This document shows positions 1-61,208 of a stretch of DNA of 61,208 nt, in pieces. Both the position numbers and the translations under genes were made by a program. The stretch's first letter is position 1. Every line of letters begins with the position of its first letter. The stretch lies in the IMG/VR virus record IMGVR_UViG_3300009085_000030, positions 1 to 61,208 of that record. The stretch is one strand, 5' to 3'. Below the pieces are notes generated by a model that ran no database searches, had not been told where the DNA came from, and was given only the letters and a program-made list of their open reading frames with translations. Source of the stretch: a virus.

Positions 1-13
1 AACGTAGCCTGAT

Positions 14-1096
14 ATGTCTGAGCGCAACCTGCTCCCAGGTATCGGTTTCGTCGGTGAGACGAAGCCAGGGGAGAACGTCTTTGCGCCGGGCGCGGGGACT
101 GTTACCAGTTCGACACTGACCCTCTACTGGGCAGTCGTGCCGACCGCGCTAGCGGACTACACGAATGACGACACCGGCGCGGCACGAATCCGGACCGGGA
201 AAGATGATACTGGGGCCGCGCTAGAAGCCGGGACCTTCGGGTCGATAATCGCGCCCCTTCTCCCTCTTGGTGCGAACACGGTAGACGCGCTGCTACCGCC
301 GACGACGCAACTCGATCCGGGCACCAGCTACGTCATCGCCTGGACGATCTGGGACGGCAGCGCTTACGGCGGGGATACTACTACCAAGGTAGTCAAGTCC
401 GCAGCCTTTGACACTGCGTCTACCGGCGCAAACGTCCCAGCATCGCAGGCCGAGACGGCTACCGCAGTTGACTCGCCAGCGGCGACGCTCGTCACATCGG
501 CGGCGCGTGTCGAGACTGCGGCCGCGACGGACACGCCGGTTCGGATGCAGTACATCCGGCCAGACGGCGTGGCGCAAGCCCCGCAGAACGCATCGGGCAC
601 CTGGGCGGACATAGATGAAGTCGTAGCGAGCGACTCAGACTATATCCTAGGGGCGAACGGGTCCAGTTTCCACTACTTCGCAACCTTCACTAGCCCACCG
701 GAAGGTACGCCGGTATCTGGGACTTGTAGGGTACGCTACCGGGTAGTACGGGCGAGCAGTGTCGGACCAACCATCCCGGCTTCGGGTGGCGCAGCTTTCA
801 ACTTTTCTGCGTATCTGTACGAAGGGACTACTCTTCGAGCGGCGGGGACGGCTTCGGCTATCCCAACAGATGGTTCGTGGGTAGACTGGGCGTACGTGTT
901 CAATACTAGTCTGATTACAGACTGGAGCAACGTACGCTTATCTTTCACGTGTACTTCCCCAACGGGGTACACAATAGCTCTTACCTGGGCAGAAATCGAA
1001 ATCCCAGGCAGCAGTGGGATACCTGTTCTATCTAACCCTGGCGCGATTGACATACTGGCGCTGAGCGCCCGCCCGCAAGTAACCGTGACGTACTAG
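14..1096 (+). CDS. Fibre-associated protein with Fn3-like domain and 20-residue repeats
   Basis: 360 residues, no enzymatic motif. Residues about 30-135 resemble domains in the two other fibre-like proteins downstream (from 4020 and 4987): a conserved LYWAV/LYVVI strand, then an alanine- and glycine-rich stretch and a final SY-I-WTIWD strand. One and a half copies of the 20-residue repeat follow (QAETATAVDSP, ARVETAAATDTP). A beta-rich carbohydrate-binding-like domain (about 175-330) comes next. The C-terminus (ILALSARPQVTVTY) matches the C-terminus of the protein ending at 4985. It is the first gene of a compact fibre cassette ahead of the capsid genes. An upstream reading frame ends at base 12, just before this ATG. 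Role in host binding is inferred from context. Confidence 0.7.
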   Translation: MSERNLLPGIGFVGETKPGENVFAPGAGTVTSSTLTLYWAVVPTALADYTNDDTGAARIRTGKDDTGAALEAGTFGSIIAPLLPLGANTVDALLPPTTQLDPGTSYVIAWTIWDGSAYGGDTTTKVVKSAAFDTASTGANVPASQAETATAVDSPAATLVTSAARVETAAATDTPVRMQYIRPDGVAQAPQNASGTWADIDEVVASDSDYILGANGSSFHYFATFTSPPEGTPVSGTCRVRYRVVRASSVGPTIPASGGAAFNFSAYLYEGTTLRAAGTASAIPTDGSWVDWAYVFNTSLITDWSNVRLSFTCTSPTGYTIALTWAEIEIPGSSGIPVLSNPGAIDILALSARPQVTVTY

Positions 1097-1104
1097 GATC
1101 CACC

Positions 1105-4005
1105 ATGCGTATCACAGCAGACCGAGTCCTCGAAACCAGCACTTCCACTGGTACCACAGCACTGACGCTGGCCGGTGCGGTCACTGGTTACCGAACCTTT
1201 GGGTCAGCGTGCGCGAACAACGACACCTGCTACTACTCGATCTGGGCCGTGGACGCTGCGGGCAACCCGACCGGCCAGTGGGAAACAGGGCTGGGCACCT
1301 GGGCGACCGGCGGCACGTTGACTCGCACAAGCGTCCATGCCAGTTCCAGTGCGGGCGCGGCTGTGGATTTTGCCGCCGGCACCAAGCGGGTCGCGATGAC
1401 CGCCGTCGCCAAGTCTTTCCCGTACGACGATGGTGTCTACGAGATGCCAGACCCAGGAACCGCCACGCAGAATACCTCGGCGCTACTGGCCGCGTTGCAA
1501 TCCGGCAAAGGTGTGGTGCAGTTCCAGGCTGGCGAGTATGTCTTCAACGGCGCTGTGACCAACACCATTGTCGGGCGCACGATTCGTGGACGAGGCGCGG
1601 CACGCACCACGCTGAAGATGGAAGCCAGCCACACGGTTGACTTCCTGTTCGTGTCGAGCGCTGGCGCCTCAGGCACAATAATCGAGGAGTTGACCTTCGA
1701 TGGCAACTGCCCCAACAGCACCAACATCTACTGCGGATTGCTGAAGGCCGACCAGAGCACGATCACAAACAAGTTCACATTACGTGACTGCAAGTTCACG
1801 AACATCCGCCTGTACCTGATCCGGCTGTGGCCCGGTTCGACTGACTTCATCATGGATCGGTGCCGGATCGAAGACGTTGAAGACTGGATGATCGAGGCGA
1901 CACCCTGGTACCGGGGAACTATCCGGGACTGCGTGTTCTTCAACTACTCGATGGACCCAACGTATAGCTCATCCACCGGCTGCATCTTGGTGATGCAAGG
2001 CGGCAGCGATGGCTGGATCATCGAGGGCAACCAGTTCTACCCGCATGTCACGAATGGATACTTCGCCATCGAGTCGGTGTGGGATGGCGAGACCCCTGTG
2101 CGCGGGATGGTGTTCGCCAACAACGTGCTGGACGCACGCAACGCGCTGAACGGCAACAACGCAGGTACTGGGGTCAGCGGATGCTTCGAGGGGTGCACGT
2201 TCACTGGCAATGTCTGGAAGAACGGCGCCGGATCAGCTCACGTTTGCGGGCTTGAAGTTGTCGGTCGACGCAATACAGTCACAGGCAATACGATCCACAA
2301 CGGTCAGTTCGCTTTTGGGAGCACCGCAAAGATAGTAGGCGACCCCAAGGGGGCTGTGGTCAGCGGCAATACGTTCATCCAGAATAGAACAGTGGCGTAT
2401 CCGGCCGAAGCGATGCGCCAGTCTGACTCGATACGGCTATACAACGCTGTTGGCGTGCTGGTAGAAGGCAACTCGTTTTGGTACGAGCAGGGCCACATGG
2501 ACGGAGGCAACTGCATCAACGTCGAGGGCTCGACGGCGGACCTTCTGACGATCCGCAACAACGTGTTCCAGCAGCACGCCATGACCAACAACACGGTTGG
2601 CATTAAGGTAGATACGACGGTGTCTGTCTCCGGCGTCATCATCGAGGGCAACACCTTCGACAAGCTGTATCGAGGTATCAACCTGGACATGACCGGCGCG
2701 TCTGAAGTCCACGTCAAGAGAAACTACTTCTACGACTGCGACTTGGACCTCAACGAGTCTGGCGGCAAGTCCATCAAGTCTGGAAACATCACAAGCCAGT
2801 TCGTAGATTCGGAGGTGAATGCAGAAGACTACGGAGTGTTCGGTGACGGTGGAGACTACACGACGCAGTTGCAAGCGGCCATTGATGCGCTCGATGTGCT
2901 GGTAGATGTCAATGGTGTCGGGCAGCGCACTCTCGCTCTACCTTCCGGCACTGTCGTCATTTCCAGCACGATCACGCTAAAAGCCGTCAACATTGTCAGT
3001 GCGTCTCGTGTGCCGAACGGCGGCACCAGGGTTATCTGGAACGGAACAGCCGGCGGCACGATGTTCCAGGCTCATGCTTCGGACTTCAATAGCTCCTTCT
3101 GGCTGTTGGAGGGCATTAACTTCCGCTCCGGCACAACAGATCCTGGCGTCATGCTCGACCTGAGCACCGCTGCCGGATATGTGGACGCCTTCTGCCGGGT
3201 GCGCGAGTGTCACTTCAACGACTGCACAAGTCACGCCATCAAGGTCGGTGGCTGGATCAACGCGCACTGGGAGCACCTGCGGTTTGACCACGTCGGCGGG
3301 TTCGCTGTGCTACTGACTGTGCCGAACTCGTCCTTGAGCCTGTCCACGTTCAGCATTGACGGCTTCACCTACGACCACAACCGCTCGACCGAGAAGGGTT
3401 GGGGCGTCATCGGCGTAAACAACGCTGCTCTCGCATCGAACGTCGGTTCAATCGAGTTGTCGAACGGCCGCATTGAAGTCAACGCCACATGGGACACGCG
3501 AGTCGCGGCTGGGACTCTTGGTGCTGCCCGTGCAGTTTTCTCCGAGTCAAGCGGAGGTACGGGCACGACGCGCAGCATCGGGTGGAAGCTGCGCAACGTC
3601 ACCTACAGCGATGCCTCCGGCATGTCGGACGATGGCATCGTGTTCCGAAACACCAGTGCCGCGAGCAGTGACTATGCCGTGTCCTTGTCCTACGATAATG
3701 TGCGCACCGCCAACTTGTCCGCGGTTTTCACCGGGGCTGTCGGCACCCGGCTGGCTGGCGTGCCAACTAACGCTCTGGCCGGCATTGGGTCCATCAACCC
3801 AGCCGCATCGAACTCCGCCTTCGTCGGGTATGGGGCGGGCAACATCATCAGCGGCGGGAACGGGTCGCCGGAGAGCGTGGTCACTGCGTCACGTGGCTCG
3901 ATATACATGCGCTACGACGGCGGAGCCGGGACGACCATGTATGTGAAAGAAACTGGCGACAACACTAACACCGGGTGGTATAAGGTGACCACTACCGCTG
4001 CCTAA
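1105..4005 (+). CDS. Tail spike protein, double right-handed beta-helix
   Basis: 966 residues. After an N-terminal head of about 110 residues, two pectate-lyase-like beta-helix blocks appear. The first opens near residue 120 (SALLAALQSGKGVVQFQAGEYVF). The second opens near residue 590 (GDYTTQLQAAIDAL, then TLALPSGTVVISSTI). Between and after them are many short N-x-F and G-N-x-F turns typical of stacked helix coils. The ALLAAL-G-V-F-G-Y start is the usual opening of phage tail spikes and pectate lyase superfamily proteins that bind or cut polysaccharide. Catalytic residues cannot be assigned by eye. It sits 8 bases after the preceding fibre gene. Host polysaccharide recognition or degradation is inferred. 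Confidence 0.8.
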   Translation: MRITADRVLETSTSTGTTALTLAGAVTGYRTFGSACANNDTCYYSIWAVDAAGNPTGQWETGLGTWATGGTLTRTSVHASSSAGAAVDFAAGTKRVAMTAVAKSFPYDDGVYEMPDPGTATQNTSALLAALQSGKGVVQFQAGEYVFNGAVTNTIVGRTIRGRGAARTTLKMEASHTVDFLFVSSAGASGTIIEELTFDGNCPNSTNIYCGLLKADQSTITNKFTLRDCKFTNIRLYLIRLWPGSTDFIMDRCRIEDVEDWMIEATPWYRGTIRDCVFFNYSMDPTYSSSTGCILVMQGGSDGWIIEGNQFYPHVTNGYFAIESVWDGETPVRGMVFANNVLDARNALNGNNAGTGVSGCFEGCTFTGNVWKNGAGSAHVCGLEVVGRRNTVTGNTIHNGQFAFGSTAKIVGDPKGAVVSGNTFIQNRTVAYPAEAMRQSDSIRLYNAVGVLVEGNSFWYEQGHMDGGNCINVEGSTADLLTIRNNVFQQHAMTNNTVGIKVDTTVSVSGVIIEGNTFDKLYRGINLDMTGASEVHVKRNYFYDCDLDLNESGGKSIKSGNITSQFVDSEVNAEDYGVFGDGGDYTTQLQAAIDALDVLVDVNGVGQRTLALPSGTVVISSTITLKAVNIVSASRVPNGGTRVIWNGTAGGTMFQAHASDFNSSFWLLEGINFRSGTTDPGVMLDLSTAAGYVDAFCRVRECHFNDCTSHAIKVGGWINAHWEHLRFDHVGGFAVLLTVPNSSLSLSTFSIDGFTYDHNRSTEKGWGVIGVNNAALASNVGSIELSNGRIEVNATWDTRVAAGTLGAARAVFSESSGGTGTTRSIGWKLRNVTYSDASGMSDDGIVFRNTSAASSDYAVSLSYDNVRTANLSAVFTGAVGTRLAGVPTNALAGIGSINPAASNSAFVGYGAGNIISGGNGSPESVVTASRGSIYMRYDGGAGTTMYVKETGDNTNTGWYKVTTTAA

Positions 4006-4019
4006 CGTGACCCCGTGAT

Positions 4020-4985
4020 ATGACTGACACCCTCGGCGGCGCACCCCTCGGCTCGGGCGACAACCCGACCGAGAATGAGCGTCTGTACGTCGTCATCTAC
4101 CCGGCGGCGAAGGCCGCTCCGGCCAACGACGCAACGGGGCGTGCGCAGGTCAAGGCTGGGCAGGCTGGGGACAGCACCCCGGCAACCTGGGCGGGGTCCG
4201 TACTATCACCACTGACGACTGCGAGCCCGTTCAACTGGCCCGAGATCGCCGCGACGCTGACGACGGAAACGTCGTACAAGATAACGTTCCTATGGGATCG
4301 AGCGGGTACTGCATACTCAAATGTCAGCACAGGCACGTTCGCTACTGGTAGCCTAGTCGCCGAAAGCGCCTCCGCCGTTGCGACGGCGAGCGCGACATTC
4401 ATCGCCACTGCGGCGCGGGCGGAAGCGGCCTCGGCCACAGACGCAAGCGACGGCACTACTGCCACCGTAGTCACTGGTGCGCAAGCGGAGTCTACCACTG
4501 CCGCCAGCACGCAGTCCGCCACCGCCGCTATGGTGGCGGCGCGAGTGGAAGCATCCTCGGCGGTGGACACCGTTACTGGGGATACTTCGTCGGCGTTGTC
4601 CGATTCGTGCAACGAGTCCACGGCGGCGGCAAGTACCCAGTCCGCCACGGTGGTGACGGCGGCGGCGCGGGTAGAAGCGGCCTCGGCAACGGATACGCCA
4701 GCCGCCGGCAATGCCACTGCTGCGGCTCGGGTAGAAGCAGCCTCGGCAACGGACGCGCCTGCGGCGACTAAGGCGACGACCGGCGCGCAGGCAGAAACCG
4801 CTGGCGCAGCAGATGCCACTGCGGCGGGCAACGCGACTACAGGAGCACAGACCGAATCTGCTACGCTTGCCAGCGTGCAGGACGCAACAATCCCGCTGCC
4901 AAATGCACCGGTGCTGTCGTCTGCCACGGCGACAGATATCTTGACAACCAGTGCGCGTCCGCGCGTAACCGTGACGTTCGCCTGA
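4020..4985 (+). CDS. Repeat-rich fibre-like protein
   Basis: 321 residues. The N-terminal 110 residues form a domain (RLYVVIYPAAKAAPAND through TYKITFLWDRAG-TAYSNVSTGTF) that recurs inside the next protein around its residues 465-555. Residues 115-290 are an Ala/Thr/Ser/Glu repeat with a 20-residue period (for example TAAARVEAASATDTPAAGNA). The C-terminus TDILTTSARPRVTVTFA repeats that of the gene ending at 1096. No cysteine-based or catalytic motif is seen. The composition suggests an extended elastic or fibrous stalk. It ends one base before the next ATG (TGATATG). Confidence 0.65.
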   Translation: MTDTLGGAPLGSGDNPTENERLYVVIYPAAKAAPANDATGRAQVKAGQAGDSTPATWAGSVLSPLTTASPFNWPEIAATLTTETSYKITFLWDRAGTAYSNVSTGTFATGSLVAESASAVATASATFIATAARAEAASATDASDGTTATVVTGAQAESTTAASTQSATAAMVAARVEASSAVDTVTGDTSSALSDSCNESTAAASTQSATVVTAAARVEAASATDTPAAGNATAAARVEAASATDAPAATKATTGAQAETAGAADATAAGNATTGAQTESATLASVQDATIPLPNAPVLSSATATDILTTSARPRVTVTFA

Positions 4986-4986
4986 T

Positions 4987-7900
4987 ATGACCATCGTCAC
5001 TCTTAACCCAGGCACTACATCCTGGCAGGTCCCTGCCGGGGTTTCGTCGCTGAAGGTCACTTGCATAGGCCCCGGTGGTGGCGGTGGGACGCGTACTACA
5101 ACAGGCGTGGGCGGCGGCGCCGGCGGTGGCGCAGTTTCTATCGTTACGGCACTGGCTGTCACGCCAGGACAGACCGTATATACCAGCATGCCCCTTGGGG
5201 GCACTCCGGGCACGACGGCGGGACCCTGCTGGCTGAACAAGACTGCGAACAGCGCACCCTTGATCACAACAGACGGGGCACTGGCGAATGCTGGCACTTC
5301 CGTACCTTCAAACTCCGCTAATGGAACCGCTGGTGGGATCACTACCAGCGGGGTAGGGAATTCGAAGTACGCGGGCGGCGCTGGCGGCACGGGCGCCACG
5401 AACGGCGGCGGGGGCGGTTCTGGCGCTGCGTCCAATGCCACCGGCAACGCGGGTGCTGAAACTACCCCTGGCGCCGCAACGGATATCAGCGGCGCAGGTG
5501 GTGCCGGTGCTTCCGCAACTAACACCAACGGGTCCGCGGGGTCGACCCCTGGCGGGGGTGGTGGCGGCGCCCGTAGAACAAATAGCACGCGAACCGGCGG
5601 AACCGGTGGCGCGGCTCAGATCATTATCGAGTACGAGGAATCGACCCCTGGTGCTGGGGTAGAAACCGCTTCAGCCACGGACACATCCGACGCTTCTGAA
5701 ACGACGACCGCAGCTCAGACTGAAACATCGAGCCCGGCGGACACCCCAGCCGGCGGCAACGCGACCTCAGCGGCGCGGGTTGAGTCCACAGCGGCGACAG
5801 ATGCGTCAGACCGTGGCTTGCTGGCGAGCGTAGCGAGCGCAGAAACTACGTCGTCGACCAGCACGCAAGAAGGCGTGAAGACTATCGGCGGCATTGCTGC
5901 GGAATCGACAGCCGCAACGCACGCTCAGTCCGCCACGATGACGACGGCAGCGGCCCGCGTCGAGTCAACTACTTCCACAGACACGCCCGCTGGCGGCAAT
6001 GCAACGGCAGCGGCCCGGGTCGAGTCCTCTAGCCCGGCAGACACGCCTGCGTCGAGCCGCCTGACTACGTCAGCACGTGTCGAGTCAACTACTTCTACGG
6101 ACTCGGGCTCGTCAGGGAACGCGGCATCAGCGGCCCGCGTCGAGTCCTCTAGCCCGGCAGACACGCCCTCTGGCGGCAATGCAACGGCAGCGGCCCGCGT
6201 CGAGTCATCAACTCTGGCGGACACACCCGCTGGCGGCAACGCGACATCAGCGGCCCGGGTCGAGTCCTCTACGTTAACGGACGCGGGCTCGTCTGGGGTG
6301 GTGACGGCAGCGGCGCTAGCCGAGTCTACAAGCGCCAGCAGCGCGCAGGACGGGGATACTGGGGCAGGGGGCGCGCTGCTGTACTGCGTCATCTACGACG
6401 TAGCGAAGACTGCGCCAGCGAACAACGACACTGGCCGCGCCCAGATCAAAGCGGGGCTGGATGGGGACGGTGACGCCGCCATCTGGGCCGGAAACACTAC
6501 CGCTCCAGAGGTCACGACTGCGCCGTTCGATTGGCCCAGTCTGGCCGAAGGACTGCCGGATGACACGACGTTCGGCATTTCGTTCCTGTGGGACCAAGAT
6601 GACCTAGTCTATTCAAACGTCGATACTGGGACGTTTGCGACTGAGTCTGCCGGTACCGAGTACAGTGACTCTAGGGCTGAGTCTACAAGCCCAACTGAAA
6701 CCGCTTCCGCTGCCAACACAACCGCAGTGGCGCGGGCGGAAACTACCAGCCCGGCAGACGCGCCCGCTGCCACTGCCGCTATGGTGGCGGCGCAGGCTGA
6801 GACCGCTTCGGCGCTGGACAATACCGACGCCAGCGAATCTTCAGCGCTTTCAGACTCGCGCAACGAGACCACGACGCCGACGCACGTGCAGTCTGCCACC
6901 CTGGCCGCAGTCGGCGTACAGGCAGAGACTACTACCGCCACAAGCACGCAATCCGTCACCTGGGTGACCAGCGCGGCGCGGGTCGAGACAGCGTCTGCGA
7001 CTGATACCAGCAACGGCAGTGTCTCCTCCGCGCTGTCGGACTCGGTCGCAGAATACGGAACTGCGGACCACGCTCAGTCAGTCTTGATGGCCGGCGTGGC
7101 AGCGCAGGCTGAAACCGCTGCGGCCGCGAGTGCGCAGAATGCCACCTGGGCGACCAGTGCGGCGCGTGCTGAAACGACTTCGCCAGTTGAGACGGTTACG
7201 GGCGCGGTCTTTTCGTCGCTCGCGGATACGAGGAGCGAGTCTGCATCCCTGTCACACGCGCAGGCTGCGACCCTGGCAACGTCGGCAGCGAGTGTAGAGG
7301 CTACTTCTCCGCTCGATTCAGTGTCCAGCACGTACGCGACTGCTGCGGCGCGAGCTGAGACAGCAACGGCGCTTGACTCATCCAACGCGACCTGGGGCAC
7401 AACATCCGCCAGGGTAGAAACTGCTGCGGCTACGGACTCGTCTGCCGTCGACTCAGACTATGGCCGTACGGCGCTGGAATCGACTAGTGCTACGGACACC
7501 AGTGCGGCCTCCGCGGCGTGGGCGGCTCGCAATGTCGCGGAGACGGCTTCGGCTGCCTCTGTGCAGGCGGCTACGGTCACGACGTCAGCGGCGCTCGTTG
7601 AGACTACTACCGCAGCTTCTACGCAGGCTGCGCTGTTCGAAGAACTGCGGCTGGCGTCGCGGCATGAGTCTACCAGTCCGACGGACACATCGAACTCTGC
7701 ATTCGGTCAACGCATCGGGGCGGGTGCCGAGTCAACCAGTCCTACGCACACACAGTCTGCACTGGGCGTGCATGTTGCGGCGATAGCAGAATCTGCGCCG
7801 CTTGTCTCTGTGCAAGACTGGACAGCCGGGGCTTCTGCTGCCGCTCGCGTTGAGACTGCAACCCTTGCACACGCACAGTCCGCATCCGTAGCGGCTGTGG

Positions 7901-8346
7901 GCGCGCGTACAGAGTCGGCTACGGCTACTGCCACGGCCTCCGCCAGCGCAACGGTGGTGTTCGCCGCAGCGGCAGTGGCGGAGGTCGCTTCCGCTACGTC
8001 CACGACGAACTCGCTGACCTTCTCAGACCTGCTGGATGGGGTGCTCGAGACGGTTGACGCGGTTGACGCATCGAGCGTTTCGGGTTCTTGGGTCGCCGCG
8101 CAGGCCGAGTCTGGTTCTTTGCTCGCGCAACAGAACGGTGATATAACGCTGCACGGGGCAGCAAAGGCGGAAGTCGCTGCGGCGGTAGACTCATCTAGCG
8201 CAGACACTGTGTCTTCGCCTCGGTGGTTCATCGTCCCGTCCAGCGACCGCACCTACGTTGTCCCTGCTAGTGAACGCACTCATGTCGTTTCTGCCAGTGA
8301 CCGGGTCTTCGTAGCATCGGCCGCAGACCGCACAGCTTCCTCGTAA
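4987..8346 (+). CDS. Long glycine-rich and 20-residue-repeat fibre protein
   Basis: 1119 residues. The N-terminus (VPAGVSSLKVTCIGPGGGGG, then glycine clusters to residue 205) is the glycine-rich phage fibre domain whose polyglycine sheets often carry the receptor-binding loops. Residues 215-460 and 560-1085 are tandem 20-residue Ala/Ser/Thr/Glu repeats; six units are nearly aligned copies at DNA level. A domain shared with the two upstream fibre-like proteins is inserted at about 465-555. The last 45 residues carry four copies of a short P/A-S-x-D/E-R-T-x-V motif (VPSSDRTYVVPASERTHVV). I infer a long structural fibre; no enzyme signature is seen. Confidence 0.7.
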   Translation: MTIVTLNPGTTSWQVPAGVSSLKVTCIGPGGGGGTRTTTGVGGGAGGGAVSIVTALAVTPGQTVYTSMPLGGTPGTTAGPCWLNKTANSAPLITTDGALANAGTSVPSNSANGTAGGITTSGVGNSKYAGGAGGTGATNGGGGGSGAASNATGNAGAETTPGAATDISGAGGAGASATNTNGSAGSTPGGGGGGARRTNSTRTGGTGGAAQIIIEYEESTPGAGVETASATDTSDASETTTAAQTETSSPADTPAGGNATSAARVESTAATDASDRGLLASVASAETTSSTSTQEGVKTIGGIAAESTAATHAQSATMTTAAARVESTTSTDTPAGGNATAAARVESSSPADTPASSRLTTSARVESTTSTDSGSSGNAASAARVESSSPADTPSGGNATAAARVESSTLADTPAGGNATSAARVESSTLTDAGSSGVVTAAALAESTSASSAQDGDTGAGGALLYCVIYDVAKTAPANNDTGRAQIKAGLDGDGDAAIWAGNTTAPEVTTAPFDWPSLAEGLPDDTTFGISFLWDQDDLVYSNVDTGTFATESAGTEYSDSRAESTSPTETASAANTTAVARAETTSPADAPAATAAMVAAQAETASALDNTDASESSALSDSRNETTTPTHVQSATLAAVGVQAETTTATSTQSVTWVTSAARVETASATDTSNGSVSSALSDSVAEYGTADHAQSVLMAGVAAQAETAAAASAQNATWATSAARAETTSPVETVTGAVFSSLADTRSESASLSHAQAATLATSAASVEATSPLDSVSSTYATAAARAETATALDSSNATWGTTSARVETAAATDSSAVDSDYGRTALESTSATDTSAASAAWAARNVAETASAASVQAATVTTSAALVETTTAASTQAALFEELRLASRHESTSPTDTSNSAFGQRIGAGAESTSPTHTQSALGVHVAAIAESAPLVSVQDWTAGASAAARVETATLAHAQSASVAAVGARTESATATATASASATVVFAAAAVAEVASATSTTNSLTFSDLLDGVLETVDAVDASSVSGSWVAAQAESGSLLAQQNGDITLHGAAKAEVAAAVDSSSADTVSSPRWFIVPSSDRTYVVPASERTHVVSASDRVFVASAADRTASS
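5941..6300 (+). repeat. Tandem 60-bp repeats encoding 20-residue units
   Basis: Six consecutive 60-base units start at 5941, 6001, 6061, 6121, 6181 and 6241. Each encodes a 20-residue unit with core A-R-V-E-S-S/T followed by A/S-D-T/S. The GCGGCCCG-GTCGAGTC block is conserved at the same offset in five of six units. More degenerate units of the same length extend across the rest of the gene and occur in the genes ending at 1096 and 4985. Confidence 0.9.
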
Positions 8347-8360
8347 CTAGGGCTTTCCAA

Positions 8361-8681
8361 ATGGCTACCGACAAGTTCAGACTCAAGGGCAACAAGTACG
8401 TGATCGAGAAGGATCCGAATGCTGTCCTCGATTACACGGTGGACTTCACAGCGTTCCTGGCGCCAGTCAGCGACGAGATCGCAGACCTGGAAATTATCGT
8501 GTCTGGCGGGCTGGTGGTTGACTCGTTCAGCTTCACGGCCACGCACGCTATCGCATGGCTGTCGGCCGGCGACCTGACGGTCGAAGGGGCGTACGCCTCC
8601 GCCACGTACCGCATCACAACGACCAATACCCCGCCACGTATCGAGGACCGCACCGTGTGGTTCGACATCAAAGAACGCTAG
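8361..8681 (+). CDS. Small Ig-like protein, possible fibre-tail adaptor
   Basis: 106 residues. The pattern KDPNAVLDYTVDFTAFL, then D-I-A-D-L-E-I-IVSGGL, and then ITTTNTPPRIEDRTVWFDIKER resembles the about 100-residue phage proteins often annotated as fibre-tail adaptor. These open with a K-DP-A-LDY motif and are predicted beta-sandwiches. It stands between the fibre cassette and the prohead protease. A role in attaching a fibre or decorating the capsid is inferred from this position and the family resemblance; neither is proven. Confidence 0.55.
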   Translation: MATDKFRLKGNKYVIEKDPNAVLDYTVDFTAFLAPVSDEIADLEIIVSGGLVVDSFSFTATHAIAWLSAGDLTVEGAYASATYRITTTNTPPRIEDRTVWFDIKER

Positions 8682-8742
8682 GGTCTGTACGCGCCTGGTC
8701 TTCTATGGTACATTTCTGCAACTTGTGAATAGGCGAGCCGCC

Positions 8743-9339
8743 ATGCAACCACAGATCGTCTACAAAGCCTCCGATATCCAGAAGCTGCCCGATGGGACGT
8801 ACGAGTACGTGGCTTCGGACGAGACGGTCGACCGCTACGGTGACGTCATCCGGGTTTCCGGCTGGGAGCTGAAGAACTACAAGGCGAACCCGGTGATCCT
8901 GTTCGCCCACCAGAAAGACAACCCCGTCGGCCTCGCGACCAAGGTTTGGACCGAGAGCCAGAAGCTGATGGTGCGCATCAAGATGGCCGAGGAAGGTACC
9001 TCGCCGTTCATCGACACGCTGCGCAAGCTGATGGATCAGAAAATCGTGCGTGCTGTGAGCGTGGGCTTTCTGCCCACCAAGCAACCGAACTACATTCGTG
9101 ACGAGAAGAACGACATGATCACCGGCGTCGAGTACGTCGGCCAAGAGCTTCTCGAGAATTCTTTGGTCACCGTGCCCGCCAATCCGATGGCGTTGCAGAC
9201 GGCCAAGGCGATGGGTATTTCCGAACAGCACTTGCAGCGGGTGTTCAGCCCGCTCCGGGCACCGAGCGCGATGGCTCACCTTGCCCGCCAACGTGCTGTC
9301 TTGGAGATGACAAGGCTCGGCGCTTCGAGCAACAAGTGA
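8743..9339 (+). CDS. HK97-family prohead protease
   Basis: 198 residues from this ATG, which has AGGCGAG five bases upstream. An in-frame GTG at 8725 would add six residues but has no ribosome site. The sequence shows the U35 peptidase pattern: DETVDRYGDVIRVSGWELKNY, then NPVILFAHQKDNPVG (putative active-site His), then RAVSVGFLP (putative active-site Ser region) and LLENSLVTVPANPMAL. Such proteases cut the scaffold (delta) part of HK97-type capsid proteins during maturation. The capsid gene begins 32 bases downstream, as is usual. Confidence 0.93.
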   Translation: MQPQIVYKASDIQKLPDGTYEYVASDETVDRYGDVIRVSGWELKNYKANPVILFAHQKDNPVGLATKVWTESQKLMVRIKMAEEGTSPFIDTLRKLMDQKIVRAVSVGFLPTKQPNYIRDEKNDMITGVEYVGQELLENSLVTVPANPMALQTAKAMGISEQHLQRVFSPLRAPSAMAHLARQRAVLEMTRLGASSNK

Positions 9340-9371
9340 ACTGACTGTTTCAACAATCTGGAGAATACGCA

Positions 9372-10772
9372 ATGAAGACGATCCAAGAACGGCTCGAAGC
9401 GATGCAGCGTCAGCGTGAAGCTGCCGTCGCCGCGATGCAGGCCATCTTCGACAAGGCTGCCGCTGAAGAGCGCACCTTCGACGGTGCCGAGCAGACCGAG
9501 TTCGACAAGCAGAAGGACATCATCAAGAGTCTCGACGGCCAAATCGAGAACGTGAACGTGCTGGCTCGCGCCAGCCTGGGTGGTGTCCGCACCACGCAGT
9601 CCGCCGCTGGCGTCGGTGCCGGCGCCGAGGGCGTGAATGTGCAGGCAGGCATGGGTTCGGTGGACATCGGCAACCCCGCCAAGATCACCGTGCACCGTTC
9701 GCTGCCGAAGGGCACCGCGTTCACCCGGTACGCCATGGCTCTGGCTGCGTCCAAGGGCAACATCATGGGCGCCGCGGAAGTCGCCAAGCAGCGCTGGGGC
9801 ACGACCTCGCCTGAGATCGAGCAGATCCTGCGTGCTGCGGTCGCCGCCGGTACCACGACGGACACGAACTGGGCGAAGCCCCTGGCTCCGTACCAGGACA
9901 TGCAGAACGAGATGATCGAACTGCTGCGCCCGCTGACCATCATCGGCCGCATGACCGGGTTCCGCAACATCCCGTTCAATGTCCGCATGCCGCGCCAGAC
10001 CTCTGGCTCGACGGTCGGTTGGGTCGGGCAGGCTGCTCCGAAGCCGGTGACCAAGCTGGCATTCGACACGGTGTCTGTCCCGCACGCGAAGATCGCTGCG
10101 ATCATCGCCATCACGGACGAACTGGCCCGCCTGTCTACCCCGTCGGCGGAAGCCACGGTGCGTCAAGACCTGCTGGACACCATCGCGCAATTCATGGACG
10201 TCCAGTTCATCGACCCGACCATCGCGGCTTCGGCGGATGTGTCGCCGGGCGCCGTGACGAACGGCATCACCGGTGTGGATGCGACGGGTGCGACGGTGGC
10301 GGCGGTGACGACGGACCTGAACGCTGCGCTGACCGCGTTGGCAGTGGCGAACATCGGGATGCGTGCCCCGTACTGGGTGATGCACAACCGGGCGTTCAAC
10401 TTCCTGCGCACTCTGCGCACCGCGCAAGACATCTACGCATTCCGCGATGAGCTGAACGCTGGGCGTCTGCTGGGCTACCCGGTGATCGCGTCGAACAACG
10501 TCCCGTTGCGCGACCAGAACGCTGGTGGCGGGACCGAAGGCTACATCGTGCTGATGGACGCTGCCGAAGTCTTCATGGCGGACGACGGCGAGACGATGCT
10601 GGATGTGTCGCGTGAAGCTTCGCTGCAGATGGACACGGCCCCGTCGGCGGGAGCGCAGTCGCTGGTCAGCCTGTGGCAGAACAACCTCGTCGGCATCCGC
10701 GCCGAACGGTATGTCTACTGGCAGCGCCGCCGCGATGCGGCGGTGTACCTCATCGACATGGTGACCTACTGA
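9372..10772 (+). CDS. HK97-fold major capsid protein
   Basis: 466 residues. Residues 1-65 are a charged coiled coil (the delta/scaffold region), followed by an Ala/Gly-rich linker where the protease would cut, around residues 70-110. The remainder has the HK97 coat features: FRNIPFNVRMPRQTSG-VGWVGQAAPKP (E-loop and P-domain start), IAAIIAITDELAR, YWVMHNRAFNFLRTLRTAQ and GRLLGYPVIASNNVP near the C-terminus. The start has a GGAG site (ctggagaatacgca). It follows its protease, and a strong hairpin terminator follows its stop. Confidence 0.95.
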   Translation: MKTIQERLEAMQRQREAAVAAMQAIFDKAAAEERTFDGAEQTEFDKQKDIIKSLDGQIENVNVLARASLGGVRTTQSAAGVGAGAEGVNVQAGMGSVDIGNPAKITVHRSLPKGTAFTRYAMALAASKGNIMGAAEVAKQRWGTTSPEIEQILRAAVAAGTTTDTNWAKPLAPYQDMQNEMIELLRPLTIIGRMTGFRNIPFNVRMPRQTSGSTVGWVGQAAPKPVTKLAFDTVSVPHAKIAAIIAITDELARLSTPSAEATVRQDLLDTIAQFMDVQFIDPTIAASADVSPGAVTNGITGVDATGATVAAVTTDLNAALTALAVANIGMRAPYWVMHNRAFNFLRTLRTAQDIYAFRDELNAGRLLGYPVIASNNVPLRDQNAGGGTEGYIVLMDAAEVFMADDGETMLDVSREASLQMDTAPSAGAQSLVSLWQNNLVGIRAERYVYWQRRRDAAVYLIDMVTY

Positions 10773-10793
10773 TCGCCTGAGTTCGTATGGGTA

Positions 10794-10824
10794 GGAAAGG
10801 GGCTCCGGCCCCTTTCCTTGTGTG
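10794..10824 (+). terminator. Rho-independent-type terminator after the capsid gene
   Basis: A perfect 10-bp stem GGAAAGGGGC / GCCCCTTTCC (10794-10803 with 10808-10817) closes on a TCCG tetraloop and is followed by TTGTGTGT. It lies 22 bases after the capsid stop and before the next ribosome site, so it probably reduces read-through from the highly expressed capsid gene. Confidence 0.8.
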
Positions 10825-10856
10825 TAGTGCAGTCACATACAGGAATCGAGTAGACC

Positions 10857-11147
10857 ATGGGCGTTCTGATGGAAGCACTCGGGTACCAGAATTACGGCGG
10901 CAAGTGGTATGTCCGCGGGGAGCAGATCCTAGTGGACAACGACGGGGACGCCGCGGACATGGTCGCCTTGCATCTGGCAAAGCGCGTCCCGAAGCCGAAG
11001 CAGCCCCCGAAGGAAGATCGCAGCATGACTGCCGAGACCGAAGACTCGGCCATGGCGGAAGTCGACACTGCCAAGGACACCAAGAAGGACACAGTCCCTG
11101 CGCCGAAGCGTGGGCAGTACCTTCATCGTGCGGCACGCAACCGCTAA
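10857..11147 (+). CDS. Small acidic/basic head-region protein, unknown
   Basis: 96 residues. The N-terminal 45 residues (ALGYQNYGGKWYVRGEQILVDNDGDAADMVALHLAK) look folded. The rest is a charged low-complexity tail rich in Lys, Asp, Glu and Pro. It lies alone between the capsid terminator and the portal gene. Proteins of this size and place are sometimes head decoration or assembly factors, but I recognise no family, and the function is unknown. Confidence 0.65.
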   Translation: MGVLMEALGYQNYGGKWYVRGEQILVDNDGDAADMVALHLAKRVPKPKQPPKEDRSMTAETEDSAMAEVDTAKDTKKDTVPAPKRGQYLHRAARNR

Positions 11148-11167
11148 CCCCTCACTGAGAGGCTGGC

Positions 11168-12592
11168 ATGGCCGCGCCTAAGAAAATTCAAGGGTTGACA
11201 AAGAGCTACCTGCCGGTGCTCGTTCAGTCCTTTTTCTCTTCGCTATGGGGTGGCGCTGGCGTCGCTCCGCGTGAGACTTACGCCGGCGAATGGCAGAACA
11301 GCAGCCGCGAGTCCGGGGGCGCTCAGCGAAAGAGCCCGCTCTCGCACAGCGCGGTCTACACCTGCATCAACAATATCGGGTCGGACATTTCGAAGCTGCC
11401 GCTTCGCGTGATGCGGCCCCGCGCTACCGGCGAGGGGCGCGAGCCCCACGTGAACCACCCGCTGACGCGGTTGTTCACGAAGCCGAACAACTACCAGACC
11501 AGCCTGCAATTCTTGCAGCACTACCTCGGCTCGAAACTCTGGACAGGCAACGCGTACACCATCTTGTTCCGCGATGCGCGAGGCGTGCCGGAGTCGATGC
11601 ACGCCCTGGACCCGACGACGGTGACGCCTGCTGTCACAGAAGAAGGCTCCGTGTGGTATCACGTGAAGGCCGACCGGCTGAACAGGCTGACTGAAGACCT
11701 GTACATCCCAGCCCGCGACATCATTCACGACCGGGCCATCACGCTTTTCCACCCACTCATCGGGGTCAGCCCGCTGTACGCCGCTGCGGTCAGCGCATCC
11801 ATCGGCAACAGCATCTCCGCGAACTCGGACCAGTTTTTCCAGAACATGAGTCGTGCCAGCGGCACGCTGACTGCTCCTGGGGAGATACCGCCGCCGACAG
11901 CCGACCGGCTCAAAAGAGAGTGGGACGGCAACTATTCTGGTCTCGGCTTCGGCAAGGTGGCGGTGCTTGGCAGCGGGCTCGAATGGAAGCCGCTGACGAT
12001 CAACGCAGCTGATGCGCAGCTGATCGAGCAACTGCGGTTCACTGTTGAGGACATCGGTCGGGTCTATCGGGTGCCATCATTCATGCTGGGCGAGACCAAG
12101 CTGACCTACCGCAACAGTGAGCAACTGGCGCGCATGTACTACCAAGGGTGTCTGTCCTACCACATCGAAGCGTTGGAGCAGTGCTTCAACCAGAAATTCG
12201 AAGTGAGCGGCGGCGTCGAGATCGAGTTCGACTTGTCGCCCCTGTTCCGCCTCGAGACGGATCTGCGGTACGACACCCACTCCAAGGCGCTCAACGCCGG
12301 TATCAAGTCGATCAACGAAGTTCGGGCGGATGAAGACCTGCCGCCGGTCAAGGGCGGCGAGGAGCCGCGCCTGCAGATGCAGTACGTACCGCTGAGCACG
12401 ATCAACGCTGCGGCTGCGGCTGCGATGGGGGCCAAGCCACCGGGCACCCCTGCGGCACCCGCCCCAGCACCCGAGCCGGAAGATGACGACGAGGAAGACG
12501 AGGATGAAACCGTGGAAGACGCTACCGAGGACTACATTGCGCGGGTGCACGCAAAGATCCTTTCGGCTGCGACCACACAAGCGGGGGCATGA
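11168..12592 (+). CDS. HK97-family portal protein
   Basis: 474 residues. Portal signatures include SHSAVYTCINNIGSDISKLPLRV near residue 60, HPLTRLFTKPNNYQTSLQFLQHYLGSKLWTGNAYT, HDRAITLFHPLIGVSPLYAA, and LIEQLRFTVEDIGRVYRVPSFML with YRNSEQLARMYYQGCLSYHIEALEQCFN (stem and wing). The last 50 residues are a Pro/Ala linker and acidic stretch. The portal is the dodecameric DNA gate at one capsid vertex. It follows protease and capsid genes here, the reverse of the more usual portal-protease-capsid order. Its stop overlaps the next start by ATGA. Confidence 0.93.
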   Translation: MAAPKKIQGLTKSYLPVLVQSFFSSLWGGAGVAPRETYAGEWQNSSRESGGAQRKSPLSHSAVYTCINNIGSDISKLPLRVMRPRATGEGREPHVNHPLTRLFTKPNNYQTSLQFLQHYLGSKLWTGNAYTILFRDARGVPESMHALDPTTVTPAVTEEGSVWYHVKADRLNRLTEDLYIPARDIIHDRAITLFHPLIGVSPLYAAAVSASIGNSISANSDQFFQNMSRASGTLTAPGEIPPPTADRLKREWDGNYSGLGFGKVAVLGSGLEWKPLTINAADAQLIEQLRFTVEDIGRVYRVPSFMLGETKLTYRNSEQLARMYYQGCLSYHIEALEQCFNQKFEVSGGVEIEFDLSPLFRLETDLRYDTHSKALNAGIKSINEVRADEDLPPVKGGEEPRLQMQYVPLSTINAAAAAAMGAKPPGTPAAPAPAPEPEDDDEEDEDETVEDATEDYIARVHAKILSAATTQAGA

Positions 12593-14394
12593 GCGTGGAT
12601 AAGAACGTAGTCATGATGGCGGAACAGGTTGGGCTGTTCCTGGCCCCAACGCTTCGGAGTATCGTCGGCACTTTGTTCACGGAAGCGGTCGGCGGGCTTC
12701 TCGGCAAGATGGCCGAACTGCAATCGACCACCGAGAAGTTGCGCGCTGACATGGAAGTGCGCAACGCCGCAGTGGATGCTGCCGCTGCTGAGCTGCGGGG
12801 TGTGTGCGCCGCGCAGGATGTGAAGATCGCGGACCTTGCGAAGTACGCGGATTCGATGCTGGCGACAAAGGCTGACCTTGGCGACTCGCAAGAAGCCTGG
12901 GGCCGCGCCGTGGCGAAGACCAACTCCGATGTGGAAGCCGCGCAGGAAGCGTGTCGTGAGACTCGCGCCGCTAGCGAACAGCAGGTCTCCGCCATCAAGG
13001 ACACGCTGCGCGACCTGACGAACGACCACGGCGCGCAACTGGTCGCCGTCCACCGCACGCTGGGGCCGTTGTCCGCCAGCGTCGAGACGTTGCGGCAGAC
13101 CCTGGATTCGGCTGTTGCCAAGCAGAGCGAAGACGTCGAGTTCCTCGTCACTGCGGACCACAAACTTCGCGAAGAACTCACGTCGTGCGTTGTGAAGATG
13201 CGCGAAGCGTATCAGCTCGCGATGGACACCATGGCGGAAACTAGCAAGCTGACGGATATCGGCCGCGGACTCGCCGCCCGTATCGACTCGGCTGCGGATC
13301 GGGTCGGCGCTACGGAAAAGGTGTGTGACGTTATCGCTGCTGATCTCAGCGGCACCTTAGCCCGATTGGCCGGGCTCGAGATGGCGATGGACGATACCCG
13401 CAAAGTGCTTGCTGAGGGAATCGAGGAGCGCGTCGCGCTGAAGCAGACCGCATATAGCGTGCAAGAATTCGCGCAGACCCTGCAATCGTCGCTGGTGGAG
13501 TTGCAAAATGCCGAGCCGCGAACGGTGACGATCAAGTCCGAGCCCGACCCTGCGCTCATTGACGCCGCGATTGCCGAGGCGGTCAAGGGTATCAAGGTGC
13601 CGGTGCCAGACATGCGGGCGCTAGCGGACGAAGCCCGCACTGTCGCTATCGAAGAAGTCAACACCCTCGTACCCAATGTGCGGGAGGCTCTCGCTGCCAA
13701 TGTGCGTGACGAAGTGTCGCGGGCGGTCGCTGCGCTGCCCGTACCCAAGGACGGCAAAGACGGCGAGCCCGGTCCCGCTGGGCAGATGGGCGCCGTCGAG
13801 CCCTTCATCGAGGGGTGCATCTACGAACGGCTGGCGCTGGTTTCGCACGCTGGGGGTGCGTGGCAGGCCACCCGGCGCACAAAAGCCGCGCCAGCGCCCC
13901 GCTCGCCCGACTGGCAGGCTATTGCGGCGGGGGTTTCGAGCGTGGCAGTGCACGCCACAAACAACCTGCGGTCCGTCGAAGTGATCGCAGCGCTGACGAA
14001 CGGCGACGAAGTGCGCTCCGCCATCGAAGTGCCGGCCATGGTCTACCGTGACGTCTACTCATCGGAGGCGGCGTACGACCCCGCGGATGTGGTGACCTAT
14101 GCTGGCTCGATGTGGATCGCGTTGAAAGAAACCACCGGTGAGCAACCGTCAAAGTCTCCTGAGGCGTGGCGGTTGGTGGTCAAGCGCGGGCAGGAAGGCA
14201 AGGACGGCAAGGACGGCGCCCATGGGGTGCAGTTCCAGGCTGGCTTCGAAGGCGAGTACGAAGAGAACAGGTCCTACTCGAAGAATACCATCGTCACATA
14301 CGCCAGTTCTATCTGGATGTCGAAGCGCGCCACCAAGGAGCGCCCGCCGTATATGTCCAACCAGGACAACGAACACTGGCTGCGCTTGAGGTAA
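12589..14394 (+). CDS. Coiled-coil/collagen-like protein with carbohydrate-binding modules
   Basis: 601 residues, translationally coupled to the portal gene. Residues 1-380 are long amphipathic helices and coiled coil (heptad-like Ala/Leu/Glu/Lys). Two collagen-like G-x-y stretches follow (GKDGEPGPAGQMG near 387; GQEGKDGKDGAHG near 532). About three short modules of the CBM5/12 type are seen: W-A-R near 425, YDPADVVTYAGSMWIALKET-P-S-AWRLV near 490-530, and YSKNTIVTYASSIWMSKRAT-P-W at the C-terminus. The architecture is that of a surface fibre, yet it lies inside the head-assembly cluster. It may be a head fibre that tethers virions to glycans; this is inference. Confidence 0.7.
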   Translation: MSVDKNVVMMAEQVGLFLAPTLRSIVGTLFTEAVGGLLGKMAELQSTTEKLRADMEVRNAAVDAAAAELRGVCAAQDVKIADLAKYADSMLATKADLGDSQEAWGRAVAKTNSDVEAAQEACRETRAASEQQVSAIKDTLRDLTNDHGAQLVAVHRTLGPLSASVETLRQTLDSAVAKQSEDVEFLVTADHKLREELTSCVVKMREAYQLAMDTMAETSKLTDIGRGLAARIDSAADRVGATEKVCDVIAADLSGTLARLAGLEMAMDDTRKVLAEGIEERVALKQTAYSVQEFAQTLQSSLVELQNAEPRTVTIKSEPDPALIDAAIAEAVKGIKVPVPDMRALADEARTVAIEEVNTLVPNVREALAANVRDEVSRAVAALPVPKDGKDGEPGPAGQMGAVEPFIEGCIYERLALVSHAGGAWQATRRTKAAPAPRSPDWQAIAAGVSSVAVHATNNLRSVEVIAALTNGDEVRSAIEVPAMVYRDVYSSEAAYDPADVVTYAGSMWIALKETTGEQPSKSPEAWRLVVKRGQEGKDGKDGAHGVQFQAGFEGEYEENRSYSKNTIVTYASSIWMSKRATKERPPYMSNQDNEHWLRLR

Positions 14395-14397
14395 TCC

Positions 14398-15015
14398 ATG
14401 CTTGTTCAAATCGACACGTTGAAAGAGATCCTGGGTCTACCGCTTTCGGCTGACCCGGCAATCGACCCCGTTCTCGAGCGGTCGAGCTTGACCGCGCAGA
14501 TGCTGGTCGAGGCGTACATCCGCACGCCTATCGAGCAAGACCCTGCGTCACCCAAGACGTACGCGCGGTTCCAGTTGTCGAACTTCAGGCTGGTGCGCTT
14601 GCCCGAGTACCCGGCAGCGCTCGTCTCGGTGAAAGTGGACGATGTGGTGCTTCCCACCACGGAGTACACGTTCGACACCAAGACCGCGATCTTGATGTTC
14701 ATGTCTCAGCGGTATTCGGTGGCGAAGCTCGAGATCAAGTACATGCCCGGGTTCACCGCTGACACGACGCCCGCCGACTTGGCCGGGGTCATCTCAAATA
14801 TCGCCATTGCCATCTACGAGAACGGGGGCAAGATTGCTGCCGCCAGTTCGTCGGGTGCGTTGAAGAGCATGACCATGTTCGACGCCATGAGCATGTCCTT
14901 CGAAACGGGCAGCGGCGCGACGTCTGCTTCCAGCGGGCCAGAAGCGATGGTCGGCCAGTGGGCCTTCGTTCTGGACTACTACAAGGTCGACAAGTACGTG
15001 ATGGGGTCGCAATGA
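14398..15015 (+). CDS. Head-tail connector (gp6-like adaptor)
   Basis: 205 residues. N-terminal helices (LKEILGLPLSADPAIDPVLERSSLTAQMLVEAYIRTPI) lead into a beta segment (LPEYPAALVSVKVDD-PTTEYTFD and VAKLEIKYMPGF), then a C-terminal helix. This is the usual layout of HK97 gp6/SPP1 gp15-type adaptors that ring the portal. Its position right after portal-associated genes and before the closure and terminator genes supports the call. It ends with an ATGA overlap to the next gene. Confidence 0.75.
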   Translation: MLVQIDTLKEILGLPLSADPAIDPVLERSSLTAQMLVEAYIRTPIEQDPASPKTYARFQLSNFRLVRLPEYPAALVSVKVDDVVLPTTEYTFDTKTAILMFMSQRYSVAKLEIKYMPGFTADTTPADLAGVISNIAIAIYENGGKIAAASSSGALKSMTMFDAMSMSFETGSGATSASSGPEAMVGQWAFVLDYYKVDKYVMGSQ

Positions 15016-15365
15016 CTGTTACGTTTCCATCCGGTATCCCTGCCATGGCTGAAGACGTCTGGGGCAGTTCTATCGTTGCGTTCGGCCGCGAAGTCACGCT
15101 CAAGTCGAACGACGGGGTTACGCCCGATATCACCTGCAAGGCATTCTGCAAGCGGCCGAAGATCCTGGGTCTGTTCGACCGTACGGAACAGTCCTACGAC
15201 CAGACGCGGTACATGGTGATGGTACGCGCCAGCGACTTGCCGGCCGAAGGCCCGCAGAAGTTTGACCGAGTGCGTTGGAACAGCCAAGACCATGCCGTAC
15301 TCAGCGTCACCGAGATCGACCTGGGTACCGGGGTCTTCGGGTACCGCTTGCTTGTGAAGGGCTGA
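15012..15365 (+). CDS. Head closure / head-tail joining protein
   Basis: 117 residues from the ATG that overlaps the previous stop. The small beta-barrel-like sequence (FGREVTLKSNDG, CKAFCKRPK, YMVMVRASDLP, KFDRVRWNSQDHAVLSVTEID) and the location between adaptor and tail terminator fit a gp16-like stopper or head-tail joining protein. Family assignment is by context and general resemblance. Confidence 0.65.
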   Translation: MTVTFPSGIPAMAEDVWGSSIVAFGREVTLKSNDGVTPDITCKAFCKRPKILGLFDRTEQSYDQTRYMVMVRASDLPAEGPQKFDRVRWNSQDHAVLSVTEIDLGTGVFGYRLLVKG

Positions 15366-15368
15366 CCC

Positions 15369-15803
15369 ATGTCTTCGCGTGCAGTGCGCCAGTGGTTCAG
15401 GACGTTCGTGCCTGCTGCGGTGCCCTCGGTGCCGTACCTCGAGACGATCAACTCGATGCCGAATCCGCAGAACATGCCAGACCTGTGGACGACGTTGGAG
15501 TTCGCCAACGCGTCCGAGGAGCGGCTGACCATCGGCGCGAACCCGATTTTCCGCGAATACGGCATGGTGAATATCATCGTGCTGGGCCTGTCGGGCCGGG
15601 GTGATGGCGACCCGATGGATGCCGCAGAACTCTATCGTGCCGCGCTGCAAGGCATCGCGGTGCAGATCCCCGTGGGGGCGCAGTTTGGCGATCTGCGAAT
15701 CGACGCCGCCGAGCCGCCCAACACCGACGCCACTGAGAGTGGCAATTGGTTCTTGGCTAGCGTATCATGCTCTTACACATTGGATGTGGCGAGGGTGGCG
15801 TGA
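15369..15803 (+). CDS. Tail terminator protein (DUF4128-like)
   Basis: 144 residues. Starts with helical SRAVRQWFRTFVPA, then PDLWTTLEFANASEERLTIGANPIFREYGMVNIIVLGLSG, ending in a beta segment (FLASVSCSYTLDVARVA). This alternation is typical of lambda gpU-type tail terminators and of the DUF4128 group that cap the tail tube at the head end. It sits directly before the tube gene, as expected. A 61-base gap follows. Confidence 0.75.
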   Translation: MSSRAVRQWFRTFVPAAVPSVPYLETINSMPNPQNMPDLWTTLEFANASEERLTIGANPIFREYGMVNIIVLGLSGRGDGDPMDAAELYRAALQGIAVQIPVGAQFGDLRIDAAEPPNTDATESGNWFLASVSCSYTLDVARVA

Positions 15804-15864
15804 GTCCTGGAAAGTAGCGGCCTTACTACATAGGCTTTCAACACTTGCATAGCGAGGTCCTCAA

Positions 15865-16803
15865 ATGACTGTTATTTCCGCAGACGTCTTCCAGCTTGGT
15901 GCTGTCCGTGAAACCGGTGCGCCGCCTGTCACCCCGAGCAACCCGGCATTCATGCTGGCTCGCTTGTCCAGCGAGTCGCTGAACTTCCAGCCGACGACCA
16001 TCATCTCGCCGGAGCTCGACCCCAGCGGTCAGGTGCGGGACTCGATCCTGACTGGCGCACGCACGACGGGCGCAATCGAGATGCCCGTGTCGCGGCATCC
16101 GTTCTTCGATGACGCACTGGCGGCTGTGCTGCGTGGCACCTGGAGCGCGCATGTGCTCAAGGTTGGCAGCACGCTTGCGCTGTACACGCTCGAGAAGCGG
16201 TTCACGAACCCGGCGGGCGGCTTCATCTACCACCGCGTGAACGGCGCCGCAGTGGCGAGCGCTTCGATCAGCATCTCGCCGGGTCGCGAGATCACAGCCA
16301 GCGTGAACTACTCGGGCGGTACGATGGACTTCGTGGAATCTGCGATTGCAGGATCGACGTACCCGGACCCGGGCACGCGCCCGCTGTTCGCCGCGCCTGA
16401 AGTGTCGGAGATCACTGTCGCAGGGTCCACGAACGCGCTGTGCTTCAGCGACCTGTCGATGGAGTTCAACAGCAATGTGCGCGGGATCGAGTGCATCGGC
16501 ACCCTCGGCTTCAAGGAGCAGGTGCTGGGCCGCTTCGAAGCGACGATCCGCGGAACCGCGTACTTCGTCAGCAACGACTTGCTGGACTATCTCGTCAACC
16601 AGAACGAGTTTGCCGCCACGATCACCATCGACGATTCCCAAGGCAACAAGTACGACTTCGACTTCCCGCGCTGCCGCATGACCTCTGGCGGGGCTGTGGC
16701 CGGCGGCACGAACCAGGACGTCGTGAGCAACATCGCCATGCAGGCTCTGTACGACCCGGTGACTCAAACCACGGTCACCATTACCCGCACGCAGGTTGCG
16801 TGA
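15865..16803 (+). CDS. Major tail (tube) protein
   Basis: 312 residues with an AGCGAGG site upstream. Beta-rich sequence with LARLSSESLNFQPTTIISPELDPSGQVRDS near the N-terminus, then SFSISPGREITASVNYSGG-MDF, and a second half resembling it (FSDLSMEFNSNVRGIECIGTLGF). The two halves look like the repeated tube-domain fold of double-domain siphovirus tube proteins. Its place between the terminator and the chaperones is the canonical one. It forms the hexameric rings of the tail tube. Confidence 0.88.
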   Translation: MTVISADVFQLGAVRETGAPPVTPSNPAFMLARLSSESLNFQPTTIISPELDPSGQVRDSILTGARTTGAIEMPVSRHPFFDDALAAVLRGTWSAHVLKVGSTLALYTLEKRFTNPAGGFIYHRVNGAAVASASISISPGREITASVNYSGGTMDFVESAIAGSTYPDPGTRPLFAAPEVSEITVAGSTNALCFSDLSMEFNSNVRGIECIGTLGFKEQVLGRFEATIRGTAYFVSNDLLDYLVNQNEFAATITIDDSQGNKYDFDFPRCRMTSGGAVAGGTNQDVVSNIAMQALYDPVTQTTVTITRTQVA

Positions 16804-16826
16804 TCATCCTCCAACTAGAGGCACTT

Positions 16827-17243
16827 GTGAAAAACCTTTACGAAGCATTCGGCACCGAGAAGACCTACGAGACGGAAGGCGTGACCCTGGACTTTGGCGT
16901 TGCCAAGTTCCGGGTCCGCCGGGCTGGCGGCAGCAACCGCAAGTTCCTCACAACTCTGTCGGCCAAGCTGCGGCCACACCGCCGCGCCCTGTCGGCCGGC
17001 ACCATGGACGAAACCCTGGCCGAAGAAATGCAGATGGAGGTCTACTTCGAGACCGTGGTCATTGGCTGGGAGAACGTCAAGAATCGGGCAGGCGAGCCGC
17101 TGGAGTACAACCTGGCGAATTTCAAGCAGGTCATGAAAGATCTGCCGGACCTGTGGGCTACGCTTCGCGAAGAAGCCGACAACATGAAGAACTTCCAGGT
17201 CGATGCTGCGAAGGTCGACGGGGAGGACCTGGGAAAATCTTAG
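16827..17243 (+). CDS. Tail assembly chaperone (gpG-like, unshifted product)
   Basis: 138 residues starting at GTG with AGAGG six bases upstream; the open frame extends further upstream, but only as a shadow of the tube gene. Sequence LDFGVAKFRVRRAGGSNRKFLTTLSAKL, then MDETLAEEMQMEVYFETVVIGWENV and LANFKQVMKDLPDLWATLREEA. This is the pattern of lambda gpG-like chaperones that coat the tape measure before tube assembly. The last codons contain the slippery heptamer described separately. Confidence 0.85.
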   Translation: MKNLYEAFGTEKTYETEGVTLDFGVAKFRVRRAGGSNRKFLTTLSAKLRPHRRALSAGTMDETLAEEMQMEVYFETVVIGWENVKNRAGEPLEYNLANFKQVMKDLPDLWATLREEADNMKNFQVDAAKVDGEDLGKS

Positions 17244-17566
17244 TCTGGTGGGTCGAGTGGGGGGACAAAGTTGCGTTCCTCCAAGCCATGGCAAAACGCG
17301 GGCACCCAGTGCCCGCTTTGCTGAATAGGCCGGATCTACCAGACTACTTGGCCGATGTGTTCACGTGCTACACGGACTTGGTCAACGACGGCGATATCCC
17401 CTGGACTAGCTTCGTACGATGGGCTGACGAGTATGACCTGCAAGACCGCGAGTATGCTTGGGAAGTAATCTGTAATGCGAAACGGACGGTAGACAAGTGG
17501 CAGTCCTCACGAGCACAGTCGCAAAGTCCAGGACCACGATCTACAAATCAGGTCGGGAAGAGATAA
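16827..17566 (+). CDS. Tail assembly chaperone GT-like frameshift fusion
   Basis: Predicted join of 16827-17237 and 17237-17566 by a -1 shift, 246 residues. The added C-terminal part reads ILVWWVEWGDKVAFLQAMAKRGHPV, then PDYLADVFTCYTDLVNDGDIPWTSFVRWADEYDL, a helical domain. The long form would bind the tail tube subunit while the common N-terminal part binds the tape measure, as in lambda. The tape measure gene follows after one intervening gene. The shift frequency cannot be judged from sequence. Confidence 0.85.
17231..17237 (+). other. -1 programmed frameshift slippery site
   Basis: In the zero frame the bases read CTG GGA AAA TCT TAG, giving a G GGA AAA heptamer two codons before the stop. 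Slipping back one base re-pairs GGG AAA and opens a 109-codon extension. The heptamer is of the same class as the lambda G-T site (GGGAAAG). The stop four bases after the heptamer matches the common arrangement. Confidence 0.9.
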
Positions 17567-18396
17567 CGTCGCGACTCGACACGTATATCCTCAAGGTTTT
17601 GCCGGAGGACATACTGACCGTGCTACGTGGCGTGGCGATGGACGAACTCGACGCGCAGATTACCAGTGGTAACCTCCCAACGCAGGTTCTGGTCGATGGG
17701 CGCTCGGTGGCGAAGCGCTCGATCCTGGAAGCCAAGCGCTCGGTCAGCCTTCGGTTCTCGGATGCGGCCATGGTGCTGCAAGCCATCCGCGACGTCTACC
17801 GCCTGCTGCTGCGCGTGACCCGCATCGAAGTGCCCCCGCAGAACACGATCATCGCTCGCCGGCATTTCTGGCTGTACAAGGACGGGGTTTCAATCGGCAA
17901 GCTGCCTGGGGCACTGGGCAAGCTCAACGAGAAGAACGTTGACTACAAGACTGTGCTGCGCGTGGTCGGCCCGCTGGTGAACTACGGCCGCAAGCTGTAC
18001 TGGAACCCCATCGGCCGCGCCAAGGTCATGAACCTGCGTCAGGTGGTTTCGCCGTCGGGCCGCGAGATCTTCCGATACGACTCGCAGACCTCGCCCCGGT
18101 TCAACCCGTACCGCATGCGCACGCTCCGCAAGTTGGCGAACTCGCAGACGGGCAACCCTGCCGAGAACCTCAAGCGCATGCTGGCGAAGCGGCCGGGGTA
18201 CGTGGAAGGTGCCGGGCAGATCGTCAAGCGCGTCATGCGTCGGGACAAGCGGTACGTCTCGCTGCACATCAGCGATGGCTGGGTGAGCTACCCGCCTGCC
18301 GGCTCCTGGGGCAAGAGCAGCCGCAACGACCGTGTCCCCAGCGTATCCGTCCAAATGGCGCGCAAGGGTGGCATTAAGATCGTTAAGATTCTCTAA
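17497..18396 (+). CDS. Unknown tail-region protein
   Basis: 299 residues from a GTG, overlapping the end of the frameshift extension by 70 bases. It is basic and mainly helical in the first 100 residues (YILKVLPEDILTVLRGVAMDELDAQI). The middle is rich in Arg/Lys (RRHFWLYKDGVSIGKL, NYGRKLYWNPIGRAKVMNLRQV), and the C-terminus is a beta segment (YVSLHISDGWVSYPPAGSWG). Position between chaperones and tape measure suggests a tail component or assembly factor. No family recognised. A downstream ATG at 17620 region could be an alternative start. Confidence 0.7.
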   Translation: MAVLTSTVAKSRTTIYKSGREEITSRLDTYILKVLPEDILTVLRGVAMDELDAQITSGNLPTQVLVDGRSVAKRSILEAKRSVSLRFSDAAMVLQAIRDVYRLLLRVTRIEVPPQNTIIARRHFWLYKDGVSIGKLPGALGKLNEKNVDYKTVLRVVGPLVNYGRKLYWNPIGRAKVMNLRQVVSPSGREIFRYDSQTSPRFNPYRMRTLRKLANSQTGNPAENLKRMLAKRPGYVEGAGQIVKRVMRRDKRYVSLHISDGWVSYPPAGSWGKSSRNDRVPSVSVQMARKGGIKIVKIL

Positions 18397-18405
18397 GGAA
18401 GTGCG

Positions 18406-20955
18406 ATGGCAACGACCGTAGCCGAAAAGATTATCCGCATCGACGTAGTGGCGTCGGCCAATGCGCAGCGCACGCTGAACGCTATGGCCGCGGACATGAA
18501 GAAGATCGAGGGTGCTGCGGCTACCATGCAGCGTTCTGTGAGCAGTGGGTTTGGTAACATCAGCGGGATGCTGGGGAAGCTAGCTGGTTTCCTGGGCGCG
18601 TTCGGCATTACCGCTGGCCTAGGTGCCGTGACCCGGGCCGTGATCGAAGCCGCGACTTCGTACCAAGTTCTCGAGGCGCGTATGTCTCTGGTGCTGGGTA
18701 CCTACGAACGTGCAGAGAAAGCGACCGAGCGGATCGCAGCGATCTCCATCAAGACCGGCCGCGAACTTGACGGTGTGGCGAAGCTGTACGAGAAAGCGTC
18801 GCGCTCCGCCCAGCAGTTCGGTATCAGCGAGGGGCAGGTCGAGCAAATCACACTCGGCTTCTCGCAGTCGATCCGGCTATCCGGCGCGAGTACGCAGGAG
18901 GCTTACGCCGCACTGGTGCAGTTCGGGCAGGCACTGGCCTCCGGCCGGTTGCAGGGCGATGAGTTCCGTTCGCTGATGGAGAATAACGCCGTATTCATGT
19001 ACGAGTTTGCAAAAGCCGCCGGGATCTCTGTGTCGGCTTTGCGCAAGATGGGTACCGAAGGGAAACTCAGTGCCAAGTTCCTGTTCGACACCATGGCGAA
19101 AGAAGGTGAAGATGGCCTGAACATGATGGAGCGGCTGAACAAGATGGCAGAGAGCGTGTCCCTCACGTTCGGCCAGTCTATGAACTCGCTGAAGAGCAGC
19201 CTGATTGAGTTGACCGGCGAGACCACCAAAGCGCTCTCCATGAAGTCGGAAGACAAGTACGGCATCTTTGGGCCGTGGATCCGTGGCATACAGGAGCTGA
19301 CCAGCAAGACCCGCGAGATGATCATCGAGTCGCGAGCACTGGACGAAGGGTTCTTCGCTCGGTGGTGGCGGCTCGCGAAGTTGTGGGGCGGCTCAGACAT
19401 GGGCAAGTTATCCCCTGGCGTCGGTGGCATCCTGGGGATGCTGGACGACAGCAACCAGCCTTTGTCCGTGCGGCTCGACAAGGCAGTATCTGAAGCCGAG
19501 AAGAAGCTGGAAGGTGCGAGGGCTCGGGTAGCTACAGAACAGGCTCGGTACAACAAGATGTACGGGGGTGAGACTTCCACCAAGCCTGGAAGTGACTCCG
19601 CTAAAGCCTTGGCAGTGCTGGCGGAACGCCGCATGCGCGTGGAAGAACTCGAAGAAGCGTATATCCGAGCCCGCAAGGTGCAATCGGACTTTTTGTATGG
19701 TGAGCGGAACACCACGACAGAAGGCACTACCAAGCCCGAGCCCGACGCCAAGGCGGAGAAGAAGCTCGCGAGTGCCCGCGAGACTCTGAAGGACTTTGTC
19801 GAAGCCAGGGAGCGTGAAGCCGAAGCGAACAAGCGTGTCGCTACCGGACAGGAAGAGGTTTCCCGCACGGCGAAACAACTGGTCGAGCTGGAAGGTAAGC
19901 TCAAAGAAGCACTGGTGGGTGGGAATAGCGAACTGGCGAAGCGCGGCCGGCTCGCCATCGAGCAGAATGAGTACTGGAAGAAGCAGATCGATGCGCAGGA
20001 AGAGTTTGTCAAGTCCGAAGAAAAGCTGCGCGAAGCCGAGAAGACGGACCTCGAGAAAGTGCAGCAGCAGATCCTGCGCGACCAGGAGTCTATCGACGCC
20101 TTGAACAACCGGACGCGAGCTACAGACGAACTCACCGATGCAATGCTGCGCAAGAATCGCGCCGATGCAGAGAACGAGATCCTGCACATGGATCCGAACA
20201 CGCAGGGTGCGGGTTTCCGGCTCGACGCGTTGCGCGTCTATACAGCTGAGATTGACAAGGCACTCGCCAAGAAAGACGAGTTGATGGACCTGCGGGCTGA
20301 CAAGAAGCAGCAGTCTGAACAGGCCAAGATCGACGCTGAGAATGAGAAGCGCATTGAGAACACTGCAGAGGAATTCAACCGCCGCATCAAGGACAGCATT
20401 CTCAAGGGTAGCGACGGTAAGACCATCGCGGAAGCGCTGAAGGACAACATCATCGAAGTGGTCGGCAACACCACTGTCGACATTATCCTCAACCCGATCA
20501 CATCGGTGTTCTCTCGCATACTGGCGAACCTCGCAGACCAGTTCAGCTTGATGCTGACGAAGAGCATGTTCGAAGCAATGTCGAATACCTCCTCCGACAA
20601 GATTGGCATGTTGATCAACCTGCTCGGGCTCAGCTCGGGCGGGGGCGGGTCAATGTCGTCGAACGTCGGTGGCACAGGCATGAAGATCACGCCGGTCACG
20701 GGGCTCGCCAAGGGCATGTCCTACGTTCCGTACGACAACTTCAGCGCGTCGCTGCATCGAGGCGAGCGGGTGCTCACCGCACGCGAGAATGCCGAGTACT
20801 CTTCACGTGGCAGCATCAACATCTCGAACAGCCCGGTCATCACTATCGACTCGCGCACAGATCAGGCTGTGATCTACAACATGGTCGCTCAGGCGGTCCA
20901 GCAAGGTAACGTCGCACTGGTCGAAGAAATGCGTGCGCAAGGAGTTATGCCGTGA
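18406..20955 (+). CDS. Tape measure protein
   Basis: 849 residues. The conserved tape-measure N-terminal domain is clear at about 85-230: RMSLVLGTYERAEKATERI, GISEGQVEQITLGFSQSIRLSG, QALASGRLQGDEFRSLMENN, then GISVSALRKMGTEGKLSAKFLFDTM. Residues 340-640 are highly charged coiled coil. A Gly/Ser hinge (LGLSSGGGGSMSSNVGG) near 745 precedes a C-terminal GLAKGMSYVPYDNFSASLHRGERVLTARENAEY segment common in phage tape measures. The protein sets tail length and is threaded inside the tube. Hydrophobic stretches near residues 45-85 could enter the host membrane. Its stop overlaps the next start. Confidence 0.93.
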   Translation: MATTVAEKIIRIDVVASANAQRTLNAMAADMKKIEGAAATMQRSVSSGFGNISGMLGKLAGFLGAFGITAGLGAVTRAVIEAATSYQVLEARMSLVLGTYERAEKATERIAAISIKTGRELDGVAKLYEKASRSAQQFGISEGQVEQITLGFSQSIRLSGASTQEAYAALVQFGQALASGRLQGDEFRSLMENNAVFMYEFAKAAGISVSALRKMGTEGKLSAKFLFDTMAKEGEDGLNMMERLNKMAESVSLTFGQSMNSLKSSLIELTGETTKALSMKSEDKYGIFGPWIRGIQELTSKTREMIIESRALDEGFFARWWRLAKLWGGSDMGKLSPGVGGILGMLDDSNQPLSVRLDKAVSEAEKKLEGARARVATEQARYNKMYGGETSTKPGSDSAKALAVLAERRMRVEELEEAYIRARKVQSDFLYGERNTTTEGTTKPEPDAKAEKKLASARETLKDFVEAREREAEANKRVATGQEEVSRTAKQLVELEGKLKEALVGGNSELAKRGRLAIEQNEYWKKQIDAQEEFVKSEEKLREAEKTDLEKVQQQILRDQESIDALNNRTRATDELTDAMLRKNRADAENEILHMDPNTQGAGFRLDALRVYTAEIDKALAKKDELMDLRADKKQQSEQAKIDAENEKRIENTAEEFNRRIKDSILKGSDGKTIAEALKDNIIEVVGNTTVDIILNPITSVFSRILANLADQFSLMLTKSMFEAMSNTSSDKIGMLINLLGLSSGGGGSMSSNVGGTGMKITPVTGLAKGMSYVPYDNFSASLHRGERVLTARENAEYSSRGSINISNSPVITIDSRTDQAVIYNMVAQAVQQGNVALVEEMRAQGVMP

Positions 20956-21575
20956 GCATCATCACACTACCGACGGGCATCTACTTCGGTGCCTTCGCCA
21001 TCTCGCAGAAACGCTTCGACTTGAAGGAGATGAGCGACACAACCGGGGACACCCGCGAGCGACTCATCTCGCCCCCCAGGTGGCGGGTGCGCTTCGCGCC
21101 GCCTTCTGTAGGCATCCCTTACGCGCAAGCTGCGCTGTGGAAGACTATGTTGCTCCAGCTACGGGGCGGCGTCAACCATCTGGCCGTCTACGATGTGGCG
21201 CAACTGGTACCTACCGGCACGATGCGAGGCACCCCTCAGTTGGTAGGTTCCTTATCGGCTGGTTCAGTATCTATGTCTATCGACGGGGCGACAGCCAGCG
21301 GTACGCTGAAGCGCGGTGACTGGCTGCAGATCGGTACCGGCGTCGGTAGTCAGCTGGTATCTGTTACGGTCGATGTCACGCTCAGCGGGGCTGGCACCGG
21401 CACCGTCCAGTTCGAGCCGCCGACGCGGGTTGTGTTCGCGGACAACACCCCTGTCACGTGGGATAAGCCGGTGGCATACTACAAGATGACGAGCGATGTG
21501 CCGGAGTGGGCGTACACCCCTGGCGCGTTTTTGATCGCAGGGTTTGCCTGTGACTTCATGGAGCAGTGGACATGA
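20952..21575 (+). CDS. Tail-tip protein, distal-tail type
   Basis: 207 residues from a GTG overlapping the tape measure stop. Contains SPPRWRVRFAPPSVGIPYAQAALWKTMLLQLRGGVNHLAVYDVAQL and a beta-rich middle with GTLKRGDWLQIGTGVGSQLVSVT, then FEPPTRVVFADNTPVTWDKPVAYYKM. The position after the tape measure and the beta-rich character suggest a distal-tail or hub component. The set of three proteins before the J-like gene resembles the tail-tip order of lambda-like and gene-transfer-agent tails. Confidence 0.7.
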   Translation: MSIITLPTGIYFGAFAISQKRFDLKEMSDTTGDTRERLISPPRWRVRFAPPSVGIPYAQAALWKTMLLQLRGGVNHLAVYDVAQLVPTGTMRGTPQLVGSLSAGSVSMSIDGATASGTLKRGDWLQIGTGVGSQLVSVTVDVTLSGAGTGTVQFEPPTRVVFADNTPVTWDKPVAYYKMTSDVPEWAYTPGAFLIAGFACDFMEQWT

Positions 21576-22168
21576 TTACCGTTGACGCGGGGCAACTCGC
21601 GCAATTCAACTCTTCGGTTCGCGGGGTAACCCTGTTGATCGACTTGGACTTTCAGGGTAGTGCCTTGTACGTCACGACCTTCAGCTCACCCATCGTGGCG
21701 AACGGGCACACGTATACGGCTCTCGGCAACCTGCTGTCGGTGTCTGACCTCCGCGAGAGCGAAGTGCTGTCGACCGACAAGCTGTCCCTGAAGCTCAGCC
21801 TGGTCAGCACGGCGATGCTGGCGTACGTGATCGGCCCGGCGGATGTGTACCGTGGCCGTAGCGTGAAGATCTACATGCAGTTGCTCAACGACAAGTGGGT
21901 GCCGGTCGAAGCGCCCATCCTCCGCTGGTCTGGGCTGATGGACAAGGTGCGCATCAATCGCAGGCCCAGCCAGACTGGTGGGGGCAGCGGAGATGTGGAG
22001 ATGGTGTGTCAGCGGGCAGGCTTATCTCGGTTCCGCAATGCCCTCGGGTACCGCATGACGCACGCCCAGCAACTGCAAGACTATCCCGGGGACATGGGTC
22101 TCGAGTACACAGATTCGCTGGTGGCGAACCCGCCAGTCTGGATGTCGAAGAAGTTCCAAGAGGCTTGA
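21572..22168 (+). CDS. Tail-tip hub protein (DUF2163-like)
   Basis: 198 residues from the ATG overlapping the previous stop; GGAG lies eight bases upstream. An in-frame GTG six bases earlier is less likely. The sequence LLIDLDFQGSALYVTTFSSPIVANGHTYTALGNLLSVSDLRESEVLSTDKLSLKLS is typical of DUF2163-type tail proteins of gene-transfer agents and siphophages. YRGRSVKIYMQLLNDKWVPVEAPILRWSGLMDKV follows. It likely forms part of the tail-tip hub next to the peptidase-like and J-like proteins. Confidence 0.75.
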   Translation: MITVDAGQLAQFNSSVRGVTLLIDLDFQGSALYVTTFSSPIVANGHTYTALGNLLSVSDLRESEVLSTDKLSLKLSLVSTAMLAYVIGPADVYRGRSVKIYMQLLNDKWVPVEAPILRWSGLMDKVRINRRPSQTGGGSGDVEMVCQRAGLSRFRNALGYRMTHAQQLQDYPGDMGLEYTDSLVANPPVWMSKKFQEA

Positions 22169-22169
22169 A

Positions 22170-22577
22170 GTGCGCCTGGAAGAGTATCTCGACCAGTGCC
22201 GGCCGCGCCGGTTCAACTGGCATAGTTGGAACTGCGTGCACTTTGCACTTGGCTGGGTGCAAGAGGTCGAGGATTCCCAAGTTCTGCTGGTGCACTACGT
22301 GCAGTCGACAGAAACAGCGCTGGCAGCGGCGCGGGTCGCGCAGAAGATGGGTGGGTTGCGCAATGCCCTGACCTCGGTACTGGGGCGCGACCCGATGCCG
22401 GCGCTGTCCGCGAGTATCGGTGACGTCGTGATGCTCGAAGAGTGGCGCTGCGGCAGTGCGGGCACGCTGGGTATCTGCAACGGGGTGTCTGCTGTTACGC
22501 TGCACCCTGCCCAAGGTTTTGCGAGCGCGGCCATGGGTGCCGCCTCTTGCATTTGGAAGATAAACCGCAATGGATAA
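22170..22577 (+). CDS. Tail-tip DUF6950/NlpC-P60-like protein
   Basis: 135 residues starting at GTG, two bases after the previous stop. The NWHSWNCVHFALGWV motif with its cysteine near residue 20, the GDVVMLE segment near residue 90 and a C-terminal W-I-N motif resemble small DUF6950/NlpC-P60-related tail proteins. These sit before the J-like gene, as lambda gpK does. A peptidoglycan peptidase role would require a catalytic His that I cannot place with certainty, so the protein may be structural. It overlaps the next gene by eight bases. Confidence 0.65.
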   Translation: MRLEEYLDQCRPRRFNWHSWNCVHFALGWVQEVEDSQVLLVHYVQSTETALAAARVAQKMGGLRNALTSVLGRDPMPALSASIGDVVMLEEWRCGSAGTLGICNGVSAVTLHPAQGFASAAMGAASCIWKINRNG

Positions 22578-25500
22578 CAAGCTGATCAAGACCGTCGTCG
22601 GCGCGCTGCTGGCGACGCCTCTCTATGCCTGGGCGGACCCAGCGACCTTGCTGATTCTAGCTGGGCAGTTCATCGCTACAGCCGGGCCGGTTGCCGGGGC
22701 ATACTTTGGGACGGGCATGGCTCTGGTCGCGGCCGGCGTCATCTACGGGTCGGTGTCCAAGCGCCGCGCTGCCAAGAAGGCGGCGACCGAAGCGAAGAAC
22801 GCCTACAACTCGCAACTGGAGGACCGGGGCGCGACCATCCTCAGCGCGGTGCCGCCGTGGCGCATCGTCTACGGGCGGGCTACCATCGGCGGGTCGATCC
22901 ACGCCATGTTCACAGCGGACAAGGTCAAGACCGTGAACGGGCAGCAGGTAACCCGCAAAGATGCGCTGCACTATCTGGTCTACGTGTTCGCGGCGCATGA
23001 GGTCGGGGCACTGCACAACGTGTTCATCGACAACACGCCCGCTGGCCCGTTCGACGCCGACGGGTATTCGTTGAATAGCGAGTTCCGATCCTCCGAGTCG
23101 ATGATGATGGCGGGCCAGGTATCTCTGGACATCGGGGCATCGTGGACGTCCGACAAGCCAGTGTTGAGTTTCACAGCTATCGGTCATCCGACGGACTATG
23201 TCCCCGAGTGGGGCCAGGCCCACGATGTGACCGGGTACATCACCGTGACGAACGGTGGACGGACGCTGACCAATAATTCAACGATGATCTCGACTGTTTC
23301 GTATCAGATGTATTCTGTTATGGATAGTTCGTTTCGGTTCATCTGGCACGATGGGGATCCGAACCAGACGGTGGACGGGCCGTTGCACAGCGCTTTCCCG
23401 GACAAGTGGACCACGAACCACCGTATCCGCGGGCGCGCGTATGCCGTCGTGGTGGTTGACCTGGAAGACAGCCGCTTCCAGAGTGGCCCGCCGAGCATCA
23501 CAGTTGACGTCACCGGTAAGCTGGTCTATGATCCACGCAACGCGTCGACCACTGCTTCCAACAACGTCGCGTTGTGCATCCGAGATTTCCTGCTGGCGAA
23601 GTACGGTGCCAACGCAGACACGACGGAGGTCAATGACACCTACGTTGCTGCGGCGGCGAACGCGTGTGACGCTTGGATCAGCGTCGATGTGCCCGGTTAC
23701 CTCGACACGATCACGTACACTTTCGCTGCCACCGTGGATGGGTGGGTCGGGAGCAACGCGACGCTAACTCAGAACAGCGGCACGCCGACCTTCCTCCGCG
23801 TGGCGTGCACTGCCGAGGATACGGTCGCGTACAAGGAAGGCCTCAGCTTCTCAGGCAGCACGAACCGGTACGTTCGCTTCCGCATGCGGCGCAATGCCGG
23901 CGACGGGTGGGTCGGCAAGCTCTACTACAAGACGGCAGGCCACGGCTACAGCGAGGACTACCGCAAGGACTTCAACACTGGCTTCCCTGTCGGCGGCGAT
24001 TGGGTGGAACTCGTATACGACATGCACTCGTTGACTACGGGTGCGGGGGATTGGAAAGGCTCGACCATCACCGGGTTGCAGTTCCGGTTTGGCATCGAGG
24101 CGGGCGACGTCTTTGACATCGACTGGATCTCGGTGTCGGAGTTTGCGCCAGATACCGAACTGCAACCCAAGTACACGATGAACGGTGCGTTCACGACGGA
24201 CGACAGCCGCGAAAGCGTACTCGAAAACATGGCCGTTGCCATGAACGGCTACGTCACGAACGGTGGGCAGTGGCTGGTGGTCGCGGGCGCGTGGACTGCA
24301 CCGGTGCGCGACTTCACAGACGACGACCTGGACGGCCAGATCGCTATCGTGCAGACGGACACTGGCCTTGACGAACTGGCGAACTCCTCCAAGGGTACGT
24401 ACTACCCAGTGGGCGTATCCTCGCCCGTCGAATTCCCGCCGTACAAGAACGCCACGCTGGTGACGAACGATGGCGAAGAACTCTGGGAAGATATCAACCT
24501 GCCGTACACGAACTCGGAAACGCGTGCGCGGAACGTCGCCCGGGTGCGGGTCGAACGTACGCGCAGCGGCCAGATCCTTACGGTGCCTTTGAAGCTGCAC
24601 GCGTGGCCGACGCAGGTAGGCGACCGCATCCGGTTGACCAGCACGGAGTACGGACTCAACCTGAAAGTCTACCGCGTCACGGACTGGGGGTTCAGCGTTA
24701 CTGGCGCTGTCGTGCTCACAGTGCAGGAAGATGCCGAGGAGATCTATGACGAAGCCGACACAACGCTTTCGGACCCGACCCCGAACACAGACCTTCCGAA
24801 CCCGAACATCGTACAGAATGTTGAGAACCTTCTCGCGGCCAGCGGCACCGACCACTTGACCGTCGCGTCAGACGGCACAATCACCACGCGTGTCTTCGTA
24901 TCGTGGGATGCCGCTCGAGACGCCTATCTGGTCGCGGGCAGTGCGTATGCCGAGATCAAGTGGCGGAGGGTGCTGTTCGACCCGGTGGACCAGTGGAATA
25001 TGTCCCGGGTGCCGGCGACCTCGGTCTCCGTGTACATCGAGAACGCTGTCGAGTTCGAGTTCCTGGTCATCGGTGTGCGCTACGTGAACAGCGTGGGGCG
25101 TGAAGGGGCCTGGTCCTTCGTCGAGCATACGGTCATCGGCAAGTCGGAGCCGCCGGATGCCGTCACCGGTCTGGCATATACAAACACCGCCGGTGGGATG
25201 CGGATCAGCTGGGACCCGTGCATCGAAGTCGACTACGCTGAGACGGAGCTCCGCTACGGTGCAAGTTGGGCGGCGGGCGTCCTGGTATGGGTGGGCAAGG
25301 CGAACGAAGCCTTGTGGATCCCGCCCGGCGAAGGCGACTACACCATCTGGGCGGTGCACCGCGACACGACCGGCCACGAGAGCACGCCGGCCAGTCTGGC
25401 TGTGAACTACGACGCCTCGGGCATCACAAGCGCCCAGACCATGGTGCTGTCGGCGGACCGGCTTGCGTTTGTCTTCGCGGACGAGAACGCGGCCACGGCG

Positions 25501-28500
25501 ATAACGACGGACGACATCACGCTTACTGCCAAGTTGCAGAACTTGGTTGGCGCGGTGAGCTTCAGCGCCGTCGCGTACAACTCCGCTGGGACCTCGCTGG
25601 GTGCGGTCACGCTAACCGGCACCAGTGATACCGTGCGCGTGCTGACGGCTGCGAACTTCGTCGCCCCGGGCTTGACCGTGGCGTACGTTGAGGTCACTGC
25701 TGAAATCGCCAGCACGAACGGCTCGGGCACACTGGACGATACAACGACCATCTACCGCGTGAACCACGGTAGCAACTCGGTCTACGTGATCCTGACCAAC
25801 GACTCGCACACGATCCCGACAAACTCCGACGGGACCAACGGGGTCTACACTGGGTCTGGTACAGACATCGGCGTGTTCGAGGGGACCAATCAGCTGGTCT
25901 GGGACAACGTCGGTACGACCCCGGGCAAGTGGAAGGTTGTCGCCAGTGGCGGCGGCACGATCACGCCGGGCGCGATCTCGGCGGCGGGCAACAATGCTCG
26001 CGTGGCGCAGCACGCCGGCATGACGAACTACACGGCAATCGTCACGTACACGATTACCGGTAAGACGTTGACCGGCGAGGCGTTCACTCATACGAAGCTG
26101 CAAACGCTGAGCAAGGCTATCGCGGGCAACAGCAGTGCGTTGCTCACCCTGGACTTCAGCGGTGTCGCGTTTGTATTCCAGGGTGAAGACGGCAACGTCT
26201 CCACGACGCCCAACATCACGCTCACGGCGCTGCTGAACAACATCACGGGCACAGCCACGTTCACCACGGCGGCTTACGATATTGGCGGAGGGTTGCTGGG
26301 CACCGGCACCCCACTGGGCGGGTCGGGCAATACCCGGACGCTGACGCCGGCGCAGTTCCTGACGTACCCGACGACGTACACGCTGAAGATCACGGCGACG
26401 CTCGACGCGTTGACTGACACGATCACAATCTATCGCGTCAACGACGGTGCGGACACGATGCAGGTTGGTTTGTCCAACGAGGCGCACCTGATCCCGTCCG
26501 CAAATGATGGTACCGTTGAGAGTTACTCGGGCGCCAGCGGCTCCATGGTTGCGGCCAAGGGTGGGTTGCTGCTATCGAATGTCACAGACCCTTCTGTTTC
26601 GTTCAGCATGGTTGGGTACACCGGCTTCAACACTGTGTACCCTGCTGCGCAGGCTGGCATTACGATCAACGCCACGACCGGTTTCTACTCGGTGACGGCG
26701 GGCATGACCGCCGATGTGGCAACGGTTACCTTCCGCGCTACCTTGTCGAACGGGTTCACGGCAGACCGCGTGTTCAGCCTCGCCAAGAGCAAGGAAGGCG
26801 CCGCTGGCTCGGCCGCAGTGTCCATCGACTTGCTGTCCGAGTCGGACATCACCGCTGCGAACTCTGACGGCACCGGGTATGTGCTGCCGGCGAACAACCA
26901 GATCAAGCTGTACGAGGGTGGCGTCCTGCTGGTGGCAGGGGTGACTTACGCTGGCGACATCACGAAAAACGGATTGACTGCGAACGTCAACGAGAGTACC
27001 GGTATAGTCACGTTTACGGGCTCGACCCCGACCTGGACGAGCAACGCCGAAAGCTTCACGTTCCAAGCAACATACAACTCGATCACATACTCCGCGAATT
27101 ACACGTACGCCAAGTCCAAGGCCGGCTCCGATGCAGTGAATGCCGACCTGCTTTCGGAAGCAGATGTGGTCGCGGCCGCAGCGGATGGCACTGGGTACGT
27201 GCTGCCCACCGGCAACGAATTCAAGCTGTACAAGGGTGGCACCGACCTGACCTCGGGGGTGGCGTACTCGGTGTGGAACACCGGCACGGCAACTTGGCTG
27301 GCGTCTACTACCAAGAACGGGCTGACGTTTGCCATCGACGCCAGCACCGGAGTCATCACGCTGTCGGGCGCTTCCTGGACGAGCGACTCGGAAGTCTTCA
27401 CTACCAAGGCGGTCTACGGCGGGCTCGATTACTCCAAGCTGTACTCCATCGCCAAGTCGAAGCGCGGCGAGACCGGTGAAGCCGGCGGCGTCGTGCTCAC
27501 TTTGCAGGCTACCGCTGCTGCATACGTTTTCGAAAGTCCGGACGCCACTTCCTCCACTACCCCGGCCATCACGCTCACCGGTTTGCGGGGCACGCTGGTC
27601 GGCACGATGACCTTCACGACGCAAGCCTTCAACGCGGCGGGCACTTCGCTGGGCACCGGCACGCCGCTGAGCGGTTCGGGCGACACGCGCACCATGACGG
27701 CGACGCAGTTTCTGTTCTACCCGACCGCACGTTACGTCACGATCACCGCAACGGTTGGCGCATACAGTGACACGTTCACGCTGTATCGCATCGACCACGG
27801 TTCGGACACCATCACGGCAGGTCTTTCCAACGAGTCACACATCGTACCTGCGGACCCTGCCGGCGTGGTGTCTAGCTGGGTCGGCGCGGGTGGCTCGATG
27901 GTCGTCCTCAAGGGTGTTGATATCCTGTCGAGCGTGACGACACCTTCAGTGGCGTTCTCACTGGTTGGGTACACCGGATTCAGCACCACCTACCCGACGG
28001 CGCAGGCGGGCATCTCTGTCAACACGACGACGGGGGCGTACTCTGTATCGAACAACGTGACGTCAGATGTGGCGACGGTTACCATCCGGGCTACCCTGTC
28101 GACCGGGCTGACCCTCGACCGCATCTTCACAGTCACGAAGGCGCGGCAAGGTATCGACGGTGACGGCGGCGTCGCTGCTCAGCTCTTGACCATCGGTGCA
28201 ACTGGACTGGCCTTCATCTTCGCGGACAAGAATGCGACGCTGGCGACCGAGCCTGAGAACATCGTGTTCACGGCTACGCTGCAGAACGTCTCGGGTACCG
28301 TGGTGTTCGCGGGCACCGCATACAACGCGGCCGGAACCATGGTCGGGTCCGCTGGTGGGGTTACCCTCACCGGCACGGGCAACACCCGCACGCTGTCCAA
28401 GGCGAACTTCAACGCCGCTGGGGCCACCGTCCAGTACGTGGTTGTCACGGCTACGCTCGGGTCGCTCAGCGACACGACTACGGTCTACCGTGGCGACCAT

Positions 28501-30795
28501 GGTAGTAGCGTGGTGCAGATCCTGATGTCCAACGAGGCGCACACTCTGCCTGCGGCGAACGACGGCACAGTCAGTAGCTACGTGGGCAGTGGCACGGCGA
28601 TTGGCATCTTCGAAGGCACCACACAACTGGACTACGACGGTATCGGAACTGCCGCCGGCAAGTGGACGGCCAGCCGTAGCGTCACGACCGGTACGATGAC
28701 GACGCCTGGGGCGCTGAGCGAATCGGGCGCGCTCGCCATCATGGCCGACCACGCAGGCATGACTGCAGATCTGGTGCAGGTTACGGTCACGGCTACAGGC
28801 AAGACCTTGACCGGAGCAAGCTTCTCGATCAGCAAGGTCCAATCGCTGACCAAGAGCAGGCAGGGCACAGCCGGCGTCACAGGTACGCGGACCGCTGTGC
28901 TCGAGATGTATAAGTGGGCGGCTTCGCAGCCCGTGAGCAGCTTCCCGGCAGGTACGTCCACGTACACCTGGGCCACCGGCCAGTTCACGGACCCGGCCAC
29001 GCCTAACAGTTGGACCCGCGTGCCGGGTGCCGCCGTTGCAGGGCAGACGCTGTGGGTGGTGCGGCAGGTCTACGCGGATCAGCTTACCTCGGCAACATCC
29101 GACGTCACGTGGGCGGCTACGTCCAGTGCGGCCTCCGGGGCGGCGGGCACTTCTGGCACGGACGGCCAGCGGGTCGGCTTCTTGGAAGTCTACAAGTGGG
29201 CACTCGCGCAGCCGGTGAGCAGCTTCCCGGCAGGTACGTCCACATACACGTGGGCGGACGGTTCCTTTACCGCACCGTCAACAGCGAACGGATGGGCGCT
29301 GGTTCCGGGTGCGCCGACTGCGGGGTACACTCTGTGGGCGTGTTCGGTCCGGGTGTCGAACAACAGCACAAGCGCTACTTCCAGCGCTACGTGGAACACT
29401 GCCGTCTCGTATGCGGTGGGCTTCGCAGGTTCGGATGGTGGCCCGGGCGACACCGGGCAGAGCAACCACCGGGTCTACCGCGCTGTCACAATCGGGGCCG
29501 CGAAGCTGACGCCTGCCAACACGACTAACGGGGCGACGCCGACTTCACCCGCGGTGTGGAGCGCGGTTCCGCTGACGCTCACGGCTGGGCAGGAACAATA
29601 CCAGTCTGATGGCACGACGCCAGCCGGCAGCACCACGACGACGTGGACTGTTGAATACCCGAGCTATTTGAAGGTCGGCACGCTGGAAGCTATCACGGGA
29701 AACATGGGTACGCTGACGGCGGGCTCGATCAACACGACGGGGTACCTGCGCGCGGAAGGGTCCACTGGCGTCACTGTTCCGGTCTCTGGGGCATCGGCGT
29801 CAAGAACTACTGCGGGCGCGTTCAATACTACCAACGCTCAACAGATCGGTGTGATAGCCACCAACAACAACTCTACTAACCCGGCGCTGTACGGGTGGAA
29901 CGCGTCTGTGGCATCCGGGATCGGGGTCTACGGGCAAGGCGCCATCGGGGTAGTTGGAATTGCCAATGCAGCTAATGGAGACTACGGCGCAATCTTCTAC
30001 GGCAATGGATCTCCGACATACGCGACGGTCGCTCTCTCAGCTTCGATCAACAATTCCAACGCAGGCAGTAAAGCTCTTGAAGTTTTCGGTGACACATCTG
30101 CCTCCCAGATCGCCATGGATGTCGCTGGCGCGGTAGTGTTCAAGGGGGCCAACGGTGGGAGTCTTCGACTCAAGCCTACAAACGGTGCACTGTACCGCGG
30201 AGTGATCCATTCGGTCAGTTCGACAACGTACTCGCTTGGTGTCACGGCGTCTGGGACTGCAGACGGTGCCGCAGCGACCACCCCGCTCAGCATCAATCTA
30301 TCAACGGGTGCGTTTACCTTCTCTGCTGCACCTTCGTTCCAGAGTAACTTTACGGTCGGCAGCACGACCCTCGTATCGAGCTTGAACGCTGACCTGCTCG
30401 ACGGGCAGCACGGGAGCTACTACGCTGCGGCGTCCAGCGTGCCTGCCGCCGCCAATAACGGTACGCTGACAATGGGCGTGTCTGGCGTTGGGCTGTCGGG
30501 GTCCGCATCGTTCACGGCTAACCAGAGCGGTAGCGGCACGTTCACAGTCACATCGAACGCAACCTCCGCCAATACCGCGAACGCTATCGTGTCTCGCAAT
30601 GCCAACGGGGATGTCTGGGTTCGGGACGCCAATATGGCGGGCACCATCAGCTTGAATGGTGCGACAGTTAGTTCCCTTGGCGGTGGTATTCCAACCTTCT
30701 CGACAAAGAAGCCGGGCGCGGATACCGTCAATACGTGGCTCCAGGTCTATGTCAACGGGGTCTTCTATCAAATTCCAATGTGGCCGAATAGCTAG
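22570..30795 (+). CDS. Giant J-like host-specificity / central tail fibre protein
   Basis: 2741 residues. Residues 1-60 are hydrophobic (LLATPLYAWADPATLLILAG, then GTGMALVAAGVIYGSV). Residues 75-370 match the start of J-like tip proteins (WRIVYGRATIGGSIHAM, LHNVFIDNTPAGPF). A jelly-roll carbohydrate-binding-like insert lies at about 375-525 (W-G-SNATLTQNSG, RYVRFRMRRNAGDGWVGKLYYKT, VFDIDWISVSEF). Two Fn3-like domains lie near 745-950. From about 955 to 2110, Ig-like domains alternate (ITLTAKLQNLVGAVSF, ITLTALLNNITGTATF). The C-terminus carries the fibre motif LNADLLDGQHGSYY near 2607. It probably forms the central fibre that contacts the receptor. Confidence 0.88.
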   Translation: MDNKLIKTVVGALLATPLYAWADPATLLILAGQFIATAGPVAGAYFGTGMALVAAGVIYGSVSKRRAAKKAATEAKNAYNSQLEDRGATILSAVPPWRIVYGRATIGGSIHAMFTADKVKTVNGQQVTRKDALHYLVYVFAAHEVGALHNVFIDNTPAGPFDADGYSLNSEFRSSESMMMAGQVSLDIGASWTSDKPVLSFTAIGHPTDYVPEWGQAHDVTGYITVTNGGRTLTNNSTMISTVSYQMYSVMDSSFRFIWHDGDPNQTVDGPLHSAFPDKWTTNHRIRGRAYAVVVVDLEDSRFQSGPPSITVDVTGKLVYDPRNASTTASNNVALCIRDFLLAKYGANADTTEVNDTYVAAAANACDAWISVDVPGYLDTITYTFAATVDGWVGSNATLTQNSGTPTFLRVACTAEDTVAYKEGLSFSGSTNRYVRFRMRRNAGDGWVGKLYYKTAGHGYSEDYRKDFNTGFPVGGDWVELVYDMHSLTTGAGDWKGSTITGLQFRFGIEAGDVFDIDWISVSEFAPDTELQPKYTMNGAFTTDDSRESVLENMAVAMNGYVTNGGQWLVVAGAWTAPVRDFTDDDLDGQIAIVQTDTGLDELANSSKGTYYPVGVSSPVEFPPYKNATLVTNDGEELWEDINLPYTNSETRARNVARVRVERTRSGQILTVPLKLHAWPTQVGDRIRLTSTEYGLNLKVYRVTDWGFSVTGAVVLTVQEDAEEIYDEADTTLSDPTPNTDLPNPNIVQNVENLLAASGTDHLTVASDGTITTRVFVSWDAARDAYLVAGSAYAEIKWRRVLFDPVDQWNMSRVPATSVSVYIENAVEFEFLVIGVRYVNSVGREGAWSFVEHTVIGKSEPPDAVTGLAYTNTAGGMRISWDPCIEVDYAETELRYGASWAAGVLVWVGKANEALWIPPGEGDYTIWAVHRDTTGHESTPASLAVNYDASGITSAQTMVLSADRLAFVFADENAATAITTDDITLTAKLQNLVGAVSFSAVAYNSAGTSLGAVTLTGTSDTVRVLTAANFVAPGLTVAYVEVTAEIASTNGSGTLDDTTTIYRVNHGSNSVYVILTNDSHTIPTNSDGTNGVYTGSGTDIGVFEGTNQLVWDNVGTTPGKWKVVASGGGTITPGAISAAGNNARVAQHAGMTNYTAIVTYTITGKTLTGEAFTHTKLQTLSKAIAGNSSALLTLDFSGVAFVFQGEDGNVSTTPNITLTALLNNITGTATFTTAAYDIGGGLLGTGTPLGGSGNTRTLTPAQFLTYPTTYTLKITATLDALTDTITIYRVNDGADTMQVGLSNEAHLIPSANDGTVESYSGASGSMVAAKGGLLLSNVTDPSVSFSMVGYTGFNTVYPAAQAGITINATTGFYSVTAGMTADVATVTFRATLSNGFTADRVFSLAKSKEGAAGSAAVSIDLLSESDITAANSDGTGYVLPANNQIKLYEGGVLLVAGVTYAGDITKNGLTANVNESTGIVTFTGSTPTWTSNAESFTFQATYNSITYSANYTYAKSKAGSDAVNADLLSEADVVAAAADGTGYVLPTGNEFKLYKGGTDLTSGVAYSVWNTGTATWLASTTKNGLTFAIDASTGVITLSGASWTSDSEVFTTKAVYGGLDYSKLYSIAKSKRGETGEAGGVVLTLQATAAAYVFESPDATSSTTPAITLTGLRGTLVGTMTFTTQAFNAAGTSLGTGTPLSGSGDTRTMTATQFLFYPTARYVTITATVGAYSDTFTLYRIDHGSDTITAGLSNESHIVPADPAGVVSSWVGAGGSMVVLKGVDILSSVTTPSVAFSLVGYTGFSTTYPTAQAGISVNTTTGAYSVSNNVTSDVATVTIRATLSTGLTLDRIFTVTKARQGIDGDGGVAAQLLTIGATGLAFIFADKNATLATEPENIVFTATLQNVSGTVVFAGTAYNAAGTMVGSAGGVTLTGTGNTRTLSKANFNAAGATVQYVVVTATLGSLSDTTTVYRGDHGSSVVQILMSNEAHTLPAANDGTVSSYVGSGTAIGIFEGTTQLDYDGIGTAAGKWTASRSVTTGTMTTPGALSESGALAIMADHAGMTADLVQVTVTATGKTLTGASFSISKVQSLTKSRQGTAGVTGTRTAVLEMYKWAASQPVSSFPAGTSTYTWATGQFTDPATPNSWTRVPGAAVAGQTLWVVRQVYADQLTSATSDVTWAATSSAASGAAGTSGTDGQRVGFLEVYKWALAQPVSSFPAGTSTYTWADGSFTAPSTANGWALVPGAPTAGYTLWACSVRVSNNSTSATSSATWNTAVSYAVGFAGSDGGPGDTGQSNHRVYRAVTIGAAKLTPANTTNGATPTSPAVWSAVPLTLTAGQEQYQSDGTTPAGSTTTTWTVEYPSYLKVGTLEAITGNMGTLTAGSINTTGYLRAEGSTGVTVPVSGASASRTTAGAFNTTNAQQIGVIATNNNSTNPALYGWNASVASGIGVYGQGAIGVVGIANAANGDYGAIFYGNGSPTYATVALSASINNSNAGSKALEVFGDTSASQIAMDVAGAVVFKGANGGSLRLKPTNGALYRGVIHSVSSTTYSLGVTASGTADGAAATTPLSINLSTGAFTFSAAPSFQSNFTVGSTTLVSSLNADLLDGQHGSYYAAASSVPAAANNGTLTMGVSGVGLSGSASFTANQSGSGTFTVTSNATSANTANAIVSRNANGDVWVRDANMAGTISLNGATVSSLGGGIPTFSTKKPGADTVNTWLQVYVNGVFYQIPMWPNS
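28933..29243 (+). repeat. Recent internal duplication in the tip-fibre gene
   Basis: A 29-base stretch at 28933-28961 is repeated exactly at 29215-29243, 282 bases apart. It lies in a larger duplicated unit encoding E-x-YKWA-x-QPVSSFPAGTSTYTW twice. The surrounding protein copies are similar but diverged, so the short block of full identity points to recent duplication or gene conversion. Confidence 0.85.
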
Positions 30796-30797
30796 CT

Positions 30798-31406
30798 ATG
30801 ATAATCCCTTTCACACTATACGTCACGTCTACTGGCGAGATTGACTACGCGGGGCAGACTTCGTCAGAAGACCCGTCGATTGGGGGTTTCCCACCGAATC
30901 TCACTATGTACCGTGGCGCCGCATACACGCGGGACACGCATTACTTTGTCGGGGGAGTACCCACGGCGTACACCACTGAGCAAGCGGCGCTGAAGGCGAC
31001 CCCGCTGTACCCGGGCGCCGTCTGGTCGAACGCGACCATGAACTGGATCGAGGACCGCACGCTAGCCCAGGTCAAGAAAGACAAGCGCTTCGAACTGGCC
31101 GACGCCTGGGATGAAGAAGCCAAGAGCGGCGTTACCTTCGGCACGAAGACCGCCCCTACCGACGACGCTGGCATGCAGCGGTACATCCTCCTTCGATTGA
31201 TGGCTGGCGAGAGCGGCTGGGTCGACACGCCGATACCACTTGAAGACGGCACCTGGGAACTGATGACGCTCGCCAAGGCGCAGACCCTGTGGGCTGCGAT
31301 CAAGGATCAAACCCGTACGCTACTCACGAAGCTGCGCGACAAGGTTCTTCTGGTCGATGCGGCGACGACCATCGAACAAGTGAGCAATATTTACTGGGAA
31401 GACTAG
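30798..31406 (+). CDS. Tail fibre assembly-like / DUF4376-like protein
   Basis: 202 residues. N-terminal part (YVTSTGEIDYAGQTSSEDPSIGG) resembles the first domain of tail-fibre assembly or fibre-tip proteins. The C-terminal part (LAQVKKDKRFELADAWDEEAKSGVTFGTKTAPTDDAGMQRYI, then TIEQVSNIYWED) has the DUF4376 pattern. It starts two bases after the tip-fibre stop. It may help fold the large upstream protein or be a minor virion component. Confidence 0.7.
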   Translation: MIIPFTLYVTSTGEIDYAGQTSSEDPSIGGFPPNLTMYRGAAYTRDTHYFVGGVPTAYTTEQAALKATPLYPGAVWSNATMNWIEDRTLAQVKKDKRFELADAWDEEAKSGVTFGTKTAPTDDAGMQRYILLRLMAGESGWVDTPIPLEDGTWELMTLAKAQTLWAAIKDQTRTLLTKLRDKVLLVDAATTIEQVSNIYWED

Positions 31407-31471
31407 GCGCCCGACATGGCGCCGGCACCCAACGGCGAGTAAGATACGGCTCGAAACTACTGAGGGCGACT

Positions 31472-31861
31472 ATGCTGAAGCGTCTATCTGCAAGCATCGC
31501 AGCGGTACTGATCTCTGCGTGTGGCGGCGGTGGAGATCCAGAGCCAGTAGTGGTCCTGGAACCCGCAACGGCGAAGATGCTGATGCTGCCGGTTCTTGGA
31601 ACGCAGAACTGCATCCCGGTCAGCGCGTACCAGCAGATGGTCAACGACGGGCGGTTCCGGCCGTACCCTACCGATCCGCCTGAAGGGTCTATCCGCCACC
31701 CGCCGTTCTTGCTTGTGCCCGCAGGCTCGACAGCCACGGTAGAAGTCGCGCCCGGTCTCGTCGGCACTCCTGTGGTGGTGCCAGGACCGAACGGCCCGAT
31801 GAACATCCTGGGGCTGTACTACGTTGAAGGCGAAACCCCCGATTGGGTATGCACGCCGTGA
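31472..31861 (+). CDS. Small secreted lipoprotein
   Basis: 129 residues from the ATG at 31472. MLKRLSASIAAVLISACGGGG is a short basic n-region, a hydrophobic core and a lipobox L-I-S-A-C with Cys17, so the mature form would be a lipid-anchored protein of about 113 residues. The remainder is Pro-rich with no recognised domain (LLVPAGSTATVEVAPGLVGTPVVVPGPNGP). Phage lipoproteins of this size can act in superinfection exclusion or as outer spanins, but no spanin partner pattern is evident, so the role is open. Two in-frame start choices upstream lack a signal peptide. Confidence 0.75.
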   Translation: MLKRLSASIAAVLISACGGGGDPEPVVVLEPATAKMLMLPVLGTQNCIPVSAYQQMVNDGRFRPYPTDPPEGSIRHPPFLLVPAGSTATVEVAPGLVGTPVVVPGPNGPMNILGLYYVEGETPDWVCTP

Positions 31862-32112
31862 ACGACGAACACGCACACTTGCACGAACTCATCCGGGATG
31901 CCACGCGTCGTGGGGTACGGGATGCCATTGACGAATTTCTACACGACGACTCAGAGTTCGGCCGGCTATCGGAGCGGCTGTACGGCAAGCTATCTGAGCA
32001 CACCACCAATGGGATCACTCAGTGGGTTGGTAAGCGGATACTCACTATCATGTTGGCGGCAGCCCTCTCGGGAAGTGTCGCATGGGCGGTACTGACCGGG
32101 AGAATAAAGTGA
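31849..32112 (+). CDS. Small C-terminal-anchored membrane protein
   Basis: 87 residues. Charged N-terminal helices (HAHLHELIRDATRRGVRDAIDEFLHDDSEFGRLSERLYGKL) are followed by one transmembrane segment (ILTIMLAAALSGSVAWAVLTG). It overlaps the lipoprotein gene by 13 bases; a GTG at 31858 giving a GTGA overlap is an alternative start. The size and layout allow a holin accessory or antiholin role in the lysis region, but no family is recognised. Confidence 0.65.
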   Translation: MHAVNDEHAHLHELIRDATRRGVRDAIDEFLHDDSEFGRLSERLYGKLSEHTTNGITQWVGKRILTIMLAAALSGSVAWAVLTGRIK

Positions 32113-32570
32113 TAATCAAAGAGCTCCTCCATATGTGGCCGTCCGTAATCATCGGTCTTCTACTGGGCCTGATCACAGTGCCCCTCAGCGACGTAGGTCT
32201 CGATGCTGTGCGCGAAAAGTACGACAGCCGCAACCCGGTCGTTGTCACGAACGGCACTTTGCTGCATCGTGAAGAAGATTCTGTGGAAGTCGCCATCGTC
32301 GGCGAGAAGAAGCGCGCCTGTATCTACGTTGCCCTGGCGGCATACGCTACTGGGGCGGACGGCTTGATGCGTGACACGTACACCTTGCGCGTCGACATGC
32401 CTTCTGGTGGTGCGACTCGCCCGGTGGGGCCGCAGAGCTTCGGAGTGTGGCGCCTCTGGCCGATACCGAAAGGGGTGACTCGTATTCAGATGTGGAGTAC
32501 GCACCAATGCGAAGGCCGGCTGGTGCGCTCGCTGATGGCCGAAATCGAACTGGGAAAGACGGTGCAATGA
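32109..32570 (+). CDS. Membrane-anchored protein of unknown function
   Basis: 153 residues from a GTG with GGGAGA five bases upstream, overlapping the previous stop by GTGA. One N-terminal transmembrane helix (SVIIGLLLGLITVPL) precedes a soluble domain of about 125 residues with beta-strand character (VVVTNGTLLHREEDSVEVAIVGEKKRACIYVALAAYA, TYTLRVDMPSGG). The type is a periplasmic-facing single-pass protein. No family recognised. It belongs to the chain of overlapping small membrane-protein genes before the endolysin. Confidence 0.7.
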   Translation: MIIKELLHMWPSVIIGLLLGLITVPLSDVGLDAVREKYDSRNPVVVTNGTLLHREEDSVEVAIVGEKKRACIYVALAAYATGADGLMRDTYTLRVDMPSGGATRPVGPQSFGVWRLWPIPKGVTRIQMWSTHQCEGRLVRSLMAEIELGKTVQ

Positions 32571-32641
32571 AGCTGGCGCTGCTGTTCCTCTTACCGCTGC
32601 TGTTGCTGCTGCTGTTCCTGCTACCAGCTATCAAATGGTGA
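32567..32641 (+). CDS. 24-residue leucine-rich membrane peptide
   Basis: ATGA-coupled to the previous gene, reading M-K-L-A-L-L-F-L-L-P with 12 leucines in 24 residues and ending A-I-K-W. It would form a single transmembrane helix with a Lys at residue 2. Its stop overlaps the start of the next gene. The coupling on both sides argues that it is translated. A micro-holin-like, spanin-helper or leader-peptide role is possible; nothing in the sequence decides between them. Confidence 0.6.
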   Translation: MKLALLFLLPLLLLLLFLLPAIKW

Positions 32642-32871
32642 ACAACATGGAGATTACCAATCTCGACCGCAAGGTCCGTCTCCTGAACAAGACCAAGCGG
32701 GGCTGGCAGATCGTACTGACGGTGCCCGCCAGCAAGATGCCCGAGGCAGAAGCCTTCGCCATGCGAGGTTTTGATCTGGACCCAACGACACGCTGGAAGT
32801 TCGAAGAGACTTCTGGCAAACTGATCCGTGACTCGCTATACCTGCGATTCAAGGATATGCCCTTACCGTAA
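32635..32871 (+). CDS. Small unknown protein
   Basis: 78 residues. A compact alpha/beta-looking sequence (ITNLDRKVRLLNKTKRGWQIVLTVPASKMPEAEAFAMRGFDL, then SLYLRFKDMP) with no recognised motif. The start could also be GTG at 32638 or ATG at 32647, both in frame; the first two overlap the preceding micro-gene. Part of the pre-lysis cluster. Confidence 0.6.
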   Translation: MVNNMEITNLDRKVRLLNKTKRGWQIVLTVPASKMPEAEAFAMRGFDLDPTTRWKFEETSGKLIRDSLYLRFKDMPLP

Positions 32872-32888
32872 CTACCAAGGAAGATGCG

Positions 32889-33215
32889 ATGAAGACAAAG
32901 ACGCTTACCCTTTCCATTGCCAACGCCCTCGACGGGGTTGCCATCAGCGACGAGATGCCCGCCGGCACGCTCATGGCGTTCTACGACAGGGCGCGCAAGC
33001 TGGTCCCGCCCGAAGAGTGGGGCTCAGCCAAGGTCCACGGGGCCAGCCATCTCAGCCTCACGTACGAGCACTCGCTGTCTAGCGAAGAGGAGACCCGTTC
33101 GCTGCTGCAAGACGCCAACACCCGCGCCAGTCAGGTCCGGTTGCTGCTGCCGCCGCACCCCGGCGAAGGCCTCAGCGCAGAACAGGTCGACCAAATCCGG
33201 CAACTGCTGGGGTAG
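32889..33215 (+). CDS. Small unknown protein upstream of endolysin
   Basis: 108 residues with AAGGAAG six bases upstream of the ATG. Sequence LSIANALDGVAISDEMPAGTLMAFYDRARKLVPPEEWGSAKVHGASHLSLTYEHSL suggests a folded mixed domain; a helical tail (EQVDQIRQLLG) follows. No signal peptide or membrane helix. No family recognised; it lies six bases before the endolysin gene. Confidence 0.65.
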   Translation: MKTKTLTLSIANALDGVAISDEMPAGTLMAFYDRARKLVPPEEWGSAKVHGASHLSLTYEHSLSSEEETRSLLQDANTRASQVRLLLPPHPGEGLSAEQVDQIRQLLG

Positions 33216-33221
33216 GCTCCT

Positions 33222-34412
33222 ATGCGAGTGACACCCGCACTGCTGGTCGCCGCCGTCGGGTGCACCGCTGCCAAGGCGGCGGAGTTCGCGCCGCATCTTG
33301 CCGGGGCGTGCACTGCATACCAGATCGACACCCCCCGCAGACTGGCCGCGTTCCTTGCCCAGATTGGTCACGAGTCTGGGTCGCTCAAATACACGACGGA
33401 GATCTGGGGGCCAACCGCAGCGCAGCAGACGTACGAAGGCCGCATCAGCCTGGGCAATACCGAGCCGGGTGACGGCGAGCGGTACAAGGGTCACGGATTG
33501 ATCCAGACTACGGGTCGGTTCAACCACCGTGCCGTGCGTGACCGCTTGCGGAAACGCGGCATCGACTGCCCCGATTTCGAAGCGGAGCCAGACCGGCTGG
33601 CGGAGCCTGCGTGGGCAGCGTGGTCCGCTGCCGACTACTGGGACTGGCGGCACTGCAACCCGTTGGCGGATGCCGGGTCGTTCGAAGCCATCACGATCAA
33701 GATCAATGGCGGGACCAACGGGCAGTCCGACCGTCTCGAGCGCTGGGCCAAGGCAAAGGCGGTCCTCGAGAACTGGGTCGAAGACGCAGCCGCGCCCATC
33801 ATCGAATCACTTGCCCCGACACCTGCACCGGTACCGGACCCGACCCAATACTCACAGGAGGCTGGAATGCCACTCCCCGCGATCCCCGCAATCGTCAGCG
33901 CCCTGCTGCCTACTGTCGTCCAGATGATACCTCGGCTGGCGACCATCTTCAAGCCGGGCAGCGAAGTCGCAGAACGCAACGTCGCCGCCGCTTCGGCTGT
34001 GATCGATATCGTCACGCAGGCTACCGGCGCGGTCAACGCGCAGGCTGCGGTCGAAGCGATCAAGACAGACCCGACCGCACTGGCCGCTGCAACCAAGGCG
34101 GTGGAGTCAAACTGGTTCGAGCTTCACAAGGCCACCGAAGAAAGCGTCGCTGCTGCGCGCCTGTTCAACAAGTCGTACGTCGAGAACATGAACGTGCGCA
34201 CAGTGGCATGGAACTTTACGTTCCTCGAAGTGCTGTCGTTGATCCTTGTGCTGTCAACCCTGTCGGGCGGCATGTCCGTACTGCTGTGGGGCGGCATCGA
34301 CGATCAGCTGAAAGGTGCCGTTGTGACCCTCATGCTGATCGGCGGGTTCACCGGGGTTACGAACTTCTGGTTCGGGTCGAGCCTCGGCAGCAAGAAGAAA
34401 GACGACAAGTAG
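33222..34412 (+). CDS. Endolysin (GH19 chitinase-like) fused to holin-like membrane domain
   Basis: 396 residues. Residues 1-185 are a GH19-like lysozyme/chitinase domain: LAAFLAQIGHESGSLKYTTEIWGP with the probable catalytic Glu, QTYEGRISLGNTEPGDGERYKGHGLIQTTGRFNH, and ITIKINGGTNGQSDRLERW. A Pro/Thr linker (LAPTPAPVPDPTQYSQEAG) joins it to residues 216-396. Those resemble the 3TM/gene-transfer-agent holin family: an amphipathic start, then two clear membrane segments (FTFLEVLSLILVLSTLSGG; GAVVTLMLIGGFTGVTNFWFG) and a Lys-rich C-terminus. Such a fusion is unusual. A strong internal ribosome site suggests that the second part is also made alone. Confidence 0.85.
   Translation: MRVTPALLVAAVGCTAAKAAEFAPHLAGACTAYQIDTPRRLAAFLAQIGHESGSLKYTTEIWGPTAAQQTYEGRISLGNTEPGDGERYKGHGLIQTTGRFNHRAVRDRLRKRGIDCPDFEAEPDRLAEPAWAAWSAADYWDWRHCNPLADAGSFEAITIKINGGTNGQSDRLERWAKAKAVLENWVEDAAAPIIESLAPTPAPVPDPTQYSQEAGMPLPAIPAIVSALLPTVVQMIPRLATIFKPGSEVAERNVAAASAVIDIVTQATGAVNAQAAVEAIKTDPTALAAATKAVESNWFELHKATEESVAAARLFNKSYVENMNVRTVAWNFTFLEVLSLILVLSTLSGGMSVLLWGGIDDQLKGAVVTLMLIGGFTGVTNFWFGSSLGSKKKDDK
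33867..34412 (+). CDS. Putative in-frame internal start: free holin
   Basis: AGGAGG at 33856-33861 stands five bases before an in-frame ATG at 33867, an ideal Shine-Dalgarno spacing. The product of 181 residues (MPLPAIPAIVSALLPTV...) has the size and ending (F-W-F-G-S-S-L-G-S-K-K-K) of stand-alone holins with two or three membrane segments. The same stretch is read through as the C-terminus of the endolysin. Initiation here is inferred from the site only. Confidence 0.65.
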   Translation: MPLPAIPAIVSALLPTVVQMIPRLATIFKPGSEVAERNVAAASAVIDIVTQATGAVNAQAAVEAIKTDPTALAAATKAVESNWFELHKATEESVAAARLFNKSYVENMNVRTVAWNFTFLEVLSLILVLSTLSGGMSVLLWGGIDDQLKGAVVTLMLIGGFTGVTNFWFGSSLGSKKKDDK

Positions 34413-34421
34413 GCCAGCCCC

Positions 34422-34529
34422 ATGGACCCCAAGAAAATCATCGTCGCCGTGGCCGGCGCGGGCATGGTGGCTCTCATAGTCACCGTCGCCGTAATGGCGT
34501 ACTCCGCCTGGGTGCTGTTCGCTTCGTAG
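34422..34529 (+). CDS. 35-residue single-pass membrane protein
   Basis: Starts nine bases after the endolysin-holin stop. MDPKK is followed by an uninterrupted hydrophobic segment (IIVAVAGAGMVALIVTVAVM) and AYSAWVLFAS. The topology looks N-in by the Lys residues. It is the last gene before the convergent terminator. It could be a second small holin or holin regulator; this is inference from place and shape. Confidence 0.55.
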   Translation: MDPKKIIVAVAGAGMVALIVTVAVMAYSAWVLFAS

Positions 34530-34533
34530 GGGT

Positions 34534-34562
34534 GGGTAAACCCTGTAAGGGTAAACCCTAGG
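34534..34562. repeat. Pair of GGGTAAACCCT repeats
   Basis: GGGTAAACCCT at 34534-34544 and AGGGTAAACCCTAGG at 34548-34562 are separated by three bases. The same decamer occurs twice more near the right end (60976-60985 and, inverted, 61024-61033), so the minus-strand block is flanked by two pairs. The near-palindromic form suggests protein binding; function unknown. Confidence 0.7.
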
Positions 34563-34570
34563 TGCCCTCG

Positions 34571-34639
34571 GCGCTGGCGGGCTTTGTGCCCCGGGCGGCT
34601 ACCCTACCAGCCACCAGCCACCGAAAAGCCCGCCAGCGC
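34571..34639. terminator. Bidirectional terminator-like inverted repeat between convergent units
   Basis: GCGCTGGCGGGCTTT (34571-34585) and AAAGCCCGCCAGCGC (34625-34639) are perfect 15-base inverted arms around a 39-base loop. The arms begin and end so that a short U run follows the stem's inner side on either strand. CCCCGGGCGG occurs at 34589-34598 and 34640-34649. It lies between the last plus-strand gene (34529) and the last minus-strand gene (34672), where a two-way stop is expected. Confidence 0.65.
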
Positions 34640-34671
34640 CCCGGGCGGGGCCTGCGCGGGGGTGTCGCCCG

Positions 34672-34941
34672 CTAGGCGAACTGCACCAGCAGCGCGGCCA
34701 GGGCTTTCAGGGCTTCGGCTGGGGTGGGCGCGCAAGCCATCAGCGGCTGGCTACCGTCGACCGGGTCAAACAGCAGCGCCAGCCCGCCGCCCCATATCGG
34801 GGAAGACAGGCTGGCCCGGTAGACACTGCCGTTGGCGTCGGCAGGCCCCAGCGTCAGAAACACTTCGTCGCCCGTTTCGTCCACGATGTCCGCCAGGATG
34901 CGGGCAACGATGGCGAGATCGTTGTTGGTTGCTGTAGTCAC
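34672..34941 (-). CDS. Small unknown early protein
   Basis: 89 residues, the last minus-strand gene. GTGA overlap with the upstream gene. Sequence NNDLAIVARILADIVDETGDEVFLTLGPADANGSVYRASLSSPIWGGGLALLFDPVDGS looks like a small alpha/beta fold; the C-terminal helix (AEALKALAALLVQF) is hydrophobic-amphipathic. No family recognised. Confidence 0.6.
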   Translation of the reverse strand: MTTATNNDLAIVARILADIVDETGDEVFLTLGPADANGSVYRASLSSPIWGGGLALLFDPVDGSQPLMACAPTPAEALKALAALLVQFA

Positions 34942-35615
34942 GGTGTGGGTTCCTGCTTGGCGAGTTGCACGATGGCGTCTACGACGCGGCGGGTGGTTGG
35001 CTTGGTGACGAACTGACGCCGGCTCCTGGCGTACTTGGCCTGGATGCCGTGGCCGATGAACCCTGACACAAGCACTACGTTGGGAGCCGGGTCCCGTACG
35101 CCGCGCTCATCAGCGCCGATGAAGCGTACACCCCGCAGCGCGTCTCGCAGTTCGAGTTCTTGCTTGACGCGGGTCACTTGGTGCTTGATCAGCCCGACCA
35201 CATCCACCCGGTTTACGCGTGGCGTTTCGTCGGTGGCTTCGGGAGCCACGATTACCGGTGGTAACCGGTCATCGGGTTCGGCGTGGTGCACCTGTATGAA
35301 CCGGGGGCGCAGGTCCGGCCGCGCCGCTAGCTGGGCGTCGACTGCCGCGAGCTGACGGCGCAGGTACGCCAGTCTGTCGTTGAGCATCTCGAGGTCGCCG
35401 GGCTCGCGGGCGCGGGCCAGGGCTAGGTCCTGCGCGATCTTGGCTCGGTTAAGCCGGCCAGCGAACACCGTCTTGGGGCGGTGCCGGTCGGGCGGCAGCG
35501 CGGCACGCTGCGCCTCGTCTAGCTGGGCGGGCGTGGGCGACCTGACCGCTGGCGACAACGCGGCGGCGACCGCCTTCCACTCGCGGCTGGTCCAGTACGT
35601 GCGGTGCGCTGTCAC
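34938..35615 (-). CDS. Unknown early protein with coiled coil
   Basis: 225 residues from a GTG that overlaps the previous stop by GTGA. N-terminus WTSREWKAVAAALSPAV looks like a SANT/Myb-like DNA-binding helix start. A coiled coil (LEMLNDRLAYLRRQLAAVDAQLAA) occupies about 78-105. The C-terminal half has a beta-like NVVLVSGFIGHGIQAKYAR segment followed by a helix. The short Trp-rich beginning plus coiled coil fits a small DNA-binding or regulatory protein, but this is tentative. A copy of the GATTACC palindrome lies inside the gene (35250-35266). Confidence 0.6.
   Translation of the reverse strand: MTAHRTYWTSREWKAVAAALSPAVRSPTPAQLDEAQRAALPPDRHRPKTVFAGRLNRAKIAQDLALARAREPGDLEMLNDRLAYLRRQLAAVDAQLAARPDLRPRFIQVHHAEPDDRLPPVIVAPEATDETPRVNRVDVVGLIKHQVTRVKQELELRDALRGVRFIGADERGVRDPAPNVVLVSGFIGHGIQAKYARSRRQFVTKPTTRRVVDAIVQLAKQEPTP
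35250..35266. repeat. Copy of the 17-bp GATTACC palindrome (intragenic)
   Basis: GATTACCGGTGGTAACC. One of four closely related 17-base dyads in the window; the others are intergenic at 41618, 49943 and 60994. This copy falls inside a coding region, so it may be chance or an internal regulatory site. Confidence 0.5.
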
Positions 35616-35800
35616 GCGAATATGCTCTTAAGGTAGTCCAGCAAACCTGGGCGTGGCGAACGGAGCAGCGCCGCCTGTAGACGCTCGGCAGTGGTGCCGC
35701 TTGGGAACTCCATGAACGACACGTACGAACCGTCTGGGTGCCGATACTCATACGAACGGGGCGGGGTCACGTACTTCGAGCCGATGATTGGTTTGGTCAT
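35612..35800 (-). CDS. Small unknown early protein
   Basis: 62 residues (MTKPIIGSKYVTPPRSYEYRH...DYLKSIFA). The short beta-like N-terminal half contains YEYRHPDGSYVSFMEF, followed by a helix (AERLQAALLRS). Its TGA overlaps the next GTG start, which supports it as real. No recognised domain. Confidence 0.6.
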   Translation of the reverse strand: MTKPIIGSKYVTPPRSYEYRHPDGSYVSFMEFPSGTTAERLQAALLRSPRPGLLDYLKSIFA

Positions 35801-35804
35801 GGTG

Positions 35805-36158
35805 CTACCCGATGATGTCTTGACATTCACGAAACTCGTCGTGCACGCGGCGGGCCACGCGCACAACGTCTGCGTCGGCCGGCAGGTGATACCCGCTCGA
35901 CCCGTTCCAGTCGGCAAACGCCGCGTCGTAGAACCCGATGCGCTTGCCGTACTTGCGGTGAAGCTGAAACAACTGCTGCGCCCACTTCGTCCACGTGGCG
36001 TCGTCGATGATGGGCGAGTCCATGTGGTAGTACAGGAACGAGTGCAGCAGCATCTGCCGGCGGCGCCGGGCAATGGCCGCGACGACGCGGGGCTCGATGG
36101 TCTTCGACCGGGGCCGGTTCGCCCATTCGGTCACGGTGTTGGGGCGGGTCTTAGCCAT
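35805..36158 (-). CDS. DNA ligase LigA-related small protein
   Basis: 117 residues. After a basic N-terminus the sequence RRRQMLLHSFLYYHMDSPIIDDATWTKWAQQLFQLHRKY matches the Y-Y-x-x-D-x-P-I-x-x-D-x-x-W/Y motif of small phage proteins. These resemble the Ia domain of NAD-dependent DNA ligase and lack the catalytic domain. Without the adenylation domain it cannot seal nicks alone. It overlaps the neighbouring gene by eight bases. Function is unproven. Confidence 0.6.
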   Translation of the reverse strand: MAKTRPNTVTEWANRPRSKTIEPRVVAAIARRRRQMLLHSFLYYHMDSPIIDDATWTKWAQQLFQLHRKYGKRIGFYDAAFADWNGSSGYHLPADADVVRVARRVHDEFRECQDIIG

Positions 36159-36360
36159 GCTGGGCTCCCTGCATTTGTTTCGCGTATTCGAAGTGCCAGT
36201 CTGGCTGCCCGTACGGGAACCAGTCTCGGTCGCAGTAGAAGCAGCGCAGCTTCGGGTCCGTAGCTTCGAAGGTGTCGCTGTCAACAGCCACGCCACCACG
36301 GCAGCACCACGGGTGCATGTGACCATCGAACTGCGTCTCGTGGCGGTGGATCTTAGCCAT
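36151..36360 (-). CDS. Small Cys/His-rich protein
   Basis: 69 residues with GGGAGC upstream of the ATG. Cysteines at HPWCCRGG and LRCFYCDRDWFPYG (C-x2-C) plus several His suggest a small zinc-binding fold. It overlaps the stop of the upstream gene by eight bases. No known family; may be a regulatory or host-takeover protein. Confidence 0.6.
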   Translation of the reverse strand: MAKIHRHETQFDGHMHPWCCRGGVAVDSDTFEATDPKLRCFYCDRDWFPYGQPDWHFEYAKQMQGAQHG

Positions 36361-36571
36361 GGTCAGCTCCCTTGGTTGCACGGTACGCGGCTTCGGCAGC
36401 ATCCGCAGCTTGCTCCGCTTTCGCGAAGTCGGCTTCGCTTTCGAAAATGAGTTCATCCCCGATAGCCGCGAGCGTGAAAGGCAGCATGGCTTCGTACCGG
36501 AGGACACAGATCCGCGCTGCTTCGGCTTCTTGATGAGCGTAGTGCGTAAGGTTCCAATAGGTGTCAACCAC
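36353..36571 (-). CDS. Small helical unknown protein
   Basis: 72 residues from a GTG overlapping the upstream stop. Helical and Ala/Glu-rich (YAHQEAEAARICVLRYEAMLPFTLAAIGDELIFESEADFAKAEQAADAAEAAYRA). The pattern of two amphipathic helices suggests a dimeric coiled-coil protein. No family recognised. Confidence 0.55.
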   Translation of the reverse strand: MVDTYWNLTHYAHQEAEAARICVLRYEAMLPFTLAAIGDELIFESEADFAKAEQAADAAEAAYRATKGADHG

Positions 36572-36881
36572 GGCCAGCCTCCACGTTGCGCGACCCGAAG
36601 CGCTCGCGCAGAAAAGCCTCGGCCTGTTCGACGCTGCGCAGGGTCACGTGTTCGGTGTGGGGCAGGTCACGGATGGCCGTCTTGTACACGATGGTGATGA
36701 AGCTCGGCCCGTAGACGCGGACGCTGCCATCGACCGACTCGGCGCGGCACAGCAAGATGCTGTAGTAGTTGTGACCCTCACGCGGCGGTTCGAACCCGCC
36801 AGCGTAGACTTGGTCGAGCTTGCATTCTCGAGCCACTGTCGCCAGCCGCTCGGCGGCGGCGAGACGTACGGATGTCTTCAC
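36564..36881 (-). CDS. Small unknown early protein
   Basis: 105 residues, ATGA-coupled to the upstream gene. Sequence ERLATVARECKLDQVYAGGFEPPREGHNYYSILLCRAESVDGSVRVYGPSFITIVYKT suggests a beta-rich core; a helix follows (VEQAEAFLRERFG). No recognised motif. Confidence 0.6.
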   Translation of the reverse strand: MKTSVRLAAAERLATVARECKLDQVYAGGFEPPREGHNYYSILLCRAESVDGSVRVYGPSFITIVYKTAIRDLPHTEHVTLRSVEQAEAFLRERFGSRNVEAGRG

Positions 36882-37108
36882 GGTTGTGCTCCTTGGTTGC
36901 GGATGTACCCTACCGGTTCGAGTAGGTCGTCCAGTTTGAATGGGCGGCAGCCAGTGGCGCAGCGGTTCTCGAACTCGAACTGCCGCACGTACTCGCTGGT
37001 GGATTGGCCGGTGTATTTAGGGAATGTGCGCGGCCCCGGGTTGCGCAGAGCCATGCGGCGCCCGGCCATCATGGCGGCGATCTTGCGCTTTTGCTCGGCG
37101 GGGCTCAT
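36878..37108 (-). CDS. Small unknown early protein
   Basis: 76 residues, ATGA-coupled. Basic N-terminal helix (MSPAEQKRKIAAMMAGRRMA) followed by PGPRTFPKYTGQSTSEYVRQFEFENRCATGC. No domain recognised. Only the internal ATG at 37108 fits the coupled layout; the longer open frame upstream is a shadow. Confidence 0.55.
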   Translation of the reverse strand: MSPAEQKRKIAAMMAGRRMALRNPGPRTFPKYTGQSTSEYVRQFEFENRCATGCRPFKLDDLLEPVGYIRNQGAQP

Positions 37109-37434
37109 TGCGGCACCCGCTTGGTCTTGTGCGCCGTCAGCAGCAGTTTGATCACCGCCTTGGCCTCGGGGGTAACCTCGAGACCGCTGCGCCAGTAAAT
37201 CTTCACTGCGCGCAGCACCGGGTAGTTGTGCAGGAACTTGCCGTACTGGTGGGCGAAGACCGTGTCGCTGGCGGTGCACAGTGACACCCGCTGCGCCGTG
37301 ACCTCGTAAGACCCGCGCCCCCCATCGGTGGGGCGGGTAACGTTCATCGTCAGGTAGGTAACGATGCCATCCTTGATCCGCACCACGATGGCGCTGTGGT
37401 TGTTGGGATCGAGATAGCAGCCTGTGACTAGCAT
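37105..37434 (-). CDS. Small unknown early protein
   Basis: 109 residues from the ATG with CCAAGGAGC seven bases upstream. Beta-rich N-terminal half (VTGCYLDPNNHSAIVVRIKDGIVTYLTMNVTRP), then helical. It is the first gene of a six-gene coupled string running to 35612 and follows a promoter-like sequence at 37477-37506. Confidence 0.6.
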   Translation of the reverse strand: MLVTGCYLDPNNHSAIVVRIKDGIVTYLTMNVTRPTDGGRGSYEVTAQRVSLCTASDTVFAHQYGKFLHNYPVLRAVKIYWRSGLEVTPEAKAVIKLLLTAHKTKRVPQ

Positions 37435-37476
37435 GTCGGCTCCTTGGGTTGCGTGCCCGGTGGTGGGCACGCCCCA

Positions 37477-37506
37477 AGTATACAGCAACTGTTACTAGAC
37501 GGGCAA
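37477..37506 (-). promoter_or_regulatory. Sigma70-like early promoter
   Basis: On the minus strand TTGCCC (37506-37501), 18 bases, TATACT (37482-37477), followed by a 40-base leader and the CCAAGGAGC ribosome site of the gene at 37434. Shares the TTGCnn-N18-TAYACT form with sites at 38441 and 55432. Confidence 0.6.
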
Positions 37507-38391
37507 GGGGGCGGCAGCGTCTGCCGGTGGGGCGGGCTTGCGTCGAATAGCGGATGACGCTTTCTTAGCAGGGTTTGCTTCCCGCACCACTTCCGTAACC
37601 CGTAGCTTTGCTTGCCCTACTGAAAGGCTTTTCTTCGGCTTGTGTTGCAGCAGAATATTTTTCTCGTTGAATGCCGTGAGCGCCTGCGCGAGCATTTCGA
37701 ATCTCGCCTGCCCATGGCCGTGACGGTACTTGTCTGTTGTCCAATCCACCAGCTTAGAAATAGAAGCAGGTTTCGTTTCTTCGGCAAGGATAAGCGCCTT
37801 GTACCCAGCTAAGATAGTAGGACGGTTCTCTTCTTTTGCCGCCATATACTGCACGACCACTGCGAGCAGACACGGGGCCGAGCTGAACTTTGGTCGGATG
37901 GTAGAGCAGTGCGTCATCACATCGTTGTACGCGCTGAACAGCCTATCCTGCATCGCGCGCACTTCGGTACCATCAAACTTGCAGCGGCCAGTGGCGACTG
38001 TCAAAGCCAGCACCCCTATCGCGGCGAAACGTTCAGTGGTCCGGGTTACGTCCCCCATAGATTTTGGTACGTGACGGTCGCTATGGTAGGCGTCTTCTTC
38101 GTCGCACCCTATCATCACGGGGCAGTCGAACCCCTTGCCGGTTTTGATGGCTGCACGCAGCCGGTGTTGCCCGTTGAACATGCGGCCGCTTTTTGTAATG
38201 CAGAGCATCGAATCGCTGACACCCCAGATCCCACGTTCCATCATCCTTGAAATGAAACTGACCGCAGACGGCTTGAGTTTTCGGTTATCGAAGTTGTACT
38301 TCTCCAGTAGAGCTTTGGCTAGTTCTACTGTAATATGTACGAGGAATACCTTTCGCTCAGTGGAAACGAATTCGTCAACGTGCATCGCCAT
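37495..38391 (-). CDS. ParB/sulfiredoxin-fold phage protein
   Basis: 298 residues; AGGAGC site before the ATG. Residues 25-105 carry the ParB-like pattern (VELAKALLEKYNFDNRKLKPSAVSFISRMMERGIWGV, LCITKSGRMFNGQHRLRAAIKTG, CPVMIGCDEEDAYHSDRHVPKSMGDV). The NGQHRLRA motif corresponds to the GEXR-like binding or catalytic loop of ParB-fold proteins. The remainder is helical with a Lys/Ala/Pro tail. Such phage proteins are common and may act in DNA binding or nucleotide hydrolysis; the exact function is unknown. Confidence 0.7.
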   Translation of the reverse strand: MAMHVDEFVSTERKVFLVHITVELAKALLEKYNFDNRKLKPSAVSFISRMMERGIWGVSDSMLCITKSGRMFNGQHRLRAAIKTGKGFDCPVMIGCDEEDAYHSDRHVPKSMGDVTRTTERFAAIGVLALTVATGRCKFDGTEVRAMQDRLFSAYNDVMTHCSTIRPKFSSAPCLLAVVVQYMAAKEENRPTILAGYKALILAEETKPASISKLVDWTTDKYRHGHGQARFEMLAQALTAFNEKNILLQHKPKKSLSVGQAKLRVTEVVREANPAKKASSAIRRKPAPPADAAAPLPV

Positions 38392-38440
38392 GTCTTGCTC
38401 CTGTTGGTTGCGGGTTACGTGCCCACGCCGGGCACGCCCC

Positions 38441-38470
38441 AGTGTACAGCTACTGTGTATGGAATAGCAA
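38441..38470 (-). promoter_or_regulatory. Sigma70-like early promoter
   Basis: Minus-strand TTGCTA, 18 bases, TACACT, about 50 bases ahead of the ATG at 38391. The bases around the -10 (AGCTGTACACTGGGGC) closely match those at 37477 and 60943. Confidence 0.6.
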
Positions 38471-38475
38471 CGGGG

Positions 38476-38952
38476 CTATACGTAAGGCTCGCGTAGGTTG
38501 AGGAGCTTGTTAGCCACGGCGACAACTTCAGGTTTTTGAAGGGCAGTGCAGTTCGTATAGTGTTCTGGGCTGTACACGAACGGGTTGTGATCCGTACTAC
38601 CCTGGACATAGTCCCCGTTTTTGTAGAAACCTTTATGTCCGCGCTGCCCCACTACATGCCCGAGGCTCTCTATGTCCGGCCATATCGAAACGCACTGTGC
38701 GTACAGGTCTGCGACTTCTGGGACCTTCCGCATGCGTCTAGCTATGTATTCCCCATTCTCCTGTAGCCTAAACTCCCCATTAGTGAGTACGAAGCCGTTT
38801 TCTTGCTCGATACGTACCTGTATGGCGCGCTTGACTGCTCGCCCTGCTACGGTGCTCATCCAGCGTACTTGCACACCGCCGTTCCCTTTCTTTCTCTTAG
38901 TCTTAGTGCGCTTTTTCTTCCGCAGCATTTCACCGCTATCTTTGGTGGACAT
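38476..38952 (-). CDS. Unknown early protein, basic
   Basis: 158 residues. Very basic N-terminus (LRKKKRTKTKRKKGNGG) followed by a mixed domain (KRAIQVRIEQENGFVLTNGEFRLQENGEYIARRMRKVPEVADLYAQCVSIW). No recognised motif. The basic arm suggests nucleic-acid binding. G+C looks lower than in the structural genes. Confidence 0.6.
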   Translation of the reverse strand: MSTKDSGEMLRKKKRTKTKRKKGNGGVQVRWMSTVAGRAVKRAIQVRIEQENGFVLTNGEFRLQENGEYIARRMRKVPEVADLYAQCVSIWPDIESLGHVVGQRGHKGFYKNGDYVQGSTDHNPFVYSPEHYTNCTALQKPEVVAVANKLLNLREPYV

Positions 38953-38963
38953 GCCCCACCCCT

Positions 38964-39125
38964 CTACGCAGCGGCGATCATCAGCGCGCCGAGGCCACCG
39001 ATAACCGCGCCCATGAAGAAGATGAGTATGGCCGCTGGCACGGCGGCGATTGCCATCTTGATAAACAGACCAACGAGGTCGCCAATTGAAATGTCGACGC
39101 CAGTGATGCGGACATTGTTGTCCAT
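38964..39125 (-). CDS. 53-residue membrane protein
   Basis: ATG inside the stop of the upstream gene (TAATG) with AGGAGC six bases before. MDNNVRITGVDISIG precedes a long hydrophobic stretch (LFIKMAIAAVPAAILIFFMGAVIGGLGALMIAAA), most likely two closely spaced membrane helices. The Gly-rich GAVIGGLGAL helix is typical of oligomerising small phage membrane proteins. Early-strand position argues against lysis; function unknown. Confidence 0.6.
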   Translation of the reverse strand: MDNNVRITGVDISIGDLVGLFIKMAIAAVPAAILIFFMGAVIGGLGALMIAAA

Positions 39126-39364
39126 TACTTTGCTCCTAGGGTTTGGCCGCAAGCGTGGCACACCGGCACTGGCCGGATCGCCTCTTGCAGCTTTTGCAAC
39201 GTGACAGGGTTGACGATGCGCCGCCATGCGGGCGCCCGGTGCTTGCCGTAGACACGGATCTCGGCCTCGATGATCGAAAGGTCGTTGTCCAACCGGGCAC
39301 GGTACTGCCGCCCGTTGAACACGAACTCGGTCCACTGCCACCATGGCGGCTGCATCGGAATCAC
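39125..39364 (-). CDS. Small unknown protein
   Basis: 79 residues from a GTG with GGAG five bases upstream. WWQWTEFVFNGRQYRARLDNDLSIIEAEIRVYG is beta-rich; the C-terminus has a C-x2-C motif (VCHACGQTL) that could join in metal binding. It directly follows the upstream stop. No family recognised. Confidence 0.55.
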   Translation of the reverse strand: MIPMQPPWWQWTEFVFNGRQYRARLDNDLSIIEAEIRVYGKHRAPAWRRIVNPVTLQKLQEAIRPVPVCHACGQTLGAK

Positions 39365-39366
39365 AC

Positions 39367-39756
39367 TTACTCCTTACTCTTTTTCTCGACTACCCAGGTC
39401 GTCCGCTTGGCAGTGGCAACCGGCTTGAGGTCGGGCAGCATCGCGGTGAAGCACCCGCTCTGGTAGAAATCGACGCGGTGGCTTTTGTCTCGCACGACGG
39501 AATCCAGCCGATCACAGAACACGTGGTGCCCGTCGGGGTAGACATCGTTCGGTCCGTGACCGGTGCCGCCCCCATCGGTGGCAGTGCTGTAGACCACGTA
39601 CCGCCCGGCGAGGTAGGCCAGATCGCCCTCGATTTTCACGTGCGCCTTGACCAGCCTGAAGTCTCCCTTGCAGTCGCTGTAGAGAAAGTGCCTAGGCACC
39701 GAAGCGTAGACTTCGTGCCCCACCTTCAGCTCGATGACGTCGCCTTCTTTGAGCAT
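39367..39756 (-). CDS. Unknown early protein
   Basis: 129 residues. Beta-rich: GDVIELKVGHEVYASVPRHFLYSDCKGDFRLVKAHVKIEGDLAYLAGRYVVYSTATDGGG, then YPDGHHVFCDRL. Looks like an all-beta domain of the OB or lipocalin type. It lies 14 bases after the flotillin-like gene and may serve the same process. No family recognised. Confidence 0.6.
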   Translation of the reverse strand: MLKEGDVIELKVGHEVYASVPRHFLYSDCKGDFRLVKAHVKIEGDLAYLAGRYVVYSTATDGGGTGHGPNDVYPDGHHVFCDRLDSVVRDKSHRVDFYQSGCFTAMLPDLKPVATAKRTTWVVEKKSKE

Positions 39757-39770
39757 GGCAGGGCACCCCT

Positions 39771-41186
39771 TTAAGTGTGAATACGCCTGGGGCCGCGCGG
39801 GGGCGTCGGTTCGTCGGGCGGGCTATCGGGGCCAGGGTTGCCCTCGTCGGCGCCAGCGCTGGGGCCGCTGGCGGGCTTGGTGCCCCCCAAGCGGGCCGCG
39901 ATGGCAGCACCCTCGGGGGTTTGTGCCAGCGCCGCGAGCATGCCCGTCAGGCTGGTGCCGCCGGCCGGGGTAAACAGGTCGGTCAGCTTCGCCACCCCGC
40001 CCGCGACTTCCCCATTGGTCGAGATGACCTTGAGGTCGGCCTTCTCGAGTGCGACGGACATTGCCTTGCCGACACCTTCCGCCGCTTCGACTTGGCGCAG
40101 CGTGACGAGGTAGGTCTGGTACCCGGCGTTCTCGCCAATCTCCTTGGCAAGCGTGATCTGCGCGGTCACCGGCGCCATGAGCAACAACTCCTGCGCCTTA
40201 GCAGTCGCTTCGCCCGTGACCAGTGTGCCCTCGGCTTCGTTCTTGGTCTGGGCCAGCACACCCTGCGAGCGAAGCTCCACTGCCTGCCGCTCTGCCTCGG
40301 CCCGGGTAACTTCCACCTGCTTGGCAATCTCGGCGGCGCGGGTGTCCTTGACGCGCAGCACTTCCATGTCCTTCTCAGCAGTGACGGCGGCTTCGCTGGC
40401 GATCTCCTGCTTGGCCTGCTCCTTGGCGATGCCGACAGCGCGCTCCTGTGTGGCGGTGCGCTCACCGACTTGCTGAGTGGCCTGCTGCGTGCCCAGGTCG
40501 ACTTCTCGAGCCGCCTCGATCTCGGCCAGTTGCGCGGCGCGATTGTTCTCCGCGACGACGGTGCGGCTTTCCTTGTCGATACGGCTCTGGTGCTTCGCCA
40601 TGATGTTGGCGATCACGTGGGACTTGGGTGTGTCGCGCAAGTCCATGAACTCGATGGTCTTCACGGTTCGCACGCCCCACTCGGTCCGCGCTTGCAGGTC
40701 GACTTCGTTCGTGAACTGCTGGCCCAGTTCGCCGCGAATCTCCATGATCTGTTCGAGCGTGTTCATCGCCAGGATGCGCCGCACCGAGCCTTGCAGTACC
40801 GCGGTCAGTTGCTCTTCGAGTTCACTGAACGAAGACACACGCTGCGCCGCGACACCCGAGTCCTCGACCCGGAAGAACGCAACTACGTCCACAATGAACG
40901 GGAGTCGGTTCGTATCGTACGCCTCGTACCCGTTGAGCGGCACCGAGAATATGCTCTCTGGGAACTCGAAGACCACGACGCCGAAGTACGGCACCCAGGA
41001 GGGCCACGCATAGTACGTGTTCCCGGCGTCTTTGCCCTTGCCGTATGAAGTGGTCTTTCGCGTGGACTGCACGATGTGGACCATGTTGGTGGGCACCACT
41101 CGGCGGAAGATCGCGGCCAGGAGCAGCGCCCCGAACGCGACGGCGATGAGGGCAACGATGCCCCCGGTGTATATCAGGTATTCCAT
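39771..41186 (-). CDS. Flotillin-like SPFH/band-7 membrane protein
   Basis: 471 residues. Residues 1-30 form an N-terminal membrane helix (GGIVALIAVAFGALLLAAIF). Residues 30-210 are an SPFH domain (VPTNMVHIVQSTRKT, YFGVVVFEFPESIFSVPLNG, RVSSFSELEEQLTAVLQGSVRRILAMNTLEQIMEIR, EWGVRTVKTIEFMDL). A long Ala/Glu coiled coil from 215 to 345 follows, the flotillin domain. Then come helices and a Pro-rich tail. Flotillins scaffold membrane microdomains. A phage-borne full-length member is rare; it may remodel the host envelope or organise phage factories at the membrane. Function here is inferred. Confidence 0.8.
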   Translation of the reverse strand: MEYLIYTGGIVALIAVAFGALLLAAIFRRVVPTNMVHIVQSTRKTTSYGKGKDAGNTYYAWPSWVPYFGVVVFEFPESIFSVPLNGYEAYDTNRLPFIVDVVAFFRVEDSGVAAQRVSSFSELEEQLTAVLQGSVRRILAMNTLEQIMEIRGELGQQFTNEVDLQARTEWGVRTVKTIEFMDLRDTPKSHVIANIMAKHQSRIDKESRTVVAENNRAAQLAEIEAAREVDLGTQQATQQVGERTATQERAVGIAKEQAKQEIASEAAVTAEKDMEVLRVKDTRAAEIAKQVEVTRAEAERQAVELRSQGVLAQTKNEAEGTLVTGEATAKAQELLLMAPVTAQITLAKEIGENAGYQTYLVTLRQVEAAEGVGKAMSVALEKADLKVISTNGEVAGGVAKLTDLFTPAGGTSLTGMLAALAQTPEGAAIAARLGGTKPASGPSAGADEGNPGPDSPPDEPTPPRGPRRIHT

Positions 41187-41214
41187 GGTAGGGGTTTTCC
41201 TTGGTTAGGGGTTT

Positions 41215-41571
41215 TCAGAGACGAGCGCTTGCGGCCATGACCGCACCCTCGAACTGGGCGCGATCCACTTCAGCGCACAGGTTGGCGGACACCTTCCAGC
41301 GTGTGCCGTCAACGGTGGCGCCGTAGACGACGCCGGCCGGCGTCACCTTTTCGACTTTCAGCATGATGGTCCGGCCATCCTTGCGGCTCACGAACTTGAC
41401 GTACTCGGCATCGGCCAGCTTCTGGCCGACGGCGGCGCGTTGCAGCTTCGACTGCATGTTGATGAACCTGACGAGCCGCTTGTTCAGCATCGTCATCTGC
41501 GGCAAGTTCAACTGGTCGCGCACTTGGCGAAACACTTGGTTGACCAGGATTTCGTTTTCGTCAATCTTCAC
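41215..41571 (-). CDS. Unknown early protein
   Basis: 118 residues from a GTG with AAGGAGCAACCC upstream. Helical N-terminus (NEILVNQVFRQVRDQLNLPQMTMLNKRLVRFINMQSKL) and a beta C-terminal half (YVKFVSRKDGRTIMLKVEKVTPAGVVYGATVDGTRWKVSANL). It may bind nucleic acid. A GATTACC palindrome lies about 47 bases upstream of its start. Confidence 0.6.
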   Translation of the reverse strand: MKIDENEILVNQVFRQVRDQLNLPQMTMLNKRLVRFINMQSKLQRAAVGQKLADAEYVKFVSRKDGRTIMLKVEKVTPAGVVYGATVDGTRWKVSANLCAEVDRAQFEGAVMAASARL

Positions 41572-41603
41572 GGGTTGCTCCTTGGTTGGGGGAGGGGGAC
41601 TGC

Positions 41604-41634
41604 GTTACCGGCGGCACGATTACCACCGGTAACC
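41604..41634. promoter_or_regulatory. Palindromic operator candidate
   Basis: GTTACCGG (41604-41611) and CCGGTAAC (41626-41633) form a perfect dyad; the right part is GATTACCACCGGTAACC (41618-41634). It stands in the short gap between the DUF932-gene stop and the next ribosome site. Related 17-mers are at 49943 and 60994, also upstream of minus-strand genes. Confidence 0.6.
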
Positions 41635-41644
41635 GATTCAGGGT

Positions 41645-42544
41645 TCAGATGATGTCGTCAGCGTCGGCCGTCTTCTTGGCGGTGGCCTTCTTGCTGCTGG
41701 CCTGCGCCTTGGCAATCGTCTGCACGGCGAGCGACCAGAGCTTGGTGTTCACCTCGACGTCACGCTCGATGCGGCCGATGCCTCGCGTCATCACGACGCG
41801 GCCATCCTCGGCGGTGGTCTCGTTGCCGCCGCGCAGCATGTTCTCCTGGATGCGGTTGAACACGTGCCACAGGTCGAACTTGTCATCTTCCTTGCGGCGG
41901 GGCACCAGCAGGGTCTCGGGGGCCAGGATGGCCGCACGCGGCGGGCGGAACGTGACCGCCTGCTTGGCGAACGCGAGCGCCGTCTTGGGCGTCAGCTCGG
42001 TCTTGAGCATGTCGCCCCGCAGCCGGTAGACCCCGTCGATGCACTTGATCAGCTCGAGACTGCGGTCGACGACGTTCTCGACCATGCGGATGGTGTGGTG
42101 CACCTTGATCGGCGTCACCTCGGCGCCATCGCTGACGATCATGCCATTGTCGCAGATTAGCCGGTACATCGCGGCGTACAGGTGGAAGCCGCTCGACCGG
42201 TCGTGCGAGTTGAGCATCATCACCTGCGGCACAACGTCGCCGCGCTTCACCTTGCCGATCAAGCCGGTCGGGCGGAACTTGAGCATGTGCTTGGTGAACG
42301 GCATGCGCTCGAGATCGCGGCGCTGCGACTGCCGCACTTCCACGATGTCAAAGCCGGTGTCGCGCATGGCGTCGATCACCGTCTTGGTGTTGACGAAGCC
42401 GTACTTCTCGCTCACACCGGGCATGCCGCCCTTGGCGAAGATGGTGGGGGCGAACTCCTTGAGTTGCCGGTCGCTGATCGGGTCCAGTTGCGGGTTGCGC
42501 AGGACCTGGGTATTGCCGATCTTGATCGCGTCGAACGATGCCAT
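41645..42544 (-). CDS. DUF932 (phage/plasmid-like) protein
   Basis: 299 residues; AGGAGC seven bases before the ATG. Pattern of the DUF932/TIGR03299 group: FGFVNTKTVIDAMRDTGFDIVEVRQS, FTKHMLKFRP, PQVMMLNSHDRSSGFHLYAAMYRLICDNGMIV (a D-R-S-S/N-C loop), VHHTIRMVENVVDRSLE. Members occur on plasmids and phages near anti-restriction and recombination genes, with unknown biochemistry. Ends with a Lys/Ala tail. Its own promoter-like site lies at 42606. Confidence 0.8.
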   Translation of the reverse strand: MASFDAIKIGNTQVLRNPQLDPISDRQLKEFAPTIFAKGGMPGVSEKYGFVNTKTVIDAMRDTGFDIVEVRQSQRRDLERMPFTKHMLKFRPTGLIGKVKRGDVVPQVMMLNSHDRSSGFHLYAAMYRLICDNGMIVSDGAEVTPIKVHHTIRMVENVVDRSLELIKCIDGVYRLRGDMLKTELTPKTALAFAKQAVTFRPPRAAILAPETLLVPRRKEDDKFDLWHVFNRIQENMLRGGNETTAEDGRVVMTRGIGRIERDVEVNTKLWSLAVQTIAKAQASSKKATAKKTADADDII

Positions 42545-42605
42545 TGCGTGCTCCTGATAGAGGGTTTGGGTTGCCGCCGATCCAACGATTGGACCGGCTG
42601 CACCC

Positions 42606-42635
42606 AGTATACACGCACTGTATCGTGACTTGCTA
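42606..42635 (-). promoter_or_regulatory. Promoter-like site (weaker -35)
   Basis: Minus-strand TAGCAA, 18 bases, TATACT, followed by GGGTGC as in the other early sites. It lies about 60 bases ahead of the DUF932-gene start. The -35 is poor, so activity is less certain. Confidence 0.45.
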
Positions 42636-42642
42636 GTGCCTT

Positions 42643-43308
42643 TTATCGGTCCTGGTCTACGTAGGCCGGGGTGGCTTCGCTGCCATCATCGAGCGGGGCA
42701 GGGCGCGGGCACTGGTGCACGCTGCTGGGCACCACACCGTCCATGGCTTGGAAGTACGTGCCGCACACGCGGCACTTCCAAAGCACGCGCCCGTCGCCCC
42801 AGTAGCCCTCAGGCCCGAAGCGGCTATCCATGGCCGCAGCGATATGGACGGGCACGTTCGTGAGCCCTTCGGGGCGCGGGGCCGGCGCCGATTCTTCGGC
42901 GTACTGCTGCTTGAGTATAAAGTCCAGCAACCCGTACGCGTGGCGCAAGTCTGCGACGCTGGTGGCGTTGGCTGTGAACATCATGAACCGAGATTCGAGT
43001 GCCGCACCCTCGACGTCAATGTCGTTGGCATCGAAGAACCTGTTGAGCATCTCGCTGCGCGCGATCATGACCAGATGCGGCGGCTCGATGGGCGGAGGCA
43101 TGCGGTCGTGTTCAATGAGTTCGATCAGCTTCTCGAGGTAGTGTCCTGCTTTGAGAATGTCCTCGCGGCCGTTCTTCTTGCGGTGCCTCGTGACGTACTT
43201 CGTCGCGTTGGCGACGTAGTAGTTCAACTGGAGATCGGCCACAAGGTCCCAGTGCTGGTAGTCCGCTTTGTAGTGCGAGCCACCGTGTTGGATTGCGTTC
43301 ACTGTCAT
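42643..43308 (-). CDS. DUF3310 protein with zinc ribbon
   Basis: 221 residues, ATGA-coupled to the HD protein. N-terminal DUF3310 pattern: HGGSHYKADYQHWDLVADLQLNYYVANATKYVTRHRKKNGREDILKAGHYLEKLIEL. The C-terminal part contains a C-x2-C and H-x-C site (WKCRVCGTYFQ and SSVHQCPR) and could bind zinc. DUF3310 proteins are common in phages, often near nucleotide metabolism genes; they are sometimes annotated nucleotide kinase without proof. Confidence 0.8.
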   Translation of the reverse strand: MTVNAIQHGGSHYKADYQHWDLVADLQLNYYVANATKYVTRHRKKNGREDILKAGHYLEKLIELIEHDRMPPPIEPPHLVMIARSEMLNRFFDANDIDVEGAALESRFMMFTANATSVADLRHAYGLLDFILKQQYAEESAPAPRPEGLTNVPVHIAAAMDSRFGPEGYWGDGRVLWKCRVCGTYFQAMDGVVPSSVHQCPRPAPLDDGSEATPAYVDQDR

Positions 43309-43889
43309 GCGAGTATTCCCCGATAAAGTCTGTCGTAAAGAACGTGCCGCACGGCAGCCGTTACACCTTCATACAGTTCGGTGGCGGGCGTCGTGTCACC
43401 GCATACTACCGGAGCCGGCATCTCGGCCAGCCACTCCGTGATACGAATCAGGTACTCGTCGAAGAAACGGTTACCCATGGTAACCTCTTCGAGCGCGTAC
43501 AGGGCAAAGTCCATGCGGTCACACCACAGCAAGATGTGCTGTTCCTCGGCGTCGATTTCATAGCGCACGCCCATGTCATGTTCCCACTTGGTGCTGAGCT
43601 CGTTGAGCATGCGCTTCAAGTCTGGGTTGTGGCGCTTCACAGGCGCAGGTACGTCACCGGTGGCGATCTCGCTAAGGTCGTGCACCAGTGCAGCGGCCAG
43701 CAGCGCCGCTGACGGGGTGTAGCCGATCCGCTCGTATAGCGCCAGGACCAGCATCGCCACGCCATGCGAATGCTCCGCCACGTTGCGGTCCATCAACGTG
43801 CGGCAGGTATGCGAGCGCTTGACCACGCCCGCATCGCGCAGCGTCAATACCCGCTCGGTGATCGAGTTGAGCTTCGGGCGAATATTCAC
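43305..43889 (-). CDS. HD-domain phosphohydrolase (YfbR-like)
   Basis: 194 residues from a GTG overlapping the preceding stop (GTGA). HD metal-binding residues: R-x-L-M-DRNVAEHSHGVAMLVLAL (His), AAALVHDLSEIATGDVPAPVK (HD pair), and a later LLWCDRMDFALYALEE Asp. This is the 5'-deoxynucleotidase/YfbR-like layout. It is co-translated with the dUMP hydroxymethylase-like gene. I infer a role in adjusting dNMP pools, for example removing dTMP so that the modified nucleotide replaces thymidine. Confidence 0.8.
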   Translation of the reverse strand: MNIRPKLNSITERVLTLRDAGVVKRSHTCRTLMDRNVAEHSHGVAMLVLALYERIGYTPSAALLAAALVHDLSEIATGDVPAPVKRHNPDLKRMLNELSTKWEHDMGVRYEIDAEEQHILLWCDRMDFALYALEEVTMGNRFFDEYLIRITEWLAEMPAPVVCGDTTPATELYEGVTAAVRHVLYDRLYRGILA

Positions 43890-44962
43890 AGCTTCGGCCC
43901 CCCAGTCTGTGCGGCGGCGCGGCGCCGGTCGATCCACTGCTGGCCGGCGTGATGCCAATCGAACTCTGTGGGCGAGAACCACTCGACCGGGGTTTCGCGG
44001 TACGCGTGCTTGACCAGCATCGGTTTCACGATGCGCGTGAAGAACCAGGACTGGAACTTCTTGTCACAGATGGCGCTAGCAAAGTCACTGACGTCGTTGC
44101 TTCCATCAGCGATGTGGAATAGCAGTTGGAGGTCCCAGTCGAACTCTTCGATTGTGCGGGATCGCCCCGCTGGACTAAGCATGCTCGTCTGGACCATGGT
44201 GCACCCCGGCCAGAGGTCGTACGGGCACGGCGCGACGTAGACCCCGGCGCGGTGCGTCTCGATCCAGCGTTGCCAGTAGGGGTTGTCCGTGTAGACATGC
44301 AGGTTGTGGCTCATCTGGGTGTAGCGGCCGACGCCCACGCCGATACACTCCGCCATGTACTCCTGCAGGAAGCTGAACTGCACAGCGTTGGCGCCGTACG
44401 CGCCCCAGACTGCGTCGTTGCTGCGGCAGCAGACCGTGATGTCGAGCAACATGCGGCTGGAATGGAACGAACCGTCGTCGTGGCGCACGCGCAGCATCAC
44501 CATGTCATTGCACGGGATATCCAGCTTCGTCGCGCCCAGGTCGCGGTCTGTGTCCCAAAGCTGCAAGACCGCCTGCCGGCTGTACGGGTTCTTGATCAGG
44601 ATGTTGCACGCCTTCGTAATCTGGTCGCCGTGCAGGTGACGCAACCGGTACCCGTACGCGCCGTGGAAAGAATCGCCGTCGTCGCTGTAGTTGATCATCC
44701 GCGAGTTGTACCAAGCGAGAGTGCGTACGTCCCGGCGACCGGCCAGTATCCACAATGCCTCGAACAAGTGGAAGAAGGGGTTGGCGTCCCGCTCGGCGTC
44801 GAACAGCACGCGGCGGCGCGGCTCGCGGTAAGTGGTGGCGACGGGGCTAGGAGCCACCAGTGCGGGGCCGTTGCGCGTGCTTTCGAGCGTGCCGCAGTCG
44901 CGCAGGTACGCCAGCGCCCGGGGCAGCGCTTCGTTCACATCGCGCACGTTCATAGTGTGCAT
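43886..44962 (-). CDS. Thymidylate synthase homologue, probable dUMP hydroxymethylase
   Basis: 358 residues. TS fold motifs: LFEALWILAG, then LDIPCNDMVMLRVR with catalytic Cys at about 151. VCCRSNDAVWGAYGANAVQFSFLQEYMA holds the dUMP-binding R-S-x-D and Asn region, and QMSHNLHVYTDN follows. The PCN triad in place of the usual PCH, and the W-G-A-Y-G loop, resemble phage dUMP hydroxymethylases that make 5-hydroxymethyl-dUMP. Neighbouring hypermodification genes support this reading. A classical thymidylate synthase activity is not excluded. The start was chosen by GGAG ten bases upstream and the methionine pair MHTM. Confidence 0.8.
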   Translation of the reverse strand: MHTMNVRDVNEALPRALAYLRDCGTLESTRNGPALVAPSPVATTYREPRRRVLFDAERDANPFFHLFEALWILAGRRDVRTLAWYNSRMINYSDDGDSFHGAYGYRLRHLHGDQITKACNILIKNPYSRQAVLQLWDTDRDLGATKLDIPCNDMVMLRVRHDDGSFHSSRMLLDITVCCRSNDAVWGAYGANAVQFSFLQEYMAECIGVGVGRYTQMSHNLHVYTDNPYWQRWIETHRAGVYVAPCPYDLWPGCTMVQTSMLSPAGRSRTIEEFDWDLQLLFHIADGSNDVSDFASAICDKKFQSWFFTRIVKPMLVKHAYRETPVEWFSPTEFDWHHAGQQWIDRRRAAAQTGGPKL

Positions 44963-45029
44963 GGGTTCAGTACTCCATTGGTTGGGTGGGGTTTCGATTG
45001 TAGGTGTACAGCCGTTGTGGAGCAAGCGG

Positions 45030-45344
45030 CTACAGGAAAGCCGGGGTGCGGTCTATGTACTGGTCGAACGGGCCGAAGTCTGCCTTGTATAGCTTCATGA
45101 ATTGTGCGTACAAGCTGGGGTGCGTGATGATCGTACCATCGGCCATCCGGTACGCGCACGGTTGAAGCTTGGTGCCGTAACGCTTGCCCCACTTCTTGTT
45201 GATGCGACGGTGGTACTGCTGTGTCTGGTTGCGGCGCTTCTTGTGGACCTTGGCCTGCACTTGCTGGACACACAGGTCATTCTGTAATAGCTTCGTTCCT
45301 AGTAGTGCCGTCGGGCGGAGAATGTCCATGTCGCCGTACCTCAT
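45030..45344 (-). CDS. Basic unknown protein
   Basis: 104 residues, ATGA-coupled to the kinase gene. Very basic middle (VHKKRRNQTQQYHRRINKKWGKRYGTKL) and a C-terminal YRMADGTIITHPSLYAQFMKLYKAD segment. The composition suggests nucleic-acid binding. Coupling to the hypermodification kinase hints at a helper role on DNA, without direct evidence. Confidence 0.6.
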   Translation of the reverse strand: MRYGDMDILRPTALLGTKLLQNDLCVQQVQAKVHKKRRNQTQQYHRRINKKWGKRYGTKLQPCAYRMADGTIITHPSLYAQFMKLYKADFGPFDQYIDRTPAFL

Positions 45345-46021
45345 ACGCAGTAGTCCGCTGCGGTGTCTTTCACCAGTTCGAGGAACTCGTACTTGGCATC
45401 AGCGTGTCGGATGTCCACCCGCACACCGCCACGGTCGATGACGCGCTTGTAGCAGAGCTGGACTCGGTAGTAGTCGTCCCGTATGTTCTTCTCGATCTTG
45501 GCCGCTCGGTCGCCCTCGGTGTCTTGCCCCCGGGCAGCGCGGCGCTTCGTCACACGCTTGATGCACTTCTCAACCGGCGTGTCGAGGAACGCGTTCACGT
45601 ACCGCTCGCCCCAGCGCGGATGTACGTACTCACCCAGTGCGCCCCAGGAGTGTGCGAGGAGCAAGCCCTCGAAGACGACGATGCTGTTTTCCTTGCTGCC
45701 GTACCGCTCGACCAGATCGATGGTTTCCTGCACCGTGGGGATGGTGTCGCACCCGCCAGCGCTACGTTCGGGGCTGTAGTCGCCCAGGATGTACGTCGTG
45801 ACGCGGCGCATGCCGGCGTGTGCTTCGATCTCGAGCGTGCCCCGGTACACGCGGACCTTGCGGCCGCGCTCATCGAATCGGTACGGCTCGGCGTCTACCG
45901 CATCGAACAGGGCGCGCATCGCCGTGGTCTTACCGCTGCCGCTGGTGCCGCGCAACTGGACGACGGCGCTGCTCTTGATGCGTTTGCCGGGGACCGTGGT
46001 CGCGGCTACTTTACGTCCCAT
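45341..46021 (-). CDS. P-loop kinase, probable 5-hydroxymethyl-dU DNA kinase
   Basis: 226 residues. Walker A GTSGSGKTT at about 25-33; VVFEGLLLAHSWG resembles a Walker B/lid start; later VEKCIKRVTKRRAARG provides Arg-rich lid residues. The size and motifs match the phage P-loop kinases that phosphorylate or pyrophosphorylate hydroxymethyl-dU in DNA. It lies between the thymidylate synthase homologue and two genes of the thymine pyrophosphorylase class. Specificity is inferred from this context. Confidence 0.75.
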   Translation of the reverse strand: MGRKVAATTVPGKRIKSSAVVQLRGTSGSGKTTAMRALFDAVDAEPYRFDERGRKVRVYRGTLEIEAHAGMRRVTTYILGDYSPERSAGGCDTIPTVQETIDLVERYGSKENSIVVFEGLLLAHSWGALGEYVHPRWGERYVNAFLDTPVEKCIKRVTKRRAARGQDTEGDRAAKIEKNIRDDYYRVQLCYKRVIDRGGVRVDIRHADAKYEFLELVKDTAADYCV

Positions 46022-46229
46022 GCTTCTTCTCCTTTTTGCGTTTCGGGTTGGGGTTCTTGAGTATCTTGATGATATGGTCGGCGCGCATGACCCGAGTACG
46101 GGCGGCGCCGATCAGCTCTTGGATGGCTTCGCAGTTGTGGTTCTGGATCTGCTCGGGCTCCGACCATCGTAGGACGATGAAGCAGTGCGGGCAGGTCCAG
46201 TACGCGTGCGTCCCAGCGGTGCCGACCAT
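46011..46229 (-). CDS. Small zinc-finger-like protein
   Basis: 72 residues; GGAG seven bases before the ATG. W-T-C-P-H-C-F-I-V, then QNHNCEAIQEL, gives a C-x2-C and H-x-C/C set suited to bind zinc. A Lys-rich tail follows (PNPKRKKEKKHG). It overlaps the kinase start by 11 bases. It may deliver the modification enzymes to DNA; this is speculation from composition. Confidence 0.6.
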   Translation of the reverse strand: MVGTAGTHAYWTCPHCFIVLRWSEPEQIQNHNCEAIQELIGAARTRVMRADHIIKILKNPNPKRKKEKKHGT

Positions 46230-46233
46230 GGCG

Positions 46234-47103
46234 CTACTCCGTGAGCGAGTCAAGGATTTGGTTGAGCTGGGCCTCCTTGTACGGCGACAGTTCCAGCAGC
46301 GTACCGGCCATCTCCTTTGCGGTGTCGCTGGTGGCGGCGCGCAGGCGCATCACCGCCTTGGCCGTACGCGTACCGTAGATGTAGCTGCCGCTGGACATTT
46401 GCTTGTAGACGCAGCACACGGTCTCGGCTTCCTGGATGCCGAACTTGCGCGCCCGCGTCGTGCGGGGTGGGATGTTGTTCTTGCGGCCGAAGTCCGATAC
46501 ACCGTCGTAGATGTACGCGACGACTTCCTTGTCCGGCACGAAGCCTATCTCGCCATTGACGCTTCCCATCTCGTATATCAAATGTGCGCCTTGCTGCGGC
46601 AGCTTGGGGCTGTGCTTCTCGCTACCAGTCATGTCGACGGCGCCGAACCCGAGGACTTCGTGCAGGTCGCACCACTTCCAGTAGAAGTAATCACCATACT
46701 GGACCACCTGCTTGCCTTGACGGCGGATGTCGAAGTACGTATGCCCGTCGCACATGAAATCGGCCAGCGCCTCCGGCTTCGGCCAGACGCTGCGCCATTG
46801 AGCCAATGCCTTCAGCCCCTGCTGGCCGCGGAAGTGCCTGCGCTCGGTGGCACGCTTCGCCGTCGGGTAGATTTTCTCGAGGTAGTCCCAGAAGCGCTTG
46901 CCCTGGTACTGACTGGCGTCAGCAGCGATGCCGAGATTGTAGTAGGAACACCACGCCACCGCAGCGCGGAGCCGCTGCGACCAGTCCAGCCCAGTATGCT
47001 GGAGTGCATAGTAGCCGGGGTCTGCATCCCACTCCTTGTAGATGCGCTCGGTGAACGTCGTCCAGTGGTCGAGTTCTTGCAGTGAGGGTTTTCTGTACGC
47101 CAC
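46234..47103 (-). CDS. Probable amino acid:DNA transferase (thymine pyrophosphorylase clade 2)
   Basis: 289 residues from a GTG with TAGGAGA seven bases upstream. Conserved-looking helical segments: WDADPGYYALQHTGLDWSQRLRAAVAWCSYYNLGIAA, RFWDYLEKIYPTAKRATERRHFRG (the E-R-R-H-F-R-G motif near 87-93), then YGDYFYWKWCDLHEVLGFGAVD. These resemble the amino acid:DNA transferase group (alpha-glutamyl/putrescinyl thymine pyrophosphorylase clade 2). That group displaces pyrophosphate from modified hydroxymethyl-dU and installs an amino acid. The assignment is from memory of motifs plus cluster context. Confidence 0.65.
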   Translation of the reverse strand: MAYRKPSLQELDHWTTFTERIYKEWDADPGYYALQHTGLDWSQRLRAAVAWCSYYNLGIAADASQYQGKRFWDYLEKIYPTAKRATERRHFRGQQGLKALAQWRSVWPKPEALADFMCDGHTYFDIRRQGKQVVQYGDYFYWKWCDLHEVLGFGAVDMTGSEKHSPKLPQQGAHLIYEMGSVNGEIGFVPDKEVVAYIYDGVSDFGRKNNIPPRTTRARKFGIQEAETVCCVYKQMSSGSYIYGTRTAKAVMRLRAATSDTAKEMAGTLLELSPYKEAQLNQILDSLTE

Positions 47104-47105
47104 GG

Positions 47106-47276
47106 TTATCTCCTAAAGAATAGGTACTTCAAGGTGACCTGTGTGAACATGCCTGAGACAACCCCTGCACAGAAGTGTTCCCAGATCGTACCTTCGTCTA
47201 CAGCCATTGAGCGCAGCACTACATACCCTGGGATAGACAGAGCTATGAGCACTATCGAGCCTACGAGGTATTTCAC
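47106..47276 (-). CDS. 56-residue membrane protein
   Basis: GTG start with AAAGGAGAATC upstream. MKYLVGSIVLIALSIPGYVVL is a membrane segment; a short soluble part (RSMAVDEGTIWEHFCAG) and a second hydrophobic stretch (VVSGMFTQVTLKYLFF) follow, ending RR. It lies two bases before the next start. Its excellent ribosome site argues that it is real. Function unknown; it could be a membrane-active early protein. Confidence 0.65.
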   Translation of the reverse strand: MKYLVGSIVLIALSIPGYVVLRSMAVDEGTIWEHFCAGVVSGMFTQVTLKYLFFRR

Positions 47277-47321
47277 GATTCTCCTTTCGTTGTTGGGTAC
47301 AGCTATTGTACCGACCGCGTA

Positions 47322-48266
47322 CTATGAACGACTAGCCTTCGGGGGATAGCTGTTCTTGGCGTGACCGCCATTCTTCACGCGGATGTACTTGCCCAGTTCG
47401 CACAGCGTGTTCTGAATGTCGTGCGCTTCCAGGCCCAGAGCGCGGAATACCTTGCCGACCTCTGGGTGCTTGCGTGCGATGAAGATCAGCGTCGGAAGGA
47501 ACTGGAGGAATTGCCGCTCGGTCAGGTCGCTGCCGCGCCCAGCCATGTCATTTGGCGACGACAGGCCCAGCAGGTACTTCATGCCCCGGCTCGAACCCGG
47601 GCCGGGGGGCGCCCAGACCATGCGGTCGAGCCAGCAGTCATCATCGTCGGGGCGGAACACCCAACGCAGGTCCGCCACTACCTGCCCAGCCATGAAGCCG
47701 CCGATGCCGGGCAACGCATGCAGATGCTTGGCTGTCTTCTGCATGCTGCTGCTATCAAGATAGTGGAACGGTCTGGTCCGAACGCACTTGTCAATGGCTT
47801 TGAGTACTTGCTCGATCTTCGGCCCGCCCGAGGCGCCGTTGATGATGTACGCATTGGTGAAGACCGGCGTGCCAGACTCCTTGACTTCGTACATGCGCTT
47901 CAGCACGCGTTCGTATTTCCAACCGCTGAACGGGTTACCGCCGGTAATGTGTGCCAGCGTCTCGGTTCGGTTGATCATGCGCGCCATCAACGCCGCGGCC
48001 ATCAACTGCGGCGCTGGCATCTCGTGTGCTATCGCCGGGTCCGGGTACCAGTTCTTCATCAGCCAGATGCTGACCTTGTCATCCATGCGCCGCACGTTGC
48101 ACCAGCGGGTGCCGGCCAGGATTGGGTCTGGGCTAAACACCGTCCGAGTGGGGTCCTTGTTCGCGGCCTTACGCTTACGCATGGCTTCGCGCTCGATAAT
48201 CCAGTACGCCCATTCAGCGATGCGCTCGGGGACGAAGGGGCCGGCGGTTCCGGGCGTGTCAGACAT
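47322..48266 (-). CDS. Thymine pyrophosphorylase-like hypermodification enzyme (HhH fold)
   Basis: 314 residues. Residues 45-70 (FSPDPILAGTRWCNVRRMDDKVSIWLMKN) carry the D-P-I-L and R-x-C/T-N-V-x-R motif of alpha-glutamyl/putrescinyl thymine pyrophosphorylases, followed by ARMINRTETLAHI and VFTNAYIINGA. Near 195-215, LHALPGIGGFMAGQVVADL is a helix-hairpin-helix like that of DNA glycosylases, the fold assigned to this family. The enzyme is expected to replace a pyrophosphate on hydroxymethyl-dU in DNA with an amine. It overlaps the helicase gene by eight bases. Confidence 0.8.
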   Translation of the reverse strand: MSDTPGTAGPFVPERIAEWAYWIIEREAMRKRKAANKDPTRTVFSPDPILAGTRWCNVRRMDDKVSIWLMKNWYPDPAIAHEMPAPQLMAAALMARMINRTETLAHITGGNPFSGWKYERVLKRMYEVKESGTPVFTNAYIINGASGGPKIEQVLKAIDKCVRTRPFHYLDSSSMQKTAKHLHALPGIGGFMAGQVVADLRWVFRPDDDDCWLDRMVWAPPGPGSSRGMKYLLGLSSPNDMAGRGSDLTERQFLQFLPTLIFIARKHPEVGKVFRALGLEAHDIQNTLCELGKYIRVKNGGHAKNSYPPKASRS

Positions 48267-49671
48267 GGTTGCTCCTCTTAGTGCGTTGGTCGTAATACCG
48301 CTTGAACAGGTTGCTGATGCGCTGCTGTCGCGCACCGTGGCCTTCCAAGGCTTCGAGCACCACTTCGTCCACAGTGTCGCGGGCGAGGATGATGTAGTTG
48401 TAGACCTTCTTGCTCTGGCCGCTGCGGCGCAGCCGGCCGATGGTCTGGTCGTAGAACAGCCTCGAGAACGTGGCGCCGAACCACGCCAGCATGTGTCCAC
48501 CCTTTTGCAGGTTGAGCCCATACTTGGAATTTGCCGGGTGCAGGACCAGCCCGGGTATCTTGCCGCGGTTCCACTGCTCGACTAGGGTCTCGATGTGCTT
48601 CTTGTCGAACTCCTTGAACTTCGGGAACGCGGCCAGCAGGCGCGGTATGTCGTGGCGGAACTGGTACGGCACCAGGATGGGCGCACCGTAGGTCTCGGCC
48701 ACGATCTCGCGCAGGGCGTCCAGCTTGGCATCGTGCACTGGGCGCCATGACCGGGCGCCTGTCTCGATGTTTGTTGTGAAGATCGCGCCGTTGGCGATCT
48801 GGCGGCACTTGATCGACAGGCTGGCGGCGGTCTCGGCTACTGCTTCTTCGTCGCCGTCGAGCGCGAAGTTCTCGAACTGTAGAAACATCTCCTCTTCCAT
48901 GCGGTTGTACAGTTCGCGGGCCTGCGGCGGCAGGTCCACCCATATCGGCACCGTGACCAGCTTGGGCACTTCTATCCAATCTTCGGCGGCGAGCCGCACC
49001 ACGCGAGGGGACATGGCTCCGGCGATGACTTCTTCAGACCCGTCCTTGGGCTCGAACTTCTTGCCCATGTATCCAGTCTTGTAGAAGTGGTTTGCGCGAA
49101 AGTCGGTGAACTGCTGACCCAGGCTCGCGCCGAAGTCCGCCAAGTACATCTGCGGCCAGACCTGCAACATGCTGCGGGGCGTCGGCGTGCCGGTCATTAC
49201 GTACCGACGCTTGAAGTGGCGCAAGCCTTTGCGCAGGGCGCGGAACCGCACGGCCCGTTGATCGGTGAACTCGGTCGACTCGTCCACCAGCAGCATGGTC
49301 CACGGCCAGGGCTTGCGGCCCAGCACCCCGGCCATCCACTTGAGGCCCTCGGGGTTGATCATGTGGATGTGGGCGGGCGCACGCAGCGCGGCCATCCGTT
49401 CGGCGGGCTTGCCGTGCACCAGCGAGAACTTCAGCTTGCGCGTGTGTTCCCACTCGCGGGCCTCTTGCCGCCACACTGCCTGGATGACGCGGATGGGCGC
49501 GACCAGCAGCACCGAGTCGATCTCGCCAGAGACAAGCATGTCGAGTATCGCAGTCAGCGCGATGATCGTTTTGCCCAACCCCATGTCGATGAAGAGCGCG
49601 CCATAGCGCCGCTTCTTCATGAAGCCGACTGCGCGGCGCTGATACCCGCGCAGTTCGAGCCTAGTCCGCAT
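48259..49671 (-). CDS. SNF2-family DNA helicase/translocase
   Basis: 470 residues from the ATG at 49671; the longer frame upstream overlaps another gene. Helicase motifs: Q-motif region RGYQRRAVGFM, Walker A DMGLGKT at 29-35, VAPIRVIQAVWRQE (Ia), VDEST (motif II), VMTGTPTPRS (III), LHPANSKYGLNLQKGG (V), and QTIGRLRRSGQSKKV (VI). This is the compact phage SNF2 type, used in replication, recombination or repair. It ends with an overlap to the hypermodification enzyme. Confidence 0.9.
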   Translation of the reverse strand: MRTRLELRGYQRRAVGFMKKRRYGALFIDMGLGKTIIALTAILDMLVSGEIDSVLLVAPIRVIQAVWRQEAREWEHTRKLKFSLVHGKPAERMAALRAPAHIHMINPEGLKWMAGVLGRKPWPWTMLLVDESTEFTDQRAVRFRALRKGLRHFKRRYVMTGTPTPRSMLQVWPQMYLADFGASLGQQFTDFRANHFYKTGYMGKKFEPKDGSEEVIAGAMSPRVVRLAAEDWIEVPKLVTVPIWVDLPPQARELYNRMEEEMFLQFENFALDGDEEAVAETAASLSIKCRQIANGAIFTTNIETGARSWRPVHDAKLDALREIVAETYGAPILVPYQFRHDIPRLLAAFPKFKEFDKKHIETLVEQWNRGKIPGLVLHPANSKYGLNLQKGGHMLAWFGATFSRLFYDQTIGRLRRSGQSKKVYNYIILARDTVDEVVLEALEGHGARQQRISNLFKRYYDQRTKRSNHV

Positions 49672-49918
49672 GGAGATGCTTCCTCGCGGCTTCGTAGTAC
49701 GCCTCCATGGAGTCCTCGGCGTCCATGCCGGGCAGCAGGTTACTCTCGGGCACTTCGACAAACTGCTTGAGCGCCAGCGTAGTCATGACTATGCCGAGGC
49801 AGTAAATCTTCTTGGCGTACTGGGGGTGCTGGGCGTCAATGCAAAACTGCTTCATGGCCGCGTCGAAGTCGGCGGCTATTTGTTCTTCGCCGGCGCGAAG
49901 AGCTTTGTTCGTGGGCAT
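49661..49918 (-). CDS. Small unknown early protein
   Basis: 85 residues from the ATG at 49918. A GTG at 49951 lies inside the palindrome and would add 11 residues, but has no ribosome site. Helical with two cysteines (EEQIAADFDAAMKQFCIDAQHPQYAKKIYCLGIVMTTLAL). It overlaps the helicase gene by 11 bases. A promoter and a palindromic site stand upstream. No known family. Confidence 0.55.
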   Translation of the reverse strand: MPTNKALRAGEEQIAADFDAAMKQFCIDAQHPQYAKKIYCLGIVMTTLALKQFVEVPESNLLPGMDAEDSMEAYYEAARKHLHAD

Positions 49919-49942
49919 CGTGGGTGTCGGGTAGGGGTTGTA

Positions 49943-49959
49943 GATTACCACCGGTAACC
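49943..49959. promoter_or_regulatory. Palindromic operator candidate
   Basis: GATTACCACCGGTAACC, same 17-mer as at 41618-41634, located between a promoter-like site (49984-50012) and the gene start at 49918. A protein bound here would sit at about +20 of the transcript and could block elongation or initiation. Confidence 0.6.
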
Positions 49960-49983
49960 AGCATCCGGCGGCAAGGGGTGCCC

Positions 49984-50012
49984 ATTGTAGCCAACTTTAC
50001 AGTCAACGTAAA
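49984..50012 (-). promoter_or_regulatory. Sigma70-like promoter
   Basis: Minus-strand TTTACG, 17 bases, TACAAT. The -35 overlaps an AACTTTAC/GTAAAGTT dyad (49993-50015) that covers the end of the VRR-NUC gene. It would serve the small gene and the helicase downstream. Confidence 0.5.
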
Positions 50013-50395
50013 GTTGTGACCATCGGTGTGGGTGGCATGTTGTGAGGCCCGACCTTCACGACGTCATCAATGTACGCGTCGACCAGTTCGCGGGTATTCA
50101 CTACACGCACGACGAACCCCATCTTCCGCAGGTTGGCATGGCACCGGAGTTGCAGCGGCTCGAAACGCCCACCCCGGGGGCGCTTGACTTCCAGCCAGTG
50201 GGTGCACCCTGGGAAGCCGAAAGAGTTTGTGTCGAACAGAGCGACGCGGTCCGGCCAGCCGCGCCAGCCTGGACCACCGATCTTCTTCACGACGACAAGC
50301 CGGTACGGGAAGGTGGTCCGCATCGCCTTGAGGCGCGTGACCAAGTGCTTCTCGATTACCGACTCGCGTACGTCTGCATCAGGCTGCTTCGGCAC
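50003..50395 (-). CDS. VRR-NUC domain nuclease
   Basis: 130 residues from a GTG with GAGGAAG upstream. VRR-NUC signature: VIEKHLVTRLKAM, then KKIGGPGWRGWPDRVALFDTNSF with the catalytic G-W-P-D region, THWLEVKRPRGGRFEPLQLRCHANLRKMGFVVRVVNT with the E-x-K. It acts as a structure-specific nuclease (FAN1/Holliday-junction type) in replication or recombination. It overlaps the upstream gene by 17 bases. Confidence 0.88.
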   Translation of the reverse strand: MPKQPDADVRESVIEKHLVTRLKAMRTTFPYRLVVVKKIGGPGWRGWPDRVALFDTNSFGFPGCTHWLEVKRPRGGRFEPLQLRCHANLRKMGFVVRVVNTRELVDAYIDDVVKVGPHNMPPTPMVTTLR

Positions 50396-50696
50396 TTTCT
50401 TCCTCGACGGGCAGCAGCGCCGCCATGGCGTGTGTCTCGATTTCGCGGCGCAGGTTGCTGAACCGCTTGTACAGCCGGTCCATGATATGCGGGCGCGGAC
50501 CTTCTTCGCGGTTCAGCTCGATGTGCATATATTGCCGGCACACCGTCAGGCTCGCTTCGTCGGCTTGCAGCCGCGCCAGTTCCGGGTGCAGCAGGAACCA
50601 GTTGCGACACGCGTGCGTCATGAACGCCAGTTGCGTCTTCTTGGGCGGCACCACTTCCAGCAGTGCGGTGAATTTCTGGTAATCACGCTTGTTCAT
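50379..50696 (-). CDS. Unknown early protein
   Basis: 105 residues from the ATG at 50696 with GGAGAG upstream. Helical: YQKFTALLEVVPPKKTQLAFMTHACRNWFLLHPELARLQADEASLTVCRQYMHIELNR, and a C-terminal RRE-x-E/TH segment. The start begins 11 bases downstream of the polymerase stop. No domain recognised. Confidence 0.6.
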   Translation of the reverse strand: MNKRDYQKFTALLEVVPPKKTQLAFMTHACRNWFLLHPELARLQADEASLTVCRQYMHIELNREEGPRPHIMDRLYKRFSNLRREIETHAMAALLPVEEESAEAA

Positions 50697-50706
50697 GGCT
50701 CTCTCC

Positions 50707-52692
50707 TTACTTGCGGTACCTGGGGCCTTCCCAGCCTTCCGCGTTAACTGGGCAGTCTGTCGCCCACTTCGGTTTCTTACGCAGTATCTCTTCGAGTTCG
50801 TGCGCGCTACCGAAGTCTTCCGGCACCAGCGCAATCAACTCGTCGTGCACGGTGCCAACGATCTCGTACCCCTTGGCTTCGGCGTTGAAGCACGCGTTCA
50901 CCATCAAGTCGCGAGCGATAGCCTGCACGATATTCTCTACTAGCTTGCCACCATAAGTCCCTTCCCTAACCCACTTGCCCTTGATCTCGCTACGGAAGGT
51001 CAGCTTGTTGACCATCTTCCGGTAGCGCAGCACCTTCTGGACCTCGGGGTACGGGTACCGCAACAGGCGCCCGCTGGGCAGCTTGATGCAGAGCCATATC
51101 CCGTCGACAAAGAATGCCAGTTGTTGCCAGTATACAGGCTTGGTAATAGACGCGCTAGTGGACACCGCACGAATGGCGCTTTCCTCTACACCGGCCCACA
51201 TCTTCACGACCATGGGGTTCTCGTCGCGGTAGGTTCCGATACCGGCCTTGGCCTCTTCTTCAGTAACGACGATGCCGCGCTTCAAGCAGTTCGTGATGAA
51301 GCCTGCCCACCCAAGTTGGAAGCCGCTGCCCAGCCAGATGTCCTTGGCGAACTTGCGCTGTGGAGTAGATACTTCGTCTTCACTCTTCAGGTGGTACAGG
51401 CGCACCGCGAGACGCTTGTACATATCGGCGTTCTCATGGTACGCCTTGATGGCCCACATCTCGCGGGCCAGCCACACGACAACGCGAGCTTCAATGGCCG
51501 CGAAGTCCACCACGACAAACTTCATGCCGGGCGGGGCCTTGATGTACCCGCGCATGCCTTGCGCCAGAGCGTCGATGGGCCACTCATGGACGATCTCGAT
51601 GGCGTCCGGGTCGCACAACATCAACAGGTCGAACAGCGCGTACAGCTGATCCGGTGTGTACTCACCACGCGTGAAGTTCTGCGGCTGTATGAGCCGGCCC
51701 GCCAGCCGGCCGGTGCTGGCCCCCCAGTAGAGGAAGGCGCCGCGCACCCGCCCGTCGATGCAGACGACCTGGAGTATCTTCTTCAGCTTCTTGGTCGAAG
51801 CCTTGCCCCCTTCGATGCGGAGCAGCAGCAGTTCCTTGGTCTTGGGGTCGAGCTCATGGCCGCGCAACGCTACAAGGTCCTTGATGGTCTTGGACTGCGT
51901 GTTCTCCATCTCGAGGCCGAGCGAGTTGAAGAACTCCAGCATCTTGTCGCGTTGCGTCGGCCGAATGCCGCCGGTAATCTGCTCGACCTTGGCGACGACA
52001 CGCTTCTCGAGGACTTGCAGCACCTGGAAACCTGCCCGGACTGCGTCCATGTCGATGGGCAGGCCGCGCTGGTTCATCTTCTCGGTGTGACGGTAGACGC
52101 GCCACTCGTAGTCCGACAGGTCGGGCAGCACGGCATCTGCTTCGGCTTCAGTGTCTACGTCGGTGCCGCAGTAGTTGACGAAGCTGGCGAACTCCTCGGG
52201 CTTGTCGTCGGGGTAGATGCGCGTGGCGGGTATGTTCTTGGTGGGCTTGCGCGGCTTGCAGAAAATGTTGATGAGCCGGGTGCCCTCCTTGTCTTTGGTA
52301 ATGCGCAGCCGCAGCGCGGGGCCGAGGTTCGCCAGCGCCCGGGGCATGCCAGCGGCGGCGGCTTTGGCCGCAGTGCAGCGCCAGCGGCGGGGCGCTACCT
52401 GGGGGGCGCCGTGGCGGGCGACCAGTACGTTCTGCCAGATGCACGCCTCGAACTGCGCATTGTGGGCGGTGAGCGTGCCCTCTGTTTCCTCGATGTACTG
52501 GCGCAGGTCTTCGGGCAGTTCGGGGCCGTCACGGTGGGGCAGCCATGTCCGGTTGGTTTTCTTGCCCGGCATGCGGTACTTCATGATCAGCACTTCGCAT
52601 GACGGGTGTTCGCTGTACCGGTGCGCGCCGACTTGGCGGACATCCAGTTCGCAGTACGTTTCAAAGTCTAGATGCAGGGTTCGGTCCGACAC
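50707..52692 (-). CDS. Family A DNA polymerase with 3'-5' exonuclease domain
   Basis: 661 residues from the GTG at 52692 (GGAGCG upstream; a TTG four codons earlier is less likely). Exonuclease I motif LHLDFETYCE, then LTAHNAQFEACIW; later FVNYCGTDVDTE holds the Exo III Asp. Polymerase motif A is VVDFAAIEAR near residue 394, differing from the common D-Y-S-Q-I-E-L-R. Motif B is RKFAKDIWLGSGFQLG, and motif C GTVHDELIA near 614. It is the main replicative polymerase of this phage and should accept hydroxymethyl-dUTP if the modification pathway works as inferred. Confidence 0.92.
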   Translation of the reverse strand: MSDRTLHLDFETYCELDVRQVGAHRYSEHPSCEVLIMKYRMPGKKTNRTWLPHRDGPELPEDLRQYIEETEGTLTAHNAQFEACIWQNVLVARHGAPQVAPRRWRCTAAKAAAAGMPRALANLGPALRLRITKDKEGTRLINIFCKPRKPTKNIPATRIYPDDKPEEFASFVNYCGTDVDTEAEADAVLPDLSDYEWRVYRHTEKMNQRGLPIDMDAVRAGFQVLQVLEKRVVAKVEQITGGIRPTQRDKMLEFFNSLGLEMENTQSKTIKDLVALRGHELDPKTKELLLLRIEGGKASTKKLKKILQVVCIDGRVRGAFLYWGASTGRLAGRLIQPQNFTRGEYTPDQLYALFDLLMLCDPDAIEIVHEWPIDALAQGMRGYIKAPPGMKFVVVDFAAIEARVVVWLAREMWAIKAYHENADMYKRLAVRLYHLKSEDEVSTPQRKFAKDIWLGSGFQLGWAGFITNCLKRGIVVTEEEAKAGIGTYRDENPMVVKMWAGVEESAIRAVSTSASITKPVYWQQLAFFVDGIWLCIKLPSGRLLRYPYPEVQKVLRYRKMVNKLTFRSEIKGKWVREGTYGGKLVENIVQAIARDLMVNACFNAEAKGYEIVGTVHDELIALVPEDFGSAHELEEILRKKPKWATDCPVNAEGWEGPRYRK

Positions 52693-52707
52693 GCAGCGCT
52701 CCAATTG

Positions 52708-52732
52708 AAAAAGGCCGGGTCTCCCCGGCCTT
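52708..52732 (-). terminator. Rho-independent terminator
   Basis: Minus-strand AAGGCCGGG, GAGA loop, CCCGGCCTT followed by TTTC. It lies after the gene ending at 52754 and just before the polymerase start, so the polymerase may depend on read-through or its own promoter. Confidence 0.8.
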
Positions 52733-52753
52733 GCCCCTTCCCAACCCAGCAGG

Positions 52754-53098
52754 TTAGACCGGCGGAGTGTCGGGTACCAGATCGTCCACGGCTTGCACAG
52801 TCGCCGCGAGAGTGGTGGTGCGAGCCTGCACCGCCTCGAGAGCGGCGTCGATCTCGGGCGTGGTGTTGGCGGCAGCTTCCACGGCTGCGGCCAGGGTTGA
52901 CACTTCGGACAGCAAGGCTTGCGTCTCGACGCCGATCTTGTTGACGCCAGCGTCGAGCGCAGTCAGTGCGGTGTCGATGCCCGTCAAGCGCTCGACCAGT
53001 TCAGCACGGTTCACGTTGAATGTCCTTTGCAATTCGTTGATGGGCGCGGCCACCGGTTGCAGTAGCCACGCACGGATGACTTCAGAGAGGGATGCCAT
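52754..53098 (-). CDS. Coiled-coil unknown protein
   Basis: 114 residues from the ATG at 53098; an upstream in-frame ATG at 53119 lies within a hairpin and is less likely. Mostly helical with heptads (INELQRTFNVNRAELVERLTGIDTALTALDAGVNKIGVETQALLSEVSTLAAAVEAA). Likely an oligomeric coiled coil. No known family. A terminator follows. Confidence 0.55.
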   Translation of the reverse strand: MASLSEVIRAWLLQPVAAPINELQRTFNVNRAELVERLTGIDTALTALDAGVNKIGVETQALLSEVSTLAAAVEAAANTTPEIDAALEAVQARTTTLAATVQAVDDLVPDTPPV

Positions 53099-53107
53099 TC
53101 GGGGTCT

Positions 53108-53136
53108 GGGCGCCGGCATTGTTGGGGCCGGCGCCC
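53108..53136. terminator. GC-rich hairpin
   Basis: GGGCGCCGGC (53108-53117) pairs with GCCGGCGCCC (53127-53136) around nine bases. No U run follows on the minus strand. It lies between the histone-like gene stop and the next start and may stop transcription weakly or protect RNA ends. Confidence 0.5.
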
Positions 53137-53146
53137 GGTGACCGCG

Positions 53147-53563
53147 TCAGACGGCGGCGCTGATGTAGACGATCTGGCCTTCGCGGCTCAGATCGATCTC
53201 GCCGGCATCGCGCATGGCGCGGGCGGTGCGGCGCACGCTGCGGATGTTGAAGCCGTTCGCTTCGGCAAAGTCACCGTAGCTGACAGCCTTCTTCACCTTC
53301 AGCAGTGCCTTGCGCAGCGCCGAGTCGGCGGCAGGCTTCTCGGCGGGCTCGGCCTTCGCAGCCGCCTTGGCCTTCTTGGCGGGCACAGCCGGGGTGGCGG
53401 GCGTGGCCTTCTTGGTGCCGCCCTTCTTCGGGGGCACAGCCGGGATGGCGGGCGTGGCCTTCTTGGTCTTCTTGGCGGGCGCAGCCGTGGTGTCTCCGTT
53501 GCCGTTGCCTTCCAGCATGGCGTCAACGTCGTTCTCGGCCGCAGCCTTGGTCTTCTTGGACAT
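53147..53563 (-). CDS. Histone H1-like DNA-binding protein with C-terminal winged helix
   Basis: 138 residues from the ATG at 53563 with AGGAGAG upstream. Residues 25-75 are Lys/Ala/Pro repeats (APAKKTKKATPAIPAVPPKKG and again), like eukaryotic H1 tails and some bacterial histone-like proteins. Residues 80-138 (LRKALLKVKKAVSYGDFAEANGFNIRSVRRTARAMRDAGEIDLSREGQIVYI) form a helix-turn-helix or winged helix. It probably binds phage DNA nonspecifically near replication proteins. Confidence 0.65.
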   Translation of the reverse strand: MSKKTKAAAENDVDAMLEGNGNGDTTAAPAKKTKKATPAIPAVPPKKGGTKKATPATPAVPAKKAKAAAKAEPAEKPAADSALRKALLKVKKAVSYGDFAEANGFNIRSVRRTARAMRDAGEIDLSREGQIVYISAAV

Positions 53564-53624
53564 GGGTATCTCTCCTGTAGGAGTTGAGTTGTCGAAAATG
53601 GTGAAAGCGGGTTCGGTTGGGAGG

Positions 53625-54230
53625 TTAGATTTCGTCGTCGTCATCCCCCTCGTCTTCATCGTCACCGTCGATGGAGTCGAATTCTTCCTCGGCGTCGAGG
53701 CGTCCGGCGAGCTTCGGCCCGTCGCCAGTCTTCTGGCAGTTGTTCAGCAACAGCGTGACACCCTTGCTGCCGTCGGTGTCGTACGGCCAGACGCCGAACG
53801 ACACGCGCATCTTGCAGCCGGCGTAGATCTCGCTCTCCTTCATGATGGGCTGGGCGCGACGGTCGACAATGCCGGGGGCGGTGTTCGACTTGAAGTTGAT
53901 CATCACCGCGCCTTCCACATCGAAGGGTGCGCCGTATTCGTCATAGTCGCTGGCGAGGCGCCAGGGCATCGCGATCTTGCCGGACTTGATGCGCTCGCGG
54001 GTCTTGTCGACGCCGAACTTGGCTTCCGCGGCTTCGATGCACGCGAGCTTGAGGGCCTTCATCTCGGGGGACTTGGCCGCGTCCTTGTCGAACACCAGCA
54101 GCACTGAATACTGCGGGTCCTTGGCGGGCTTGCTCTTCGTCGCAGGGAAAGCAAACGGCTTGAACAGGTGGACGAACGTCGCCGTACCGATGGGCGACTG
54201 GAGCGACTTGCGCTCCTTCTTATCTGCCAT
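53625..54230 (-). CDS. ssDNA-binding protein (DUF2815, gp2.5-like)
   Basis: 201 residues; GGAGC before the ATG. DUF2815 pattern: SPIGTATFVHLFKPFAFPATKSKPAKDPQYSVLLVFDKDAAKSPEMKALKLACIEAA, then PWRLASDYDEYGAPFDVEGAVMINFKS, and PIMKESEIYAGCKMRVSFGVWPYDTDGSKGVTLLLNNCQ. An OB-fold is typical. The C-terminus is strongly acidic (EEEFDSIDGDDEDEGDDDDEI), as in gp2.5 and SSB, for contacts with polymerase and helicase. It is located between recombination and polymerase genes. Confidence 0.85.
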   Translation of the reverse strand: MADKKERKSLQSPIGTATFVHLFKPFAFPATKSKPAKDPQYSVLLVFDKDAAKSPEMKALKLACIEAAEAKFGVDKTRERIKSGKIAMPWRLASDYDEYGAPFDVEGAVMINFKSNTAPGIVDRRAQPIMKESEIYAGCKMRVSFGVWPYDTDGSKGVTLLLNNCQKTGDGPKLAGRLDAEEEFDSIDGDDEDEGDDDDEI

Positions 54231-54273
54231 GTGGTGCTCCTAGGGTTGGGGTGGTGAAGTGGTACTGTACCCA

Positions 54274-54308
54274 CTTCCTAAACGACTCACAAGGAGTATT
54301 TTAGGAAG
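54274..54308. other. Stable stem-loop in the RNA-rich gap
   Basis: CTTCCTAAA-cg-ACTC-acaag-GAGT-at-TTTAGGAAG: a 9-bp and 4-bp stem around a five-base loop with a symmetric 2x2 internal loop. It lies 44 bases upstream of the ssDNA-binding protein start on the minus strand and downstream of the permuted tRNA. It may stabilise or end the RNA precursor, or control the next gene. Confidence 0.65.
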
Positions 54309-54399
54309 CACCCCGCCGTGCGTACCTGCCGTGCGAGGAAGCTTCGGGCGGCTGAGCCCCGCGCTGTTCTACGTTCGAACGAAAACGATTAACAAAGTT

Positions 54400-54489
54400 C
54401 CTGTCGCTCTACCGCTAAGCTAGCATCCCTTGGAACACCCAGACGGGCGCTGTGGAGGGACGCACAGGGATCGAACCTGTGTCTACAGG
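54400..54489 (-). tRNA. Circularly permuted tRNA gene, split in the anticodon loop
   Basis: Minus strand, in transcript order: anticodon-stem 3' strand CCTGT (54489-54485), AGAC, T arm ACAGG-TTCGATC-CCTGT (54480-54464), acceptor 3' strand GCGTCCC (54463-54457), discriminator T, CCA (54455-54453), 23 spacer bases, then acceptor 5' strand GGGATGC (54429-54423), TA, D arm GCTT-AGCGGTA-GAGC (54420-54406), G, anticodon-stem 5' strand ACAGG (54404-54400). Rejoined, the acceptor stem has 7 pairs (one G-U), the D stem 4, the anticodon stem 5 and the T stem 5, with intact T- and D-loop consensus. The anticodon depends on where the ends are cut and joined. All simple 7-base joins put A at position 33, so identity cannot be given. 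No colinear halves exist nearby, and the D-arm consensus argues against tmRNA. Confidence 0.75.
54430..54452 (-). other. Spacer joining the mature 3' and 5' ends of the permuted tRNA
   Basis: 23 bases between the CCA and the G1 of the permuted tRNA. RNase P would cut on its 3' side at G1 and a 3' processing enzyme would trim to CCA. A similar excised segment exists in permuted tmRNA and permuted algal tRNA precursors. Confidence 0.6.
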
Positions 54490-54496
54490 AAACATG

Positions 54497-54575
54497 GTTG
54501 TCGTAGTCAGTGCGCTTCACGATACCGATGTCAAGGCAAGTCAATAACGACAGGGTCAGTGACTATAGCGACAAC
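54497..54575 (-). other. Leader hairpin ahead of the tRNA 3' half
   Basis: On the minus strand GTTGTCG (54575-54569), TAG, TAGTCA (54565-54560) pair with TGACTA-CGACAAC (54509-54497), a 13-bp stem with a 3-base bulge and a 50-base loop. It ends seven bases before the anticodon-stem strand, so it could position a cut in the anticodon loop. Confidence 0.6.
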
Positions 54576-54602
54576 GATAACGCAGCCTTGAACCTGTACT
54601 CC

Positions 54603-55376
54603 TTAGTCGTTGATGAACGGGGTCATCAGCAGTGCGACCAGCGGCTCGCTGACGTTGCCCTCGACCACGACGGTCTCGTTGGCGCGCATGCGCGCCTGCT
54701 TGAGTTCGACCAGCAACTTGTCCACCAGTGCGAGTGCCACGGCTTTCTGGTTCGTGGTGCACGCGCCTGAGCGAACGACAGTCGTGAAGATACCGACGAC
54801 GTTGTCTTTGGTCACAGCCTGCACCTGGGCAGGGTGCTTGTCAGTGGGCGGCGCCATCACGACAGGCGTCATGACCTTCTCGGTCTTCGTATTCGTCTCG
54901 GGGTGCACCGCGACCCAGACATGGTTGCCCGAGGCGGGGTCTTTCACCCACGCCTTCGAACCGGCCAGTGTCGGCATCGTCTCGAACAGTTCGCGGATCT
55001 TGACCATGCGGGCCTCCAGGCCGAGCAACTGGTCCACCGGCATGTCGCGCAGCAGCACCTGCCCGTTCCACATCACGCTCGCCGTGGCGATGCGGTTCGT
55101 GGCGTTCTTCTGGTACTGCAAGTCCTCCGACTTGCCGAAGATGTCGAACGCGTATTGCAGCGTATCCACTACGGTCGTGGTCACCTGCTTTTCTTCGCTG
55201 GCCTGCTGCTCCAGCACCTTGTTCGCAGGCGTGTCTTCGATCATCGCCAGCGACTTGCTGTGGCCGAAGAAGAACTCCGACGGGCTCTTCAGCTTGTGGA
55301 TGGTTTCGGTGTGCAGTTTGTTCCACGCGGCGACGCGCGTCTTTTCCGCGGCCAATACTTCGTGCAGCTTTGACAT
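54603..55376 (-). CDS. DUF7873-like early protein
   Basis: 257 residues. The opening LHEVLAAEKTRVAAWNKLHTETIHKLKSPSEFFFGHSKSLAMIEDTPANKVLEQQASEEKQVTTTVVDTLQYAFDIFGK, followed by LRDMPVDQLLGLEARMVKIRELFETMPTL, matches a conserved phage family of unknown function often found next to recombination nucleases. Helical throughout with a beta patch near 155-180. The RNA-rich gap follows its stop. Confidence 0.7.
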   Translation of the reverse strand: MSKLHEVLAAEKTRVAAWNKLHTETIHKLKSPSEFFFGHSKSLAMIEDTPANKVLEQQASEEKQVTTTVVDTLQYAFDIFGKSEDLQYQKNATNRIATASVMWNGQVLLRDMPVDQLLGLEARMVKIRELFETMPTLAGSKAWVKDPASGNHVWVAVHPETNTKTEKVMTPVVMAPPTDKHPAQVQAVTKDNVVGIFTTVVRSGACTTNQKAVALALVDKLLVELKQARMRANETVVVEGNVSEPLVALLMTPFIND

Positions 55377-55431
55377 GGTAGGGTCTCGAGTTGGGTTGAC
55401 GATAGCGGCCGGCTGGTTTACCGGCGCGCAA

Positions 55432-55461
55432 AGTGTACAACATCCTTGGACGGAAACGCAA
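55432..55461 (-). promoter_or_regulatory. Sigma70-like early promoter
   Basis: Minus-strand TTGCGT, 18 bases, TACACT, about 55 bases ahead of the ATG at 55376. Same TTGCnn-N18-TAYACT form as at 37477 and 38441. Confidence 0.6.
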
Positions 55462-55473
55462 CGTCGCCTGGAG

Positions 55474-56730
55474 CTATTCTTCTACGGGTTCGAAGTCGGC
55501 GGCGGGGTCGTCGGCGTGCACCAGCTTGGCGGACGGTATGGTGTAGCGCACGAACGCGTCCAATGGGTTCGGCGCCTCGGGCTCACCACGCTTGCGGCGG
55601 GGCGCCGGCTTGCGGCGCTTGATCATCTTGGTCAGCTGGGCTGGGCTGAGCAGGCCCCGGGGCGAGAAGTCATCTTGCTTGAGGCCGAGCTTCTTGCAGT
55701 AGTCGATGACCTTCGACTCGTCGTCCCACTCGCGCATGCGCTTGGACCAGCCGAGCTTCCACCCGGGCAAGGCGTGGGGGTCGCGCTCGACCATCTTCAG
55801 GGCGTGGCCGCGAACAGCGTGCAAGTAGTCCTCGATGAACTTGGCTTTGCTCAACACTTCAAGGAACTCTTCGACCGACAGCAACTCGGGGTCAACTTCC
55901 TCGATGGCGCTGAACTCGACATGGGCTACGGCCATCACCTTGTTCTTGCGCGTGCGGCAGCGCGGCGATGCCTTGCACCAGCGGCAATGGTCACCGGCTA
56001 CCCGGGGGGCATTCGGCAGCAGCGCGGCCCGAGCTGACGGGCGTACCGTGTCGCGTAGGAACTTGCGCAGCACGGCATCGGAGTACTCCCATTCATCGAC
56101 GGGGCTGCGCTTGCCGGCTCGCGGCTGGATGATGACCGAGCGGTACTTCTTGAACTTGCCGAACAGTGCGCGGGCGCCTGCGGTGTAGAGCATGATCTGC
56201 GGGTTTTCCTTGGCCGCAACCTTGTTCACGCCGTTTTTGTAGTCGATGGAAGTGCACAGCGACATGTCTCGGTGCGCGATGATGACGTCACTGGTGCCGT
56301 TGCACAGATCGTTGTCGCGGGCCTGGTCTTCGTCGTCGTCGCCGGTGATGCCAATTTCGGCGCCGATCAGCACTCGCGTCTCGGGCAGTATGATCAGGTT
56401 CTCTTCACCGTAGGAGTCGATGTACTCCTGCACGTAGTCGAGCGCAACCTGCACCCAGTCACACATGTCCTCGTCTACGGCGGGGTGGTCGTCGCCGGCC
56501 AGATGCGAACCAATCAGGGCCTGCGGTTCACACCCGACGGTCAGGCAGGTCTCGAGCAACGCATGCGCTGCCGTGCCGAGCCGGCTATCCGGATTGGAAT
56601 CATCCAGAGACGGGTCGAACACTTCCACCTGGGCTTGGATGCTGCCGGGGCAGGCTATCCAGCGGTCGCTGCTGCTGGGCGCCAGCTTGGCATGCGCCTC
56701 TGGGTTCTCGCGGTCAAGGACTTTTGTCAC
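55474..56730 (-). CDS. DUF2800 PD-(D/E)XK exonuclease (Cas4-like)
   Basis: 418 residues, ATGA-coupled. DUF2800 start (ENPEAHAKLAPSSSDRWIACPGSIQAQ), GTAAHALLETCL, nuclease core CNGTSDVIIAHRDMSLCTSIDYKNGVNKVAAKENPQIMLY (D-x-K like), IIQPRAGKRSPVDEWEYS, and C-terminal cysteines DHCRWCKASPRC, which with C28 region may bind an Fe-S cluster as in Cas4/AddB. A recombination exonuclease that would act with the ssDNA-binding and annealing proteins. A basic linker lies near 365-385. Confidence 0.85.
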   Translation of the reverse strand: MTKVLDRENPEAHAKLAPSSSDRWIACPGSIQAQVEVFDPSLDDSNPDSRLGTAAHALLETCLTVGCEPQALIGSHLAGDDHPAVDEDMCDWVQVALDYVQEYIDSYGEENLIILPETRVLIGAEIGITGDDDEDQARDNDLCNGTSDVIIAHRDMSLCTSIDYKNGVNKVAAKENPQIMLYTAGARALFGKFKKYRSVIIQPRAGKRSPVDEWEYSDAVLRKFLRDTVRPSARAALLPNAPRVAGDHCRWCKASPRCRTRKNKVMAVAHVEFSAIEEVDPELLSVEEFLEVLSKAKFIEDYLHAVRGHALKMVERDPHALPGWKLGWSKRMREWDDESKVIDYCKKLGLKQDDFSPRGLLSPAQLTKMIKRRKPAPRRKRGEPEAPNPLDAFVRYTIPSAKLVHADDPAADFEPVEE

Positions 56731-57017
56731 TTCATCTCCAGTTTCTCGAGTCGCAGGGCTTCGCGGGCGGCGTCCCAGGCTTCGGCCTTCAGCCGAAAGT
56801 ACGCGTCATAGTCAGTACCGTGGCCTCTTTCGTCCAGGCTCTTCAGTCGGTATTTCATGTCCTTGGCTTCGACCAGTTTGCGCAGTGCGGCGCGCAAGGC
56901 GGCGTTCTGGTCGAGCAGTTCTGCAATCCAGCGCCGCTGGATGCGCCACTCGGCATCGTAGTCACGCGGGGCTGGCGCAGGCGCGATGGGGCGGGGCGGC
57001 GTCCACTCGGGGTTCAT
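56727..57017 (-). CDS. Small coiled-coil unknown protein
   Basis: 96 residues. Pro-rich start (MNPEWTPPRPIAPAPAPRDY) then helix (RIQRRWIAELLDQNAALRAALRKLVEAKDMKY) and Ala/Arg helices. No recognised domain. Weak ribosome site; it lies after a terminator, so expression may depend on read-through or an unseen promoter. Coupled to the nuclease gene by ATGA. Confidence 0.55.
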   Translation of the reverse strand: MNPEWTPPRPIAPAPAPRDYDAEWRIQRRWIAELLDQNAALRAALRKLVEAKDMKYRLKSLDERGHGTDYDAYFRLKAEAWDAAREALRLEKLEMK

Positions 57018-57051
57018 GGTAGGGTTAGATCCAAAAAAGGTGAGGGGTGAC

Positions 57052-57086
57052 GAAAAAAGAAAATGCCCGGTTTTTGGCCGGGCATT
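57052..57086 (-). terminator. Rho-independent terminator
   Basis: Minus-strand AATGCCCGG, seven-base loop, CCGGGCATT followed by TTCTTTTTTC. A textbook intrinsic terminator 35 bases after the gene ending at 57122. Confidence 0.85.
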
Positions 57087-57121
57087 CAGTACTCCCATGC
57101 CGGGTTGCGGCAAGGCTAGTG

Positions 57122-57706
57122 TCAGACGTCTTCGTCTTCTTCCTCTTCTTCGCCGGCTTCGGCAGCCTTCTCGAGCGCGGCGGTGCACGCCTTGACAACG
57201 GCGGCATAGTCCGACTCATCCAGGTCGGCCGACTTGGCAGCGCCGTACTTCTTCAGGATGTTGAGCACAGCCTTCTTGCCCAGCGACGCGTTGGTCATCA
57301 CGGCGGTCAGCTGTTCCTTGACGTCGTCGATGGTGACTTCCTTGCCCTTCGCCTTGCCCTTCGCGGGGGTCTTGGCTGCGGGCTTCGCGGGGGTCTTGGC
57401 TGCGGCCTTGCCCTTCACCGGCGCCTTGGCCGGCGGGAGTTCGTCCTCGTCTTCGTCGGTGTCGTCGTCGCCGTCGTCGTCGGCGTCCCCATCCACGTCG
57501 TCATCGTCATCGGGTGCTGGCCGCGATTTCTTCCCCGCAGCAGGTACGCGTCCAGCCTTGGCCGCTTTGCCGGGTTTGGAAACTTTGCCAGTATCTTCAT
57601 CATCAGCGTCACTTCCGCTTTTCGAGGCTTCCAATTCGAGCGCCTCCTTGAGCTCTTCGAGACCCGAGATGACCGCGTCCAGGGCTTTGATGGTTTTTGC
57701 TTTCAA
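57122..57706 (-). CDS. Acidic/lysine-rich protein with phage C-terminal module
   Basis: 194 residues from a TTG with GGAG seven bases upstream; no ATG fits. N-terminal helix (KALDAVISGLEELKEALELEA), a strongly acidic run (about 12 Asp in 25), and a Lys/Ala/Pro repeat (GKAAAKTPAKPAAKTPAKGKAKG). The C-terminal 70 residues (VTIDDVKEQLTAVMTNASLGKKAVLNILKKYGAAKSADLDESDYAAVVKACTAALE) are a small helical module seen at the end of several phage ssDNA-associated proteins. Possibly a nucleoid-like or recombination helper protein. A perfect terminator follows. Confidence 0.6.
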   Translation of the reverse strand: MKAKTIKALDAVISGLEELKEALELEASKSGSDADDEDTGKVSKPGKAAKAGRVPAAGKKSRPAPDDDDDVDGDADDDGDDDTDEDEDELPPAKAPVKGKAAAKTPAKPAAKTPAKGKAKGKEVTIDDVKEQLTAVMTNASLGKKAVLNILKKYGAAKSADLDESDYAAVVKACTAALEKAAEAGEEEEEDEDV

Positions 57707-57742
57707 CTGTTTACTCCGTTGGGTTTGCCGGGGTGTGTGGGG

Positions 57743-57774
57743 CTGGGCGCGGCCCCCGGGTGAACCGCGCCCAG
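57743..57774. other. GC-rich inverted repeat
   Basis: CTGGGCGCGG (57743-57752) with CCGCGCCCAG (57765-57774). Located in the 136-base gap between the structural-looking protein and the lysine-rich protein genes, just upstream of the TTG start. A transcription pause site or terminator without U run. Confidence 0.5.
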
Positions 57775-57842
57775 TGTTCGAGGGGTGCACTGTGCCACGC
57801 TGCGCTGGGAAGCGCAATCACGCGCGGCCGCGCCCCTCGTCG

Positions 57843-58481
57843 TCAGGTCGCGTTCACGCGCCAAGTGTCCGTGGCGATCTTGTGCAGACGCGCCATTTCG
57901 TACTGCGCGCTGATCGCCAGGGCTTTTGCGGCCGGCTTCTGCAAGGTGACACCGGCACCCGCAATGGTCGTGATACCAGTGCCTTTCATGCACACCCAGA
58001 TGATCGTGCCGATCTCGAAAGGTTCGTTCGCGTTCGTCGGGATGTTGAGCGTGTTGGCCGCAGCGTTGCTCATGTCGACCTGCTTGCCGGCATCGGTCAG
58101 AACCAGTGTGTAGCTGGTACCGGTCTGTGCGTTGATCGGCAACGAGACCAAGTTCATTGCGCTGTCGCCCGCGATGAATGCGTTGTCGAGTTGCGTGATG
58201 TCGAGGGCCACCGCCCCGTCACCGGAACCAGCGGTCTTGCGCGTGCGCAGAACCGAGTTGGCAAGGTTCAAGTCCAGCGTTGCGGTGGCGCGGTCTGGCA
58301 GCAGCACCCAGGCGCCCGAGTCGATCTTGTATTCGACGTCATACTCGCCAGTGTTGATCAGAGCGACACTGGTCGAATCGGTTGAGTCGCTGATCACGGC
58401 GCCTGCACCGCCAGCAGCGGAAGTCACAGCAGCAGTAATGCGGGCGACAGATGTCGTTGCATGGAGAGGAGTCTTCGGCAC
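57843..58481 (-). CDS. Virion-structural-like protein encoded on the early strand
   Basis: 212 residues; AAAGGAAC six bases before the GTG. Beta-rich throughout. Residues 105-190 (TGTSYTLVLTDAGKQVDMSNAAANTLNIPTNANEPFEIGTIIWVCMKGTGITTIAGAGVTL, then EMARLHKIATDTWRV) match the beta-strand module found near the ends of phage fibre and decoration proteins. Residues 20-95 add a second beta domain (SVALINTGEYDVEYKIDSGAWVLLPDRATATLDL). Position among replication genes is odd. It may be a decoration protein produced early or a moved fibre part. Confidence 0.7.
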   Translation of the reverse strand: MPKTPLHATTSVARITAAVTSAAGGAGAVISDSTDSTSVALINTGEYDVEYKIDSGAWVLLPDRATATLDLNLANSVLRTRKTAGSGDGAVALDITQLDNAFIAGDSAMNLVSLPINAQTGTSYTLVLTDAGKQVDMSNAAANTLNIPTNANEPFEIGTIIWVCMKGTGITTIAGAGVTLQKPAAKALAISAQYEMARLHKIATDTWRVNAT

Positions 58482-58550
58482 GATACGTTCCTTTACGAGA
58501 GGTTGCGGAAAAGGGGCGCGGGCATTGTACGTCGCAGACCCCCTGCAGGA

Positions 58551-58982
58551 CTATTCGCCGGTAGGCACCGCATACCGGAACACGTACGTCGTCATCGGCA
58601 TGTGCCCGCGCTCGGCTGTCATGCCACGAAGCAGCACGTAATACCCGGGCCAGCGTTTCACTTGGTGCAGCGACACTCCAAGCACGACACTGGCAGCGAT
58701 TGGGCGCATGATGTCGACCCCCACATCGGCCAGGATGTCGGACAGCCGGTGCTGCGGGCTGAGGTCTTCTCGAGCATCGAGCTCCCCGATAAAGATGAAC
58801 TTGGCGGACTTGCCGAGGACGTCATCTACTTCGCGCCAAAGGTCCAAGTAGTGGATCGGGTGGGTGGAATACTTCTTGTACGAGTCGGCATCCGCCATGA
58901 ACCATGCGTCGAGCATGTGCAGCGGCTTCATGTCGTTGCCGAGGCGGGCAAAGCGCACGCCGGGTGATGCTGTTTCAACCAT
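58551..58982 (-). CDS. Unknown early protein
   Basis: 143 residues with AGGAGA upstream. Sequence VRFARLGNDMKPLHMLDAWFMADADSYKKYSTHPIHYLDLWREVDDVLGKSAKFIFIGELDA, then a segment rich in beta (RPIAASVVLGVSLHQVKRWPGYYVLLRGMT). Soluble alpha/beta domain; no recognised motif. Confidence 0.6.
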   Translation of the reverse strand: MVETASPGVRFARLGNDMKPLHMLDAWFMADADSYKKYSTHPIHYLDLWREVDDVLGKSAKFIFIGELDAREDLSPQHRLSDILADVGVDIMRPIAASVVLGVSLHQVKRWPGYYVLLRGMTAERGHMPMTTYVFRYAVPTGE

Positions 58983-59007
58983 AGGGTTCTCCTGGTTAGG
59001 GGTAGGG

Positions 59008-59274
59008 TCAGAGGTCGGTAACGTCGAACACGTGAAAGACCAAGGCGTCGTGCGCTACCAGATACGAGTCGATGTAGACGCCCGGGTTGTCTGGCACCGG
59101 GGCGCCGGTGCCGTAGGTGGCAAGAATGCGCGGAACGGAATGCGCCGATGGGTCACACAGCGCCCAGAGGCGTGGGTAGTCACCTTGGACTTGGACCCGT
59201 AGCAAGCGGGCGCCCATGGGGATGTGCAGCGTCTGCCGGTCGGTCATGCCGAGGGTCCACTTCCAGATAACCAT
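59008..59274 (-). CDS. DUF7352-like small protein
   Basis: 88 residues from the ATG two bases after the previous stop; AAGGA upstream. VIWKWTLGMTDRQTLHIPMGARLLRVQVQGDYPRLWALCDPSAHSV matches the W-K-x-x-L/DRQ-x-I-x-MP-GA-x-L-x-VQ pattern of a widespread small phage family (DUF7352), function unknown. Confidence 0.7.
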   Translation of the reverse strand: MVIWKWTLGMTDRQTLHIPMGARLLRVQVQGDYPRLWALCDPSAHSVPRILATYGTGAPVPDNPGVYIDSYLVAHDALVFHVFDVTDL

Positions 59275-59276
59275 CA

Positions 59277-59537
59277 CTACATTCCTTTTGGTATGTGGTT
59301 CAGAGCGGCGTCTGCACGCCGGCCGTTGTCGAGCGAGAGCACCGCGACCGATGCCAGCAGCGCATGATACTGGTTGGCACTGGCGCTGTTCTTGGCGAAG
59401 GCGCGGGCTTCGTCCGCGTACCACTCAAGCGCCGTACGCAAGACGGCGATGTGGTGGTCTTTGGCGGCGCAGGCTGCGGCCATCAGGGCTTGGGTCTGCT
59501 CGGCGGTAAAGGTCGCCGGTTGATTGGGTGTAGTCAC
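59277..59537 (-). CDS. Small helical unknown protein
   Basis: 86 residues from a GTG that overlaps the previous stop (GTGA) with AGGA upstream. Helical and Ala-rich: FTAEQTQALMAAACAAKDHHIAVLRTALEWYADEARAFAKNSASANQYHALLASVAVL. The longer ATG frame upstream has no ribosome site. No family recognised. Confidence 0.6.
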   Translation of the reverse strand: MTTPNQPATFTAEQTQALMAAACAAKDHHIAVLRTALEWYADEARAFAKNSASANQYHALLASVAVLSLDNGRRADAALNHIPKGM

Positions 59538-59665
59538 AACAGTCCTATACAAAGTGCGACGCCGGTGAGTACCCCGGCGCTGAAGATGGCGAACACGCAC
59601 ACCATGAGGTACCCCAGCGTGGATCCGTCGCTGGGCTGGGCTTCTTCTGGCGGGCGGTAGTGCAT
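59534..59665 (-). CDS. 43-residue membrane protein
   Basis: MHYRPPEEAQPSDGSTL followed by a membrane segment (GYLMVCVFAIFSAGVLTGVALCIGLL). Overlaps the next gene's start by GTGA, which supports translation. Ribosome site weak. It follows a strong terminator, so expression may start from a near promoter. Function unknown. Confidence 0.55.
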   Translation of the reverse strand: MHYRPPEEAQPSDGSTLGYLMVCVFAIFSAGVLTGVALCIGLL

Positions 59666-59680
59666 GGCAGGGGCACCAGG

Positions 59681-59704
59681 AAAAACGGCCCCTCGATGGG
59701 GGCC
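59681..59704 (-). terminator. Rho-independent terminator
   Basis: Minus-strand GGCCCC, six-base loop, GGGGCC followed by GTTTTTCC. Sits 22 bases after the ParB-like gene's stop and ends the first early transcript. Confidence 0.85.
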
Positions 59705-59725
59705 GCTGGCGGGGCTATCGGGCCG

Positions 59726-60886
59726 CTAGGCTGTCGGGGCCTTGCGGCTGCGCTTGGGGGCGCTGGCGGGCTCGCTGGGGGCCTTGCCGGCGGGCTTCGC
59801 CCTGCCCCGGGCGGGCTTGGCAGCGGGGGCCGGCTCGGCGCTGGCCGCAGGGGCGGCGGCGCCCTTCTTGCTGCTGGCGCTGGCCTTGGCAAGCACCGAA
59901 GTCACGTCTGCGAGCGCGGCCTTGCCCGCGTCGGCCTGCGCGTTGAGCAGCGGCCATTCCACCCTGCCCTGGTTCACGCAGGCTTCGACGGCGGGGCGCA
60001 GCATCGACCATGCGAACTTGACGAAGTCCACACGCTCGGGCTCGGTCAGCGCCTTGAAGTGCTTGGCGGCAGCGCTGGCGGGCGTCTCGCGGCTCTTGTG
60101 GTCGTGGCCGATCCGGCCAGCAGGCAGGTTGCCTTTGTCACCCTTGGGGGTCGGGATGCGCGGGCTGGGCGTGTCGTCGTCCAGCAGGTCGTCGATGTCC
60201 GCGCCACCGAGCAGATCGTCGACATTCCCGTCGAAGTCGCTATCCTCGTCGTCGTCGCTTTCGTCCTCGGGGTCAGCTCGCGTGGTGTCGTCCGGCTTGG
60301 TGGCGGGCTTGCGAGCGTTGATGTCGATGATGCCGCAGTCGACCAGCATCGTCTGCAGCATGGCAGTGGTGATGTCCGCGTTCGTGTTCAACGAGGAGAC
60401 GCACCGGGCGGCGTCGGAGTTCGAGTCGGCTGCCCGCAGCAACTGGACGATCTCGTTGAGGCGCTGCAACGAGCAGCACGATGACTTGGCGATTGCCTTT
60501 TGCGTGATGCCGGTCGTGCCCTCGCCCGACACGTGGAGGAAGTACTTGGCTCCGAACAGTGCCTTCTGCACGCTGCTCAGCTTGCGGCGTATGGCGTTGG
60601 CGCCGAACGCGACGGCAGCGGGATTGGTGCCCTTGTACTCCTTGTACTTGGGGGTCAGGCCCATTTGCAGGCACCCCATGTACCGTTCCCAGCCATCGAG
60701 GACCATGCCTTCGTAGGTGATGATCTCTTGGTGCTGGCCGTTCGCGGCCATGTCCGTCGCCAGTGCCAACCGCTCTTCTTCGCTGGTGGGCAGCGAGAAC
60801 TTCTCGCTCAACGGGTGCCGTTGCAGCTTGGCGATTGTGGGGGCGGCGGCAGCGGCTACGCTGACGGGCTTCTTGGCTTTTGCCAT
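59726..60886 (-). CDS. ParB-like protein with acidic and histone-like tail
   Basis: 386 residues from the ATG at 60886 with CCAAGGAGC eight bases upstream. Residues 15-90 form a ParB-type domain (HPLSEKFSLPTSEEERLALATDMAANGQHQEIITYEGMVLDGWERYMGCLQMG), where the G-x-V-L-D-G-W-x-R loop parallels ParB GEXR. A helix-turn-helix segment may lie at 130-165 (ITQKAIAKSSCCSLQRLNEIVQLLRAA). An acidic run (DDEDSDFDGNVDDLLGG) follows, then a Lys/Ala/Pro/Arg tail (AAKPARGRAKPAGKAPSEPASAPKRSRK). Probably a DNA-binding regulator. First complete gene of the early strand, with palindromes upstream. Confidence 0.7.
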   Translation of the reverse strand: MAKAKKPVSVAAAAAPTIAKLQRHPLSEKFSLPTSEEERLALATDMAANGQHQEIITYEGMVLDGWERYMGCLQMGLTPKYKEYKGTNPAAVAFGANAIRRKLSSVQKALFGAKYFLHVSGEGTTGITQKAIAKSSCCSLQRLNEIVQLLRAADSNSDAARCVSSLNTNADITTAMLQTMLVDCGIIDINARKPATKPDDTTRADPEDESDDDEDSDFDGNVDDLLGGADIDDLLDDDTPSPRIPTPKGDKGNLPAGRIGHDHKSRETPASAAAKHFKALTEPERVDFVKFAWSMLRPAVEACVNQGRVEWPLLNAQADAGKAALADVTSVLAKASASSKKGAAAPAASAEPAPAAKPARGRAKPAGKAPSEPASAPKRSRKAPTA

Positions 60887-60942
60887 TTTTGAAAGCTCCT
60901 TGGGTTGGTCGCCAGACAAGCACCACGCCTGCTGGCGGGGCC

Positions 60943-60948
60943 AGTATA
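60943..60948 (-). promoter_or_regulatory. -10-like TATACT ahead of the ParB-like gene
   Basis: Minus-strand TGCTGTATACTGGCC resembles the -10 regions of the other early sites, about 60 bases before the start at 60886. No acceptable -35 is seen at 17-18 bases, so an activator bound at the dyad upstream may be needed. Confidence 0.4.
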
Positions 60949-60975
60949 CAGCATGTGTGCACGTGACCCCCCTAG

Positions 60976-61033
60976 GGGTAAACCCTAGTGCCCGATTACC
61001 GGTGGTAATCTGGCTCTTCGACCGGGTTTACCC
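60976..61033. promoter_or_regulatory. Compound dyad: GGGTAAACCC - palindrome - GGGTTTACCC
   Basis: GGGTAAACCC (60976-60985), GATTACCGGTGGTAATC (60994-61010) and GGGTTTACCC (61024-61033), the outer two inverted and placed nearly symmetrically around the inner one. The centre shares its sequence with sites at 41618 and 49943. It lies between the partial gene and the ParB-like gene. Candidate operator or replication-origin-like site. Confidence 0.6.
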
Positions 61034-61056
61034 TGTGGACAACCAAAACCAGTCCG

Positions 61057-61208
61057 CTAGTGCCGCTCCTCGACCTTGTACTCATGCGTGGGATTTATGC
61101 TGCTGAACGTAGCCACGGCTTGCGCTGCGTCTTGGCAGAAACGGTACGGGCAGACATCCTCCCATTCTGTCCACACAGTCTTCGAGGAAAAGTGGTGACC
61201 GTCGTAGC
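61057..61208 (-). CDS. Partial unknown protein, 3' end only
   Basis: Open from the right edge to a TAG at 61057-61059. The 49 visible residues read YDGHHFSSKTVWTEWEDVCPYRFCQDAAQAVATF, then HEYKVEERH. Codon choice and a sensible end suggest a real gene whose start lies outside the window. Two cysteines (C-PYRF-C). No family can be told. Confidence 0.6.
   Translation of the reverse strand, partial: YDGHHFSSKTVWTEWEDVCPYRFCQDAAQAVATFSSINPTHEYKVEERH

Follow-up and report, generated by a model that had tools for sequence, protein, structure and literature searches.

In the textbook picture of phage lysis, a soluble endolysin waits for the holes made by a holin. Endolysins consisting of two polypeptides produced from single genes have been shown for phages of Gram-positive hosts; the survey was restricted to such phages, and starts of this kind were called unlikely for Gram-negative ones (PMC9430671). 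A holin-endolysin fusion of Clostridium sporogenes has been used in an argument about export without large holes (PMC9527704). TeaA, the holin of phage ICP1, is sufficient by itself to lyse Vibrio cholerae: its expression reduces the proton motive force, and dinitrophenol acts as a trigger; its authors assigned it to PF11351 through remote homology (PMC7182436). The nested starts of the lambda S gene, S107/S105, give long and short holin forms, of which the long one is inhibitory.

The locus described here lies in a 61,208-nt stretch of viral DNA, referred to below as the window (IMG/VR record IMGVR_UViG_3300009085_000030, positions 1 to 61,208). Comparative evidence makes it likely that a single gene of the window yields both a membrane-tethered lysin-holin and a free holin; the two products, their topology, the antiholin role, and the release of the lysin are inferred, with no protein data. 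The initial sequence-only reading had proposed that a GH19-type lysin is fused in frame to a holin-like membrane part with two helices, and this held: the lysin part is related to phrog_181 and PDB 9ms7, the membrane part to phrog_1544 and TeaA, and two strong hydrophobic helices are present. The open reading frame and its first two parts are as follows.

33222..34412, plus strand: whole ORF, endolysin-linker-holin fusion, 396 aa in one uninterrupted frame, computed mass 42.4 kDa
33222..33767, plus strand: GH19-type endolysin domain, residues 1-182 (phrog_181, PDB 9ms7, pLDDT mostly >90)
33768..33866, plus strand: Pro/Ala-rich linker, residues 183-215, mostly predicted disordered

The lysin part is a GH19-type phage endolysin of the phrog_181 type, as shown by the sequence match across the catalytic domain. 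In the PHROG search phrog_181 covers residues 1-223 of the ORF with an E-value of 5e-58, and the best solved relative is the PWe2 endolysin (PDB 9ms7, E 2.3e-38), in whose alignment the HES and EIWG motifs coincide. A match to Pfam PF00182, the other criterion for GH19, was not obtained, no Pfam family being found for the whole ORF at E <= 1; even the relative L033 matches PF00182 only at E 0.0044, under the cut-off. In the structure model of the fusion pLDDT falls below 50 at residues 188-222. No signal peptide is visible by eye on the lysin, and no second lysin was found in the record among further matches to phrog_181, phrog_7, or phrog_90, the three classes searched, in a record that may be incomplete.

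The second part of the fusion is very probably a complete holin of the TeaA/phrog_1544 type, as inferred from sequence alone through near full-length homology, without proton-motive-force or lysis data for the window protein. Its features are listed below.

33867..34412, plus strand: TeaA/phrog_1544-type holin, 181 aa, computed mass 19.1 kDa, fusion residues 216-396
33879..33947, plus strand: N-terminal Pro-containing hydrophobic helix of the holin (helix 5-27 in the AF2 model; hydropathy peak at residues 3-21)
34230..34286, plus strand: likely transmembrane helix, holin residues 122-140 (AF2 model and hydropathy)
34317..34373, plus strand: likely transmembrane helix, holin residues 151-169 (AF2 model and hydropathy)

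The AF2 model of this part (mean pLDDT 79, pTM 0.49) has a helical middle between the N-terminal helix and the C-terminal helix pair. phrog_1544, which itself carries no assigned function, matches residues 216-396 with E 2.1e-7 and 26 of 36 family members at E <= 0.01, and TeaA (record MW794178) with E 1.7e-53. When a profile of the 36 holin members was aligned with TeaA, hhalign returned a probability of 98% over TeaA residues 1-168 of 182. Met1 of TeaA falls in the column of window holin residue 6, five residues downstream of the Met encoded at 33867 and not in the column of residue 1; the same column also holds Met1 of the members beginning with MAP. No match to PF11351 (GTA_holin_3TM) at E <= 0.1 was obtained with TeaA or with any of the 36 family holins, and the window holin is therefore not filed in that family. 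Foldseek, run on BFVD with the holin model as query, returned no hit at E <= 0.001, the third-ranked entry (E 0.14) being named 'Holin of 3TMs'. Among known phages the window holin part matches only 81 records, all of Vibrio phages and all weakly (best E 4e-3), and the holin domains of L017, L028, L053, and L022 have no known-phage matches at E <= 1e-3. No plasmid was found with the L017 holin domain as a query, and a scan of viral contigs with the window holin part alone confirmed nothing.

The fusion is not peculiar to the window. Loci were collected by scans of viral and genome contigs and from 399 genomes of the family of Azohydromonas, ten of which had a match. Excluded before counting were L025, which looks chimeric, and L029 and L030 (the same as L067 and L068), whose contigs end inside the holin domain; nine distant loci, L074-L082, were read but left out of the family counts. 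The contig of L025 is labelled Saprospiraceae, and in it a repeat-rich frame is abruptly joined to a family holin domain, by its look an assembly chimera. Including the window, 46 of the 47 usable loci are in-frame fusions of a lysin followed by a holin, and the single exception, L028, is a split lysin/holin pair. The class of the lysin was computed for 37 of the 46 fused loci and read by eye for the other nine. An additional set of 399 genomes, drawn from the order, yielded five matches at E <= 1e-10, namely three fusions already counted and the distant stand-alone holins L081 and L082. Azohydromonas lata, which carries prophage L026, and Methylibium sp., two members of the Burkholderiales, are among the named hosts; the others are assemblies assigned to the Burkholderiales or Pseudomonadota. 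In known isolated phages (50,697 phage genomes, tblastn, E <= 1e-5) none of the 1061 matching records covers 80% of the fusion at one place. With 46 of 47 loci fused, a sequencing error or a missed stop codon as the origin of the fusion was rejected. Split relatives do exist, which the initial reading feared would point to such an error; what they show is a holin gene with its own predicted start at or near the junction.

At that junction the signals of an internal start are found.

33856..33861, plus strand: internal Shine-Dalgarno (SD) sequence AGGAGG, 5 nt before the ATG, supported by comparative SD and synonymous-site evidence
33867..33869, plus strand: internal holin start codon ATG (Met216); 34 ATG and 2 GTG in 36 fusions, and the predicted gene start in split L028

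The claim that AGGAGG precedes an in-frame ATG at the junction with ideal spacing was upheld at these positions. Conservation was assessed in 36 non-redundant fusions, the holin parts of which are less than 90% identical; near-identical rows, including L015/L016, L039/L040, L054/L055, L058/L059, and L060/L061, were collapsed, and L026 and L046 are the same prophage. Two clusters are represented by L039 and L058 in the anti-SD set but by L040 and L059 in the start-codon, tree, and synonymous sets. The GTG codons that replace ATG at the junction are those of L027 and L073. Upstream, positions -11 to -7 read A, G, G, A, and G in 33, 33, 32, 31, and 27 of the fusions, respectively, and the SD-start motif is kept despite differing peptides and register, with P-G-G-R-T-M in L051, Q-E-N-P-A-M in L057, and Q-E-V-H-T-M in L053 next to the usual [KQ]-E-x-x-M. 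A duplex energy with the anti-SD of -6 or lower precedes the junction codon in 30 of 37 loci (36 fused and one split), that is, in 30 of the 36 fused ones, versus 64 of 728 other in-frame ATG, GTG, or TTG codons of the same open frames; the SD before the junction codon is therefore beyond chance. In three of the 36 fusions, L015, L045, and L056, the SD is weak or absent, with a duplex energy weaker than -5. Taken together, this comparative evidence, without protein or RNA data, makes it very likely that an in-frame internal start with an SD is present in the endolysin gene and conserved over the family.

Two other roles for this region can be considered. The SD-like motif might be a translational pause site aiding the insertion of the holin hairpin rather than an initiation signal; it does lie inside the coding region and upstream of the membrane helices. 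A pause has no need of a start codon at fixed spacing, yet all 36 fusions have ATG or GTG there, and the strong hairpin is located more than 300 nt downstream of the motif, which leaves this explanation with very little support. Very improbable too is a separate promoter within the lysin gene producing a holin mRNA, although the internal SD and ATG would be used in that case too: between 33000 and 34700 the sole sigma-70-like site belongs to the opposite strand, one being found versus 0.3 expected, in a scan limited to promoters of the sigma-70-like type. A programmed frameshift was also looked for; within 60 nt, four X XXY YYZ heptamers in the -1 register occur in the 36 loci, none near the SD, and two of the four share one position (+53, in L017 and L041).

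Further support for internal initiation comes from synonymous sites. Tests of SD strength against synonymous codon choices were not significant for single loci, since codons for the frequent K/Q-E peptide tend to create an SD anyway. With the 36 loci pooled, the observed mean energy was reached in none of 300 synonymous draws; the pooled test was weaker at the 21 loci of less than 70% identity, where 23 of 300 draws reached it. Third-position G is depleted in the eight codons flanking the start, with 31 of 288 versus 93.5 expected from the amino acids (z -8.8, 36 loci) and, in the 21 loci of less than 70% identity, 20 of 168 versus 55.3 (z -6.5); in 22 control windows placed along these ORFs z ranged from -2.8 to 2.5. 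RNA structure around the start (48 nt, -24 to +24) is likewise low, the MFE being -8.2 kcal/mol versus -12.1 kcal/mol for synonymous versions; it is thus 3.9 kcal/mol weaker than the synonymous null, and weaker in 31 of 36 loci (17 of 21), whereas the same difference at 22 control shifts ranged from -1.1 to 0.6 kcal/mol. Translation initiation regions are usually marked by just such a scarcity of G and of structure around the start. The tests of G depletion and structure were post hoc, devised after the first SD test had proved weak, and the z-values are inflated by the relatedness of the rows, which the control windows share. With these reservations, the synonymous sites and RNA structure around the junction probably carry the signature of selection on an initiation region.

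The arrangement of genes in split relatives indicates where such a start could have come from. In L028 the GH19 ORF ends 16 nt into the holin ORF, out of frame, and the predicted holin ATG is at the junction position. Among the distant stand-alone relatives, the holin ATG of L078 and L079 overlaps the upstream lysin stop by 1 nt, with the holin SD within the lysin gene; the lysin and holin genes of L074 are 1 nt apart; and in L081 AAAGGAG precedes the holin ATG. These five loci answer the search for split versions suggested at the outset, L028 within the family and the other four outside it. A lysin-like frame is found upstream of the holin in L074, L076 (partial only), L078, L079, L080, and L081, in several cases GH108-like by eye; none was seen directly before the holin in L075, L077, and L082. 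In the holin tree, rooted on TeaA, L074, L075, and L078, these four separate from the 38 rows of the family (99/94); L028 is placed inside the family at an unresolved position, and TeaA is on a long branch. One possible route, inferred from gene arrangement, is that loss of the stop or a frame shift in a split lysin/holin pair produced the present layout and left the holin start unchanged.

The lysin attached to the holin varies. Classes were assigned by an all-against-all comparison without linkers of the 38 tree rows (37 fused and L028); after a first clustering had merged GH19 with phrog_90, the final one left out the last 45 residues and applied a stricter threshold. The rows comprise 16 GH19 lysins (one being the split L028), six of GH24, and 16 phrog_90-like, the groups being anchored by the phrog_181 matches of the window and L033, by the match of L034 to PF00959 (E 6.7e-48), and by the phrog_90 matches of L017 and L040, respectively. 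On the holin tree, which also includes L072 beside L073, lysin type requires at least 17 changes versus 16.5 +- 1.6 for shuffled labels; with no phylogenetic signal, the lysin and holin modules are therefore freely exchanged. Eight pairs of loci that have similar holins but lysins of different classes were compared: identity was 0.45-0.70 in the upstream stretches, 0.57-0.91 over the 20 nt preceding the start, and 0.71-0.89 beyond it, so that the rise is located at or just downstream of the SD and start. In part of the family a nearly identical boundary patch of 26 nt is present.

33846..33871, plus strand: 26-nt patch CAATACTCACAGGAGGCTGGAATGCC, with almost no differences between contigs that carry lysins of different classes

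It is conceivable, as an inference only, that this patch itself aids recombination.

The junction data bear on two further explanations. In the first, the fusion is the only product, and the SD and ATG are a relic of formerly separate overlapping genes. Given the split overlapping lysin-holin pairs among relatives, a relic of this kind would be expected to persist at first, and the lack of a good SD in three of the 36 fusions agrees with it. The linker upstream falls near background identity even where the holins are similar, yet the SD, its spacing, the start codon, the depletion of G, and the low structure are kept, which makes the relic unlikely. In the second, the fusion is a polyprotein: a protease cut in the linker would release the lysin and the holin separately, and no internal start would be needed. 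The long disordered Pro/Ala-rich linker would suit a protease, and free GH19 lysins of the same type without a holin part exist (L002-L004). Against this, the linker peptide is not conserved across the family, and the SD, the start codon, the GTG replacements, and the synonymous-site selection remain unexplained; the polyprotein is thus very unlikely as a sufficient account, even if cleavage could act additionally.

The dual-product reading remains preferred, and the idea that one ORF may give a membrane-tethered lysin and a free holin is supported by comparison, the production of two proteins and the tethered action being inferred. According to the proposed model, ribosomes starting at 33222 would make the 42.4-kDa lysin-linker-holin, anchored in the inner membrane by the C-terminal hairpin of the holin, and those starting at the embedded SD and ATG (33856-33869) would make the free 19.1-kDa holin. 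The lysin of the long form would stay on the cytoplasmic side until the holin triggers; it is placed there because no signal peptide was seen by eye. Sharing the holin domain, both products would co-assemble in a raft, and triggering would expose the raft lysins at the edge of the hole, where they would cut peptidoglycan on the flexible tether or after cleavage of the linker. Since TeaA alone lyses V. cholerae, a TeaA-type lesion may, by analogy, be large enough for the tethered enzyme to reach the wall; proteolytic release of the lysin is not excluded. The long form might in addition act as an antiholin that holds back the short one, a guess by analogy with lambda S and its two starts. A bolder reading, no more than a possibility, is that at no time does the endolysin exist as a free soluble enzyme. 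The holin gene and the start embedded in it would then be a socket for any wall-cutting enzyme, with three classes in use, and the long form would serve both as the tethered, wall-cutting subunit and as a timer, similar to an antiholin, that acts on the free short form.

The surroundings of the fusion contain several other genes. Three short flanking ORFs, 31843-32112 (89 aa), 32082-32570 (162 aa), and 34422-34529 (35 aa), have a hydrophobic, transmembrane-like stretch by eye; they could be additional lysis proteins, a tentative suggestion, and none has a PHROG match at E <= 0.001. The 162- and 89-aa products show no homology by BLASTP to ICP1 ArrA and gp139, nor do they match anything in the loci at E <= 1e-3. 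Five loci, L034, L018, L040, L037, and L031, share a conserved gene pair for membrane-protein-like products (86 and 155 aa in L034), which lies ahead of the fusion, some 0.9-1.7 kb before the holin start. Directly before the window fusion is an ORF of 108 aa (32889-33215) that matches no PHROG at E <= 0.1; its relatives in L032, L018, and L041 are also close to the fusion, two on its downstream side and one on its upstream side. Elsewhere in the window, ORFs 11168-12592 and 12589-14394 overlap by 4 nt and both match portal families (phrog_12, and phrog_1289 with the C-terminal part of phrog_2271, respectively), possibly a split portal or a portal plus a portal-like second gene. The 2741-aa product of ORF 22570-30795, with internal repeats by eye, is probably a host-contact tail protein, a guess made without a homology search.

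Two-polypeptide endolysin genes and a holin-endolysin fusion of the reverse order have thus already been published, and a lysin-holin fusion with an embedded holin start appears to be unreported: no report was found in the open-access literature searched, subscription papers and preprints being outside its scope and database annotation of these proteins left aside. What the family adds is a conserved set of phages and prophages in which the lysin adjoining the holin is built into it, with a free holin probably made from the same message. Whether an endolysin needs to be released in the first place, and how lysis timing depends on the proportion of tethered lysin to free holin, can be put to the test here. 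If the reading is true, internal starts in lysin genes extend beyond the Gram-positive phages of the earlier survey (PMC9430671).

The endolysins of that survey have in common with the present gene an in-frame internal start within the endolysin gene, from which long and short products sharing a stop codon are made. In the examples described there the short product is a C-terminal part of a Gram-positive endolysin, wall-binding with or without a catalytic domain, whereas here it is a holin; the short product of the window matches phrog_1544 alone, the family of TeaA, and shows neither a wall-binding nor a catalytic domain. The fusion of C. sporogenes also unites holin and endolysin in one translational unit, but with the endolysin on the C-terminus of the holin, in contrast to the lysin-then-holin order of all 46 fused loci; its holin is of the TpeE family, it is known from six genomes of one species, and no internal start is mentioned in the relevant sections (PMC9527704). 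TeaA of ICP1, homologous to the window holin over most of its length, is encoded by a separate gene behind the antiholin gene arrA and has no fused lysin. LysAP of Acidovorax phage AP1, the host of which is in the same bacterial order as the hosts of the fusion phages, is a GH24 endolysin that cannot bring about lysis without its C-terminal membrane part, but this part is one transmembrane helix (residues 194-216) and not a complete holin, and a separate holin, HolAP, is present (PMC8879335). Finally, in lambda S the longer form differs by an extension of two residues, whereas in the family described here the extension is an entire endolysin.

Follow-up and report, generated by a model that had tools for sequence, protein, structure and literature searches.

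A thymidine hypermodification gene cluster in a viral contig, and a transferase lineage whose product is probably an unsculpted amine adduct

The window analysed here (61,208 nucleotides of viral DNA, positions 1 to 61,208 of the IMG/VR record IMGVR_UViG_3300009085_000030) contains a real thymidine hypermodification gene cluster, and we consider it probable that the encoded pathway is free of sculpting steps, with the transferase adduct as its end product. The final base is probably a raw amine adduct; it may be one that has not yet been described, and glycine and putrescine are the leading candidates for the amine. New in this work are a 27-row clade of ADDTs (amino acid:DNA transferase homologues) that includes the cultured Rhodoferax phage P26218, the lack of known sculpting enzymes in it, the switched positions of its ADDTs, and the grouping of the hel protein.

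Results and discussion

Organization of the cluster

All genes discussed here lie on the minus strand. The hypermodification block extends from the start of the hel gene (48266) to the end of the stop codon of the HD gene (43305), which is exactly the range in which the sequence-only reading had placed it. Upstream in the same block are a family A DNA polymerase (50707..52704; PF00476, 2.4e-16) and an SNF2-type helicase (48259..49761; PF00176, 1.2e-17), the upstream operon partner, whose gene overlaps that of the HMUDK_hel protein (hel; 47322..48266, 314 aa) by 8 nt. Then follow a 56-aa ORF with a GTG start and, as judged by eye from its translation, a hydrophobic stretch (47106..47276), the ADDT (46234..47103, 289 aa, GTG start), a 72-aa protein with C-x2-C followed by H-x-C, zinc-ribbon-like by eye (46011..46229; its homologue in the relative L005 is 38% identical), the P-loop kinase (45341..46021, 226 aa), a 104-aa ORF coupled to the kinase by an ATGA overlap (45030..45344), the thymidylate synthase (TS) homologue (43886..44962, 358 aa), and the YfbR-like HD nucleotidase (43305..43889, 194 aa), which starts at the GTG at 43889 within a GTGA overlap with the TS gene. 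The downstream operon partner, a DUF3310 protein (42643..43308; PF11753, 2.1e-7), is joined to the HD gene by another ATGA. The family searches returned no match for the 72-aa and 104-aa ORFs. Since no terminase large subunit was recognised, either in the window ORFs scanned or with PF03237 in six frames, the window probably does not cover the whole genome.

Family assignment of the TS homologue, the HD nucleotidase and the kinase

Phage-specific profiles were built from proteins of M6, PaMx11, Pam3, RHph_I65 and CN1 (for the HD protein from four phages, RHph_I65 being left out), with the window and its clade excluded, and were compared with the stop-to-stop frames of the window of at least 50 aa at E <= 1. 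Each of the five profiles matched exactly one frame. The TS homologue, proposed earlier from its PCN active site, is matched by PF00303 (3.9e-16) and by the profile of the M6-type enzyme (3.3e-89), and PCN is kept in 12/12 aligned homologues. At the base-selecting position all 12 have Asn, as does the TS of B. subtilis, whereas the CMP hydroxymethylase MilA (5b6d/5jnh) has Asp; according to the profile and this Asn, the enzyme is of the dUMP type and is a predicted dUMP 5-hydroxymethylase. The HD phosphohydrolase, correctly recognised as coupled to it, is matched by PF12917 (4.8e-20) and by the M6-type HD profile (2.7e-24). The kinase scores 18.2 bits against PF18748 (HMUDK_HMUD1), under the cut-off of 27 (M6 gp54 scores 65.1 bits), but the phage-specific kinase profile finds it at 5.9e-23, and we count it as a member of the 5-hmdU DNA kinases. 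Together with the ADDT and hel described below, all five proteins have family and profile matches, which supports the proposal that this gene set may turn hydroxymethyl-dU into an amine adduct; assignment of the proteins to unrelated families, which had been named as the result that should speak against it, was not the outcome of the profile searches.

The ADDT and its lineage

The protein first noticed for its ERRHFRG motif (residues 87-93) as transferase-like is a member of PF18724 (58.4 bits, 1.1e-15, cut-off 26.2), is found by the phage-specific ADDT profile at 3.6e-23 in the window frames, and matches the sequences of 8z2m (4.7e-9) and 25qc (3.8e-8). Its model (pLDDT 95.3) agrees with 8z2n, titled 5-PmdU glycinyltransferase gp46/PUGT (phage PaMx11) in the PDB, with a Foldseek value of 2.3e-11 and a TM-score of 0.80, and superimposes on it with a Z-score of 30.9 and an rmsd of 2.0 A over 261 aligned residues. 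On the strength of this fold match, the earlier description can be refined: the protein is probably the amine transferase itself.

When the window ADDT was compared with viral contigs as a single sequence, no relative was found. An alignment search yielded 172 relatives, of which the best 80 were retained; the sample therefore leans towards the window. L041 (short), L042 and L007 (on the contigs already represented by L008 and L015), L001 (the entry of the window itself) and L005 and L006 (no ADDT) were left out of the tree. Among these best 80 of 172, the window ADDT falls into a 27-row clade (100/99) with that of P26218. With midpoint rooting, this clade, phiW-14, SH-Ab 15599 and L046 lie on one side of a branch (100/97) that has the remaining 59 rows on its other side; the grouping with phiW-14 depends on that root, as the unrooted branch only groups the 59 rows together. 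These 59 rows form the tailored side, discussed below.

Twelve residues (D26, D28, P29, Y31, Y55, R84, R88, R89, K143, D146, E227 and C231) are common to 27/27 rows of the window clade and to all tailored-side rows (of 59) that have a letter there. Beside these invariant motifs, however, positions are switched in 27/27 clade rows relative to the tailored group: K248 and W146 (PaMx11 numbering; each in 59/59 tailored rows) are replaced by V232 and Y139 (window numbering), and D262 (58/58 tailored rows with a letter) by R246. W142, likewise a switched position, is not exclusive to the window side, as Trp is also present in 6/59 tailored-side rows. It is possible, if somewhat unlikely, that the ADDT simply transfers glycine and that the base is N-alpha-glycinyl-thymidine, a known intermediate left unsculpted, which would be a sub-case of the sculpting-free pathway; the fold and the invariant residues are those of the PaMx11 glycinyltransferase, but the switches to V232, Y139 and R246 in all 27 rows appear to speak mildly against plain glycine. 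Because the lysine of the tailored group is lost and its aspartate has become arginine throughout the lineage, we tentatively suggest that the transferases of the window and P26218 may have switched their amine, placing a metabolite other than glycine on phosphomethyl-dU and keeping the adduct untrimmed as an undescribed base.

Searches for tailoring enzymes

Among the best 80 of 172 relatives, known tailoring genes were found in 0/30 loci on the window's side, which comprises the window and loci of 4-38 kb, and in 47/59 on the other, a contrast that reflects a few evolutionary events rather than 89 independent ones; as 12 of the 59 tailored-side rows have no known tailoring gene, the four families cannot be taken as a full catalogue of tailoring enzymes. 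Radical SAM, PLP and FAD profiles had no match in any of 28 records, namely 25 from the window clade together with phiW-14, SH-Ab 15599 and L046. Four of the 28 are complete by title (P26218, MW202557, phiW-14 and SH-Ab 15599). The controls behaved as expected, with radical SAM and PLP found in M6, Pam3 and L067 and FAD in PaMx11. A 10-row acetyltransferase profile matched 0/29 window-side loci, including L032 and L035, whose ADDTs are identical to those of L031 and L034 and which were outside the 28-record searches. In the window itself, the phage-specific radical SAM, PLP and FAD profiles had no match in six frames, the acetyltransferase profile none in frames of at least 50 aa, and Pfam scans of 50 ORFs (the 2741-aa ORF and several others lying outside the scan) revealed none of these tailoring families. 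This agrees with the original remark that PLP, radical SAM and acetyl-transfer enzymes are not visible in the window.

The organization of the clade points in the same direction. In 12/27 window-side loci there is a 4-nt overlap between the ORFs of the ADDT and the kinase, and in 24/27 the two abut within 240 nt, which leaves little room for an inserted enzyme. Among the best 80 of 172 relatives, the clade loci compared carry the SNF2 helicase in 25/29 cases (preceding the ADDT or kinase in the locus maps), DUF3310 in 27/29 and the family A polymerase in 19/29. On the coding strand, the protein families longer than 150 aa that recur in at least 15 of the 29 clade loci are the kinase, TS, HD, ADDT, DUF3310, SNF2 helicase, polymerase and ssDNA-binding protein, and no further enzyme of this size does so.

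It is nonetheless conceivable, though unlikely, that enzymes of unfamiliar families, or genes beyond the ends of the window, process the adduct further and give a sculpted base like that of M6 or PaMx11. A tailoring gene could be located beyond the available sequence, because the window looks incomplete and most relatives are contig fragments, and the 12 tailored-side ADDT loci mentioned above suggest that other tailoring enzymes may exist. However, none of the complete genomes (P26218, MW202557, phiW-14 and SH-Ab 15599) has a PLP, radical SAM or FAD homologue, and the recurring families of the clade add no further enzyme. The sequence-only reading had left it undecided whether the final base is simple or is modified further by genes that the window does not contain; given the result for the 28 records, we favor "simple".

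RHph_I65 was initially regarded as untailored; this view was given up, as the radical SAM profile matches a hypothetical protein of this phage. In bacterial genomes, 76 pattern matches yielded two relatives, both contigs of one Anaerolinea MAG, with genes for PLP and radical SAM enzymes and a hel resembling that of M6.

The hel protein

The protein described earlier as HhH pyrophosphorylase-like is a member of HMUDK_hel (PF18723, 113.4 bits, 1.6e-32, cut-off 25; phage-specific profile 2.5e-31 in the window frames), aGPT-Pplase1-like; the family thus stands, while "pyrophosphorylase" is a predicted name only. For its model (pLDDT 91.5), a putative HhH-glycosylase-like fold is suggested by a best Foldseek E-value of 0.13 (probability 0.90) and by matches in VIA to DUF2419, HhH glycosylases and 8z2m, whose Z-scores of at most 9.2 are of a size that the tool rates as common.

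In the hel tree the window sits in a 13-row set (100/99). Nine of its records (L105-L113) have no full-length kinase or ADDT match, and five of these nine carry a TET-associated glycosyltransferase (TAGT, PF20691). The remaining four rows (the window, L005, L006 and L007) have the kinase; L005 and L006, the closest hel relatives, have no ADDT on their short contigs. A 30-residue match (1e-4) in G028 and a 73-position match (4.2e-4) in G027 were taken as background, the yardstick being a similar P-loop match in M6 at 1.6e-4. A larger set of 21 rows (100/99) unites the window, the TAGT-type hels, phiW-14, L046, L023, L036 and L037, on different branches, and we have accordingly softened the idea that the origin of this hel is wholly unlike that in other untailored phages. 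The Pfam name suggests an obligate subunit of the kinase. This reading is disfavored, since hel was not found in 20/28 records searched, including the complete P26218 and MW202557, and since it occurs without a full-length kinase or ADDT in 9/9 of L105-L113; as hel on the one hand, and the kinase with the ADDT on the other, can each occur without their counterpart, what the name implies is in doubt. Probably, hel handles or flips hmdU for whichever transferase is present. The company of TAGT in five of the nine kinase- and ADDT-less records might also suggest that hel serves a second chemistry, i.e. glycosylation of hmdU or a two-part modification, but PF20691 has no match in the window, L015, L005 or L006, and the rows of the window, L005, L006 and L007 do have the kinase, so we regard this as quite improbable.

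Proposed pathway

The protein families suggest the following sculpting-free pathway. The TS homologue would make 5-hydroxymethyl-dUMP from dUMP, while the HD nucleotidase would lower the competing nucleotide pool. Other kinases would then provide the triphosphate, from which the phage polymerase could put hmdU into DNA. By homology to the M6 5-hmdU kinase, the P-loop enzyme is predicted to phosphorylate hmdU in DNA to 5-phosphomethyl-dU, and the ADDT, to judge from its fold and the chemistry of the PaMx11 glycinyltransferase, would swap the phosphate for the amine of a small metabolite. No step would follow, and the adduct would be the final base, because no known sculpting enzyme was found in the lineage. 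The amine may be glycine, in which case the base would be N-alpha-glycinyl-thymidine; it may also be putrescine, the amine of phiW-14, or a different one. We count against this pathway the kinase score below the Pfam cut-off, and L005 and L006 without an ADDT on their short contigs. That the cluster has decayed, or that the TS makes only dTMP and the DNA is ordinary, is highly improbable: the kinase is divergent and below the Pfam cut-off, but the frames are intact and tightly coupled, and the family-invariant residues are kept.

If the lineage indeed stops at the transfer, TS, kinase and transferase would constitute a very simple genetic system for placing an amine handle on DNA. With P26218 as a cultured member, the substrate of this transferase lineage is directly testable, and so is the question of which gene is responsible for untrimmed adducts like alpha-putrescinylthymine.

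Comparison with known systems

In M6 and PaMx11, formation of the sculpted thymidine bases requires additional enzymes once the transfer has taken place. Pseudomonas phage M6, whose base is 5-aminoethyl-dU (5-NedU), shares with the window the TS, kinase gp54, hel gp55, ADDT gp51 and HD protein; in contrast to the window, it has a PLP enzyme of the PALP family (gp52) and a radical SAM protein (gp53; 22.2 bits, below the Pfam cut-off), its ADDT is 23% identical to that of the window and belongs to the tailored group, and its hel lies outside the 21-row set. PaMx11 (gp46, 8z2m/8z2n) shares the ADDT fold and invariant residues, but differs at the positions beside the motifs and has a FAD oxidoreductase and an acetyltransferase. 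Neither the PLP and radical SAM pair of M6 nor the FAD enzyme and acetyltransferase of PaMx11 was found with the ADDT in the window, which may be incomplete. Phage SP10 carries a glutamyl adduct. Salmonella phage ViI was dropped as a guide to the substrate; it has hel and kinase homologues and no ADDT of the PF18724 kind.

P26218 and Podoviridae ctfPj964 (MW202557) belong to the ADDT clade of the window (about 44% identity) and share its gene order of polymerase, small nuclease-type gene, helicase, ADDT, kinase, TS, HD and DUF3310-like protein; like in the window, no PLP, radical SAM or FAD enzyme was found in them. Unlike the window, they are podoviruses of 36-39 kb, and no hel was found in either complete genome. 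The accessible text of the P26218 genome paper does not name a modified base, and the open-access literature searched yielded no paper linking this phage to the pathway.

Delftia phage phiW-14 shares the ADDT, hel and kinase homologues with the window, and its complete genome has no PLP, radical SAM or FAD match. Its ADDT, 29% identical, has W14, Y139, F140 and W142 in common with that of the window, but carries Gly and Asp at the positions of V232 and R246 of the window clade, and its kinase, hel and ADDT are tens of kb apart in 157 kb. Its base is alpha-putrescinylthymine, an untrimmed putrescine adduct (PMC5977210). The gene set of phiW-14, free of known tailoring enzymes and comprising ADDT, hel and kinase, is the one that we find in the window.

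Composition of the modification block

The modification block occupies window positions 43305-48266 on the minus strand, where, in the order of transcription, the HMUDK_hel protein (aGPT-Pplase1-like, hereafter hel; 47322-48266) is followed by a 56-aa ORF, an amino acid:DNA transferase (ADDT; 46234-47103), a 72-aa CxxC protein, a 5-hmdU DNA kinase homologue (45341-46021), a 104-aa ORF, a thymidylate synthase (TS) homologue (43886-44962) and, as the last member, a YfbR-like HD nucleotidase (43305-43889). At four junctions, the ends of adjacent genes share 4 or 8 nt; the coupling of the HD protein to the TS homologue, proposed from the sequence alone, is indeed seen in the 4 nt that these two genes share. 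A SNF2 helicase gene precedes the block and a DUF3310 gene follows it, while a phrog_93-type endonuclease and a family A polymerase lie further upstream than the helicase.

Four of the five core proteins score above the Pfam cut-off, and the kinase reaches 18.2 bits, below its cut-off of 27 bits. Because this left doubt, we built phage-specific profiles from proteins of M6, PaMx11, Pam3, RHph_I65 and CN1 (four phages for the HD protein), all outside the clade of the window. Among the window frames, each profile has a single match at E <= 1: kinase 5.9e-23, hel 2.5e-31, ADDT 3.6e-23, TS 3.3e-89 and HD 2.7e-24. The families named in the sequence-only reading (TS homologue, P-loop kinase, transferase-like protein, HhH-type protein and HD protein) are thus borne out by independent phage profiles. 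The window kinase also matches PHROG phrog_800, named "terminase small subunit", and the same name is recorded for the 5-hmdU DNA kinase homologues M6 gp54, PaMx11 gp49 and P26218 gp15.

The PCN motif and the base-selecting Asn are unchanged in all 12 aligned TS homologues. The base-selecting position is Asp in MilA (a CMP hydroxymethylase) and Asn in B. subtilis TS, and this residue is what we take to tell dUMP from dCMP enzymes. For the ADDT, a sequence search retrieved the PaMx11 gp46 structure 8z2m (4.7e-9) and an M6-like transferase, 25qc (3.8e-8). The AlphaFold2 model of the window ADDT, made with 36 sequences from the window and IMG/VR (pLDDT 95.3), has a TM score of 0.80 to 8z2n, titled "5-phosphomethyl-2'-deoxyuridine (5-PmdU) glycinyltransferase gp46/PUGT", and superimposes on it with Z 30.9 and rmsd 2.0 over 261 residues. 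An excerpt of a 2019 paper (PMC6449724) describes the common route as phosphorylation of hmdU in DNA by the 5-hmdU DNA kinase, followed by alkylamine transfer.

Other minus-strand genes of the window encode a 173-aa protein (35805-36326) whose sole match is to the Ia domain at the N-terminus of NAD+ DNA ligases (PF22745, 4.3e-26; phrog_6466), the ORF having no ligase core, and a 471-aa Band 7/SPFH-domain protein (39771-41186; PF01145, 1.2e-9); on the plus strand, a single open frame of 2741 aa spans 22570-30795.

Phylogeny of the transferase and distribution of tailoring enzymes

From an alignment search of viral contigs for ADDT relatives we kept the best 80 of 172, mapped the known genes at each locus and calculated a maximum-likelihood tree of 89 ADDTs. 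The window ADDT pairs with that of contig stretch L015 (100/99), within a 27-row clade (100/99) that also holds the cultured Rhodoferax phage P26218 and Podoviridae ctfPj964 (MW202557). A 100/97 branch places this clade, phiW-14, SH-Ab 15599 and stretch L046 on one side (the first side) and 59 rows, including M6 and PaMx11, on the other (the tailored side); the sisterhood of the window clade and phiW-14 hangs on the midpoint root. ADDT and kinase ORFs share 4 nt in 12 of 27 loci; in three (L015, L046 and L023) they are separated by over 1 kb or have been rearranged.

Known genes for tailoring of the transferred amine are found in none of the 30 first-side loci (29 contig stretches, each 4-38 kb long, plus the window), whereas PLP, radical SAM, FAD or acetyltransferase genes occur in 47 of the 59 tailored-side rows, 12 being without them. 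Merging ADDTs at 60% identity leaves 7 first-side clusters against 45, 37 of them with tailoring genes (Fisher p 4.8e-5, descriptive only, as the clusters are still related). Profiles for radical SAM, PLP and FAD enzymes, run on whole records, match none of 28 on the first side (25 from the window clade plus phiW-14, SH-Ab 15599 and L046; four are titled complete genomes), and four controls behave as expected, with radical SAM and PLP in M6, Pam3 and contig stretch L067, and FAD in PaMx11. An acetyltransferase profile (10 rows), scanned against loci rather than whole records, matches none of 29, nor the window. The earlier remark that no PLP, radical SAM or acetyl-transfer enzyme is visible therefore holds under these profile searches.

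The hel protein

Foldseek finds no match to the hel model (pLDDT 91.5) below 1e-3, the top rows being HhH DNA glycosylases at E 0.13. By VIA the highest scores reach Z 9.2, with DUF2419 queuosine salvage enzymes, glycosylases and 8z2m as partners. The modelled fold is thus suggestive, short of proof, of a base-handling protein.

Among the first-side records hel is present in 8 of 28 and was not found in 20; the complete genomes of P26218 and MW202557 have no match even to a broader profile. In the hel tree the window groups with contig stretches L005, L006 and L007 (100/99) and then with L105-L106 (100/99), inside a 13-row set (100/99) that includes all nine of L105-L113, IMG/VR contigs holding hel relatives. 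A 21-row set (100/99) adds phiW-14, on a long branch, L046, L023, L036, L037 and further rows, apart from the hels of M6 and PaMx11. The L105-L113 records show no full-length kinase or ADDT match, eight of the nine have a TS homologue nearby in the stretch examined, and five have a TET-associated glycosyltransferase, which points to glycosylated hmdU. According to part of a pelagiphage survey (PMC9599517), TS is paired with aG/PT-PPlase1, hel-type by name, and some phages have an adjacent glucosyltransferase. Within the window's ADDT clade hel takes three positions: before ADDT (window, L015), in the kinase-TS gap (L036, L037) and after DUF3310 (L023). From this varied placement and the distribution over tree and records, hel is more probably a mobile hmdU-DNA factor than a subunit of the kinase.

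L005:1-7207 is closely related to the window cluster (76% for the helicase, 66% for hel and 69% for the kinase); the interval from its hel gene to that of the CxxC protein holds no ADDT, which would fit a transferase gene that moves as a cassette. L007:2211-5135 is a 974-aa DNA polymerase ORF in which an intein-like insertion was seen by eye in translation.

Comparison with known hypermodification pathways

Between ADDT and kinase, M6 and CN1 have a PLP enzyme annotated "threonine dehydratase" and a radical SAM protein annotated "DNA repair photolyase", and in PaMx11 this interval holds an FAD oxidoreductase and an acetyltransferase. For the window, the best account is that the pathway stops at the transfer step. 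Such an untrimmed end product exists, since the base of phiW-14 is 5-(4-aminobutylaminomethyl)uracil, as stated in an excerpt of PMC5977210; by record profile search phiW-14 has none of the PLP, radical SAM and FAD families. The amine of the window adduct may be glycine, putrescine or another. The genome paper of P26218, in the portion available (PMC4657236), mentions a thymidylate synthase and not DNA modification.

We compared residues of the 27 window-clade ADDTs with the 59 tailored-side rows, using window and PaMx11 numbering, respectively. Eight positions invariant in the clade (27/27) are switched: V232 against K248, Y139 against W146 and W51 against Y47 (each 59/59), R246 against D262 (58/58 rows with a letter), F140 against I147 (55 rows), D138 against P145 (54), Q235 against S251 (53) and W142 against F149 (53; Trp in 6). 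Several of them adjoin the invariant C231, K234, G137 and K143, which makes an altered amine site in the window clade plausible on alignment grounds. The phiW-14 ADDT has Y139, F140 and W142 in common with the window clade, but carries Gly in place of V232 and Asp in place of R246.

What the first reader, a model, noticed from the sequence alone, without database searches (positions are those of the whole stretch)
54400..54489. Circularly permuted tRNA gene in a phage
The 3' half with T arm and CCA precedes the 5' half with D arm on the minus strand, 23 bases apart. All four stems form when the halves are rejoined: acceptor 7 bp with one G-U, D 4 bp, anticodon 5 bp, T 5 bp. Permuted tRNA genes are known from some red and green algae and a few archaea, and permuted tmRNA from several bacterial groups. 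I know of no established phage case, but recent literature should be checked. The ends sit in the anticodon loop. The product might be ligated, or stay as a two-piece nicked tRNA, for example a decoy for host anticodon nucleases. Such a decoy role is speculation.
Basis: partly seen in the sequence, partly recalled or inferred. Interest (0 to 1): 0.95.

Follow-up and report, generated by a model that had tools for sequence, protein, structure and literature searches.

The report
Inside-out tRNA mimic beside DUF7873
The swapped tRNA halves are real, but they are one folded part of a larger, previously undescribed RNA that sits next to an uncharacterised protein gene (DUF7873) in many phages and bacterial chromosomes, so this looks like a widespread RNA-protein pair built around a tRNA look-alike rather than an oddly arranged tRNA gene.

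Summary
Minus strand 54489-54400 forms all four tRNA stems with the halves swapped; a covariance model built without the window scores 56.7 bits, E=1e-18. The "tRNA gene" reading is not supported: ARAGORN finds none, no joined anticodon loop has U33, and the module lies inside a ~290-nt structured RNA (about 54595-54303) with conserved 5' and 3' parts.

The RNA directly follows a DUF7873 gene (54603-55376). I fetched 177 DUF7873 loci (some repeats) from phages of many hosts and from Streptomyces, Nonomuraea, Myxococcus and cyanobacterial chromosomes. A structure scan finds the module within 1.2 kb downstream in 161, two copies in 59; the covariance model recovers nearly all the rest. Acceptor stems come in 112 sequences that still pair.

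The closest known thing is the tRNA mimic of bacterial Y RNA (YrlA). My model also finds modules upstream of Ro60 genes, but Ro60 is absent from the window, and three genomes carry both systems at separate loci. Best reading: a Y-RNA-like, DUF7873-associated RNP whose tRNA mimic recruits or occupies tRNA-handling factors. Many phage relatives carry CCA and an RNase P-type leader before G1. Expression, binding and function are untested.

The parts
54400..54489 (-). Circularly permuted tRNA-like module: anticodon-stem 3' strand 54489-54485, variable loop 54484-54481, T arm 54480-54464, acceptor 3' strand 54463-54457, position 73 at 54456, CCA 54455-54453, linker 54452-54430, acceptor 5' strand 54429-54423, positions 8-9 54422-54421, D arm 54420-54406, position 26 at 54405, anticodon-stem 5' strand 54404-54400
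   Evidence: sequence; leave-window-out covariance model 56.7 bits E 1e-18; MFE fold; YrlA 24 bits
54430..54452 (-). Linker between CCA and G1; forms a 7-bp hairpin AGCGCCC-GUCU-GGGUGUU next to the acceptor stem
   Evidence: hairpins of 6 bp or more in 58 of 91 longer linkers of relatives
54569..54582 (-). Conserved CGTTATCGTTGTCG element of the 5' domain of the RNA
   Evidence: alignment of 11 closest relatives
54305..54345 (-). Conserved 3' hairpin: variable stem, conserved loop ACGGCAGGTACGCACG
   Evidence: similar loop (GGCWACG) in the actinobacterial RNAs
54303..54595 (-). Probable extent of the structured non-coding RNA; transcript ends not determined
   Evidence: conserved block in 11 relatives, 28 of 40 predicted pairs with changes on both sides
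54603..55376 (-). DUF7873 protein (PF25283, E 3e-60), 257 aa, directly upstream; its homologues accompany the RNA elsewhere
   Evidence: confident AF2 model, pLDDT 95.5

Best explanation
The feature is the tRNA-mimic module of a ~290-nt structured non-coding RNA that forms one unit with the DUF7873 gene upstream. The module has a tRNA elbow (T and D arms) and acceptor stem, but the chain enters and leaves through the anticodon stem, which continues into the rest of the RNA; this is the architecture of the bacterial Y RNA YrlA. Shown: the RNA's structure by covariation, and its coupling to DUF7873 across phages and chromosomes. Inferred: DUF7873 binds the non-tRNA parts of the RNA (conserved 5' element and 3' hairpin loop), while the tRNA-like face is held by factors that recognise tRNA elbows and acceptor stems (maturation or modification enzymes, RNase P, or a nuclease), so that the RNP tethers or sequesters them. 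In many phage relatives RNase P probably cuts before G1 and leaves a two-piece RNA held together by its stems; the window copy, with a hairpin linker, may stay closed.
For: Same module within 1.2 kb downstream of DUF7873 in 161 of 177 loci, two copies in 59, against 6 loci with hits elsewhere; the model recovers it in most of the 16 misses. 183 distinct modules; 112 acceptor 3' sequences. Leave-window-out model E 1e-18. In an alignment chosen by DUF7873 homology, 28 of 40 predicted pairs change on both sides and are kept. In 149 actinobacterial genomes the three best module hits are the three DUF7873 loci. The same module lies upstream of a Ro60 gene in all five TROVE genomes (L180). A solved Y RNA superposes on tRNA as a circular permutation (PMC11472068). 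Sampled chromosomal neighbours of DUF7873 are mostly unrelated genes, so the unit seems to be protein plus RNA. RNase P-type leader C(-4)U(-3)A(-2)U(-1): 26 of 34 short CCA-bearing phage linkers end in AU.
Against: No expression, binding or processing data. DUF7873 has no confident fold relative in the PDB or BFVD, so RNA binding is inferred from neighbourhood alone. The window copy has one module where many relatives have two. The scan that collected modules requires pairing, which inflates the pair percentages (the shuffle control, the model hits and one search do not rest on it). Some loci come from the same or near-identical contigs.
Confidence: 0.65

Rival explanations
1. It is a genuine Y RNA that works with the host's Ro60/Rsr protein, the neighbouring DUF7873 being incidental.
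For: YrlA is the only relevant Rfam match; the same module lies next to Ro60 genes in five actinobacterial genomes and in Rhizobium phage TM21B.
Against: No TROVE gene in the window or in 8 of 9 related phage records; score far below YrlA's gathering score (24 against 69); genomes with both proteins keep two separate RNAs, one by each gene; the RNA has 5' and 3' parts that the 114-position YrlA model lacks.
Confidence: 0.12
2. The phage RNA is matured by RNase P and 3' trimming into a two-piece, CCA-ended, tRNA-like molecule that can be charged or act as a decoy, similar in topology to two-piece tmRNA.
For: CCA in 79 of 107 phage modules against 15 of 113 chromosomal ones; leader CUAU before G1 in short phage linkers, p 6e-15, matching RNase P preferences in PMC9433436; two-piece tmRNA is known in phages.
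Against: The window's linker is a hairpin ending in AA; linkers ending in GG that could pair with CCA occur in other phages (11 of 32 longer ones); chromosomal members mostly lack CCA; no tmRNA match above threshold.
Confidence: 0.15
3. It is a circularly permuted tRNA gene whose product is ligated to a decoding tRNA.
For: All four stems, CCA, conserved T and D loop residues.
Against: No U33 in any joined loop here, no clear enrichment of usable loops in relatives, larger conserved RNA around it, CCA-less members with short linkers in chromosomes, ARAGORN negative.
Confidence: 0.03
4. It is a cis-acting tRNA-like element that controls processing or stability of the DUF7873-SSB mRNA.
For: It lies between two co-directional genes with no recognisable own promoter or terminator on its strand.
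Against: The downstream gene differs from genome to genome while the RNA stays with DUF7873, including chromosomes where the next gene is unrelated or on the other strand; at L113 the RNA lies on the opposite strand.
Confidence: 0.05

Closest known systems
Bacterial Y RNA of the YrlA type (Rfam RF02553; Salmonella YrlA; PDB 6CU1)
   Same: tRNA fold entered through the anticodon stem, closed acceptor stem, T and D arms with tRNA consensus; the same covariance model finds modules beside Ro60 genes
   Different: no Ro60 gene; partner gene is DUF7873; longer RNA (about 290-400 nt), often two modules, conserved 3' hairpin loop; below Rfam's score threshold
Circularly permuted tRNA genes of algae and archaea
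   Same: 3' half before 5' half, short intervening sequence, CCA in many phage copies
   Different: no usable anticodon loop; embedded in a larger conserved RNA; chromosomal members mostly lack CCA
Two-piece (permuted) tmRNA, including phage tmRNA
   Same: T arm and CCA precede acceptor 5' strand; cleavage between them plausible in phage relatives
   Different: full 4-bp D stem, no G3-U70, no tmRNA model match; a tag reading frame was not looked for
GOLLD / ROOL large phage RNAs
   Same: structured RNAs found in tRNA clusters (GOLLD: PMC9569102; ROOL from memory)
   Different: no Rfam match to either family here; much smaller RNA built around tRNA mimics

Membership tests
YrlA / bacterial Y RNA | circularly permuted tRNA-like module | tested here: met
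   (full-length alignment 1-114)
YrlA / bacterial Y RNA | score above Rfam gathering threshold (69 bits) | tested here: not met
   24 bits in the window; 33-41 bits in relatives
YrlA / bacterial Y RNA | Ro60 (TROVE) gene nearby or in the genome | tested here: not met
   none in the window, none in 8 of 9 relatives; the window record may be a fragment and the host is unknown
YrlA / bacterial Y RNA | own ends pair into a Ro60-binding stem | tested here: inconclusive
   the flanks continue as other conserved elements; no closing stem in the consensus
YrlA / bacterial Y RNA | carries tRNA-type base modifications | not testable with these tools
   needs RNA
decoding tRNA / permuted tRNA gene | four tRNA stems with halves swapped | tested here: met
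decoding tRNA / permuted tRNA gene | 7-nt anticodon loop with U33 after joining | tested here: not met
   window ends give none; for relatives
decoding tRNA / permuted tRNA gene | bulge-helix-bulge splice motif at the anticodon ends | not tested
   no dedicated search was run
two-piece tmRNA | tmRNA covariance model match | tested here: not met
   none at gathering; cyano_tmRNA 8.2 bits, E 4.6
two-piece tmRNA | tag reading frame | not tested
   not looked for
DUF7873 (PF25283) | Pfam match above cut-off | tested here: met
   204 bits against 27

The most novel reading that the evidence does not exclude
DUF7873 and this RNA form a new class of bacterial and phage ribonucleoprotein, parallel to Ro60-Y RNA, in which one or two inside-out tRNA mimics serve as the docking face for tRNA-handling enzymes; in phages the mimic is often cut by RNase P into a two-piece CCA-ended form used within tRNA-rich gene clusters.
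Probability: 0.4. Interest if true: 0.85.

Novelty: new variant of a known kind. Interest (0 to 1): 0.72.

Why it matters
Inside-out tRNA mimics are known mainly from Y RNAs that partner Ro60. Here the same module is tied to an unrelated, uncharacterised protein family in hundreds of phages and bacterial chromosomes and is not covered by Rfam. It gives DUF7873 a testable role, suggests that tRNA mimicry by permutation reaches well beyond Ro60, and offers natural variants (open CCA-bearing, hairpin-closed, loop-closed) to ask what a tRNA-like fold is used for when it cannot decode.

Tried and rejected
Tandem tRNA duplication: tRNA genes in a row can show a permuted tRNA between them, and R1 hits of up to about 50 bits in genomes without DUF7873 look partly like such pairs; rejected here because no outer halves flank the module and ARAGORN finds no tRNA. 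Phage attachment site carrying a host tRNA 3' end: considered from the sequence only; the module is conserved next to DUF7873, and both halves are present. tmRNA: no model match. Literature searches on permuted tRNA in phages, tRNA mimics, DUF7873 and Y RNA in Streptomyces found no description of this RNA; the key Y RNA paper (Chen 2014, PMC4201824) is not held. PHROGs gave no family for DUF7873; PDB sequence and fold searches gave nothing convincing (weak similarity to PDB 3kdq and Vibrio phage Vp_R1 A0A2H5BQ40). DNA similarity in INPHARED found nothing. Folding the larger region as a single sequence was uninformative (z -0.8).

Full report
Observation. The minus strand at 54489-54400 reads as a tRNA with its halves exchanged: anticodon-stem 3' strand, variable loop, T arm, acceptor 3' strand, T73, CCA, 23 nt, acceptor 5' strand, TA, D arm, G26, anticodon-stem 5' strand. 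ARAGORN reports no tRNA in the window and Rfam nothing at gathering scores. With permissive thresholds on 341 bases, Rfam's YrlA (Y RNA-like) aligns end to end at 54504-54376, 24 bits, E 0.0055. A scan for the permuted pattern scored the site 45 with no hit at 36 or more in 2.4 Mb of shuffled sequence. A covariance model from 15 relatives without the window gives 56.7 bits, E about 1e-18, and nothing else full-length in the window. Folded alone, the 90 nt give exactly the four stems plus a linker hairpin.

Surroundings. The module lies between DUF7873 (54603-55376, PF25283 E 3e-60) and an Enc34-type ssDNA-binding protein (53625-54230), in a minus-strand replication cluster with DUF2800, family A DNA polymerase, an SNF2 helicase and a 5-hmdU kinase domain.

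Relatives. DUF7873 homologues were fetched from IMG/VR, INPHARED and GTDB genomes. In the nine loci looked at first (L002-L010) the gap after DUF7873 held a permuted tRNA-like module, sometimes two. Over 177 loci, 161 have at least one module within 1.2 kb downstream and 59 at least two; six loci have hits elsewhere. The covariance model R1 then found modules in most of the 16 misses, at up to 77 bits, none of them used to build it; L063 is weak, L016's lies about 2 kb away, L113's is on the other strand, and L073 ends 98 nt after the gene. Loci partly overlap in origin, so counts are not independent events; there are 183 distinct modules.

Covariation. Sixteen modules with equal loop lengths: 19 of 21 pairs change on both sides, covariation score 0.99 against 0.29 in shuffles and 0.11-0.21 in slid versions. 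These rows were chosen by a scan that asks for pairing. An alignment chosen by DUF7873 homology (A9, 11 phages of the window's group, aligned by MAFFT) recovers the same four stems, with 28 of 40 predicted pairs changed on both sides and kept.

A larger RNA. The same alignment shows conserved sequence outside the module: CGTTATCGTTGTCG upstream and, downstream, a hairpin with variable stem and conserved loop ACGGCAGGTACGCACG. In 28 actinobacterial chromosomes the RNA is about 400 nt: 5' hairpin, first module (in many), a conserved CTCAGACTCTCGCTCCAGACTCAGCAT, second module, and a 3' GC hairpin with loop GGCWACG. So the feature is a domain of a structured RNA, about 54595-54303 in the window. 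Ends are not determined; no promoter or terminator stood out on this strand.

Link to Y RNA. A solved Y RNA (6CU1) superposes on tRNA as a circular permutation (PMC11472068), the architecture seen here. In 149 actinobacterial genomes three have DUF7873; the three best module hits (74, 68, 64 bits) sit just downstream of those genes. Five genomes have TROVE/Ro60; in each a module hit (36-55 bits) lies just upstream of a TROVE gene, as for L180 with two modules. Three genomes have both, at separate places. Rhizobium phage TM21B also has both. The window has no TROVE. The module is therefore shared by two systems, and this RNA belongs with DUF7873.

Processing. Phage modules carry CCA in 79 of 107 cases, chromosomal ones in 15 of 113, where the linker is mostly 5-7 nt. 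Of 34 short CCA-bearing phage linkers 26 end in A(-2)U(-1), with C(-4)U(-3) favoured (binomial p 6e-15 against linker composition). U(-1), A(-2) and C(-4) are the RNase P leader determinants in PMC9433436, so cutting before G1 is likely there. Of 32 longer CCA-bearing linkers, 11 end in GG, able to pair with CCA, which that paper finds inhibitory. The window's linker is a hairpin ending in AA. Usable anticodon loops are not clearly enriched (35% against 31%), so decoding is unlikely.

DUF7873. AlphaFold gives a confident model (pLDDT 95.5) without a convincing relative. Invariant residues are A9, L117, E121, W143, A228, R229 and N233. Sampled chromosomal neighbours are mostly unrelated genes. 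Many phage loci lie inside tRNA clusters.

Conclusion. Shown: a real, covarying, permuted tRNA-like module, part of a larger RNA coupled to DUF7873 across phages and bacteria. Inferred: an RNP in which DUF7873 holds the RNA and the mimic engages tRNA-handling factors. Not shown: expression, processing, binding, function. Known relatives are YrlA and, in topology, two-piece tmRNA, both already reported in phages. No paper found in the library describes a DUF7873-linked RNA, but the main Y RNA papers could not be read.

Noticed in passing
L181 (Rhizobium phage RHph_TM21B 111800-116500), L011:41-111 and 626-701: The phage encodes a TROVE/Ro60 protein with two module hits upstream (likely unannotated Y RNAs), in addition to its separate DUF7873 RNA.
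   Followed up: partly
L180:275-1858 and 1972-2280 (minus): Actinobacterial Ro60 gene with two Y RNA-like modules directly upstream, both far below Rfam's YrlA threshold: YrlA may be under-detected in actinobacteria.
   Followed up: partly
L019:4013-4096 (Klebsiella phage vB_KpM_Centimanus): Public annotation calls 'tRNA-Stop(tta)' over part of this RNA; probably a misreading of the permuted module.
   Followed up: no
L113:2683-2915 (minus): In a Myxococcota MAG the two modules lie upstream of DUF7873 on the opposite strand.
   Followed up: no
window 47322-48521 (minus): 5-hmdU DNA kinase helical domain (PF18723): the phage may carry hypermodified thymine in its DNA.
   Followed up: no
window 54308-54274 (minus): A second hairpin CTTCCTAAA...TTTAGGAAG overlaps the end of the 3' hairpin; L003 has a comparable GGGTTTCCCAAA...TTTTGGGAAACCC. 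Possibly an alternative fold.
   Followed up: no
L010:2072-2600 (Gordonia phage Phendrix): A full tmRNA (Rfam 89 bits) not listed in the record's annotation, inside the tRNA cluster.
   Followed up: no
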